From NCBI GenBank assembly GCA_030040235.1, contig JASHUC010000040.1:1-36263 (forward strand): a stretch of DNA of 36,263 bases, given 5' to 3'. Positions 1 through 36,263 of the stretch are shown one piece after another. Below the pieces are notes generated by a model. The model was not told the origin of the DNA. It did no database searches and worked only from the letters and a program-made list of their open reading frames with translations. Within the stretch, counting starts at the first letter, position 1, and each line of letters opens with the position of its first letter. Source of the DNA: Gammaproteobacteria bacterium (lineage in GTDB: Bacteria > Pseudomonadota > Gammaproteobacteria > Steroidobacterales > Steroidobacteraceae). A program made the translations under genes and the position numbers.

Positions 1-643
1 CGACGCCGCGCCTGCCCGTCACATGGAATTGAATCGCCCGCGCTTCGCCCTCGACGGTGCCCGGAGCCTCCTCGACGGCAAGCTGCTGGATCATGTAACC
101 GCTCCCGGTACACATCTGCATGACCTTCTCCACGGCCCCTTTTCCGGGGCTGTACTGCACATGGACTTCGGCGTGCTCGGACAGGATCCTCTGAGCGATG
201 GGCGAATACCCATAGACGACCAGGAAGTGCGCGGCGGTCACGAACACGGCGAGCAGCGGCAGTCCTGCGCCACACGCCATGCCAACGCCGGCGGTGAGCC
301 AGATGATGGCCGCTGTCGTCAGGCCACGGACCACGTCACGCTGTACGAAGATGAGCCCCCCGCCGATGAAACCGATCCCGGAGACGATCTGGGCCGCAAC
401 GCGCGAAGGATCCAGGACGATGGCGTTGCGGACGATGGTGTCGGCGAAGCCATACTTGGAAACGAGCATGATGAGTGCGGCGGCGACGCCGACGAGGGTG
501 TGGGTGCGAAGTCCGGCGCTCTTGGCTCTGAACTCCCGCTCCAGCCCGATGAGCGAGGAGAGCACCAACGCGAGGGCGAGCTCGCCAAATTGCACCCCGG
601 ACTGGCCCAGAGGTTCGGCGTGGACAAAGTCGGGCAATAGCAT
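1..643 (-). CDS. MgtC/SapB family membrane protein (3' end cut by window edge)
   Basis: Reading the minus strand from the ATG at 643 gives an open frame of 214 codons that runs off the left edge. An AAGGAG ribosome-binding site lies about 8 bases before this ATG. The N-terminal half is an MgtC/SapB domain: several hydrophobic helices, the GLEREF motif near residue 36, the RTHTLVG motif near residue 50, and a glycine-rich IGFIGGG stretch near residue 96. The C-terminal half after about residue 150 is soluble and looks like the ACT-like regulatory domain of longer MgtC proteins. The family is an inner-membrane group linked to low-magnesium and acid survival, but its exact transport role is unclear. 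Only a few residues are probably missing. The gene is divergent from the OmpA-like gene, with a 144-base gap. Confidence 0.88.
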   Translation of the reverse strand, partial: MLLPDFVHAEPLGQSGVQFGELALALVLSSLIGLEREFRAKSAGLRTHTLVGVAAALIMLVSKYGFADTIVRNAIVLDPSRVAAQIVSGIGFIGGGLIFVQRDVVRGLTTAAIIWLTAGVGMACGAGLPLLAVFVTAAHFLVVYGYSPIAQRILSEHAEVHVQYSPGKGAVEKVMQMCTGSGYMIQQLAVEEAPGTVEGEARAIQFHVTGRRGV

Positions 644-787
644 GATCTGCTCCTTGAGTCTCTGTAGCTACCTAGCGACGATAACCTCCAACGGAGCCTA
701 AGCAGACAAGATCGCGCCGTCGAGATTCCCGTCGATTCGACCGTGTACCATGCGGCACTCGATCAATCTCCGCAGGGAGTACTCGCG

Positions 788-1873
788 ATGAAACGACCGA
801 TCCTATTGATAAGCGGCCTGATCCTGGTGAGCTCGCTGTCTGTCCGCGCCGCGGATCCCTCGGGCGACGACAGCATCGGCCACTGGTACCTCGCGCCCGG
901 CCTCGGCGAAACCATTGTCGACCCCGACCGGCCTGTCGGTAGCGGCCTGTGGTATGGGCTCGCCATCGGCAACAACTTGAGCAAGGACTGGAGCGTCGAG
1001 GCCAATGTCCTCTCGGGGACCGACAACGGCTATCGTGTTCCGTCGCATTTTCGCATCAGCACCGCATCGCTCGATGCGCTGCGCGTGTTCAATCGTGCCG
1101 GGCCCGTCGCGCCCTTTCTTACCTTCGGCGCCGGCGCCATCGACGACGATCCTAACGTCGGGCTCCACCACGACAGTTTCATGGCCCAGGCCGGTGCGGG
1201 TCTTCTCATCCACGTCTGGGAGAGCTCATCGGGTGCGGCCGACTTCTCGCTTCGTCCGGAGCTGAAGCTGCGGTGGGACGGCAATCGTGACTACAACATA
1301 CCCGTCAACGCCGGGCAGCGGCCCATTGACACCCTGATTGGCCTGAGGTTCGAACTGAGCTTTGGCGCACCTCGTCCTGCACCTGCCGCGGCACCTCCGC
1401 CACCTCCGCCGCCACCGCCACCTCCGCCGCCGCCTCCACCGCCGCCCCCACCCCCGCCCCCGCCGCCCGCCTCGGCACCGTCGCGGCTGCGAGGCTCGAT
1501 CACGCTCGTCGGCGTTCACTTCAGAACCAACTCGGCGACGCTGACCCCCGAATCCTCCGATGAACTCGATCCGCTCGCCACCGAACTCAAAGCCCATCCG
1601 AGCCTGCGCGTGGAAGTGCAGGGCCACACAGACTCCACGGGCACTGCGGCCTACAATCTCAAACTGTCCCAGGAGCGGGCCGACGCCGTGCGCGACTACC
1701 TAGTCAATCATGGGGTGCCGCCCGATGAGCTCACTGCCAGGGGCTACGGTCTGACGATGCCGATAGCGGACAACAAGACGGCGGCGGGACGTGCGCAGAA
1801 TCGGCGCGTCGTTCTCCAGGTGCTGGAGAACCCCGGCGACCTCCAGATCAAGCAGCAAGGTGATACTCAATGA
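788..1873 (+). CDS. OmpA family outer-membrane protein with long polyproline linker
   Basis: This encodes 361 residues. The ATG at 788 is chosen over upstream starts because it follows a GCAGGGAG ribosome-binding site and begins a Sec signal peptide (positively charged start, hydrophobic core, likely cleavage after VRA at residue 21). Residues 22-195 resemble a small beta-barrel of the OprF/OmpA type. Residues 203-227 are 25 consecutive prolines. Residues about 238-350 form an OmpA C-terminal peptidoglycan-binding domain, with the GHTDSTG motif, the LSQERADAV helix and the NRRV motif holding the Asp and Arg expected to bind diaminopimelate. The likely role is anchoring the outer membrane to the cell wall. 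The proline run would span the periplasm as a stiff rod and would depend on EF-P for translation. No operon partner is seen. Confidence 0.93.
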   Translation: MKRPILLISGLILVSSLSVRAADPSGDDSIGHWYLAPGLGETIVDPDRPVGSGLWYGLAIGNNLSKDWSVEANVLSGTDNGYRVPSHFRISTASLDALRVFNRAGPVAPFLTFGAGAIDDDPNVGLHHDSFMAQAGAGLLIHVWESSSGAADFSLRPELKLRWDGNRDYNIPVNAGQRPIDTLIGLRFELSFGAPRPAPAAAPPPPPPPPPPPPPPPPPPPPPPPPPASAPSRLRGSITLVGVHFRTNSATLTPESSDELDPLATELKAHPSLRVEVQGHTDSTGTAAYNLKLSQERADAVRDYLVNHGVPPDELTARGYGLTMPIADNKTAAGRAQNRRVVLQVLENPGDLQIKQQGDTQ

Positions 1874-1932
1874 GCCTGATCGCTCCCCGATCGAGTGGAT
1901 TCGGGAGCTCGCGCACATCCTGATGCGCCCCG

Positions 1933-1962
1933 GGCTGGTGCCGGGTTCTGCCGGCACCAGCC
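1933..1962. terminator. Hairpin between convergent genes, possible bidirectional terminator
   Basis: A perfect 12-bp stem (1933-1944 with 1951-1962, core GCTGGTGCCGG) encloses a 6-base loop. It sits between the end of the OmpA-like gene and the end of the RHH gene, where a shared terminator is expected. There is no T-tract on either side, so it could instead act as an RNA-stabilising 3' hairpin. Confidence 0.45.
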
Positions 1963-2020
1963 TCGCGCCGCTGTTTGGCCGCCTATGCCACTGAGACTGC
2001 GCCGGCTGTGCGCGCCGTGC

Positions 2021-2284
2021 TCAGGTGGCTGAGCGCGCACTCCGGCGCTTACCGCTGCGACGTTCAACCGATGCAGCGCCGCTCGCGTCCGGCTCCCCTG
2101 CCGGGGACCACGGCCGCCCCGTACGCTGCTCGATGAACTCCCGAATCATACGTCGCACGACCTGCGAAGGAGTCAGGTCTTCTTCGTCACAGAGCCGCTC
2201 GAATACGGCCTTCTTGCGCGGATCGATGAGTATGGTCAGACGAGCGGTGCGCTCCTCCAACTTGGCCGCGGAGGAATATTTCAT
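2021..2284 (-). CDS. Ribbon-helix-helix (CopG/Arc-type) DNA-binding protein
   Basis: This encodes 87 residues. Residues 13-55 read as a ribbon-helix-helix fold: a basic strand (TARLTILID), a first helix (PRKKAVFERLCDEE), then LTPSQVVRRMIREFIEQR, where the turn and second helix carry the conserved hydrophobic pattern. The tail from residue 56 is charged and probably disordered. RHH proteins bind DNA as dimers that insert the strand into the major groove, often as antitoxins or autorepressors. No toxin gene is adjacent. It is divergent from the hyf operon, 99 bases away, and that AT-rich gap carries tandem AATAATC repeats, so it may regulate the operon (inference). No strong ribosome-binding site precedes the ATG. 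Confidence 0.75.
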   Translation of the reverse strand: MKYSSAAKLEERTARLTILIDPRKKAVFERLCDEEDLTPSQVVRRMIREFIEQRTGRPWSPAGEPDASGAASVERRSGKRRSARSAT

Positions 2285-2324
2285 TTACATCTGAGCAACA
2301 TCATATAATAATCAAAGAATAATC
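2280..2324 (+). promoter_or_regulatory. Possible promoter and tandem operator for the hyf operon
   Basis: A perfect TATAAT lies at 2304-2309, 18 bases after a weak -35 candidate TTCATT (2280-2285). Two identical AATAATC heptamers at 2307-2313 and 2318-2324 start 11 bases apart, about one helical turn. That is the spacing tandem RHH dimers commonly use. The region is strikingly AT-rich for this genome. Promoter activity and RHH binding are inferences. Confidence 0.42.
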
Positions 2325-2351
2325 CGAGTATAAGCGGCGTACAAGGGAAAC

Positions 2352-2387
2352 ATGATTCGCGGCGCCGATCAGGTGCGAGAAAAGTGA
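2352..2387 (+). CDS. Possible 11-codon leader peptide coupled to hyfB
   Basis: An ATG at 2352, preceded by AAGGG at 2343-2347, opens an 11-residue frame (MIRGADQVREK). Its TGA at 2385-2387 overlaps the GTG start of hyfB at 2384 as GTGA. This is the same four-base overlap style used between the later genes of the operon. It could be a leader that couples ribosomes onto the GTG start, or it could be chance. No evidence of expression is available. Confidence 0.3.
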   Translation: MIRGADQVREK

Positions 2388-4417
2388 TCGGGTTTGAGGG
2401 CCCCGGCTACCTCAGCCGGTTGGCGGCCGAGGGCGTCGGGTTGTTGCTGGCGCTCGCGCTATTCGGGTTCTACGGTGCTGCCCGGCCACAGGGCTCCCGG
2501 TTCGTTTACGCCGGCTGCACGCTCGTCTGTGCGGCGCTCGCGTCCGTTGCGCTCGCGGCGCTGTTCAGCACCGGCGCCGGTACGCAATCGGTTCAGCTTC
2601 CGATCGGGCTGCCGCTCGGCCGCACGCTTCTCGGGCTCGACCCGCTCAGTGCCGCATTCATATTCGTCATCAACCTGGCCGCTGCCATCGTGAGCACCTA
2701 CGCCATCGGCCATGGCTCGCATGCACCCGAGCCACGGCGCGTCCTGCCGTATTACGCGGCCTTCATCGCCGCCATGAATCTGGTACTCATCGCGCAGGAT
2801 GCCTTCTCGTTCCTGGTCGGCTGGGAGCTCATGTCGCTCACCTCCTGGGCGCTCGTGGTGAGCGAGCACACCTCGGCCGAGAACCGGCGCGCCGGCAACG
2901 TTTACCTCATCATGGCCACGGGCGGCGCGTTCGCGCTGCTGCTCGCCTTCGGGCTAATGGCCGGTCCTGAGGGCCAATATGCGTTCGAGGCCATCCGGCG
3001 CGCGCCCCTCCACGGTCTCGGACCCATCGTGCTGGTGCTTGCTCTGATCGGAGCCGGTTCCAAGGCGGGTTTGGTGCCGCTGCACGCCTGGTTGCCGCTC
3101 GCGCACCCTGCGGCCCCGAGTCATGTCTCGGCGCTCATGAGTGGGATCATGACGAAGGTCGCCGTCTACGGATTCATCCGCATCGTCTTCGACCTGGCCG
3201 GTCCGCCCGATTGGTGGTGGAGCGTTCCGGTGCTGGTGATCGCGGGCATCACCGCCCTCCTCGGCGTCTTGTATGCGTTGATGGAACACGATTTGAAGCG
3301 TCTGCTCGCATACCACACCGTCGAGAACATCGGCATCATCTTCATCGGCCTGGGGCTGGCACTCGCGTTCCACGCGAGCGGCCTCGAGGTCGCCGCCGCT
3401 CTGGCGCTCACGGCGGCGATCTTTCACGTGTTCAATCATTCGCTCTTCAAGAGCCTGCTCTTCATGGGCGCCGGTGCCGTGCTCGTCGCGAGCGGCGAGC
3501 GGGACATGGAGCATCTGGGCGGGCTTATCCATCGGCTGCCCGTCACGGCGATCGCCTTTCTGGCCGGATGCATCGCGATCTCCGCCCTGCCACCCTTCAA
3601 CGGCTTCGTATCCGAGTGGCTGACCTTTCAGGCGATCCTGTTGAGTCCGCAGTTGCCTCATTGGGTACCGCGACTGGTGGTGCCGGCCGTCGGTGCGACG
3701 CTCGCCTGCGCAGCAGCGCTCGCAGCGGCGTGCTTCGTCAAGGCGTTCGGGATGACGTTCCTCGGCCGGTCCCGCTCCCCGGCAGCGGGGACCGCACGCG
3801 AGACGGACAGATGGTCGCGGACCGCCATGCTGTTGCTCGCACTGCTGTGTCTGCTCGCCGGCATCCTGCCGGGCTTCGTGGTCGATGCGCTCTCGTCCGT
3901 GACCCACTTGCTGGTCGGTGCCCGTCTCGCCCCGCAGGCCGCCCAGCCGTGGCTGCGCATCGTCCCCATCGATCCCGCACGCAGCGCGTACGACGGTGCA
4001 CTGGTGTTCTTCATGATTCTGGGCGGCGCCGCGGTGACGGCCTTCGTGGTGCGACGTGTGGCCGCGCACGCACTGCGCCGGTCCGCACCTTGGGACTGCG
4101 GCTTCCCGGATGCGAGCCCCGCCACGCAGTACACCGCGACGAGTTTCGCGCAGCCCATTCGGCGGGTGTTCGGCAGCGTCGCCTTTCGCGCGCGCGAGCA
4201 CGTCGCCATGGCGCGGCCCGCCGACACCGCTCCCAGCGTGCTGCGCGTCGAGCTCCACGACACTGTTTGGGAGGTGTTCTACGGTCCCATCATCCGCTTC
4301 GTTGAGCTGAGCGCCGAGCGCCTCAACCGACTGCAGTTCCTCACCATCCGCAAATACCTGACGATCGTGTTCGTCGCATTGATCGTGCTGCTGATCATCG
4401 TCGGGGCCTGGCGATGA
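2384..4417 (+). CDS. hyfB: HyfB-like proton-antiporter subunit (NuoL/M family)
   Basis: This 677-residue integral membrane protein belongs to the complex I antiporter-like family (proton_antipo_M). It opens with GTG. Signature features are a glutamate in a mid-membrane helix (GWELMSLTSW, near residue 148), the SKAGLVPLHAWLP loop near residue 228, a lysine in MSGIMTKVA near residue 254, and the DLKRLLAYHTVENIG stretch near residue 305. The last 100 residues form a cytosolic region before a final helix. This subunit should form one ion-pumping unit of the membrane arm. It is first in a six-gene operon and ends in a four-base ATGA overlap with hyfC. HyfB is the closest named family; the sodium versus proton preference cannot be read from sequence. 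Confidence 0.9.
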   Translation: MIGFEGPGYLSRLAAEGVGLLLALALFGFYGAARPQGSRFVYAGCTLVCAALASVALAALFSTGAGTQSVQLPIGLPLGRTLLGLDPLSAAFIFVINLAAAIVSTYAIGHGSHAPEPRRVLPYYAAFIAAMNLVLIAQDAFSFLVGWELMSLTSWALVVSEHTSAENRRAGNVYLIMATGGAFALLLAFGLMAGPEGQYAFEAIRRAPLHGLGPIVLVLALIGAGSKAGLVPLHAWLPLAHPAAPSHVSALMSGIMTKVAVYGFIRIVFDLAGPPDWWWSVPVLVIAGITALLGVLYALMEHDLKRLLAYHTVENIGIIFIGLGLALAFHASGLEVAAALALTAAIFHVFNHSLFKSLLFMGAGAVLVASGERDMEHLGGLIHRLPVTAIAFLAGCIAISALPPFNGFVSEWLTFQAILLSPQLPHWVPRLVVPAVGATLACAAALAAACFVKAFGMTFLGRSRSPAAGTARETDRWSRTAMLLLALLCLLAGILPGFVVDALSSVTHLLVGARLAPQAAQPWLRIVPIDPARSAYDGALVFFMILGGAAVTAFVVRRVAAHALRRSAPWDCGFPDASPATQYTATSFAQPIRRVFGSVAFRAREHVAMARPADTAPSVLRVELHDTVWEVFYGPIIRFVELSAERLNRLQFLTIRKYLTIVFVALIVLLIIVGAWR

Positions 4418-5367
4418 GCTTCGGCTGGCTCACCCAGCTCGCCCAGGCGGCGTTGGTGCTCGCACTCGCACCGCTTCTCTCCGGCGTGACCCGCAAGGTG
4501 CGCGCCCGGCTCTTGCGCCGCCAGGGTCCGAGGGTTCTGCAGCCCTATCGCGACTTGCTGAAACTCCTCCGCAAGGAGGCTGTCGTCGCCGAAAGCGCCT
4601 CATGGCTCTTTCGGGTCGCGCCCTACCTCATCTTCGGTGCCACCTGGGCGGCCGCCGCGTTGGTGCCGACCTTTGCCACGGGACTCCCGCTCAGTGCCGC
4701 GGCCGACCTCATCGTCATCGTCGCACTGCTCGGCACCGCGCGCTTTCTGCTCGCGCTCGCAGGCCTCGACGTTGGCACCAGCTTCGGCGGCATCGGCGCG
4801 AGCCGCGAGGTGCTCTTCGCCTCACTCGCCGAGCCCGCGATGCTGATGGCCGTGTTCACCCTGTCGCTGTTCGCCCGATCGACCGAGCTCTCCTCGATCT
4901 CCGCCTACATGCAGAGCGTCGGGGTCGGAATCAACATATCGCTGGCGCTCGCACTCGTGGCACTCACCATCGTCTCCGTTGCCGAGAACGGCCGTATTCC
5001 GGTCGACAACCCCGCGACGCACCTGGAGCTGACGATGGTGCATGAGGCCATGGTCCTCGAATACTCGGGGCGTCACCTGGCCGTGATCGAGCTGGCGGCG
5101 GCCCTGAAGCTACTCCTGTACCTGTCGCTGATCGCCTGCGTGTTCATACCCTGGGGCACCGCCATCGCCGGCGCCGGCTCGCTTTTCTATGCCGTCGGGT
5201 TCGCCGCCTACCTGCTCAAGCTCGCATTGCTCGCCTTCCTGCTGGTGGTCTTCGAGACGGCGATCGCCAAGATGCGCGTGTTTCGCGTGCCCGAATTTCT
5301 GGGAATCGCGCTGATGCTGGGGTTGCTCGGCACGATCCTCCTCTTCGTCTCCAGGGTTCCCCGATGA
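4414..5367 (+). CDS. hyfC: HyfC/HycD-like membrane subunit (NuoH family)
   Basis: This 317-residue protein has about eight membrane helices and belongs to the NuoH/HyfC/HycD family. That subunit connects the peripheral redox arm to the membrane pump arm. The diagnostic loop ENGRIPVDNP lies at residues 191-200 and is followed by THLELTMVHEAMVLEYSG, whose glutamates correspond to the conserved acidic loop in NuoH. The N-terminal cytosolic loop RRQGPRVLQPYRDLLKLLRKE is the usual contact region with the large and small redox subunits. It overlaps hyfB by ATGA at the start and hyfE by ATGA at the end, so translation of the three genes is probably coupled. Confidence 0.92.
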   Translation: MSFGWLTQLAQAALVLALAPLLSGVTRKVRARLLRRQGPRVLQPYRDLLKLLRKEAVVAESASWLFRVAPYLIFGATWAAAALVPTFATGLPLSAAADLIVIVALLGTARFLLALAGLDVGTSFGGIGASREVLFASLAEPAMLMAVFTLSLFARSTELSSISAYMQSVGVGINISLALALVALTIVSVAENGRIPVDNPATHLELTMVHEAMVLEYSGRHLAVIELAAALKLLLYLSLIACVFIPWGTAIAGAGSLFYAVGFAAYLLKLALLAFLLVVFETAIAKMRVFRVPEFLGIALMLGLLGTILLFVSRVPR

Positions 5368-6026
5368 GTCCGCTGGATAGTGACATCGCCCACCTGCTCG
5401 CTGGCTCCATGGTGCTGGTGAGCTTCATGCTCCTGTATCAGGACCGCATGTTTGCCCTCCTCAACGTGTTCGCGCTGCACGCGTGCGCACTCGCCTGCTC
5501 GGTGGCCTGGCAGGCTTACCTGCAGGCCGCACCGCACCTCTACATCACCGCGCTCATCGCCCTTCTGTTCAAGGGCGTGATCATTCCCGTGGCGTTGCGG
5601 CGGATCATCGTGCGCCTCGGAATCCATCGCGCCATCGAGCAGGTCGTCGGTATCGGGCCGACGATGTTGTTCGGCATCGCCCTCGTCGGATTATCGATCA
5701 TCGTCATGGTGCCGGTGACCCAGTCACAGGGAGCGTTCGTGCGCGAGGATCTGGCATTTGCGCTGTCCGTCGTGCTGCTCGGGTTCCTGATGATGGTCAC
5801 ACGGCGCAATGCGGTGAGTCAGGTGATCGGGTTCATGTCGCTCGAGAACGGGCTGGTGCTCGCTGCGACCGGTGCGCGCGGCATGCCGCTCGTCGTCGAG
5901 ATCACCGTCGGCTTCTCGGTCCTGATCGCCTTCATCGTCATCGGCATCTTCCTGTTCCGCATCCGTGAGCGCTTCGACACGGTCGACCTTCAGGCGCTCG
6001 ATATGTCGCGCGGGGAAGCGACGTGA
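5364..6026 (+). CDS. hyfE: HyfE-like membrane subunit (NuoK-like)
   Basis: This encodes 220 residues with about six to seven membrane helices. The C-terminal half matches the NuoK-like part of HyfE, with a buried glutamate in GFMSLENGLVL near residue 157 and another in LVVEITVGFS near residue 179, both typical proton-path residues. The protein should sit between the antiporter-like subunits in the membrane arm. It starts in an ATGA overlap with hyfC and ends in a GTGA overlap with hyfF. The same subunit is called HycP in some actinobacterial clusters. Confidence 0.88.
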   Translation: MSPLDSDIAHLLAGSMVLVSFMLLYQDRMFALLNVFALHACALACSVAWQAYLQAAPHLYITALIALLFKGVIIPVALRRIIVRLGIHRAIEQVVGIGPTMLFGIALVGLSIIVMVPVTQSQGAFVREDLAFALSVVLLGFLMMVTRRNAVSQVIGFMSLENGLVLAATGARGMPLVVEITVGFSVLIAFIVIGIFLFRIRERFDTVDLQALDMSRGEAT

Positions 6027-7474
6027 CCGTCCCCGTCGGGCAACTGGCCCTCGGGGGACTCCTCGGCATCCCCGCGGTGGGTGCGCTCCTGCTCGCGACG
6101 ATTGCGCGCTACCGGATCGCCGCGATCGTGAACGTGGCGCTCTGCGCGCTGACGCTCGCTTGCGCGGCGGCACTCTACGCGTACCGCCCCGGGGCGTCTC
6201 TCTATCTTCTGGTCGATGATGTGAATACCGTCTTCCTGGTCGTCGGTTCGCTCGTCGGATTCAGCACGAGCGTTTTCAGCGCGGGCTACATCGCCCACGA
6301 GCTCGAGACGGGGAGGCTCAAGCCGCATGATGTGCGCTTCTATCACGCCATGTATCAGCTGCTGATGTTCGGGCTCAATCTCGCACTGGTCTCCAACAAC
6401 ATCGGCCTGATGTGGGTCGCGATCGAGCTGGCGACCCTCACGACGGTCGTGATGGTCGGGATGTACCGTACTAACGAGGCGCTCGAGGCAGCCTGGAAAT
6501 ACTTCATTCTGGCCTCGGTCGGCATCGCTCTGGCGCTCTTCGGTACGATTCTGGTGTATCTCGCGGCGCAGGAGCGGCTGGGTCAGGGGGTCGTCGCGAT
6601 GGCCTGGGACCGCCTCGCGGTGAGCTCAGGCAGCTTCGATCCGTCGCTGCTCAATCTGGCGTTCGTCTTTCTGCTGCTCGGCTACGGCACGAAGGTGGGC
6701 TTGGTTCCGGTGCATGCGTGGCTGCCTGATGCGCATGCCGAGGGCCCCACGCCCATCTCGGCCGTGCTGTCGGGGCTCCTGCTCAACGTAGCGCTCTTCG
6801 CACTGCTCCGGTTCAAGCTCATCATGGCCGGCAACCCGCACGTGCTCTCCCCCGGGCCGATGATGATCACCATGGGGATGATCTCGCTCGCGTTCGCGGG
6901 CTTCATGATCTTCAGGCGCCGGGACATCAAGCGTCTGTTTGCGTACTCGTCGATCGAGCACATGGGCATCATGACGCTCGCCTTCGGCCTCGGTGGCCCG
7001 CTCGCAAGCTTCGCGGGCCTACTGCAGATGACCATGCACAGCCTGACGAAGTCCGCCATCTTCTTCGGCGTCGGCTACACCTCGCAGCTCGAGGGCACGC
7101 AGCGCATCGCCGACATCCGCGGCCTCACGCGCAGCGCGCCGCTCCTCGGAGGCCTGCTGGTGGTCGCGGTGCTTGCTATCGCTGGACTCCCTCCCTTCGG
7201 GATATTCACCAGCGAATTTTTGCTGGTGACCTCCACCTTTGCACGCTCGCCGTGGCTCGCAGTTCTCCTGGTGATCGGGCTCCTGATCGCATTCAGCGCC
7301 ATGATCCTGCGGCTGCATGGTCTTGCCTTCGGCGCGACCGATCGGCGGCACTCGCTGCCGGCGTGGCGCCTGGCACCGATCGCGCTACATCTGGCACTCG
7401 TGACGGTGGCCGGGGTGTACTTGCCGGGCGCCGTGGTCAGCTGGTTCCGACACGTGGCCGGGCAGTTGGGGTAG
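6023..7474 (+). CDS. hyfF: HyfF-like proton-antiporter subunit (NuoN/M family)
   Basis: This second antiporter-like subunit has 483 residues, a GTG start overlapping hyfE as GTGA, and about 13-14 membrane helices. Conserved features are the helix glutamate in VAIELATLTT near residue 135, the loop YGTKVGLVPVHAWLPDAHAEGPTP near residue 222, and DIKRLFAYSSIEHMG near residue 302. The helix that carries lysine in HyfB (MTKVA) reads LLLNVAL here, with Asn in that position, a pattern I associate with HyfF rather than HyfB/NuoM proteins. Together with HyfB it gives the complex two potential ion-pumping modules. It ends three bases before the next gene. Confidence 0.9.
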   Translation: MTVPVGQLALGGLLGIPAVGALLLATIARYRIAAIVNVALCALTLACAAALYAYRPGASLYLLVDDVNTVFLVVGSLVGFSTSVFSAGYIAHELETGRLKPHDVRFYHAMYQLLMFGLNLALVSNNIGLMWVAIELATLTTVVMVGMYRTNEALEAAWKYFILASVGIALALFGTILVYLAAQERLGQGVVAMAWDRLAVSSGSFDPSLLNLAFVFLLLGYGTKVGLVPVHAWLPDAHAEGPTPISAVLSGLLLNVALFALLRFKLIMAGNPHVLSPGPMMITMGMISLAFAGFMIFRRRDIKRLFAYSSIEHMGIMTLAFGLGGPLASFAGLLQMTMHSLTKSAIFFGVGYTSQLEGTQRIADIRGLTRSAPLLGGLLVVAVLAIAGLPPFGIFTSEFLLVTSTFARSPWLAVLLVIGLLIAFSAMILRLHGLAFGATDRRHSLPAWRLAPIALHLALVTVAGVYLPGAVVSWFRHVAGQLG

Positions 7475-7477
7475 CCG

Positions 7478-8989
7478 GTGCTCAAGGCCCTATTCGGCAA
7501 CCATTCCGCCGTTCCCACACATCGTGGATGGCCTCTGGTCATCGCCGATCCCGACTCGTGGCGCCGCCTCGGCGAGGCGCTGCGCGAAGGCAAGCTCGAT
7601 CTGCTCGCGCTGTGGGGCGATGCCGACACCGTAACCTGTGCGCTCTACGAGCCTTCCACGCGGCAAGTGCTGAGCGCACGGCTGCCCGTGCGCGCCGGGA
7701 GGGTTCCCTCACTCGCGCAGTTCCATGCCCCCGCATCGCGTCTGGAACGGACGGTGGCCGATCTGTTTGGAATCGAGATCGTGGGACTGCCCGATGCAAG
7801 GCCTTGGCTCGATCACGGCCGCTGGCCGCAGCGTCGACCGCTCGCCGCGGTCTCGGGGCCTCCCGGCGCCCCGCCGGCCTACACGTTTCTGCCGGCGGTC
7901 GGACCGCATCTGCATCAGATTCCGGTCGGTCCGGTTCATGCCGGGACCATCGAACCCGGACACTTTCGCTTGACTGCAAGCGGCGAGACGGTGGTACGAC
8001 TCGAGGAGCGGCTCGGCTACACCCATAAGGGCATCGAGTGGCTGCTCCGCGCAAAGTCCCTGGACGATGCCGCGCGCATCGCGGCCCGCGCCTGCGGCGA
8101 TAGCACGGTCGGCTATTCGTTTGCCTTCGCGCGCGCCGTGGAAGCAGCTCTGCAGATCGACATCCCCCCACGCGCGGAGTGGCTGCGGGCCATCATGGCG
8201 GAGCTCGAGCGCCTCGCCAACCACCTCGGGGATGTCGGTGCGATCTGCAACGACGCGGCCTTCTCGATGATGCACGCGGAGTGCGGGATCCTTCGCGAGC
8301 ACGCGCTGCGCGCCTGCGCCACGGCGTTCGGTCACAGGCTGATGATGGACTGCATCGTCCCCGGTGGGGTCGCCGTCGATCTGGAACCCGCCGGCCTACA
8401 GGCCATCCTCGCACTCACCCGGCGCCTGCAGCGCGAATTCCCGGAGCTGGTCGAGCTCTACGAGAACACGGCCTCGCTTCAGGACCGAACCGTGGGTTCC
8501 GGCAGCGTCTCGGTCGCTCTCGCGGCGCAGTTCGCCGCCCCCGGCTACGTCGGCCGGGCCTCCGGGCGTGCATTCGATGTGCGCACCCATCTGCCCTACC
8601 CGCCGTACGACGCCGCGCCGATCGAGCTCGTCACGCTCAGCGAGGGGGACGTCGACGCACGGGTACGCGTGCGGATCCACGAGATCGAGCGCAGTCGTAC
8701 CTGGCTCGAAGCGGCCCTCGCAAGGCTGCCGCTGGGGCCCGTGCGTGTGCCGCACGAGATTGCACCGGTGACCGCCGCGGAGGGTGCGGCGCTGGTCGAG
8801 GGGTTCCGCGGCGACATTCTCGCAGCCGTGCGCATCGGTCCCGGGCCGCGCATCGAGCGCTGCTACCTGCGCGATCCGTCCTGGCTCCAGTGGCCGTTGC
8901 TCGAGGTCGCGATCGAGGGGAACATCGTTGCGGACTTTCCCCTGTGCAACAAGTCCTTCAACTGCGCCTACTCGGGCCACGATCTGTAG
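7478..8989 (+). CDS. hyfG: HyfG/HycE-like large subunit (NuoC-NuoD fusion) with degenerate [NiFe] site
   Basis: This 503-residue protein starts with GTG. Residues 1-110 resemble the NuoC (30 kDa) domain (ERTVADLFGIE, LPDARPWL). Residues 145-503 are the NuoD/[NiFe]-hydrogenase large-subunit domain (VGPVHAGTIEPGHFR, LGYTHKGIEWL, LERLANHLGD). Hydrogenases need RxCGxCxxxH near the start and DPCxxC near the end. Here the first motif is RACGDSTVGY, with Cys206 kept, the second Cys replaced by Ser209, and His by Tyr. The C-terminal motif is FNCAYS, with Cys496 kept and the second Cys replaced by Ser499. The protein ends directly after GHDL, so the maturation-cleaved tail of true hydrogenases is absent or minimal. 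It is therefore probably not a hydrogenase but an Ehr-type complex I relative. The substrate is unknown. Confidence 0.88.
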   Translation: MLKALFGNHSAVPTHRGWPLVIADPDSWRRLGEALREGKLDLLALWGDADTVTCALYEPSTRQVLSARLPVRAGRVPSLAQFHAPASRLERTVADLFGIEIVGLPDARPWLDHGRWPQRRPLAAVSGPPGAPPAYTFLPAVGPHLHQIPVGPVHAGTIEPGHFRLTASGETVVRLEERLGYTHKGIEWLLRAKSLDDAARIAARACGDSTVGYSFAFARAVEAALQIDIPPRAEWLRAIMAELERLANHLGDVGAICNDAAFSMMHAECGILREHALRACATAFGHRLMMDCIVPGGVAVDLEPAGLQAILALTRRLQREFPELVELYENTASLQDRTVGSGSVSVALAAQFAAPGYVGRASGRAFDVRTHLPYPPYDAAPIELVTLSEGDVDARVRVRIHEIERSRTWLEAALARLPLGPVRVPHEIAPVTAAEGAALVEGFRGDILAAVRIGPGPRIERCYLRDPSWLQWPLLEVAIEGNIVADFPLCNKSFNCAYSGHDL

Positions 8990-8991
8990 CC

Positions 8992-9519
8992 ATGCGCCGG
9001 CGCTTGATCAAAAACCTGCTCCGCTCACCCTGTACCGAGCCCGCGCTCCCGCAGCCCGCGGCACTCGAGGAAGCTGGCGCTGCCGTGCGCGGCGCCATCG
9101 CCCAACGCCTCGGCCGCAGCCTCGCGATCCGCGAGGTCGACAGCGGCTCGTGCAACGGCTGCGAGCTCGAGATCCACGCACTGAGCAATGCGTTCTACGA
9201 TATCGAGCGATTCGGCATTCGCTTCGTGGCCTCGCCGCGCCACGCCGATGTGCTGTTGGTCACCGGTCCCGTCGCGCTCAACATGCGCGAAGCGCTCGAG
9301 CGCACCTATCAGGCCACCCCCGCGCCGAAGTGGGTCGTGGCCGTGGGCGACTGCGCGACGGGCTGCGGCGTCTTCGCCGACAGTTACGCCTGCCTCGGCG
9401 CGGTCGGCAAGGTGATCCCGGTGGACCTAGTGATCCGGGGCTGCCCACCCACGCCGACTGACCTGCTGCAGGGATTGCGCTGGCTCCTCGAGGGACCCGC
9501 GCTAGTCCCGCCGCGTTGA
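8992..9519 (+). CDS. hyfI: HyfI-like small subunit (NuoB family, one [4Fe-4S] cluster)
   Basis: The start is the ATG at 8992, two bases after the hyfG stop. A longer in-frame extension upstream only overlaps hyfG in another frame and is not real. The 175-residue product is of the NuoB/HyfI family. Four cysteines for the N2-type [4Fe-4S] cluster are all present: Cys54 and Cys57 (SCNGCE), Cys121 (GDCATGCG) and Cys151 (RGCPPTP). The small subunit normally passes electrons from a ferredoxin-like subunit to the large subunit. No HyfA/HyfH-type ferredoxin follows, so the electron partner is unidentified. It is the last gene of the operon and overlaps the convergent methyltransferase gene by 18 bases. 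Confidence 0.92.
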   Translation: MRRRLIKNLLRSPCTEPALPQPAALEEAGAAVRGAIAQRLGRSLAIREVDSGSCNGCELEIHALSNAFYDIERFGIRFVASPRHADVLLVTGPVALNMREALERTYQATPAPKWVVAVGDCATGCGVFADSYACLGAVGKVIPVDLVIRGCPPTPTDLLQGLRWLLEGPALVPPR

Positions 9520-10128
9520 GGGTTGGGCAGGAATCGAACGGGACCTGGAAAGGCACCACCAAGCCGGGAGTGATTCCGCAAGTCTGTCGCGGAACTTTAT
9601 CGAGCGAAGCTCGACGATCTCCAGCTCCGGCTCAATCGCGCTGATCACGTCGCGCGCGGAGCGGCGCGGCGGGCCTGTGTCCCGCTTCGGGCCCTCGGTG
9701 CTGCCGATGAGACTCAGCCATCTGCCGTCGCGGTTGAGGAACGAAGCCACCCGCGCGGCGAAGCGTGCTCGGTCCTCCACCGTATCGAAAACGTGGAAAC
9801 ACCCCCGATCGAAAACGAGATCGAATGGGGAATCGCCAAGCGTGTCACGGAGAAAATCCGCCCGGGAGAAATGGCAGTCGATCCCCGTCGCGCCTGTCTT
9901 CGCGCGCGCCTGCTCGATCGCAGCTGCTGAGATGTCTATCCCGACTACTGCGAAACCCTGCCCGGCAAGCCACAGCGCGTTGGTGCCTGTGCCGCAGCCG
10001 ACATCGAGCGCTCGGCCAAGTTTCACGGGGTTGCGGCGTAAAAATTCGACGAGGTGCTCATCCGGATCGCCGGTGTCCCATGGCGTCTCACCGGCCTGGT
10101 ATCGCGCGTCCCAATCAGGCCGCGGCAT
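9502..10128 (-). CDS. Class I SAM-dependent methyltransferase
   Basis: This 208-residue protein has a Rossmann-fold methyltransferase core: motif I LDVGCGTGTNALWLA near residue 42, the acidic residue after strand 2 (VVGIDIS near 63), and FDLVFDRGCFHVF near 103. The N-terminus WDARYQAGETPWDTG is typical of small-molecule methyltransferases of the TPMT/TehB-like group. The acceptor substrate cannot be predicted. The ATG at 10128 has GGAG/GGGA sequences close upstream. It follows the same-strand ECF sigma cluster after 73 bases and may be its last member or have its own promoter. Its 3' end overlaps hyfI by 18 bases on the opposite strand. Confidence 0.85.
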   Translation of the reverse strand: MPRPDWDARYQAGETPWDTGDPDEHLVEFLRRNPVKLGRALDVGCGTGTNALWLAGQGFAVVGIDISAAAIEQARAKTGATGIDCHFSRADFLRDTLGDSPFDLVFDRGCFHVFDTVEDRARFAARVASFLNRDGRWLSLIGSTEGPKRDTGPPRRSARDVISAIEPELEIVELRSIKFRDRLAESLPAWWCLSRSRSIPAQPSTRRD

Positions 10129-10169
10129 GGATTCCCACTCCTGCTCCGCCGAGAGACTCTCTTCCCTAC

Positions 10170-10199
10170 AGTATATCCTGAATCCCGCGGCCCCTCGAA
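10170..10199 (-). promoter_or_regulatory. Possible promoter for the methyltransferase gene
   Basis: On the minus strand a -35-like TTCGAG (10194-10199) is followed after 18 bases by a good -10 TATACT (10170-10175). This would give a leader of about 35 bases. The -35 match is weak, so the gene may equally be read from upstream. Confidence 0.33.
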
Positions 10200-10201
10200 G
10201 C

Positions 10202-10876
10202 TCACACGGCCAGCTCGGCAGGAACGGTGCGTAAGGAACGCGCGAGGAGGTGAATGGAAGCGGCCCACAGGATCGCCCCGGTCGCGCCAGCCGCCAACGC
10301 GGTCGGATTCCAAATTCCGGAGAGCATCAGAGCGAGGATGTCAGCGACCACGATGAGGCTCCCAACCCAATAGTACGCGGGAGCCTCGAAAATCCTACCG
10401 AGCGGGAGAAAGTGCAGGCCGACGACGAGACTGATACCCGCGGCCACCCATTCGGGTCGGCGCAATACGCCCACCAGCGCAACGGCGATGCCGCATCCTA
10501 CCACCTCGAGAAACACCACGATCCAGAACGGCTTGCGTCGATGCCTCCAGAAATCACTCCGCTGCGCACCGAGCGCTCGCAGCATCTTCCGCCCTCTGCG
10601 CACCGCCACCAGCGCGAACGATACGAGCGCGATGGCCAGCAGTAGATAGGTCAACAAAATTGCCGCCGGGACCGCCCGAAACGCCGAAAGTGCCCATCCA
10701 AACCAAACGAATCCGGCGCAAGCGGTAATGACGGCCCCGATGCCCCGCCCAACAGCTGTTCCTGCAAATTCCGCCTGGGTTTCCACCGCTAGTCTCCCGG
10801 CTCGAGTCATGTCACGTTGACGAGTCGTGGGCAACAACACTATCAGGCTCGATTCCCCCCAGGTAGTCACGCCCAT
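10202..10876 (-). CDS. Hypothetical membrane protein in ECF sigma cluster
   Basis: I do not recognise the family. The longest frame is 224 residues, but an internal ATG at 10810 (MTRAGRLAVE, 202 residues) may be the true start, since neither ATG has a clear ribosome-binding site. Six or so hydrophobic segments alternate with short basic loops (RRGRKM, RHRRKPFW), which suggests an inner-membrane protein with no obvious catalytic residues. It lies 22 bases downstream of the anti-sigma gene and is probably cotranscribed, so it could be a membrane target or accessory factor of that regulatory pair (inference). Confidence 0.65.
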   Translation of the reverse strand: MGVTTWGESSLIVLLPTTRQRDMTRAGRLAVETQAEFAGTAVGRGIGAVITACAGFVWFGWALSAFRAVPAAILLTYLLLAIALVSFALVAVRRGRKMLRALGAQRSDFWRHRRKPFWIVVFLEVVGCGIAVALVGVLRRPEWVAAGISLVVGLHFLPLGRIFEAPAYYWVGSLIVVADILALMLSGIWNPTALAAGATGAILWAASIHLLARSLRTVPAELAV

Positions 10877-10898
10877 CAGCGGCGCAGGGTGACACTTG

Positions 10899-11300
10899 TC
10901 ATCCGTCGGCGGTCCGCACTCCAGCCGTGCGGAATTCCGCTCCGGTCATTCGCGCGATCCAAATCAGTGCGAAGGTGAACGCAATCCCATTGAGAACGAG
11001 CTCCCATAGCAGAGACCCGGGGAGCTTTGGCAGCACTCGCGCTGCGAGCAGCAGAACGATAGCGCCGGCCGCGCGAAGCGTCGATCTGAGGACCGTATTG
11101 CCGGGCCGTAGCCGAATACCGGGCTCGAAGGATGCCCCCCGCGCCGCCGCGCGCCAGGCGTTATCGGCGTTCACGAGCGCGTTGAGCTCACCCCGCAGCG
11201 CCGGCGAGCTCGCGAGCGCGGCCTCCACTTCTCCGGCTCTCGCCGGATCGAGCTCGCCGTCCAGATAAGCCGAAAGCTCGGCGGGATCGATCGGGTTCAC
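10899..11300 (-). CDS. Membrane anti-sigma factor for the adjacent ECF sigma
   Basis: This encodes 133 residues from a GTG start at 11300 with a GGGAGGG ribosome-binding site. The start overlaps the sigma gene stop as GTGA, a classic sign of coupled sigma/anti-sigma expression. The N-terminus (ELSAYLDGELDPA, then a helix with RGELNALVNAD) is the cytosolic sigma-binding region typical of FecR/RsgI-like anti-sigma factors. The HxxxCxxC zinc motif is absent. Two hydrophobic segments follow (about residues 72-92 and 98-117), with only a short tail beyond. It probably holds the sigma factor at the membrane. The signal is unknown. Confidence 0.78.
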   Translation of the reverse strand: MNPIDPAELSAYLDGELDPARAGEVEAALASSPALRGELNALVNADNAWRAAARGASFEPGIRLRPGNTVLRSTLRAAGAIVLLLAARVLPKLPGSLLWELVLNGIAFTFALIWIARMTGAEFRTAGVRTADG

Positions 11301-11782
11301 AGTTCATCCCTCCCCAACTGGACGTGAAGGGCTTTGCGCGCGAGGTACAGACGGGACATGACGGTACCCGGCGGAATGCCCAAGCTCTCGGCAAGCTCGC
11401 GATAGTTCAGCTCCGCGAAGTATCGCAGTCTCAGGATCTCGCGGTGATCTTCCGACAGGCGACTCATGGCGGCGTTCAGCTGCTCCCAATCCACGGCATC
11501 GGAAGCGGAGGGTGCGGGCAAATCGATACCGTCCAGGCTCTGCGTCGTAACCGATCTCGAGCGGCGCATCGCATCGATACAGCAGTTGCGCAGGATCGCA
11601 AACCACCATCCTTTGAACGGACGACGGTCATCAAACGTATGAATCCGCTCGAAACCTCGCAGCGCCGCCTGCTGCACGGCATCCTCGGCATCGTGCCGAT
11701 TCCGCAATATCGAACGCGCGTAGCCGGCCGCTTGCGTGAGCAGCGGTTCCAGCAGTACGGCGTACTGCCGATCTCGGCTCAC
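11297..11782 (-). CDS. ECF-family RNA polymerase sigma factor
   Basis: This 161-residue sigma-70 factor of the extracytoplasmic-function class starts at a GTG. Region 2 spans about residues 8-75, with the DAEDAVQQA core-binding helix and the FKGWWFAILRNCCID stretch that contacts the -10 element. Region 4 spans about 105-155, with LSEDHREILRLRYF and the helix-turn-helix YRELAESLGIPPGTVMSRL. It directs RNA polymerase to a specific promoter set once released from the anti-sigma factor encoded next. The upstream membrane-protein gene ends three bases before it, placing it inside an operon. Confidence 0.92.
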   Translation of the reverse strand: MSRDRQYAVLLEPLLTQAAGYARSILRNRHDAEDAVQQAALRGFERIHTFDDRRPFKGWWFAILRNCCIDAMRRSRSVTTQSLDGIDLPAPSASDAVDWEQLNAAMSRLSEDHREILRLRYFAELNYRELAESLGIPPGTVMSRLYLARKALHVQLGRDEL

Positions 11783-11785
11783 GCA

Positions 11786-12157
11786 CTAGCCCAATCGCTC
11801 GAGAAGATGGAGCAGCTGGAGAAGCTGAACGTGAAACAGCGCCACCACCGTGACCACCGTGACGAAGTGAACGATGGCGATCGCAAGCGCTACCCGGCCC
11901 TTTCGCCTCGCGTCCGCCACCGACGCGCTGCCTCGCAGGGCCAGCAGTGCCAGGAACGCGGCCAGAATCGACTTCTCCAATCCGAGTAGGTTGATGAACG
12001 CCGCGACGCTCAGCGCCAGCGCTCCCGTAGCGAGCCCGATACGGCGGCCTCGCTCGTAGGCCAAATGAATAGGATCTCCCGTCGCGGACATGGCGATCTC
12101 CCGTTCCACTGCGGCAGCTTGCCAGAGAGATACGGATGAGGGACGTGGAATATTCAC
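11786..12157 (-). CDS. Small hypothetical membrane protein upstream of ECF sigma
   Basis: I do not recognise this protein. The GTG at 12157 overlaps the preceding gene's stop as GTGA and yields 123 residues. An internal ATG at 12091 with a well-spaced GGGAG would give 101 residues, and either may be used. About three hydrophobic helices (GLATGALALSVAAFINLLGL, SILAAFLALLALRG, VALAIAIVHFVTVVTVVALF) make up most of the protein, ending in a leucine/histidine-rich helix. It lies between the cysteine-cluster gene and the sigma gene with almost no spacing, so it is cotranscribed and may act in the same signalling unit. Confidence 0.68.
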   Translation of the reverse strand: MNIPRPSSVSLWQAAAVEREIAMSATGDPIHLAYERGRRIGLATGALALSVAAFINLLGLEKSILAAFLALLALRGSASVADARRKGRVALAIAIVHFVTVVTVVALFHVQLLQLLHLLERLG

Positions 12158-12756
12158 GTAGCCGCTCGGCGACGTCCATTTGCGTCCTGGGGACCCATCG
12201 CATCATCCGCACCGCCGGCAGCCGAGGAACATTTGTCGGGACCGATGCTGCTTCGCAGATCAAGCTGGAGCACTTCCCGGATCCTCCCTGAAATCTCCTT
12301 GCGCAGCGTCTCGACGCTCAAGGTTTCCGACAAGGCTGCTCCGGACTCGCAGAGATGTTCGAGAGCTCGCCAGCGCTTTCGCAGACCGACCGCCGCATCG
12401 GGCGCTGCGCGCTCGATCGCGAGCCCGAGCACGACCAGAAGCTCGTGCAGGCTGCGGTACCGGTGGTAGGCGTCGAACATCCGCCGCGCGAGCTCCGGAG
12501 ATGTGCGCCAGGATCTGCCGCCGAAGAGCCGGGTGACCCTCTGCCCGGCACCCAGGCAGTCGAAGCTTGCACAGCCCGGGAATCCGTGCGCTCGGAGCTC
12601 ATCATGAATCGCGCACCGAGAGTTCCGTTCCAGATTCTTGCACGGTGTGCCGGCAGGCTTATCGAAGCCGAATCCCTGGTCCGCATCAAAGGCGGGAGCA
12701 ACGCAGCACAGTGCACAGCACTTGGCGCAGTCTGCCCGTAGGTGTTCCGTAGACAC
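12154..12756 (-). CDS. Cysteine-cluster protein (YkgJ-like N-terminal domain)
   Basis: The frame is open further upstream, but a GTG at 12756 preceded by AGAGGAG at a 7-base spacing is the clear start, giving 200 residues. Nine cysteines occur within the first 67 residues (10, 13, 14, 17, 18, 39, 48, 62, 67), arranged as CxxCCxxCC, then KPAGTPC, RCAIH, GCxxxxC. This pattern resembles the metal-binding cysteine domain found at the start of some actinobacterial pentapeptide-repeat proteins and YkgJ-like proteins, but no pentapeptide repeats follow. The rest is helical and charged. A metal or Fe-S binding role is likely, and a redox or metal-sensing role upstream of the sigma factor is only inference. 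It heads the minus-strand cluster. Confidence 0.78.
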   Translation of the reverse strand: MSTEHLRADCAKCCALCCVAPAFDADQGFGFDKPAGTPCKNLERNSRCAIHDELRAHGFPGCASFDCLGAGQRVTRLFGGRSWRTSPELARRMFDAYHRYRSLHELLVVLGLAIERAAPDAAVGLRKRWRALEHLCESGAALSETLSVETLRKEISGRIREVLQLDLRSSIGPDKCSSAAGGADDAMGPQDANGRRRAAT

Positions 12757-12791
12757 GCGAGAACTCCTCTGTTCTGAATCCAGAAATGAAG

Positions 12792-12823
12792 AGGCCTCCC
12801 GCGGCGGCGCCGGCGGGAGGCCT
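12792..12823 (-). promoter_or_regulatory. Strong hairpin in the leader of the cysteine-cluster/ECF operon
   Basis: Two perfect 11-base arms (AGGCCTCCCGC at 12792-12802 and its complement at 12813-12823) enclose a 10-base GC-rich loop. On the minus strand the hairpin lies between the predicted promoter and the ribosome-binding site and is followed by CTTCATTTCT. It could act as a partial terminator (attenuator) or a leader structure. No ligand-binding architecture is recognised. Confidence 0.5.
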
Positions 12824-12849
12824 GCAGAGGAGCCATCAATATGGCGACA

Positions 12850-12879
12850 AGAGTAGGCGCTGGAGCGTGACCGTGTCAA
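12850..12879 (-). promoter_or_regulatory. Sigma-70-type promoter for the cysteine-cluster/ECF operon
   Basis: On the minus strand a perfect TTGACA (12874-12879) is followed after 18 bases by TACTCT (12850-12855). Transcription would start near 12843, leaving a leader of about 86 bases that contains the 12792-12823 hairpin. The -10 match is moderate. Confidence 0.5.
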
Positions 12880-12905
12880 CTCGGCACGAGCCGCTTGACG
12901 ACAGT

Positions 12906-12946
12906 GTTTACGCGTGTAAGCATATAGGGCGTTTATTCCTGTAAAC
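12906..12946 (+). promoter_or_regulatory. Two palindromic operators upstream of the BlaI-like gene
   Basis: Two 16-base imperfect palindromes share the form GTTTAY-N4-GTAARC: GTTTACGCGTGTAAGC at 12906-12921 and GTTTATTCCTGTAAAC at 12931-12946. Their centres are 25 bases apart. They lie directly before the BlaI-like start and just after a TTGACG (12895-12900) that could be its -35, so a bound repressor would block the promoter. Autoregulation by the BlaI-like dimer is the natural reading. Confidence 0.62.
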
Positions 12947-12951
12947 GCCCG

Positions 12952-13347
12952 GTGAGCATGAGCCCGAAACCGCCTGCTCCCTCCATTACGCCGGCCGAGT
13001 CCGTGCTGATGGAAATCCTTTGGCGTCGCAGCCCCCTGCCGACCGAAGCCGTGGTCGCAGCGCTCGAAGGCGAGCAGCGCTGGCGCGAGGGTACCGTCAA
13101 GGCGCTTCTCAACCGCCTGCTCAACAAGGGCGCCATTCGCGCCGACAAAGAGGGGCGGCGCTTTCTCTACTCTCCGCTCGTGAGTCGCGACGACTGGCTC
13201 CTCGCTGAGAGCAAGGGCCTGCTCGATCGGCTCTTCGCCGGCCGTGTAGCGCCGCTCGCGGCGCACTTCAGCCGTCACGGCAAGCTCACCAAGCGCGACA
13301 TCGCGGATCTCAAGCGTCTCATTGCCGAGATCGACGATGATCAATGA
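12952..13347 (+). CDS. BlaI/MecI/CopY-family transcriptional repressor
   Basis: This encodes 131 residues from GTG 12952, or 129 from the ATG at 12958; neither has a strong ribosome-binding site. The winged-helix domain is visible: ITPAESVLMEILWRRSPLPTEAVVAAL, then WREGTVKALLNRLLNKGAIRADKEGRRFLYSPLV, which is the recognition helix and wing typical of the penicillinase-repressor family. The C-terminal helices (residues 85-128) are the dimerisation and cleavage region. Such repressors are inactivated by proteolysis triggered by a partner BlaR1-type membrane protease, which is encoded immediately downstream with an 11-base overlap. Two palindromes upstream are probable operators. The regulon may be the adjacent genes only. 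Confidence 0.88.
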   Translation: MSMSPKPPAPSITPAESVLMEILWRRSPLPTEAVVAALEGEQRWREGTVKALLNRLLNKGAIRADKEGRRFLYSPLVSRDDWLLAESKGLLDRLFAGRVAPLAAHFSRHGKLTKRDIADLKRLIAEIDDDQ

Positions 13348-14710
13348 GCTCCTGAAGCAGCTTCTTTCGCTGACGCTCGCCTCGAGCGCCGGCATGATGG
13401 TCGCACTGATGCTGCGCCGCCCTGCCCGGCACCTGTTCGGCGCCGGTGCTTGCTACTCGCTGTGGCTCCTGGTGCCGGCCGCGGCGCTTGCCGCGCTTCT
13501 GCCGCATGCAGACTCGACAGTCAGGATCCCGTGGAGGATCGAGCCCGCCACGGTACTCACGCGGGCGCTCGGCGGCTCATTCGGCCCGTTCCTCGCGACC
13601 TCACCCTCGACCGACTGGCAAGTCTGGGCACTCAGCCTGTGGTGTGCAGGTGCGGCATTCTTCGCGGTCTTTCTGGCGCTTCAGCAACACGCCTTCGTGA
13701 GGAGTCTGGGCAGCCTTTCGGCTTCGCGATGCGGACTTCGTGCGGCACGTTCCGACGCCTGCCCCGCACTTCTCGGTCTCTTGCGACCCAAGATCGTCTT
13801 GCCTGCGGATTTCGAGTCCCGGTACACGCGGCTCGAGCGGCGGCTCATCCTTTCGCACGAGCGTACCCATTTGCGGCGCGGTGATGCCCTCTGTAACGGC
13901 TTCGTTGCGCTCCTGCGCGCGATTTTCTGGTTCAACCCACTCATTCACGTGGCATCGAGCTGCTTGCGCATGGATCAGGAGTTTGCGTGCGACGCGGCGG
14001 TCATGCGCGAGCATCCCGCCTCACGCCGCACATACGCGGGTGCGATGCTCAAGACTCAATTGGCCGCGCTTGCCCTGCCGGTCGGCTGTCATTGGCATTC
14101 CGTACGGGGACTCAAGGGCCGGGTCGAGATGTTGAGACGCCGAATACCGAGCCGCAGACGCCGGCTATCGGGGGCCGTGCTGACCGCATTGTTGTCGGTA
14201 CTTGTGGGTTGCGCCACGTGGACGACACAGCCTGCGCTGAGCTTTCCACCCGAGCCTGCAGCGCCAGCATCCACACAAGCGGTGCTGACGACAGGATCGG
14301 TTCATGTGCTTCAATCAACGACTGAGGAGATCACTGAGGACATTCGCAAGGGCCGGCTGGTCGTGCGAGCGATGGCTCAGATGGCTTTGACCGCCGATCA
14401 TGTCGATTCCTCTTACGCCATCCCGGCGATGCTAGATATGGACGTAAATGCTCAGAGATCCTTCTCCTCCGGGGGGACCTTCACCCCGCCCAGGCCATTC
14501 GTCGCCGCCGGGCGGGCGGGGCTTGGCCAGCTTCCCGTCAATTTCATGATCCTCGAGGGCCACGTCCATCTGACGATCAGCAGCCCGGCGGGTGCAACAG
14601 GGCCCCCGCAGATGATCGTCCTCGACACCGACGGCGCCATCGTCGCTCGACAGCCCGATGGGAGCTCGGTGGTACAGTTCGATAAAGGACGACTCTCCTA
14701 CACCCATTGA
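13337..14710 (+). CDS. BlaR1/MecR1-like M56 membrane metalloprotease
   Basis: This encodes 457 residues. The ATG at 13337 lies inside the end of the repressor gene, so the two are translationally coupled. Four hydrophobic helices surround a cytosolic zinc-protease domain, with HERTH at residues 174-178 (HExxH) and the downstream acidic helix DQEFACDAAVM supplying the third ligand. A helix near residue 285 ends in VGCATW and leads to a periplasmic tail of about 160 residues. This tail shows no penicillin-binding motifs (no SxxK or KTG). The protein therefore probably senses something other than a beta-lactam in the classical way. The role inferred is signal-triggered cleavage of the neighbouring repressor. 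Confidence 0.85.
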   Translation: MINELLKQLLSLTLASSAGMMVALMLRRPARHLFGAGACYSLWLLVPAAALAALLPHADSTVRIPWRIEPATVLTRALGGSFGPFLATSPSTDWQVWALSLWCAGAAFFAVFLALQQHAFVRSLGSLSASRCGLRAARSDACPALLGLLRPKIVLPADFESRYTRLERRLILSHERTHLRRGDALCNGFVALLRAIFWFNPLIHVASSCLRMDQEFACDAAVMREHPASRRTYAGAMLKTQLAALALPVGCHWHSVRGLKGRVEMLRRRIPSRRRRLSGAVLTALLSVLVGCATWTTQPALSFPPEPAAPASTQAVLTTGSVHVLQSTTEEITEDIRKGRLVVRAMAQMALTADHVDSSYAIPAMLDMDVNAQRSFSSGGTFTPPRPFVAAGRAGLGQLPVNFMILEGHVHLTISSPAGATGPPQMIVLDTDGAIVARQPDGSSVVQFDKGRLSYTH

Positions 14711-14795
14711 CCGGCGCGCCTTCGGATTGCACCGCGGCGCGATCGACGGACTCCCCTCCAGTAGAATAGCCTCCCGATCCGAAGGAGGACACACC

Positions 14796-15605
14796 ATGAA
14801 GAGGATTCGACTTCTGGGCGCCACCGCGCTGATGGTGCTGGGTGGGCTGCTCGCGCTGCCGCGTCTCGCGCTCGCACTGCCGGTGCCCGATACGCTCTCG
14901 ACCTCCCAGGGCGGAGATCTGCTCATTCAGCCGGTGCATCACGCCTCGCTGATGCTGAGCTGGAACGGCAAGCGCGTGCTGGTGGACCCCGCGCCCCTCG
15001 GCCGCGACGTCAACGCCGCCATCGGGGAGTTCAAAGTGCTCTCGCCCCCGGACGTGATCCTCATCACGCATATCCATGGGGACCATTTCAGCGTGCCGGT
15101 GCTGCAGGCGGTCGTCGGGCCGAACACCACGATCCTCGCCCCGCAGAACGTCTACGATGCGATGCCCGCGGACCTGAAGGCCAAGACGCACGTGCTCACC
15201 AACGGGGAGCGCACCACCGTGGATGAGATCCCGATCGAGGCAGTGGCCATGTACAACACCACCGCCGCACGCGCGCACTTTCATCCGAAGGGCGCGGGCA
15301 ACGGCTACATCCTCACCCTCGGCGGCAAGCGCGTGTACGTCGCCGGGGATACCGAGGAGGCTCCGGCGCTCGCGCATCTGCGCCACATCTACGTCGCCTT
15401 CATTCCGATGAATTTGCCCTACACCCAGACGGTGCAGGCGGCGGCCAAGTGGGTGAGAGACTTCCGCCCGCAGTACGTGTATCCGTACCATTACCGCAAT
15501 ATGACGGGCACCTTCGCCGACCTGCAGCAGTTCAAGAAGCTGGTCGGGCACGCCAGCCACGTCGAGGAGCGCGCCTGGTACCCGAACGCTCAGAGTACCG
15601 GATGA
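14796..15605 (+). CDS. Exported metallo-beta-lactamase-fold hydrolase (UlaG/UPF0173-like)
   Basis: The start at 14796 follows a perfect AAGGAGG and begins a signal peptide of about 27 residues ending in LALA, giving 269 residues. Upstream in-frame codons overlap the previous gene and are rejected. Zinc ligands are visible: THIHGDH near residue 91, AHFHPKG near 165, VAGDTE near 185, and PYHYRN near 231. The short arrangement with HxHxDH, a late Asp and a final His is that of the UlaG/UPF0173 branch rather than class B beta-lactamases. The substrate is unknown. It follows the BlaR1-like gene by 85 bases on the same strand and could be part of its output. Confidence 0.88.
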   Translation: MKRIRLLGATALMVLGGLLALPRLALALPVPDTLSTSQGGDLLIQPVHHASLMLSWNGKRVLVDPAPLGRDVNAAIGEFKVLSPPDVILITHIHGDHFSVPVLQAVVGPNTTILAPQNVYDAMPADLKAKTHVLTNGERTTVDEIPIEAVAMYNTTAARAHFHPKGAGNGYILTLGGKRVYVAGDTEEAPALAHLRHIYVAFIPMNLPYTQTVQAAAKWVRDFRPQYVYPYHYRNMTGTFADLQQFKKLVGHASHVEERAWYPNAQSTG

Positions 15606-17245
15606 GCGATCTCGACTCGGCGCCACTCGGGGCTGGATGCGAGTTTCAGGAACCCTGAAAGATCCGCGAGCTGCTCGATCTCGGAGGCCATGACGGCCTG
15701 CTCGATCGTGTGATGCTCGGAGCGGGTGCGGGTTGCACGCGCGGCGCTGCCAAATCCCAGGGGACGGCTGTAGGAGATCTGCTCGCGAACGATCTCGCGC
15801 TGGCCGATGAGGCGCGATGCGAACTCTGCGGTCCCGCCGCGCTCGCTCGCCGAGCAGCGCAGGATGAGCGTGTTTCCGCAATTCTCGACGATGGTCTGCG
15901 CCTCGGCATCGCCGTAGGTTCCGCGAACCTGGGCAATGCTCTGAAACCCGAGGACACATCGGCCCCCGAACTTGCGCAGCCGCGCGAGCGCATCCTTGAG
16001 ACCATCGATGCTCCCGAGCGCATCGAGCTCATCCACGATGAACCAAAGCGGCCGGTCAGCGTCCTCTCCGCTCATCGCCTCGAATATCGCCAGGCGCATC
16101 CACGTGCTCACCAGATACTTGAGCGCCGCGATCTCGGGGGCTCGATAGGGCAGAAACAGCACCCCCCTTCCCTTTTGGATCCACGCTCGCACGGAGACCA
16201 CAGCTGCGCTCCGCTGTCGAGCCAGGTGCTCGATCGCGGTCAGATGGACGCTGGCGATGGAGCGCACGGATTCGAAGAACTTGAGGTTCTCCTCGCCGAG
16301 AAACGGCGCTGCCGGAGTGGATGCGAGAAGCGCGCGCAGCTCCGTCACGGGGGCCGTGAGCAGCAGACGGTAGAGCCGTCCGAGGTCGTGCTCGCCGACC
16401 TCGTGCAGCTGCCTCAAGACCGAGGTGAGAAAGGTCCGGCCGTAGTGACGCCAGTTGCGGTCCGGGTCGTCATAGTCCGCGATCAAGGAGCGGGCGAGCT
16501 GATCGGCATCGTGGGGCTCCACGATCTCCCCGAACAGATCCCAGCGCGCCGCTTGTGGATGAAAGGGATTGAGGATCACATCTCCGCGCGCCGCATCGTG
16601 GAAGGCCTTGAGGTAGCCCCCATCCGGATCGGCGATCACGGCGCGATCGCCCCGGGCGAGTGCGCCGCGCAGCAACTCGGCGATGGCCGTGCTCTTGCCG
16701 GTGCCCGTCGTGCCGATGAGCTTGAAATGCTTGCTCTCGTCGGCGGGTGGGATCGGGTGTCCCGCGAAGGCGAGGGCCGCTCGATCGGCCCGCTCACCGG
16801 CGCGGGTGATCGCAGCGTCCACGAGCCTCGCGCCGCGTCGCACGGCGACCTGAGGGGCGGCGCGAGGGGCAAGGAGGCCTGCGAGGGTACCGGCCGCGAG
16901 CATGAAGCCCACCCCGAGAAGAAAGACCAAGCCGGGTGGAATCGCTGCGAACAGCTCAGCACTCGACTCGCGGATCACCGTCCAGAGAAGAAGCGCGGCC
17001 AGTGCTACGATGAAAGCCCCGAGCGGCAGACGGCGCCAGATCGCGGCGCGCGGCTCGCCACGCCACGCGAGACCCGCAAACAGCCCGAGCGCCGCGGTAG
17101 CGTAGGCGCAAAGCAACCCCGACCAGCCGTGATCGAGTGCGCTCAGCACTTGAGGCCTCGTTGGTTCTTCTTTCCGCCGCAGTCTGCCGCCTCGGAGTTC
17201 CCTTGTCCATGGGCGAATCATCCCGAGATCCGGAGGGTAATCCAT
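15590..17245 (-). CDS. TraD/VirD4-like type IV coupling ATPase (orphan)
   Basis: This encodes about 551 residues from ATG 17245. A GGAGGA abuts that codon too closely, so ATG 17221 is an alternative. N-terminal membrane helices (about residues 42-63, 74-90 and 102-126) are followed by a P-loop ATPase: Walker A GTTGTGKS at about 178-185, Walker B LWFIVDELDALGS near 405, and a LRKFGGRCVLGFQS stretch typical of the TraD/TrwB family. Coupling proteins are hexameric pumps that bring DNA-relaxase complexes to a type IV secretion channel. No relaxase, T4SS, integrase or transfer origin is seen here, and both neighbours are metabolic-type genes. It may be a remnant of an integrated element or a domesticated motor. 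The 3' end overlaps the MBL-fold gene by 16 bases. Confidence 0.83.
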   Translation of the reverse strand: MDYPPDLGMIRPWTRELRGGRLRRKEEPTRPQVLSALDHGWSGLLCAYATAALGLFAGLAWRGEPRAAIWRRLPLGAFIVALAALLLWTVIRESSAELFAAIPPGLVFLLGVGFMLAAGTLAGLLAPRAAPQVAVRRGARLVDAAITRAGERADRAALAFAGHPIPPADESKHFKLIGTTGTGKSTAIAELLRGALARGDRAVIADPDGGYLKAFHDAARGDVILNPFHPQAARWDLFGEIVEPHDADQLARSLIADYDDPDRNWRHYGRTFLTSVLRQLHEVGEHDLGRLYRLLLTAPVTELRALLASTPAAPFLGEENLKFFESVRSIASVHLTAIEHLARQRSAAVVSVRAWIQKGRGVLFLPYRAPEIAALKYLVSTWMRLAIFEAMSGEDADRPLWFIVDELDALGSIDGLKDALARLRKFGGRCVLGFQSIAQVRGTYGDAEAQTIVENCGNTLILRCSASERGGTAEFASRLIGQREIVREQISYSRPLGFGSAARATRTRSEHHTIEQAVMASEIEQLADLSGFLKLASSPEWRRVEIAHPVL

Positions 17246-17253
17246 TCCTCCGG

Positions 17254-17835
17254 TCACCGACCCGACGCTCCGCGCGAAGCGGCGAGCCGCTCGATGTTCG
17301 CCGAGCTCTCCTCGGTCTCGGCCCGCAGCCAGCGCCGGACGATCCACGGACCAATGAGCGGGGGGACCCGGAAAGCGGGCTCGAGCTCTGCGCTCACCGA
17401 GAGCTCCGTCCGGCCACCCGCCTCGCGAAACAACCAGCGGGCTCGCCCGGCGCGAAGATCGCCCTTGGGAAGCACCGTCGCCAGGACCTCACCTCCGTCG
17501 GATCTGCGCACGAAGGTCATCTCCTGGGTCTCGTGGATCGAGCGACAGTAAAAGAGCACGCAGGCGCGAATCTCCGTGTAGAGCTCGAGGGGCTCGGCGC
17601 GCGGCCGGCGCGTGATCTCGACCCGGCGTACGTCGGTATTGATCGCGCGGAGATTGTCGAGGTCCGCAAAGACCGCGTAGGCCGCCGGCGCGCGCGCATC
17701 GAGCTCGGCATGGAGCTCGATCAGGTAGTGGTCCCCCACTTTGCGCACCGTCAGATCCTCGATCGTGGCGGCACTTGCGCTGGTGACGACGCCAACGAGC
17801 GCCGCGCCGATCACGGCGGCGAACCGGCACCGCAT
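17254..17835 (-). CDS. Exported SRPBCC/START-like protein
   Basis: This encodes 193 residues from ATG 17835, beginning a signal peptide (hydrophobic core FAAVIGAALVGVVTSASA). A TTG at 17871 overlapping the aldo/keto reductase stop is an alternative start. The mature part reads as a START/polyketide cyclase-like fold: the strand VGDHYLIELHAELDA, the helix PAAYAVFADLDNLRAI, and a C-terminal helix near the end containing LIGPWIVRRWLRAETEESSANIERL. Such folds bind lipids or hydrophobic ligands. The periplasmic site suggests ligand binding or membrane-lipid handling, but no substrate can be named. It lies between the reductase and the coupling ATPase on the same strand, 32 and 8 bases away. Confidence 0.72.
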   Translation of the reverse strand: MRCRFAAVIGAALVGVVTSASAATIEDLTVRKVGDHYLIELHAELDARAPAAYAVFADLDNLRAINTDVRRVEITRRPRAEPLELYTEIRACVLFYCRSIHETQEMTFVRRSDGGEVLATVLPKGDLRAGRARWLFREAGGRTELSVSAELEPAFRVPPLIGPWIVRRWLRAETEESSANIERLAASRGASGR

Positions 17836-17867
17836 CACGACGGGCGGCAAAAGGATGCTCGTGAGCC

Positions 17868-18866
17868 TCAAGTGCCGCGCGCAGGCTCGGCGGGGGACGG
17901 CCGGAAATACACCGGCAGCGGCGGCTGTGTCTCGTAGGCTCCCTCGAGCTGCGCCACCTCCTCCACTGTAAGCTTCGTGTCCAGCGCTTTGACCGGGTCC
18001 TCGAGGTGGGCCACCTTGGTCGCGCCGACGATCGGTGCGGTGACACCCGCCTGCTCGAGCAACCAGGCGATGGCGACTTGCGCCGGACCGATCCCGCGCT
18101 GGCGCGCGATCGAGGCCACCGCATCGATCACCGCCTCGTCCGCCTTGCGCCGGAACCGATCCTTCGCCATGGGCGAGTGCGAGCGCACCGTATTCGTGCG
18201 GCGGCTCCCGGCGAGCAAGCCGCCTCCGATGGGGCTGTACGGGATGAGTCCGATGCCCTCCTCCCGGCAGAGCGGGATCATCTCCCGCTCCTCCTCCCGG
18301 TAGAGAAGGCTGTAGTTGTTCTGCATGCTCACAAACCTGGCGAGGTGCAGCTGATCGGCCCGGTAGAGAAGCTTGGCGAACTGGTAGGCCGCCATCGTCG
18401 AGGCGCCGATGTAGCGCACCTTGCCGTCTCTGACCACTTGCGTGAGCGCCTCGAGCGTCTCCTCGATCGGGGTCTCGCGATCGAAACGATGGATCTGGTA
18501 AAGGTCCACGTAATCGAGGCCGAGCCGCTGCAAGCTCGCATCGATCGCCTCCAGGACGTGCTTGCGCGACAGGCCCCGCTGATTGGGCCCCGGCCCCATC
18601 GGGTGGAACAGCTTGGTCGCGATGACCACGTCTTCGCGTCGCACCGCGAACGCCTTCAAAGCGCGTCCGAGGATTTGCTCGCTCTCCCCCGCGGAATAGA
18701 CGTTGGCGGTATCGAAGAAGCTGATCCCCAGATCGAGCGCCTTGCGCACGATCGCGAAACTGTGCTCCTCGCTCAGCATCCAGTCGGCGCCGCCGCCGAA
18801 ACTCATGCATCCGAGGCAGATTCGCGACACCTTGAGGCCCGATGAGCCCAACCGCACGTATTGCAT
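17868..18866 (-). CDS. Aldo/keto reductase
   Basis: This 332-residue protein is of the aldo/keto reductase superfamily, an NAD(P)H-dependent TIM barrel. The catalytic tetrad can be read: Asp52 and Tyr57 (FDTANVYSAGESE), Lys85 (ATKLF) and His126 (LYQIHRFD). The C-terminal cofactor loop includes APIVGATKVAHLEDPVKA. LGCMSFGGG at residues 18-26 and the TPIEETLEAL segment point to the AKR branch acting on small aldehydes and ketones, such as the YajO/Tas-like enzymes. The specific substrate is not predictable. No ribosome-binding site is obvious before the ATG. It is followed by an exported START-like gene and is divergent from an MFS transporter. Confidence 0.92.
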   Translation of the reverse strand: MQYVRLGSSGLKVSRICLGCMSFGGGADWMLSEEHSFAIVRKALDLGISFFDTANVYSAGESEQILGRALKAFAVRREDVVIATKLFHPMGPGPNQRGLSRKHVLEAIDASLQRLGLDYVDLYQIHRFDRETPIEETLEALTQVVRDGKVRYIGASTMAAYQFAKLLYRADQLHLARFVSMQNNYSLLYREEEREMIPLCREEGIGLIPYSPIGGGLLAGSRRTNTVRSHSPMAKDRFRRKADEAVIDAVASIARQRGIGPAQVAIAWLLEQAGVTAPIVGATKVAHLEDPVKALDTKLTVEEVAQLEGAYETQPPLPVYFRPSPAEPARGT

Positions 18867-19044
18867 TGTGAGAGACTAGCAGGAGCCCCGCCCCGGGCGC
18901 CACGCGTGCGCCGGGGGCAAAACGCCGAAGTTGCCGCACCCGCTGGCCGAACCTACAATCGAAAAGCCACCGGCCACGAGCGGTGCATAACAAGCGAACC
19001 GTGCCCGCCTGGGCCACGATCACACCTGACGGGGAGCAGCGACG

Positions 19045-20310
19045 ATGAATTCAACCGCCTGGGACTCCTCGTACGAGTGGCGAGCGGTGCTGATTCTGAG
19101 CCTTGCGTTCGGGCTCGTCGGAATCGACCGCTTCGTTCTGCCGCCGCTGTTTCCGACGATGATGAGAGACCTGCATCTCAACTATCAGGATCTCGGCAAT
19201 CTGGTCGGCATACTGGGCGTGTTCTGGGGCACCTCCGCCATCCTGGTCGGAAATCTCTCCGACCGCCTGGGGCGCCGGCGAATTCTCGTGCCGGCTGTCG
19301 TCGTGTTCTCGCTGCTCTCCGTTCTGAGTGGCTTCGCTGCAGGGCTCGTGAGTCTGCTCCTCATCCGCGCCGTGATGGGATTCTCCGAGGGCCCGGTCGC
19401 CTCGGCGGGCGTTGCGGTCGCCGTCGAGGCTTCCCACCCGCGCCGTCGCGGAATGAACAACGGTTTCTTTCAATGCACGATCGCCCTCTTCGGGATCGGA
19501 CTTGCGCCGATTCTGGCCACTCAGCTGCTCAAGTACACCTCCTGGCGCGCGGTATTCTGGATCGTCGGGGTCCCCGGGTTGGTCGTGGCGCTGATCATGG
19601 CGTTCATCATCCGCGAGCCGTCTGCCCTCACCAACGCACCGCGAGCCGAGGCACCGAAGCGCCCGCCGCTCGGGGCGATGTTCAGGCACCGGAACGTACC
19701 GCTGTCGATGATTGCCCTGTTGTGCGCCATGACGGGGATCTTCGTGCTCTCGGCCGTCATGCCGAACTACCTCGTCGACTACCTCAAGCTGACGAACCCC
19801 CAGATGGGCTTCGTCACTTCCGCAATCGGCTTCGGCGGCGCCCTCGGGCAGCTCGGGTTGCTCACGCTCTCGGACTTCATCGGACGGCGGTCGGCGACGC
19901 TCCTGTCCTTCGCGATCGCGGCCGTCTTCCTGTGGTTCTTCATCCATACCGGTGCGAACCTCCCGACTCTGTTTGGGCTCCTCTGGATCGCAGCAATGTT
20001 CAACTTCGGCGCGCTTGCGATCCTCGCCGGCCCGATTCCCGCCGAGGCTGCCCCGCTCGGACTCATCGCCTCGGTGGCCGGGATCGTCATCGGGGCCGGT
20101 GAGATCTTCGGCGGCGGAATCGCTCCCTCACTCGCCGGGGCCATCGCGCAGCATCTCGGGATCCAGTACACGCTTTACTTCGCACTCGGCGGGCAGGTCG
20201 TGGGCCTCGTGATTGCCGCGTTCCTGCGCGAGACGGCACCGCGCAAGTCGGCCAACACTCGAGGCGGTGCGGTCTCCGAGCTCGACAAGGCGCCCCAACC
20301 GGCGCCCTGA
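19045..20310 (+). CDS. Major facilitator superfamily transporter
   Basis: This 421-residue inner-membrane transporter has 12 predicted helices in two halves. The loop between helices 2 and 3 carries the MFS signature GNLSDRLGRRR near residue 69, and LSDFIGRRS repeats it in the second half near residue 271. RAVMGFSEGP near residue 109 resembles the helix 4 motif of organic-anion (ACS-type) symporters. The ATG at 19045 follows GGGGAG at an 8-base spacing. The substrate is not identifiable; an organic acid is a reasonable guess. It is divergent from the aldo/keto reductase gene across 178 bases that hold a GC-rich imperfect inverted repeat (near 18885-18920) but nothing else clear. Confidence 0.88.
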   Translation: MNSTAWDSSYEWRAVLILSLAFGLVGIDRFVLPPLFPTMMRDLHLNYQDLGNLVGILGVFWGTSAILVGNLSDRLGRRRILVPAVVVFSLLSVLSGFAAGLVSLLLIRAVMGFSEGPVASAGVAVAVEASHPRRRGMNNGFFQCTIALFGIGLAPILATQLLKYTSWRAVFWIVGVPGLVVALIMAFIIREPSALTNAPRAEAPKRPPLGAMFRHRNVPLSMIALLCAMTGIFVLSAVMPNYLVDYLKLTNPQMGFVTSAIGFGGALGQLGLLTLSDFIGRRSATLLSFAIAAVFLWFFIHTGANLPTLFGLLWIAAMFNFGALAILAGPIPAEAAPLGLIASVAGIVIGAGEIFGGGIAPSLAGAIAQHLGIQYTLYFALGGQVVGLVIAAFLRETAPRKSANTRGGAVSELDKAPQPAP

Positions 20311-20346
20311 GCGCCGCGCCGGCAGCGCTACTGCGGAAGATTTGAC

Positions 20347-22122
20347 TCAGACCTTGAGTCCGATCGAGCGCATCAGCTCCAGGCCGTTGCTGCGGGTCAC
20401 CACACCGTCGCGCAATGTGAAATCGAATTTGATGCGCCCGTGTTCGATCTCATCCTGGAAATGGACATTCCGCAGCGCCCTTTCCTCGAGGCCCTCGATC
20501 TCGGTGAGCGCCAGGTCGTGGGTGCTGACCAGCCCGATCGCGTTCCGCTCCACGAACGCCCGCAGCACCGCCTCGGCGCCGACGCGCCGGTCCTTGGAGT
20601 TCGTCCCCTGCAGCAGCTCATCGAGTAGAAACAGCAGCGAGGCCTCCGCGGCAAGATCGTAGAGCTGCCGCAGGCGGGTGATCTCCGCGTAGAACCGCGA
20701 GCTGCCCTCCGGCAACGAATCGTTGATGCGAATGCTCCCTCCGACCCGCAGCGGGGTCATCTGCAGGGAGTGGGCCCGCACCGTTGCACCTGCCAGGGCG
20801 AGCACGGCGTTGACGCCGACGCTACGCAGCAGCGTGCTCTTGCCCGACATGTTGGACCCGCTCACCATGAGGACACGGGTGCAACCGGAGACATCGACGT
20901 CGTTGCGCACGCATTGGCCCAGGGCGAGGAGCGGATGTCCGAGACCGGCGGCGCGAAAGCACGGCTGTCCTTCGACGAACACCGGGAAGGGATCGTCGGG
21001 ATGCTCGAAGCTGTACTGCGCGAGTGAGGACAGCGCCTCGAACCGGCCCGTCGCCTCGACCCAGGCGCGCACCACACCGCCGTGCGCACGCCGCCAGCGC
21101 TCGGCGGCGAGCGCGACCTGCAATGAATAGAGGAGCGGGACCGAGAGCGCCTTGACGATGAGGTTGTCGCGCGATCCGGCCCACTCGGCGATGGTACTCA
21201 GCCGGCCGATGCAGCGCGCTGCGGGCTGATCGTGGGAGGAGAGCTCCCTCATCAGCCCCTGGAGCTCGGGAGCCCGAAAGGGCTCGCGCTCGATTCGTGT
21301 GAGCAGTCCCGAGAACATGTTGAGGTCCTCGAACGCGCTCTCGGTCGCACGAAGCACCTCGGCAAGCCGGCCGCCCAGCCGATACAGTACCGCCCCCTCG
21401 ATGAGGATCAGCAGCACGCAGGGGATCGCGATGCCGGTGAGGATCCACGCGACGGCCGCCGCGAGGCACAGCACCGGCAGCAGCACAGCGACATAGCCCA
21501 TCCAGGGGCGATCGAGCACGTTCGGCGATTCCGCCCACTCGAGCAGCGATTGCGGTTGAACGCCGATGCCGGAGTGCTCACCGAGTACGGCGAGCTCCTC
21601 GCGCAGGTCCAGGTGGTCGCGCAGATCAGCGACGCACGCTTGCCGCCTGCGGATCTCCTCCTGCGATGCCCCCGCGAGAAGCCAGCGCGCGAGCGTCTCC
21701 TCGCCCATTCGGGTGCGCGTCGCGCACAGCAGCTCGAACAGGCCGCCCGGTCCGAACAGGTCTAGATCGGCAGCATACACGTGGTGCAGGTCGGCGAAGC
21801 GCTCACCCTGTTGGCCGCCGCCGGCCCAGCGGTTCTCGAGACGCGCGAGGCCGCGGCGATAGAAAGCCGCAGCACGCTCGGCAGCGGATCGGCGCCGGCG
21901 CAAGAGTGCGTGATACCCCACCGCCGCAGCGAATGCCGCCACGGGCGCGATGAGCCACAGCGAGGAGATCAGCCGAGCGTGGAAGGCCCCCCAGGCGATC
22001 GCCAGCGCGGCGGCCGCGAGCAGCAGGCGCACCGATCCAGTGCGCTGCTCGAGCAGCGCGATCCGTCTCGCGAGCGCTTCCCGCTCCGCGAGCCGCGTGG
22101 TGTACTGATCTGCAGGTGACAC
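20347..22122 (-). CDS. Transmembrane MutS-like ATPase
   Basis: This 591-residue protein has hydrophobic segments near residues 31-70 and 207-247, which are not found in ordinary MutS. The C-terminal domain (about 375-591) is a MutS-type ABC ATPase: Walker A GSNMSGKST at 422-430, the YAEITRL helix, Walker B plus the MutS signature LLFLLDELLQGTNSKDRR, and the switch histidine in VSTHDLAL. The mismatch-recognition domain I (Phe-x-Glu) is missing. Membrane-anchored MutS homologues of this type occur in several phyla and have no proven function. They are unlikely to act in classical mismatch repair. It is convergent with the MFS gene and opens with GTG, without an obvious ribosome-binding site. 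Confidence 0.85.
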   Translation of the reverse strand: MSPADQYTTRLAEREALARRIALLEQRTGSVRLLLAAAALAIAWGAFHARLISSLWLIAPVAAFAAAVGYHALLRRRRSAAERAAAFYRRGLARLENRWAGGGQQGERFADLHHVYAADLDLFGPGGLFELLCATRTRMGEETLARWLLAGASQEEIRRRQACVADLRDHLDLREELAVLGEHSGIGVQPQSLLEWAESPNVLDRPWMGYVAVLLPVLCLAAAVAWILTGIAIPCVLLILIEGAVLYRLGGRLAEVLRATESAFEDLNMFSGLLTRIEREPFRAPELQGLMRELSSHDQPAARCIGRLSTIAEWAGSRDNLIVKALSVPLLYSLQVALAAERWRRAHGGVVRAWVEATGRFEALSSLAQYSFEHPDDPFPVFVEGQPCFRAAGLGHPLLALGQCVRNDVDVSGCTRVLMVSGSNMSGKSTLLRSVGVNAVLALAGATVRAHSLQMTPLRVGGSIRINDSLPEGSSRFYAEITRLRQLYDLAAEASLLFLLDELLQGTNSKDRRVGAEAVLRAFVERNAIGLVSTHDLALTEIEGLEERALRNVHFQDEIEHGRIKFDFTLRDGVVTRSNGLELMRSIGLKV

Positions 22123-22158
22123 ACGGTGATTTTATGACACTGCTACGCTCGACGGTCA

Positions 22159-22187
22159 TTGTCGCAGCTCGACCGTGCGGCTACCAT
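22159..22187 (+). promoter_or_regulatory. Sigma-70-type promoter for the potassium channel gene
   Basis: TTGTCG (22159-22164) and TACCAT (22182-22187) are separated by exactly 17 bases. Transcription would begin near 22194, downstream of the earliest possible start codons of the channel frame. This supports the GTG at 22263 as the real start. Confidence 0.48.
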
Positions 22188-22262
22188 CCCGGAGCCGATC
22201 AAGAGACACCCCGAAGTCGCCGCGACTCTGCGGAACAGCTTGCTTTACGAGGTCTGCTTCAG

Positions 22263-23132
22263 GTGATCAATAGTAACCGGCGCCGAACGGTCGGCTCCGG
22301 CCGTAACGTCGTGATCCTCGGTCTGCCCCGCGGCCCGTGGCATGACCTCTACCATTTCTTCATGACCATAAGCTGGCCCCGCCTCTTCGCAAGCTATGCC
22401 GGTTTCTTCCTCTTCTTCAATTTGCTGTTCGCCGGCGTTTACGCGCTGCAGCCGGGCGACATCGCCAATCCCAGTCCCGCGGGCTATTGGGGCCTCTACT
22501 TCTTCAGTGTCGAAACGCTCGCGACCGTCGGCTACGGCGATATGCACCCGCAGACGGTGTTTGCGCACATCGTCGCCTCGGTCGAGATCTTCACCGGATT
22601 GATGAGCCTGGCGCTCATTACCGGTATGATGTTCGCCCGATTCTCGAGACCCACGGCACGGATCCTGTTCGCGCGCTACGCGGTGATTCGTCCCTTCGAC
22701 GGCCGGATGACCCTCATGCTGCGCGCCGCGAACGCGCGGCAAAACATCATCATGGAAGCCTCGGCGCAGCTGCGCCTCATTCGTGATGAGCGCACCGAGG
22801 AGGGCTATCGATTCCGGCGAATCTATGATCTGCCGTTGCGCCGTAGCGAGCAGCCCGTCTTTTTGTACGGGTGGAGCGTGCTGCACGTGATCGATGCGCG
22901 CAGCCCCCTTCAGGGCGCAACGGCCGACTCACTCGCCGCTGCGAATGCCTACCTCCTGCTGACGATCGGTGGGATCGACGAGACGACCGGTCAGATGCTC
23001 ATGGCGCGCCAGGAATACCCCGCCTCGGTGCTGCGCTGGAATCACTCGTTCGTCGATGTCTTCACGACCACCGAGGACGGTATCGATCGCTTCGACTACA
23101 CCAAATTCCACGAGGTGGAGCCGCTGCCGTGA
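22263..23132 (+). CDS. KirBac-type inward-rectifier potassium channel
   Basis: This encodes 289 residues from GTG 22263. In-frame starts at 22116 or 22134 would add about 45 residues of unconvincing sequence and would lie upstream of the predicted promoter. The layout is that of KirBac: a short N-terminal strand (NVVILGLPRGPWHDLYHFF, including the slide helix), outer helix, pore helix with the selectivity filter TVGYGD at residues 88-93, inner helix ending TGMMFARFSRPTARILF, then a cytosolic immunoglobulin-like domain (residues about 140-285) with MLRAANARQNIIMEA and the WSVLHVID strand. Four subunits would form a K+-selective channel gated by cytosolic ligands or lipids. It stands alone between the MutS-like gene and a CMD-family gene. 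Confidence 0.88.
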   Translation: MINSNRRRTVGSGRNVVILGLPRGPWHDLYHFFMTISWPRLFASYAGFFLFFNLLFAGVYALQPGDIANPSPAGYWGLYFFSVETLATVGYGDMHPQTVFAHIVASVEIFTGLMSLALITGMMFARFSRPTARILFARYAVIRPFDGRMTLMLRAANARQNIIMEASAQLRLIRDERTEEGYRFRRIYDLPLRRSEQPVFLYGWSVLHVIDARSPLQGATADSLAAANAYLLLTIGGIDETTGQMLMARQEYPASVLRWNHSFVDVFTTTEDGIDRFDYTKFHEVEPLP

Positions 23133-23187
23133 TACGGCCTCGGGCTCACAGGTGCGCTAGCATGGGGCTTTCGCGAGGAGAACTCTC

Positions 23188-23514
23188 ATGGCTGACCAGA
23201 ACCCCATACGCCCTCCGGATTCCCTGCGCCGCGTGGCCCCCAAGCTCTCGAGTCTCACGACTGAGGTCCTGTTCGACGACATTTGGGAGCGCAAGGAGCT
23301 TTCCAAGCGTGACCGCAGCCTCATCACCTGCGCCACGCTCGCGGCACTGTACCGCCCGGAGCAGTTGCGGTTTCATCTGCGGCTGGCGCTCTCAAACGGC
23401 GTGAAGAAAGACGAGCTCACCGAGCTCATCACGCATCTAGCGTTCTACGCAGGCTGGCCCTGCGCCGTGACCGCCGCGCAGATCGCCGATGAAGTGCTGA
23501 ATTCGCCCGGCTGA
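23188..23514 (+). CDS. Carboxymuconolactone decarboxylase-family protein
   Basis: This encodes 108 residues with a good ribosome-binding site (GCGAGGAG, 6-7 bases before the ATG). All-helical CMD/AhpD-like fold: RDRSLITCATLAALYRPEQLRFHLRLALSNGV, then ELTELITHLAFYAGWPCAVTAA. Cys48, His63, His83 and Cys92 are the candidate functional residues. The CxxC pair of AhpD peroxidases is absent, so it looks like the single-domain group annotated as 4-carboxymuconolactone decarboxylase-like, many of which have other or unknown roles. No aromatic-degradation partner is adjacent. Confidence 0.85.
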   Translation: MADQNPIRPPDSLRRVAPKLSSLTTEVLFDDIWERKELSKRDRSLITCATLAALYRPEQLRFHLRLALSNGVKKDELTELITHLAFYAGWPCAVTAAQIADEVLNSPG

Positions 23515-23599
23515 GGCGAGCCGTTCGAGCTCGGCTGTTGCCCGCTCGCAACGGCCGGCTGCACGACGGTTGGTGTACTCAGCGGGAACGCGACCCGTC

Positions 23600-26425
23600 T
23601 CAATGGCGCTGCTTCTGCAGCTCATCGAGTGTGCGCTTCAAGGCCTCGAGCTTCTGCCCGGCCTCCCCGAGCTTGCCCGCGGCGGTGAGCTGCTCGTAGT
23701 CGGACAGGTCGCGGGCAGCCGCCGAGATCAAACCCTTCACATCGGCAGCGCCACCGGTGGCCGTCTCGCCTTGAGCAGCGGCCGGTGGTTGCGGCGCTGG
23801 GCTGGGAGACGCTTGAGCGCTGAGCGTCGAGGGCGCCCCGCCAAACAGCGCCGCCATGGCGGTCTGGAAATTCGGGCCGTACGCAAGCCGGTCCTGCACC
23901 GCGAGCACGACCAGGCGCAGCTCAGGCATCGGGCTGCGCTCGGCCTGCAGGTAGATGGGCTCGGCGTACAGGAGCGCGCGCCCGACCGGGATCACGATCA
24001 GGCTGCCGCGGCGCACGTGGGAGCCCTGTTGGTTCCAGAGCGTGAGCTGTCCGGAAAGCTGCGCGTTCTGGTCGATGCGTGCTTCGATCTGCAGCGGACC
24101 GTCCACGAGCCGCGTCTTCGGAAAATCGAAGACCATCGCCTGACCGTAGTGCGCTCCGTCACTGCGGCCGGCGATCCAACCGATGAGGTTGTTTCGGTTG
24201 GCGGGCGTGAACGGCAGGATTGCAATGAACTCCGGCTCGTGCTCTCCCGGCAGCGTCATGAGCACATAGTTCGGCTCCATCGCTTGCGCGCCCTCGTAGC
24301 CGGAGCCGAATCGGCTCGCAATGGTCCACAGATCCTCGCGGTTGTAGAACACGTCCGGGTCGGTCATGTGGTAGAGCGCGTAGACGGCCGCCTGGACGTT
24401 GAGCAGGAGCTCCGGATAGCGCACGTGCTCGCGCAGGTCCGCGGGCATTGCCGCGGCGTCTTTGAACAGCGCCGGGAACACGGCGCGATACGCGGCGATC
24501 ACGGGATCGGCCGCATCGAATACGTAGAAAGTCGTTGCTCCCGTGTAGGCGTCGATGACGATCTTGACGCTGTTGCGGATGTAGTTGAGCTCTCCGTCCT
24601 CGAGCTCGTAGCGTCGCGAGTAAGGATAGGTATCCGAAGTGGTGTACGCGTCCATCATCCAGTAGAGCTTGCCCGCGGGGCTCACCACGATGTAGGGGTC
24701 CGGATCGAACGTGAGAAACGGGGCGAGCTCCTGGACTCGGTCGCGGATGTTGCGGCGCATCAGGAGTCGGCTGTCGGCGCTCACATCATCGCTGAAGGGC
24801 AGCTTGGAGAGATCTCCGCGGTCGAAGGCGATCGCCACCCGGCGCAGGAATCCCCCGAGGCGGATGCCACCGGTCCCGGAGTAGGTGGTGAGATTGTTCG
24901 TCTCGCCCTGCGGATAGTTGAATTCCTTCTGCCGTGTTTCCACATAGACGTCGGTGTCGGTGAGCTCCCCGAAATAGATCTCGGGCCGCGTGACGGTGAC
25001 CCCCGGGATCGTGCTCTGCACGGGCATGTTGCTGAGGACGAGCGAAGGCAGGCCCTCGGGCGTGAACCCATTGACCGGATTCATCGTCAAGCCGTAGCCG
25101 TGCGTGTAGATGAGTTTCTCGTTGATCCAGTTACGACTGCTCGGCGGCAGCTTGTCCACGTTGAGCTCACGTGCGGCGAGCATCATCTGATGGATCTGTC
25201 CTGCGAACCGATAGCGGTCGATATCGATGTCGGGAAAGTCGTAGTAGGTACGAATCTCCTGGATCTGGCGCAGCGTGTCTTGCAGCGCCCGCCAGTCCCA
25301 CAGGCGGATGTTCTCGAGCGTCGTGCGATTGGCGAGCGGCTCGACCGCCTCCACGCCGGTATCGGCGGGAAAGGGCCGTGTCTGCACCCGGTCGAGGCCG
25401 AAGGCCCGGCGCGTCAGTGCGATGTTATGGACGATGAACGGCCGCTCGCGATCGAGCTGGTTGGGCCTCACGATGAAGGTTCCGACGTACCAGCTCGCGA
25501 GGTCGATGGCGAGGAAGCAAGCGATCGCAGGCACGACGGCTGCGATGAGCCAGCTCGGACGGGGAGCCGCCACCGCGCCGATGGCCGCGCCGGCCGCGCC
25601 CGCGAGCAGCGCGATCGAGACGGCCCAGAGCCCAGCGAGCGTGATATGCGCATCCGTGTACGTGACGCCGGCGAAGATGACATTGTCCTGAAAGAGCCGG
25701 TCGAAGCGGCTGAGGTACACCCGCGCGGCGATGAGCAGCAGCAGCGCCGCGACGGTAGCCGACAAAGCACGCCAGGATGCGACCGAACCCGTTGCAGGAC
25801 GGCGCACGACGAATATCCGCGCGCCGCTCGTCATGAGAACGAAGACGCCTGCGACGACGCACACGATCACGGCGAGCATCAGGAGCCACCCGGTGATGAG
25901 ATCCCAGGCGGGGAGCGTGAAGAGGTAAAAGCTGAGCGGCCTGCCGAAAATCGGGTCGGCTGCTCCGGTCTGTGGCGCGTACCACCAAAGCGCCAGGACG
26001 CTCCAGCGAGAGGCCATGCTCGCACCGGTGGCAACGCCGATCACGAGTGAAGCGATGAGTGCGATGAAATCCAGGATCGGCACGACGGGCACGTTGACGC
26101 TCTGCCGGTTGATGAGAATCATCCCATCGAGCAGCTCGCCGAGGTGGCCGGGCCGCAGCGCCCGGAACGCACCGTAGAGCGCCACGAACGTGAGCACTGC
26201 GAAAATCGCGAAGATGGCGATCTGCAGGTCGAGCCGCTTCCAGAAGACCGAGGCATACCCGAGCGACGCGAACCACAGGGACCCGACGTAATACGAAACG
26301 GTCGTCGAGAGGGCGTAAGCGATGATGATGAGCGCCACCACCGCCACGATGAGATTCGGCCGGCGCCTTCTTCGGGGGGCGCCCCGTGGGAAGAGCTTGG
26401 CCTCTTCGCGTGGGTCGCGGCTCAT
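23600..26425 (-). CDS. UPF0182 family large membrane protein
   Basis: This encodes 941 residues. The frame stays open upstream to 28126, but an AGAGGA site before ATG 26425 and the start of UPF0182 homology (a basic N-terminus, then a first helix NLIVAVVALIIIAYAL) fix the start. About seven membrane helices occupy the first 290 residues. The remaining 650 form a large soluble, presumably extracytoplasmic, domain with the family's aromatic-rich text (LWDWRALQDTLRQIQEIRTYYDF, MMDAYTTSDTYPYS, YNREDLWTIAS). A proline/alanine-rich linker and a C-terminal helix of charged heptads finish the protein. The family is conserved in several phyla but has no established function. It is divergent from an M61 peptidase gene, with about 105 bases between the starts. 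Confidence 0.9.
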   Translation of the reverse strand: MSRDPREEAKLFPRGAPRRRRRPNLIVAVVALIIIAYALSTTVSYYVGSLWFASLGYASVFWKRLDLQIAIFAIFAVLTFVALYGAFRALRPGHLGELLDGMILINRQSVNVPVVPILDFIALIASLVIGVATGASMASRWSVLALWWYAPQTGAADPIFGRPLSFYLFTLPAWDLITGWLLMLAVIVCVVAGVFVLMTSGARIFVVRRPATGSVASWRALSATVAALLLLIAARVYLSRFDRLFQDNVIFAGVTYTDAHITLAGLWAVSIALLAGAAGAAIGAVAAPRPSWLIAAVVPAIACFLAIDLASWYVGTFIVRPNQLDRERPFIVHNIALTRRAFGLDRVQTRPFPADTGVEAVEPLANRTTLENIRLWDWRALQDTLRQIQEIRTYYDFPDIDIDRYRFAGQIHQMMLAARELNVDKLPPSSRNWINEKLIYTHGYGLTMNPVNGFTPEGLPSLVLSNMPVQSTIPGVTVTRPEIYFGELTDTDVYVETRQKEFNYPQGETNNLTTYSGTGGIRLGGFLRRVAIAFDRGDLSKLPFSDDVSADSRLLMRRNIRDRVQELAPFLTFDPDPYIVVSPAGKLYWMMDAYTTSDTYPYSRRYELEDGELNYIRNSVKIVIDAYTGATTFYVFDAADPVIAAYRAVFPALFKDAAAMPADLREHVRYPELLLNVQAAVYALYHMTDPDVFYNREDLWTIASRFGSGYEGAQAMEPNYVLMTLPGEHEPEFIAILPFTPANRNNLIGWIAGRSDGAHYGQAMVFDFPKTRLVDGPLQIEARIDQNAQLSGQLTLWNQQGSHVRRGSLIVIPVGRALLYAEPIYLQAERSPMPELRLVVLAVQDRLAYGPNFQTAMAALFGGAPSTLSAQASPSPAPQPPAAAQGETATGGAADVKGLISAAARDLSDYEQLTAAGKLGEAGQKLEALKRTLDELQKQRH

Positions 26426-26494
26426 CGCCGTCCTCTTTATCGCGCGGGAATTCGCGACGATTGCTGAGGAATCGATTCTACGCCGTTGCGCGCT

Positions 26495-26500
26495 TACAAT
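26495..26500 (+). promoter_or_regulatory. Possible -10 element for the M61 peptidase gene
   Basis: TACAAT lies 30 bases before the TTG start in the 105-base gap shared with the divergent UPF0182 gene. No convincing -35 hexamer is seen at the proper distance, so this is a weak call. Confidence 0.28.
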
Positions 26501-26530
26501 TCCGCTTGTCAGATCCCCAAGAGGTGACCC

Positions 26531-28465
26531 TTGAACACCGCCCGCGTGGCACTCGCCGTCTGTGCAGCATCGATCGCACTCGCAACCGCCGCTGCGAGTC
26601 CGGGGCCGAGCGCTATTGCGCCGGTCACCCCCATCGCGGTACCGACCGACCAGCCTTACCCCGGCGAGATTCACCTGGCGGTCGATGCGACCGACGTCGG
26701 CCGGCACATCGTGCGGGTGCGGGAAACTCTCAGCGGCGCCGGGCCGGACACGGTGCTGCTCTTTCCGAAGTGGCTCCCCGGTACCCATGCGCCCGAGGGG
26801 CCGATCGATCGCCTGGCGGGCATCGAGATCACGGCGGGTGGCTCCCCGGTCGGCTGGACGCGCGATCCGGTCGATGTGTACGCCTTTCGCGTTCACCCGC
26901 CTCAAGGCACCGGCACGCTGCAGATCGAGTTCGAATATCTCGCGCCGACCAGCCGCGATATGGGCGCAGAGGAGATCAGCCCCGATCTGCTCATCCTCGA
27001 ATGGAACGACCTGGTCCTCTACCCTGCCGGGTACTTCAGCCGGCGCATTCCCGTGGAGGTGACCCTGACCCTGCCCGAGGGCTGGCAGTTCGGCACGGCT
27101 CTGGAGACGGATCACACGAGCGGCGCGAGCACCACGTTCAAGCAGGTGCCGCTCAACACGCTGGTCGACAGTCCACTGTATGCCGGACGGTACACGGCAC
27201 GGTTCGACCTCGACCCGGGTGGACCTGCCCCGGTGCATCTCGACCTGTTTGCGGACCGGCCGGAGCTTCTCGATGTGAACCCCGACGAGCTTGCGGCCTA
27301 CCGCAGGCTCATCCAGCAGGCCTACAAGCTCTTCGGCTCCCACCACTACTCGCACTACGACTTCCTGTACTCGCTCAGCGATCAAATCGAGCAGCAGGGT
27401 CTCGAGCACCATCAGTCGAGCGAGGACGGAAGCTCCCCGGATTCCTTCACTGATTGGAACGGCACTGCGTCCGAGCGGGATCTTCTGTCCCACGAGTACA
27501 CGCACTCCTGGAACGGCAAGTTCCGCAGGCCCGCAGACCTTTGGACGCCGAACTTCAACGTACCGATGCAGGACAGCCTGCTCTGGGTTTACGAGGGACA
27601 GACCCAGTACTGGGGCGAGGTGCTGGCGGCACGTGCGGGCCTGCGAACGCGCGAGCAAACGCTCGATGAGCTCGCAGGCATTGCGGCCTACGCGCAGGTC
27701 GAGCCCGGCAGGCAGTGGCGTGCGCTCGAAGACACGACGAACGATGAGATCATCAATCCGCGTCGTCCCATGGCGTGGCGCGACTGGCAACGCTTCGAGG
27801 ACTACTACGAGGAGGGTGCGCTCATCTGGCTCGATGCCGATACGCTCATCCGCGAGCGCTCGCATGGGCGGCGCTCGCTCGACGATTTCGCGCGCGCGTT
27901 CTTCGGCGTCGATAACGGAAGCTTCGTCACCGTGACCTATACCTTCGACGACCTGGTGAGGGCGCTCAACGCGGTGCTGCCGTACGACTGGGCGGGTTTC
28001 CTGCACGAGCGCCTGGACTCGATCGACCGGCACGCACCCCTTGCGGGGCTCGAGCAGGGCGGATACCAGCTGACCTACAGCGACACACAGAGCGCGTACC
28101 AGCGCACGGCCGAGGAGCATTCGCATCGGATCGATCTGCTGTACTCGATCGGAATCCGCATCAACGACCGGGATATGCCGGGAAGCATCGGCGAAGTTCT
28201 GTGGAATGGCCCCGCCTACCGGGCGAAACTCACTGCAGGGGATCAGATTCTGGCCGTGAACGGCACGGCCTACAGCGCCGACATCCTCAAGGATGCAATC
28301 CGCTCCGCCCGCACGAGCAGCTCACCCATCGAGTTGATCGTCAAATCGGCTGAACATTTCGTGGTGGTGCACATCGACTATCACGGTGGGCTGCGCTATC
28401 CGCACCTGGAACGCGACCGCTCCCAGCCCGCGCGCCTGGACAGCATCCTCGCCCCGCGGGAGTGA
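26531..28465 (+). CDS. M61-family (glycyl aminopeptidase-like) metallopeptidase with PDZ domain
   Basis: This 644-residue exported enzyme starts at a TTG preceded by AAGAGGTG. A signal peptide covers about residues 1-22. The M61 N-terminal beta domain (residues 40-235) includes LLFPKWLPGTHAPEGPI, the family's substrate-amine binding region. The thermolysin-like catalytic domain has zinc ligands His321 and His325 with the base Glu322 in HEYTH, and a third ligand in VYEGQTQYWGE about 28 residues later. A PDZ domain lies at about 545-620 (GSIGEVLWNGPAYRAKLTAGDQILAVNG). Such enzymes cleave N-terminal Gly or Ala from peptides. The gene is followed immediately by the isocitrate lyase-family gene. 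Confidence 0.92.
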   Translation: MNTARVALAVCAASIALATAAASPGPSAIAPVTPIAVPTDQPYPGEIHLAVDATDVGRHIVRVRETLSGAGPDTVLLFPKWLPGTHAPEGPIDRLAGIEITAGGSPVGWTRDPVDVYAFRVHPPQGTGTLQIEFEYLAPTSRDMGAEEISPDLLILEWNDLVLYPAGYFSRRIPVEVTLTLPEGWQFGTALETDHTSGASTTFKQVPLNTLVDSPLYAGRYTARFDLDPGGPAPVHLDLFADRPELLDVNPDELAAYRRLIQQAYKLFGSHHYSHYDFLYSLSDQIEQQGLEHHQSSEDGSSPDSFTDWNGTASERDLLSHEYTHSWNGKFRRPADLWTPNFNVPMQDSLLWVYEGQTQYWGEVLAARAGLRTREQTLDELAGIAAYAQVEPGRQWRALEDTTNDEIINPRRPMAWRDWQRFEDYYEEGALIWLDADTLIRERSHGRRSLDDFARAFFGVDNGSFVTVTYTFDDLVRALNAVLPYDWAGFLHERLDSIDRHAPLAGLEQGGYQLTYSDTQSAYQRTAEEHSHRIDLLYSIGIRINDRDMPGSIGEVLWNGPAYRAKLTAGDQILAVNGTAYSADILKDAIRSARTSSSPIELIVKSAEHFVVVHIDYHGGLRYPHLERDRSQPARLDSILAPRE

Positions 28466-28485
28466 TGATTCGCGAGAGCGCCCGT

Positions 28486-29298
28486 ATGAATGATTCGACC
28501 GCGTACGAGGCCTTCCGCGCGCTGCATGCCCGGGCGAGCGCATTCATCATGCCGAATGCCTGGGATGGCGCCTCGGCGGTGCTGCTCAAGCGCGCCGGCT
28601 TCGAGGCCCTGGGCAGCTCCTCGCTCGCGATCGCCTTCGCGATGGGCCGTCAGGACGGACGCCACGCCGTCGATCGGGCAGAGGCGATCGCCAACGCCGC
28701 CCTCCTCACGCAACTCACCGGCTTGCCCGTCAACGGAGATCTCGAGGACGGGTTCGGCCCCGATCCCGAGGACTGCGCCGCAACCGTGCGCGCCGCGATC
28801 GATGCCGGGCTTGCCGGTCTCGGCATCGAGGACACCACCGCCGATCCCGCCGATCCCATCCACGCATTCGATCCGGCCGTAGCCCGCGTGCGGCGCGCGG
28901 CACAGATCGCCCGCGGGCGCATCCTGCTCACGGCCCGCACCGACAATTTCCTCCACGATCGTCCCGACCTCGAGGACACGATCAGGCGGCTCACGGCCTT
29001 CGCGGAGGTGGGAGCGGACGTGCTCTATGCTCCCGGTCTTCCCGACATGGAGGCCATTCGCGCCGTGGTGCGCGCCGTTGCACCAAAGCCCGTCAACGTT
29101 CTGATCGGACCGCGCACCGGTGCAGTGTCCCTCGCGGCGCTGGGGGCCGCAGGAGCGCGTCGGGTGAGTGTGGGCGGTGCGCTCTATCGGCAGGCGATGG
29201 GGACCGTGGTCCGCAGCGCCCAGGCCCTCCGCGCCGGTGATCTCGCCTGCCTCGGGGGCGGCGTGTCCATGGCCGAGATCGCCGGACTGCTCCCCTGA
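28486..29298 (+). CDS. Isocitrate lyase/PEP mutase family enzyme
   Basis: This encodes 270 residues from ATG 28486, which follows GAGAG at a 7-base spacing; ATG 28465, overlapping the M61 stop as TGATG, is the alternative. It is a TIM barrel of the PEP mutase/isocitrate lyase superfamily: AFIMPNAWDGASAVLLKRAGFEALGSSSLAIA, the metal-binding acidic residues in VNGDLEDGFG, GLGIEDTT, and TARTDNF. The KKCGH motif of true isocitrate lyase is missing, so it belongs to the short group of carboxyphosphonoenolpyruvate/oxaloacetate or 2-methylisocitrate-like lyases. Its substrate is unassigned. It ends 11 bases before a convergent gene. Confidence 0.88.
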   Translation: MNDSTAYEAFRALHARASAFIMPNAWDGASAVLLKRAGFEALGSSSLAIAFAMGRQDGRHAVDRAEAIANAALLTQLTGLPVNGDLEDGFGPDPEDCAATVRAAIDAGLAGLGIEDTTADPADPIHAFDPAVARVRRAAQIARGRILLTARTDNFLHDRPDLEDTIRRLTAFAEVGADVLYAPGLPDMEAIRAVVRAVAPKPVNVLIGPRTGAVSLAALGAAGARRVSVGGALYRQAMGTVVRSAQALRAGDLACLGGGVSMAEIAGLLP

Positions 29299-29309
29299 CC
29301 GGATGGGGC

Positions 29310-29891
29310 TCAGCCGCCCGAGAGGGCCTTCTGGAACTCCGCGCTCTGCAACATCGAGCTCACCGTGTTGACGATCGCATCCGAGAGAACTTCGTAGTAA
29401 TCCTCGAGCTCGTAGGAGCGGCCGAAGCGGCGGGCATCGCCCGAGGCGACTCCGCTCCAGAGCGTGCGGCCTCCGCGACCCACGACCGTCAGGTGCACGG
29501 CGACGACGGACTGGTAGGTGCTGGTCTCCCTCACGAAGAATTGCCGCACCTCGCCCCTGACGATCACGGCGCCGCCGCTATCGACCGTCTTGAGTCCCGC
29601 CTTGTCGAAGAGCCCGCGCATGTGGCTGCTGACGAACGCGCCCACGTCATCGTCGGTCGAGACGGGCCTCGGCTTATCCTCCTCGCGGTTCTCTCCGATC
29701 AGCTTCTTGTCGGGGCGCGCGTCGGTGAAGGTCTCGAACTGGATCGCCGTGTCCGTCATCTGCATGGTGCCCAAACGCAGTTCCGAGGTCGGTCTCCACT
29801 CGAGCGGAACGTGCTCGAGCAGTGCAGGCTTTGCGTAGGCGACGAGTGTCGCGGCGATCGAGACGAGGAAGAAAGCGAATCGCGTGCGCAT
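29310..29891 (-). CDS. Exported YajG-like protein of unknown function
   Basis: This encodes 193 residues. The start at 29891 has AGGAG five bases upstream and begins a signal sequence (MRTRFAFFLVSIAATLVAYA). There is no lipobox cysteine at the cleavage site, so it is probably soluble in the periplasm. The mature region has the pattern of the YajG/lipoprotein-like beta-alpha proteins: FETFTDARPDKKLIGENRE, a helix VGAFVSSHMRGLFDKAG, the strand GGAVIVRGEVRQFFV, and a C-terminal helix YEVLSDAIVNTVSSML. The family function is not established; it is often linked to cell-envelope genes. It lies last in a minus-strand row after the permeases and the VOC gene, with a 49-base gap. Confidence 0.7.
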   Translation of the reverse strand: MRTRFAFFLVSIAATLVAYAKPALLEHVPLEWRPTSELRLGTMQMTDTAIQFETFTDARPDKKLIGENREEDKPRPVSTDDDVGAFVSSHMRGLFDKAGLKTVDSGGAVIVRGEVRQFFVRETSTYQSVVAVHLTVVGRGGRTLWSGVASGDARRFGRSYELEDYYEVLSDAIVNTVSSMLQSAEFQKALSGG

Positions 29892-29940
29892 GAGGGCTCC
29901 TGGCTGCGAGGTCAGGTGGGTGAATGGTGGGTGGGTAACC

Positions 29941-30309
29941 TCACTTCTCCTTGCTGTAGTCGTACCACACCGCCTCGATGTTGTGGCCGTCGGGATCGTG
30001 GACGAATGCGGCGTAATAGCCGGGCCAGTAATCCCGGTACCCAGGGGCGCCATTATCCTTGCCGCCGGCGGCAAGTGCGGCTTCGTAGAAGGCCTGCACC
30101 TCCTCGCTCGATTTCGCTTCGAACGCGAGGTGCAGCCTCACGATGCGGCTCTGATGGCTGATCCAGAAGTCCGTGTTCTTGCCGTCATTGAAGCCGGCCG
30201 ACTCGCCGAACTCCATATTATTGCGGTAGCCGAGAGGTTGGAGGGCCTTCATGTAGAAGGTCTTCGATTTTCGGTAATGGCTGATCGGAAGCGTCGTGTG
30301 CGCAATCAT
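29941..30309 (-). CDS. VOC (glyoxalase/bleomycin-resistance fold) protein
   Basis: This 122-residue single VOC domain has two beta-alpha-beta-beta-beta units: HTTLPISHYRKSKTFYMKAL followed by IVRLHLAFEAKSSEEVQAFYEAAL. The C-terminal ligand strand FVHDPDGHNIEAVWYD carries the Glu expected to bind a metal. The ATG at 30309 has GAGGGGG upstream. VOC proteins include glyoxalases, ring-cleavage dioxygenases and binding proteins; a specific reaction cannot be predicted. It lies 12 bases downstream of the second permease gene on the same strand, so it is likely in the permease operon. Confidence 0.87.
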   Translation of the reverse strand: MIAHTTLPISHYRKSKTFYMKALQPLGYRNNMEFGESAGFNDGKNTDFWISHQSRIVRLHLAFEAKSSEEVQAFYEAALAAGGKDNGAPGYRDYWPGYYAAFVHDPDGHNIEAVWYDYSKEK

Positions 30310-30321
30310 CGTTTCCCCCTC

Positions 30322-31503
30322 TCAAGTGGGACGCAACGCGACCGCGATCGGCAGGCGCGCCGCGCGGATTGCTGGAAGCAGGCCGCCCAGGAGCCCGATG
30401 GCACAGGCCCATGCGATGCCGATTCCGACCAGGCTCGGTCCGACGAGCAGCCGGAACGCCACTTCGCTGTTGAACTGCCCGCCCCCGGTGCTGAGCGCAT
30501 TGCCATTGAACAGCAGCCACGCGACCGCTGCACCGAGCAGTGCGCCGATGAGCGACAGCAGCAAGCCCTCCGCGAGCACCGACACCACCACCCCAGAGGA
30601 GCCGAAGCCGATCGCGCGCAGCGTGGCAATCTCCGCGGTGCGGGCCGCGACCGCGGAGTAAAGCGTATTGAGGGCGGTGAAGACGGCACCGACCGCCATG
30701 ATCGCGCCGACGACCGTGCTCAGGAGGTAGAGCAGGGCCGTGATTCCCTTCGCCTGGCCGCTGTAGTAGTCCTGCTCGCGATCCACGTCGATATCCAGGG
30801 AGGAATTCGCGAGCAGCGCGCGGCGGAAAGGCTCGAAGGATGCGGGCGAATTGAGCCGCACGGTCACGGAGCTGTATGCGCCCCAGTTGAAGGCGGACAT
30901 CAGCGTGTGCACGTCTGTCAGGATCTCCGACTCGTGCGAGTCGCCTCCGCTCGTGAACCGGCCGACCACCGTCCAGCGGGTGCCCCCAAGATCGACCGGG
31001 TGGCCCACGTCGAGCCCTGAGAACTGGGATGCAGCGGCCGAGCCGACGATGACCTCGCGCAGCCCCGGGCGAAACTTTCGTCCGGCGACGAGATGCCATT
31101 CGGGGTGCACGAGAAACGCGGCCGCGCTGACGCCCCTCAGCGTGACACCCGCCTCGTCGCCGTCGGAGCGCTTGGGAAGGTTCACTCCGACGATGTAATC
31201 CGGGTCTGCGGCTGCTTCACCGTGCGGACCCCGGACCACCCCGGGGGCGCCCTCGACAGGTTCGAGCCATCCGATGTCGAAGCCGCTCAAGCCCTCGCTG
31301 GTCGCCGCCTTATGGAGGACGATGGCACGCGAGGGGTCGCCCGTGCTCACGAACGCGCGACTGAGTCCCGTTGCCATGCCGAGGACCGACACGAGTACGC
31401 CGACGACTCCGGCGACTCCGATGACCACGACGAGGGAGGCTGCGGGGCGCTGGGGCACGCTGCGCAGGTTCATGGCCGTGACGGCGGCGATCTGCTTCCA
31501 CAT
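30322..31503 (-). CDS. FtsX/MacB-type ABC transporter permease
   Basis: This 393-residue protein has one N-terminal helix, a large periplasmic domain (about residues 45-265), then three C-terminal helices. This is the FtsX/MacB topology of mechanotransmission permeases. The FtsX signature region includes NTLYSAVAARTAEIATLRAIGFGSSGVVVSVLAEGLLLSLIGALLGA. These permeases need a separate ATPase, often with a periplasmic adaptor, and handle lipoproteins, peptides or drugs. Neither an ATPase nor an adaptor is visible in the window. It follows the other permease gene by 19 bases, and the pair probably forms a heterodimer. GGGGG before the ATG is the likely ribosome-binding site. Confidence 0.88.
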   Translation of the reverse strand: MWKQIAAVTAMNLRSVPQRPAASLVVVIGVAGVVGVLVSVLGMATGLSRAFVSTGDPSRAIVLHKAATSEGLSGFDIGWLEPVEGAPGVVRGPHGEAAADPDYIVGVNLPKRSDGDEAGVTLRGVSAAAFLVHPEWHLVAGRKFRPGLREVIVGSAAASQFSGLDVGHPVDLGGTRWTVVGRFTSGGDSHESEILTDVHTLMSAFNWGAYSSVTVRLNSPASFEPFRRALLANSSLDIDVDREQDYYSGQAKGITALLYLLSTVVGAIMAVGAVFTALNTLYSAVAARTAEIATLRAIGFGSSGVVVSVLAEGLLLSLIGALLGAAVAWLLFNGNALSTGGGQFNSEVAFRLLVGPSLVGIGIAWACAIGLLGGLLPAIRAARLPIAVALRPT

Positions 31504-31522
31504 GTGGAGTCCCCCGAGCCTT

Positions 31523-32671
31523 TCAGCGCGCGGCGAGCGCCGTCGCCACGTCGAGCTTCGATGCCCGCCACAGCGGAGGCACGGAGCTCACGATCGCAAG
31601 ACACACGGCGATCGCGAACCCGGCCCCGATCACGGACAGGGGGATAGGTATGGCGCCGAGGCCGATGCGATGCATGAGCGGAGGGAATGCGACTGCTGCG
31701 AGCGCGAGGCCGCATATCGCGGCGCCGAGGCAGAGCAGCAGCGACTCGAGCATGACCAGCATGGCGACGATGGCGTTCGAGTAGCCGAAGGTTTTCAGGA
31801 CCGCGAATTCACCGAGGCGCACGCGCAGCGACTGCATCATCGTGTTCGCCGTGAGCGCAAGCAACGTGAACAGGACGGCTCCAATGATCGAATCCACGAT
31901 GAAGCGGATGTTGCCTGTTTGCCGGATCTGCGACTGCGCCATCTCCTTCTCGGTCTGGGTCAACGTGGGCGTGCCCGAATTGCGGAAGAAGGCGTCGATC
32001 TGCCGGCTGATGCGGGTTCCACTCGCCGGGTCCTTGATCCCGACGATGAACGCGGACGCCTGGTCCTTCTCGCCTCCGCCCTGCGCGAAGTAGTCGTAGT
32101 TCATCAACAGCCCGTTCGCCGGTTGGGTGTTGTTCTTGTAGTGGAAGATGCCGACGACATCGAACGTCCAGGCGTAGCTGCCGTTCGGATGCCGCCAGAT
32201 GGGCGTGGCGACGGTGATGTGGTCACCGACCTTCCACCCGAACTGCTTCGCGGTATCCGCGCCGATGAGCGCACCCGTACGGGTACGGAGCATCGCCGCG
32301 CGCTCATCCGCCGGCAGCACGAGCTCCGGGTAGACTTTGAAGAACGGCGCCATGTCGAGCGCGGTGCCGCCGACCCCGTTCTTCGGATCCTGGTAGTAGC
32401 CGCCGAAATAGCCTTGCGCGGCCACGGCGGTCACCCCCGGAATGCGCGCGATGTCATTGCGCATGCCGATCGGCATCCAGTGCGTGAAGCCCGCGCGGGC
32501 CAGCACCTCCAGGCGCGTATCGCTCATCGAGTTGATTAGCTCATCGATCCCGCCGAGCACGCCGTGGAGCACGCCGAAGAGCAGGAAGGCGGCCGTGACC
32601 GATAGGAACGTGAGCAGCGTTCGCAGCCGGCTGCGGCAGAGGGCGGCCCAGACGAGCGGGAGGTACTTCAT
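31523..32671 (-). CDS. FtsX/MacB-type ABC transporter permease (partner)
   Basis: This encodes 382 residues with the same four-helix layout as its neighbour. The first helix is LLTFLSVTAAFLLFGVLHGVLGG, a long periplasmic MacB-like domain spans about residues 50-265, and the C-terminal FtsX domain reads LTANTMMQSLRVRLGEFAVLKTFGYSNAIVAMLVMLESLLLCLGAAI. The two sequences differ clearly, so they are diverged partners rather than a recent duplication. It is the first gene of a minus-strand row ending with the VOC protein. No ribosome-binding site is obvious before the ATG. The substrate is not predictable and the ATPase must be encoded elsewhere. Confidence 0.88.
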   Translation of the reverse strand: MKYLPLVWAALCRSRLRTLLTFLSVTAAFLLFGVLHGVLGGIDELINSMSDTRLEVLARAGFTHWMPIGMRNDIARIPGVTAVAAQGYFGGYYQDPKNGVGGTALDMAPFFKVYPELVLPADERAAMLRTRTGALIGADTAKQFGWKVGDHITVATPIWRHPNGSYAWTFDVVGIFHYKNNTQPANGLLMNYDYFAQGGGEKDQASAFIVGIKDPASGTRISRQIDAFFRNSGTPTLTQTEKEMAQSQIRQTGNIRFIVDSIIGAVLFTLLALTANTMMQSLRVRLGEFAVLKTFGYSNAIVAMLVMLESLLLCLGAAICGLALAAVAFPPLMHRIGLGAIPIPLSVIGAGFAIAVCLAIVSSVPPLWRASKLDVATALAAR

Positions 32672-32800
32672 GGGACGGTCGCCGGCGACGGCGCTCGGGG
32701 CCGTCGCATCCTAGCTTAGACTCCCCTGAGCCGCATGCGGTTTAATTCCTTGCTACGATCATGATCCAACGACCGCCGAACACCAATCGGGGAGGGGCTG

Positions 32801-33292
32801 ATGAGTTCTCGTAAGCTGTGCCGGGTTGCCGCATGGGGTGGCGCCTTTGTGTTCCTGGCGAGCTCGGCGGCGATGGCTGCCGACTACGCCACCATCGTTC
32901 TCAGCGTCGAGGTCGCCCGGCCTGCGGATACGGTCTGGAAGAGGATCGGCGGCTTCTGCGACATCGGGGCGGTGCTGAAGATGAAGTGTGCCTACACCTC
33001 GGGCAGCGGCGGCCTCGGAACGGTGCGACGGCTCGCCGATCGCATCGATGAGGTGATGGTGGGCGAAAGCGCCCATTCCTATACCTACACCCAGCCCGAC
33101 TCGAAGGTGCTCTATCACGGCACGGTAGCGGTCGAGTCCACCGGGCCCGACAGCTCGAAGATCGTCTACAGCCTCTTCTACGACCAGTCGAATCTCGACA
33201 CCGATGCCGCACGGGCGAAGGCGCGCGATCAGCGCACGAAGGCCTTCACTCGGGCGCTCGATACGATGAAGCACATCGCCGAGGGCAGCTAG
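32801..33292 (+). CDS. Exported SRPBCC/polyketide cyclase-like protein
   Basis: This encodes 163 residues with a strong ribosome-binding site (GGGGAGGGG before ATG 32801). The signal peptide ends near residue 26 (SSAAMA/AD). The mature part has the SRPBCC pattern seen in plant PR-10-like and bacterial cyclase-like proteins: SVEVARPADTVWKRIGGFCDI, a variable strand pair, and a C-terminal helix AKARDQRTKAFTRALDTMKHI. Cys52 and Cys62 could form a disulfide in the periplasm. The ligand is unknown. It is a different sequence from the exported START-like protein at 17254-17835, although the fold and location are alike. Divergent from the permease genes. Confidence 0.82.
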   Translation: MSSRKLCRVAAWGGAFVFLASSAAMAADYATIVLSVEVARPADTVWKRIGGFCDIGAVLKMKCAYTSGSGGLGTVRRLADRIDEVMVGESAHSYTYTQPDSKVLYHGTVAVESTGPDSSKIVYSLFYDQSNLDTDAARAKARDQRTKAFTRALDTMKHIAEGS

Positions 33293-33406
33293 CCCGTAAG
33301 GCTCACATCTGCACATCCTCATGCCGACCCGGGCCCATCTGGGCGCATTCCGCCGATCTGGGGTTACACTTATCACCTCCGAGAGCTTTGCGGCTAGGAG
33401 ACAAGC

Positions 33407-33847
33407 TTGAAATGTCCCCAGTGCAACGTTGACCTCACGCCCGCGGTTCGGCATCGGCTCAAGATCAACACCTGTCCGTCTTGCAAGGGCATGTGGCTGG
33501 AGCATCCGGAACTCGAGCAGCTCGAAGACGAGGTGTTCGATTTCGGCGAGCATGCCAAAGGCACGTTGGTCGCCGACCTGACCGCGACGAATCACAAATG
33601 TCCGGAGTGCAATACTCTGCTGCAGCGCTTCCGATATCGCTTCTACGATCTAGAGATGGAGCTCTGCCCGAATGAGCACGGCTACTGGCTCGAGGAGAGC
33701 GAAGACACGCGGGTCTTGCAGATCATGAAGACCGAGGAGAGGGACCTCAAGCGCAAGTGGCGCGCCGAGGATCAGTGGGCGGCTATGCGTCGGCACATGC
33801 ATTCGCGCTCATTTCTGAGCAAGCTGCGCGACCTCTTCCAGCGGTAG
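33407..33847 (+). CDS. Double zinc-ribbon protein (zf-TFIIB type)
   Basis: This encodes 146 residues and starts at a TTG seven bases after TAGGAG. Two zinc ribbons are present. The first uses Cys3, Cys6, Cys23 and Cys26 (CPQC ... CPSCKGMWLE), and the second uses Cys65, Cys68 and Cys87 with His91 (CPEC ... CPNEHGYWLEE). The short ribbon followed by a WLE or GYWLE stretch is the bacterial zf-TFIIB family. These proteins are of unknown function and are not transcription factors in any proven case. The rest is a basic helical tail (residues 100-146) that could bind nucleic acid. No operon partner; the Rieske gene is convergent with a 4-base gap. Confidence 0.85.
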   Translation: MKCPQCNVDLTPAVRHRLKINTCPSCKGMWLEHPELEQLEDEVFDFGEHAKGTLVADLTATNHKCPECNTLLQRFRYRFYDLEMELCPNEHGYWLEESEDTRVLQIMKTEERDLKRKWRAEDQWAAMRRHMHSRSFLSKLRDLFQR

Positions 33848-33851
33848 CAGA

Positions 33852-35126
33852 TCAGGCGACTTCGAGTGAAGGCAGATTGAATGCATCGATCGCCTTCCAG
33901 TCCTCCCCGCGTGGATACGCGACGGAAATCGCGCGGATCCTGGCGAAGTCGACGTCCTCTCCGGTGAAGGCGATCTTGCCTTCGGCCTGATAGGCTTCGA
34001 TGGCCCGCAGCAACATGCCCTGGGCGCGCAGGATGACCAGATCGCACCTTCCGAGGTGCTGCTTGCTGCGGTCGACGATCGGTCCCATCGACTCCTGGAC
34101 GACGAAATCCTCATAAGCATTGCCGCGTCCGACGATGCCGCTCCAGTGGCCTCGTTTCATCGCCTCGCGATCCTGGTGCCACAGGTTGTCACGACCGCCC
34201 ATATCGGAATTGAAGAAATCCGGATCGCCCGAATTGCGGCCGTAGACGCTCATCCAGTCGACCGGCATCGGCCCGTGAGCGTTGAAGCCGATGTACCACT
34301 GGGCCGTCCACTCATCATCGATGGGGATCGAGCAGCACGCGAGCCCCGGCCCACCCGGGGTCGAGGGAATGAAGGAGAAAAACGGCAGGGCCACCTCGCG
34401 GATGCGAGCGTAGCAGCGCCCATTCGGCTGCTCGCGGAGCGCGCCCTCGCGGAAGCCATAAGGCTTGGCGACGAACTCGAAGGTGGGCGCCGTGTTGTCG
34501 AGCATATAATCGGATTCAGCCTTGAAGACTTCGCGTCCCACCGAGCTGCCGATGTTGGAGGAATGCAGGAAGCTCACATGCGCTGAATCCAGGAGAGCCT
34601 CGAGCCCTTGCAGCCAGTTGCAGTGAATGATCCCGCGACGCGGGGAGACCTGATTCGCCTCGAGGGCCGTAAACTCGAAGGCGGGAAACCTCGGCGGGTT
34701 TGCCTTGTTCTTGCCCATATAGACCCAGATGAGCCCACCCGCCTCGTGAGTCGGATGGCTGCGCACGGGAACACCGGCGGCGAAGCGCTCGCGACCGGCA
34801 CGCAGCTCGGTCGGAGCGTCGACGCATTTACCGTCGACCGAGAACTTCCAGCCGTGGAAGATGCACCGCAGGCCCCCCTCCTCGTTCCTCGCGAGCGCAA
34901 GGCTCGCGCAGCGGTGCGGGCAGGCCTCCTGCATGAAGCCGACGCGGCCGTCGGTGGCGCGGAAGGCAACGCAGTTCTCCCCGAACAGGCGCACCCGCTC
35001 CGGGGCGCCATCCACCTCGAGCTTGGCCGAGCGGCAGGCCGGAACCCAATACTCCCGCAGAAAATCGCCCATCGGCGTGTCCGGTCCGACGCGCGTGAGA
35101 AGCTCGTTCTGTTCGGGTTTGAGCAT
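33852..35126 (-). CDS. Rieske non-heme iron oxygenase (phthalate dioxygenase-like)
   Basis: This encodes 424 residues. The frame is open upstream, but ATG 35126 starts the family homology (MLKPEQNELLTRVGPDTPMG) and lies 26 bases after the predicted transcription start. The Rieske [2Fe-2S] ligands are Cys69 and His71 (CPHR) with Cys88 and His91 (CIFHGW). The catalytic iron site has Asp180, His183 and His188 (LLDSAHVSFLH). The late motif QESMGPIVDRSKQHLG is typical of the phthalate/vanillate oxygenase group. These enzymes hydroxylate or demethylate aromatic or other hydrophobic compounds using a separate reductase. No reductase or ferredoxin gene is adjacent, so the partner is elsewhere. The substrate is unassigned. 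Confidence 0.92.
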   Translation of the reverse strand: MLKPEQNELLTRVGPDTPMGDFLREYWVPACRSAKLEVDGAPERVRLFGENCVAFRATDGRVGFMQEACPHRCASLALARNEEGGLRCIFHGWKFSVDGKCVDAPTELRAGRERFAAGVPVRSHPTHEAGGLIWVYMGKNKANPPRFPAFEFTALEANQVSPRRGIIHCNWLQGLEALLDSAHVSFLHSSNIGSSVGREVFKAESDYMLDNTAPTFEFVAKPYGFREGALREQPNGRCYARIREVALPFFSFIPSTPGGPGLACCSIPIDDEWTAQWYIGFNAHGPMPVDWMSVYGRNSGDPDFFNSDMGGRDNLWHQDREAMKRGHWSGIVGRGNAYEDFVVQESMGPIVDRSKQHLGRCDLVILRAQGMLLRAIEAYQAEGKIAFTGEDVDFARIRAISVAYPRGEDWKAIDAFNLPSLEVA

Positions 35127-35158
35127 GCTTGATCTCTGCGGGCTGATCCGACACGCGA

Positions 35159-35187
35159 ATTTTACTTCTGATACGTTCGATAGCCAA
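35159..35187 (-). promoter_or_regulatory. Sigma-70-type promoter for the Rieske oxygenase gene
   Basis: On the minus strand TTGGCT (35182-35187) is followed after exactly 17 bases by TAAAAT (35159-35164). Transcription would start near 35152, leaving a leader of about 26 bases. It stands out in a GC-rich genome and is one of the best promoter matches in the window. Confidence 0.55.
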
Positions 35188-35198
35188 ACGCGACGGCA

Positions 35199-35741
35199 AT
35201 GACAATGCCCACGGTCTATACCATCGGTCACTCGACGCGGACGAGCGAGGAGCTCGTGGCCATGCTTCACGGGGTTGCGGTGGACCTCCTGGTCGATGTG
35301 CGTTCGGTGCCGCGCTCCCGCACCAACCCGCAGTTCAATGCGGACGTGCTGCCCGGGACTCTGAAGCCGCATGGCATCGGTTATCGGTACATCCGCGCAC
35401 TGGGCGGCTGGAAGCGCACCTCAGGCGCGACGTCCTCACCCAACGCTTACTGGCAGAATGCGTCCTTTCGCGCCTATGCCGATTACGCCGGTACCGAGGC
35501 ATTCCGCGCCGGGTTTGAGGAGCTCTGTGACCTCGCCGCCGAGCATTGCTGCGCGGTCATGTGCGCGGAGGCTCTGTGGTGGCGGTGCCACCGGCGAATC
35601 ATTGCCGACTATCTTCTCGCTCGGGGCTTCGCCGTCGCGCACATCCTTGGTCTCCATCACGTCGAGCCGGCCGTACTCACGCCGGCCGCTCAAGCGCTCC
35701 CGGGTGGTGCGCTCGTCTATCCCGCGGCGGCGCCAGGCTGA
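35199..35741 (+). CDS. DUF488 family protein
   Basis: This encodes 180 residues from ATG 35199 (ATG 35205 is an alternative). The family signature is clear: the N-terminal TIGHSTRTSEELVAMLH, LLVDVRSVPRSRTNPQF, YIRALGGWKR, and the C-terminal MCAEALWWRCHRRIIADYLLARG with the conserved Cys and CHR. DUF488 proteins are small cytosolic proteins of unknown function. The conserved histidine, arginines and cysteines suggest an enzyme. It is divergent from the Rieske gene, with its start 12 bases beyond that gene's -35 box, and is followed by a terminator hairpin belonging to the convergent phospholipase gene. Confidence 0.88.
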   Translation: MTMPTVYTIGHSTRTSEELVAMLHGVAVDLLVDVRSVPRSRTNPQFNADVLPGTLKPHGIGYRYIRALGGWKRTSGATSSPNAYWQNASFRAYADYAGTEAFRAGFEELCDLAAEHCCAVMCAEALWWRCHRRIIADYLLARGFAVAHILGLHHVEPAVLTPAAQALPGGALVYPAAAPG

Positions 35742-35742
35742 G

Positions 35743-35783
35743 AAATAACCCGGTCCGAGGCGCCGAACGACGCCCCGGACCGG
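35743..35783 (-). terminator. Intrinsic terminator of the phospholipase C gene
   Basis: An inverted repeat at 35750-35783 has an 8-bp outer stem (CCGGTCCG with CGGACCGG), one mismatch, and a 4-bp inner stem (GGCG/CGCC) around an 8-base loop. Read on the minus strand it is followed by GTTATTTCT, a fair U-tract, so it fits the end of the gene stopping at 35796. It may also stop the convergent DUF488 transcript. Confidence 0.62.
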
Positions 35784-35795
35784 AATCGGAATGCA

Positions 35796-36263
35796 TCAGG
35801 CCTTGAGCTCGAACCCTCCGAGTGCCGGGTCCGAGAAGCTGTCCCTGCCGGTCTCGACGTGCCCGGCGAGGCGATAGTTGAACGTCGGGTCCTGTGCGAC
35901 GGTGACGATCACGTCGTACCAGCCGAAGAAGCTCTCCCGCGACCACAGGTCCTCGAAGCTCTGGCCGGGTTCCAAGAGCTGGGTGACCACGAAGCCACTG
36001 TAGGCATCGAGCACGCTGACCGTAGCGTTTGCGACACCCACGTTGGTGATCCGCCAACCGATCGAGCCCTGGCCATTGGTGTCGTAGCTTTCGCGCACTT
36101 CGAGCGCCGCCGCGCCGGCACCGGTACTGCCCTTGAAGTAGCGCGTGAAGCCATTCGGCGCATAGACCGAGAGATCATACGTGGGACTTTCGGTCCATGT
36201 TCCCGATAGGGTCTTGCCGGCTTCGACCGTGTAGGCGCGCACGTTGTCCGCGGAATTCCCCGA
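35796..36263 (-). CDS. Phosphocholine-type phospholipase C, C-terminal part (5' end cut by window edge)
   Basis: The frame is open to the right edge, giving the last 155 residues. An internal GTG at 36242 is not the true start, because the preceding codons (ending ADN before VRAYTVEAGK) continue the family pattern. The sequence matches the C-terminal DUF756-type beta domain of bacterial phosphocholine-specific phospholipase C: RAYTVEAGKTLSGTW, YDLSVYAPNGFTRYFKG, WRITNVG, then YRLAGHVETGRDSFSDPALGG near the stop. These enzymes are exported by the Tat route and hydrolyse phosphatidylcholine or sphingomyelin. The catalytic N-terminal domain is outside the window. A terminator hairpin follows. 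Confidence 0.85.
   Translation of the reverse strand, partial: SGNSADNVRAYTVEAGKTLSGTWTESPTYDLSVYAPNGFTRYFKGSTGAGAAALEVRESYDTNGQGSIGWRITNVGVANATVSVLDAYSGFVVTQLLEPGQSFEDLWSRESFFGWYDVIVTVAQDPTFNYRLAGHVETGRDSFSDPALGGFELKA

What the first reader, a model, noticed from the sequence alone, without database searches (positions are those of the whole stretch)
7478..8989. Hydrogenase-like large subunit has lost one cysteine of each [NiFe] pair, symmetrically
In group 4 [NiFe] hydrogenases the metal centre is held by two CxxC motifs. Here the first reads CGDS (Cys206, Ser209) and the second CAYS (Cys496, Ser499). Both keep the first Cys, which in known structures is the terminal nickel ligand, and both replace the second, which bridges nickel and iron, with serine. 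The histidine of the first motif is Tyr. The symmetry suggests selection for a defined altered site rather than random decay. The rest of the protein is intact. This fits the Ehr (hydrogenase-related) complexes, whose reaction is unknown.
Basis: partly seen in the sequence, partly recalled or inferred. Interest (0 to 1): 0.78.

Follow-up and report, generated by a model that had tools for sequence, protein, structure and literature searches.

The report
Hydrogenase-like protein without its metal site
This is the large subunit of a six-part relative of respiratory complex I that has lost the nickel-iron site of hydrogenases; it belongs to the Hyq/Ehr family, whose true reaction is unsettled and for which published genetic data on hydrogen sit oddly with the missing metal ligands.

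Summary
The letters are there: CGDS (206-209), Tyr213, CAYS (496-499). The 'symmetric' loss is not. The C-terminus aligns without a gap to E. coli HycE and NuoCD, so CAYS is one residue out of register: Cys496 sits at HycE Pro530, and the ligand positions are Ala497 and Gly500. Of the four [NiFe] cysteines only Cys206 has a counterpart, a derived Ser-to-Cys change (Ser in 183 of 197 relatives) paired with Ala497. The family state is SGDS...FNCSYSGHDL: no CxxS/CxxS class, no decay. The operon is HyfB-C-E-F-G-I, complete in 72 of 81 loci, with no NuoI/HyfH, protease or Hyp genes seen nearby. The HyfI [4Fe-4S] cysteines, the large-subunit proton relay and most pump residues are conserved. This matches Ehr (CxxC loss published, function unknown) and the hyq operon of Azorhizobium caulinodans, whose HyqG also lacks both CxxC pairs, as its authors noted in 2012. 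They still reported hyq-dependent H2 uptake and evolution in vivo. No HypD was found in 48 of 80 carrier genomes, and neither HypD nor NifH in 36, so this is not a [NiFe] enzyme and H2 is unlikely to be its general role. I favour a small redox-driven ion pump; Ni-free H2 chemistry is not excluded.

The parts
2384..4417 (+). HyfB/HyqB-like antiporter-type membrane subunit (NuoL-like), 677 aa
   Evidence: NF005086 hydrogenase 4 subunit B, 832 bits, over cut-off; pump residues E148, K227, K258, K305, K356, E411 each 69 of 69
4414..5367 (+). HyfC/HyqC-like membrane anchor (NuoH-like), 317 aa
   Evidence: PF00146; channel residues E132, E140, E191, E205, E211, E216 71 of 71 and R110 70 of 71 (1 gap); three path residues of HycD changed: A104, A201, H203
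5364..6026 (+). HyfE/HyqE-like membrane subunit, 220 aa
   Evidence: NF008556 hydrogenase 4 membrane subunit, 76 bits, below its cut-off of 136; syntenic
6023..7474 (+). HyfF/HyqF-like antiporter-type membrane subunit (NuoM/N-like), 483 aa
   Evidence: NF005043 hydrogenase 4 subunit F, 747 bits, over cut-off; K224 and E398 76 of 76, E135 74 of 76 (2 gaps), NuoM K265 is Asn as in E. coli HyfF
7478..8989 (+). HyfG/HyqG-like large subunit (NuoC-D fusion), 503 aa, without [NiFe] ligands; ends at GHDL with no C-terminal extension
   Evidence: PF00329, PF00374, PF00346; alignments; 54% identical to A. caulinodans HyqG
8093..8104 (+). Motif 1 codons, C206-G-D-S209, in register with HycE C241GIC244
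8963..8977 (+). Motif 2 codons, C496-A497-Y-S499-G500, in register with HycE P530-C531-Y-S-C534 (the finding read it one residue early)
8986..9519 (+). HyfI/HyqI-like small subunit (NuoB-like), 177 aa, with C56, C59, C123, C153 for one [4Fe-4S] cluster
   Evidence: NF005012 124.6 bits, over cut-off; cysteine conservation
2021..2284 (-). Divergent ribbon-helix-helix regulator, 87 aa, possible operon regulator (inference)
   Evidence: PF19839 RHH_9; homologues just upstream of hyfB in L005, L007 and L010

Best explanation
SHOWN: this is the large subunit of a six-subunit Hyq/Ehr complex (HyfB-C-E-F-G-I), a minimal relative of complex I and hydrogenase-4. Its [NiFe] pocket has been rebuilt without metal ligands: C241, C244, C531, C534 of HycE correspond to C/S206, S209, A/S497, G500, with D208, N491, K492 and N495 (nearly) invariant. 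The cysteines of one proximal [4Fe-4S] cluster, the large-subunit proton relay and most pump residues are kept. INFERRED: it is a redox-driven ion pump, not a [NiFe] hydrogenase. A cytosolic electron carrier docks directly on HyfI, since the usual NuoI/HyfH relay is missing from the operon. The single cluster exchanges electrons with a small organic molecule, most likely quinone, in the chamber between HyfG, HyfI and HyfC. Protonation at the Glu159 loop is passed along the HyfC channel to the HyfB and HyfF pumps. The Cys206/Ala497 pair of the window's clade is local repacking of the empty pocket (Ser/Ser to Cys/Ala), not a metal site.
Against: The quinone-head residues of complex I are absent: NuoCD Tyr273 aligns with Gly207 and His224 with Ile158 (which NuoCD residues these are in other species is recalled). 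Three proposed path residues of HycD (Tyr102, Glu199, Glu201) are Ala104, Ala/Ser201 and His203. No conserved redox partner was found beside the operon. Hyq genetics report H2 uptake and evolution (PMC3357923, PMC2930871), and I found no other [NiFe] or [FeFe] hydrogenase in the genome taken as A. caulinodans outside the hup region (Hmd not searched). HypD is present in 32 of 80 carriers, among them the close relative L005. The model has pLDDT under 50 at 143-180, 334-340 and 479-503, so pocket geometry was not tested.
Confidence: 0.45

Rival explanations
1. Ni-free H2 enzyme: the complex really oxidises and evolves H2, as claimed for Hyq 'endo-hydrogenase', using the [4Fe-4S] cluster and the rebuilt pocket instead of [NiFe].
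For: PMC3357923 Table 2 (pmol H2 per 10^9 cells per min): at 20 uM O2, wild type 12, hup deletion 16, hyq deletion 175, double 540; below 1 uM O2, 7,100, 61,000, 2,600 and 14,000; a nifK hup mutant with hyq still 56,600. PMC2930871: nodule H2 0.32 (hup deletion) against 27 (double), and recycling said to persist after deletion of the whole hup/hyp operon. The genome identified as A. caulinodans has one HypD, near the hup genes, PF00374 hits only at 661-668 kb and no PF02906, so another known hydrogenase is not an easy way out. Its HyqG lacks the ligands.
Against: No purified enzyme or pure H2 assay in what I read; one laboratory; the deletion removes hyqR too. The same paper finds an 'additional, uncharacterized H2 source' in the double mutant, and the single hyq mutant's nodules evolve no extra H2 (0.36 against 0.30). 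The growth deficit persisted with 20% H2 (PMC2650096). 36 of 80 carrier genomes show neither NifH nor HypD. No known enzyme activates H2 with such a pocket (recalled).
Confidence: 0.13
2. Redox-silent ion transporter: the peripheral arm is a structural or regulatory cap on an antiporter-like membrane arm (pH or ion homeostasis), and effects on H2 are indirect.
For: The ligands of the [NiFe] site are lost and only one cluster is left; no relay subunit and no partner gene seen; pump residues kept.
Against: Strict conservation of the four cluster cysteines and of the proton relay is hard to explain without electron transfer.
Confidence: 0.17
3. MBS-like catalysis: a sulfur or similar substrate is reduced directly at the proximal [4Fe-4S] cluster, the lost [NiFe] site only making room.
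For: MBS (PMC7684303, passages) also lost [NiFe] ligands, keeping two of four Cys (MbsL C85, C385), which mutants showed not to be involved in catalysis.
Against: The MBS cluster motif is three residues shorter, freeing one iron; here the hydrogenase-type CxxC spacing is kept. MBS lacks the proton path that is conserved here.
Confidence: 0.08
4. One reading: a defined 2-Cys, 2-Ser metal site (C206, S209, C496, S499).
For: The letters are present; Cys496 is conserved in 192 of 197.
Against: Cys496 and Ser499 are not at ligand positions; C206 is Ser in 183 of 197 and derived.
Confidence: 0.03
5. Pseudogene-like decay of a hydrogenase-4.
For: Ligands lost.
Against: Open frames and 72 of 81 complete operons; invariant pocket and relay residues.
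Confidence: 0.01

Closest known systems
Hyq 'endo-hydrogenase', Azorhizobium caulinodans hyqRBCEFGI (PMC2650096, PMC2930871, PMC3357923)
   Same: Gene order B-C-E-F-G-I; HyqG 54% identical (269 of 502) and 504 aa long; Cys258, Cys491, Cys497 correspond to window C257, C490, C496; no CxxC pair in either.
   Different: No hyqR found at the window operon (present in 59 of 81 loci) but a divergent RHH gene; HyqG has S207 and S498 where the window has C206 and A497.
Ehr, energy-converting hydrogenase-related complexes (Marreiros et al. 2013, not read; PMC10284858, PMC4378227, PMC6349859, passages read)
   Same: Group-4-like large subunit without the [NiFe] motifs, complex I-like membrane subunits, function unknown; PMC4378227 reports six syntenic genes.
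   Different: Those papers describe Nitrospira, Sulfobacillus and lineages sibling to Cyanobacteria; I did not compare their sequences.
Hydrogenase-4/3 of E. coli (HyfG, HycE; FHL structure PMC9474812, passages)
   Same: Fold, subunit types, large-subunit proton relay, proximal cluster.
   Different: No CxxC pairs, no C-terminal extension, canopy Asp529 is Asn495, no HyfA/D/H and no Hyp or protease genes seen nearby.
Complex I NuoB/C/D/H/L/M
   Same: Core quinone-module and pump subunits; canopy Asn248 as Yarrowia N185 (E. coli NuoCD has Ser there).
   Different: No NADH module, no NuoI, CxxC instead of CC in the NuoB-like subunit, no quinone Tyr or His.
MBS of Pyrococcus furiosus (PMC7684303, passages)
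   Same: Complex I-family member that lost the [NiFe] site.
   Different: Its proximal cluster has three Cys ligands; here all four are present with hydrogenase spacing.

Membership tests
[NiFe] hydrogenase, group 4 | Four Cys in two CxxC motifs | tested here: not met
   Only C206 in a ligand position; S209, A497, G500
[NiFe] hydrogenase, group 4 | Cleavable C-terminal extension and maturation protease (E. coli hydrogenase-3/4 type) | tested here: not met
   Protein ends at GHDL; no HycI match in the held flanks of 81 loci; genes elsewhere in the window's genome not testable
[NiFe] hydrogenase, group 4 | Host encodes Hyp maturation (HypD) | tested here: inconclusive
   The window's own genome is not held. 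Family level: HypD in 32 of 80 carrier genomes; of two genomes in the window's clade, L005's has it and L004's MAG does not
Ehr complexes | Group-4-related large subunit lacking the [NiFe] motifs, with antiporter-like membrane subunits | tested here: met
   definition from passages of PMC10284858, PMC4378227, PMC6349859
Ehr complexes | Groups with the Ehr sequences of Marreiros et al. in a tree | not tested
   That paper and its sequences were not read
Hyq complex | Operon order B-C-E-F-G-I | tested here: met
Hyq complex | Conserved Cys258, Cys491, Cys497 of HyqG and no CxxC | tested here: met
   Window C257, C490, C496
Hyq complex | hyqR as first gene | tested here: not met
   No hyqR hit at the window operon; present in 59 of 81 loci
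Hyq complex | H2 uptake and evolution in vivo | not testable with these tools
   Mutant data seen for A. caulinodans only; needs bench work
MBS/MBX | Shortened cluster motif leaving three Cys ligands (MBS) | tested here: not met
   CxxC spacing as in HycG/HyfI
Complex I NuoD | Quinone-head Tyr and His | tested here: not met
   Gly207 and Ile158 align with NuoCD Tyr273 and His224

The most novel reading that the evidence does not exclude
The Hyq/Ehr family is a Ni-free, H2-active complex I: it takes up and makes H2 at one [4Fe-4S] cluster next to a pocket where Ser, Asp, Lys and Asn replace the [NiFe] ligands, with no Hyp maturation. This would be a fourth kind of hydrogenase, already carried by hundreds of bacterial genomes.
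Probability: 0.09. Interest if true: 0.96.

Novelty: new member of a known kind. Interest (0 to 1): 0.48.

Why it matters
Loss of the [NiFe] motifs in Ehr, and in HyqG, is already in print, so the protein itself is ordinary. What is worth attention is joining two lines of work: Ehr 'function unknown', and Hyq with deletion mutants, a regulated promoter and H2 data. In the held library only the three Hyq papers were listed for hyq together with hydrogenase, apart from one unrelated paper. If Hyq makes or uses H2 it does so without [NiFe]; if not, three papers need another reading. With the pocket, relay, cluster and a tractable organism named, a long-open question can be tested directly.

Tried and rejected
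Rejected: CxxS/CxxS as a subclass; C206 as a retained ligand (the motif columns were not left out of that tree); decay; an MBS-type open cluster. Recurrent neighbours of the operon gave no redox partner: of ten flanking frames scanned, hits were DUF4365, an ABC transporter, an AMP-binding enzyme, DUF1275, a sigma-54 activator and a NUDIX enzyme; four had no hit, and some were probably shadow frames. A first greedy gene call lost real genes and was dropped for tblastn. A sigma-54 promoter pattern upstream of hyfB was found in 1 of 72 loci, which gives no sign of general NifA control; but similar strict sigma-54 and NifA-box patterns found nothing in the A. caulinodans region either, where the authors report both, so the scan is insensitive. 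NifH does not explain the family: 6 of 19 close-branch and 4 of 38 second-branch carriers in a 299-genome sample, against 36 of 299 overall; branches split by identity and counted by me, one partial match (G149) left out. Two still more distant CxxC-less proteins (L140, L142, 27%) were left out of all counts. The structure model is poor at the pocket and was used only for the fold. MBS/MBX chains are not among the 50 rows shown by the structure comparison, which excludes nothing. Papers PMC10734462, PMC10839748 and PMC3534657 were looked at by passages and gave nothing on this family.

Full report
THE OBSERVATION. The 503-residue frame at 7478-8989 reads as stated: C206-G-D-S209, Y213, C496-A-Y-S499. 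Pfam finds Complex1_30kDa, NiFeSe_Hases and Complex1_49kDa in order; the best solved relative by sequence is HycE of E. coli formate hydrogenlyase, E = 3.1e-57. Motif 1 is in register with HycE C241GIC244 and Tyr213 with His248. Motif 2 is not. In the phmmer alignment and two MAFFT alignments the tail SFNCAYSGHDL runs without a gap against SLDPCYSCTDR of HycE; NuoCD SIDFVMSDVDR ends at the same column. Cys496 therefore aligns with Pro530, Ala497 with the nickel ligand Cys531, Ser499 with Ser533 and Gly500 with Cys534. The ungapped block scores 37 with 10 identities in 24; sliding by one gives -17 or -40. One distant member, L118, has Pro at the 496 column, as hydrogenases do. The claimed symmetry comes from reading motif 2 one residue early.

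CYS206 IS A DERIVED CHANGE. Among 197 relatives (119 protein hits, the 120 listed less the window's own, and 78 of 80 genome loci; all rows distinct, some nearly the same gene), position 206 is Ser in 183 and Cys in 14; 207, 208 and 209 are G, D, S in all; 497 is Ser in 184 and Ala in 13; 500 is Gly in all. The two dropped loci, L016 and L036, read SGDS and FNCSYSG. All 13 with A497 have C206: the 12 rows nearest to the window and P0051; the fourteenth C206, L067, has S497. In a 122-row tree the window's C206/A497 rows form one clade of 14 (SH-aLRT 100) nested among Ser-bearing rows (quick method, root for drawing only, motif columns not left out). A distant row on a long branch, L134, has C206/A497 too, and L109 and L131 have A497 with S206, so such exchanges seem to have happened more than once. 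The two columns are the first cysteine of each motif in hydrogenases; a Ser/Ser to Cys/Ala swap looks like repacking (inference).

THE POCKET. HycE residues with published roles (passages of PMC9474812) map as follows. Relay: E193 to E159, H284 to H249, R395 to R360, E437 to E402, canopy R478 to R444, each 197 of 197; in 21 more distant members 20 of 21 for E159 and 21 of 21 for the rest. Canopy D529 to N495 (Asn, 197 of 197 and 21 of 21) and S283 to N248 (195 of 197). So the proton path stays, the metal ligands go and the canopy Asp becomes Asn. The family also has D208 and K492 in 197/197, 20/20 and 20/20 rows where 8 of 8 hydrogenases have I and G (the sets overlap a little), a signature for the rebuilt site.

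THE COMPLEX. The operon is HyfB, HyfC, HyfE, HyfF, HyfG, HyfI at 2384-9519. In the window plus 80 loci, 72 of 81 have B-C-E-F-G-I in this order on one strand; the other nine have partial sets, and in nine loci the match lies within 2.4 kb of the start of the held DNA, so I take these to be the same nine, truncated. With E. coli queries at E 1e-5, no separate place in the 81 was best matched by HyfA, HyfD, HyfH, HyfJ, HycB/F/H/I, HypA-E or NuoA/E/F/G/I/J in the held flanks, at most 10 kb a side (window: 2.4 kb upstream, 27 kb downstream) (lesser hits overlapping a better one were dropped, so HyfD and NuoL, which also match HyfB and HyfF, are excluded only as a third antiporter). HyfI keeps C56, C59, C123, C153 (80/80, 80/80, 79/79, 78/78 ungapped; 37/37, 37/37, 36/36, 36/36 in further loci of both branches) with hydrogenase-type C-x-x-C spacing. 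HyfB E148, K227, K258, K305, K356, E411 are 69 of 69; HyfF K224 and E398 76 of 76 and E135 74 of 76 with two gaps; HyfC keeps R110 (70 of 71, one gap) and E132, E140, E191, E205, E211, E216 (71 of 71). Against full conservation, HycD Tyr102, Glu199 and Glu201 are Ala104, Ala or Ser201 and His203, and NuoM K265 is Asn255, as in E. coli HyfF.

DISTRIBUTION. A sample of 299 genomes from the phylum of L012 gave a close branch and, at 42-48% identity, further members with the same signature in those read; in the six hydrogenase-type hits that I fetched (L135-L139, L141), CGIC, DPCYSCTDR and the extension are kept. HypD is present in 32 of 80 carrier genomes (19 of 49; 13 of 31) and NifH over cut-off in 36 of 80 (23 of 49; 13 of 31); PF00374 in 20 of 49. 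By my count 24 have both HypD and NifH, 12 NifH only, 8 HypD only and 36 neither. Half of these genomes are titled MAG and completeness was not given; of the 40 not titled MAG, 26 lack HypD and 16 lack both. In the window's own clade L005's genome has HypD and L004's MAG does not. A [NiFe] role is excluded at family level by sequence and by these genomes, and H2 recycling is unlikely to be the general role.

LITERATURE. Ehr-type complexes without CxxC and of unknown function are described in PMC10284858, PMC4378227 (six syntenic genes), PMC6349859 and, without the name Ehr, PMC12542776 (passages read). The hyq operon of A. caulinodans has the same order (PMC2650096, abstract and passages). I located it by a published primer (1 of 149 genomes); primers Prox, B, C and Dist lie in order; the encoded HyqG has 504 residues with RVSGDSTVAY and NKSFNCSYAGHDL, and Cys258, Cys491, Cys497 as the 2012 paper numbers them. 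The 2012 paper (PMC3357923; abstract, Results, Discussion) itself says HyqG of eight genera lacks both CxxC motifs and that a Ni,Fe site is 'uncertain, if not unlikely', so this point is not mine. It nevertheless reports 34-fold more H2 from the double than from the hup mutant at 20 uM O2 (540 against 16), and 61,000 (hup mutant) against 14,000 (double) below 1 uM; the remaining H2 of the double mutant it ascribes to an uncharacterised source. PMC2930871 (abstract and Results) reports nodule H2 of 0.32 (hup) and 0.36 (hyq) against 27 (double) and says recycling survives deletion of the whole hup/hyp operon. I find one HypD there at 676.6 kb, PF00374 hits at E 1e-6 only at 661-668 kb, and no [FeFe] domain (Hmd not searched), so another known hydrogenase does not easily explain these data. 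Against H2 as the role: the growth deficit of the hyq mutant persisted with 20% H2 (PMC2650096), hyqR was deleted too, and no pure-enzyme data were given in what I read. From 2012 on, one search lists no other paper naming hyq as a hydrogenase; one review with related terms, PMC7415380, was not read. MBS (PMC7684303, passages) is the precedent for two of four Cys kept (C85, C385), and there they are not catalytic.

MECHANISM. Shown by sequence: no metal ligands, intact cluster cysteines, relay and most pump residues, missing relay subunit. Inferred: electrons pass through the single cluster to a small molecule in the emptied chamber and drive the pumps. Quinone is my first guess by architecture, but the complex I quinone Tyr and His are absent. 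The published H2 phenotypes are the strongest evidence against my reading and keep the Ni-free H2 reading alive.

Noticed in passing
window 2021-2284 (-); upstream of hyfB in L005, L007, L010: A divergent RHH regulator stands where hyqR would be in the window and three sister soil loci, while hyqR (94-aa HTH) is found in 59 of 81 loci, mostly just upstream of hyfB: a regulator swap in front of the same operon.
   Followed up: partly
window 4414-5367, residues A201 and H203: In HyfC two conserved channel glutamates of hydrogenase and complex I are Ala/Ser and an invariant His (71 of 71).
   Followed up: no
window 7478-8989, residues D208 and K492: Invariant Asp and Lys where hydrogenases have Ile and Gly; a possible salt bridge filling the metal cavity.
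   Followed up: partly
L119-L134, L143-L146: More distant Ehr members, 42-48% identical, mostly from genomes of about 1.5-2.9 Mb, often with His at the Tyr213 column; in the tree L127, L132 and L134 form a group apart from the rest.
   Followed up: partly
L118 (G054): Divergent member with a changed proton loop (FGGVEASSQFL for HAGIIEPGHFR) and FNPSHAGCDL: perhaps a further functional shift.
   Followed up: no
L140 (G044), L142 (G300): Two proteins at 27% identity with neither CxxC nor the SGDS/SYSG signature (NAVDS, ILSTGVDL; NALDS, HLVTGVDL): possibly yet another metal-free class.
   Followed up: no
L076: A MAG titled Phycisphaerales carries a Hyq locus nested in Competibacteraceae in the tree: probably mis-binned or transferred.
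   Followed up: no
window 23600-28126 (-) and 26531-28465 (+): A UPF0182 frame of 1508 aa overlaps a peptidase M61 frame on the other strand; the UPF0182 match covers residues 593-1364 only, so the frame's first start is probably too early.
   Followed up: no
window 15590-17347 (-): TrwB/TraD-like coupling protein (326 bits) downstream of the operon, a possible trace of a mobile element.
   Followed up: no
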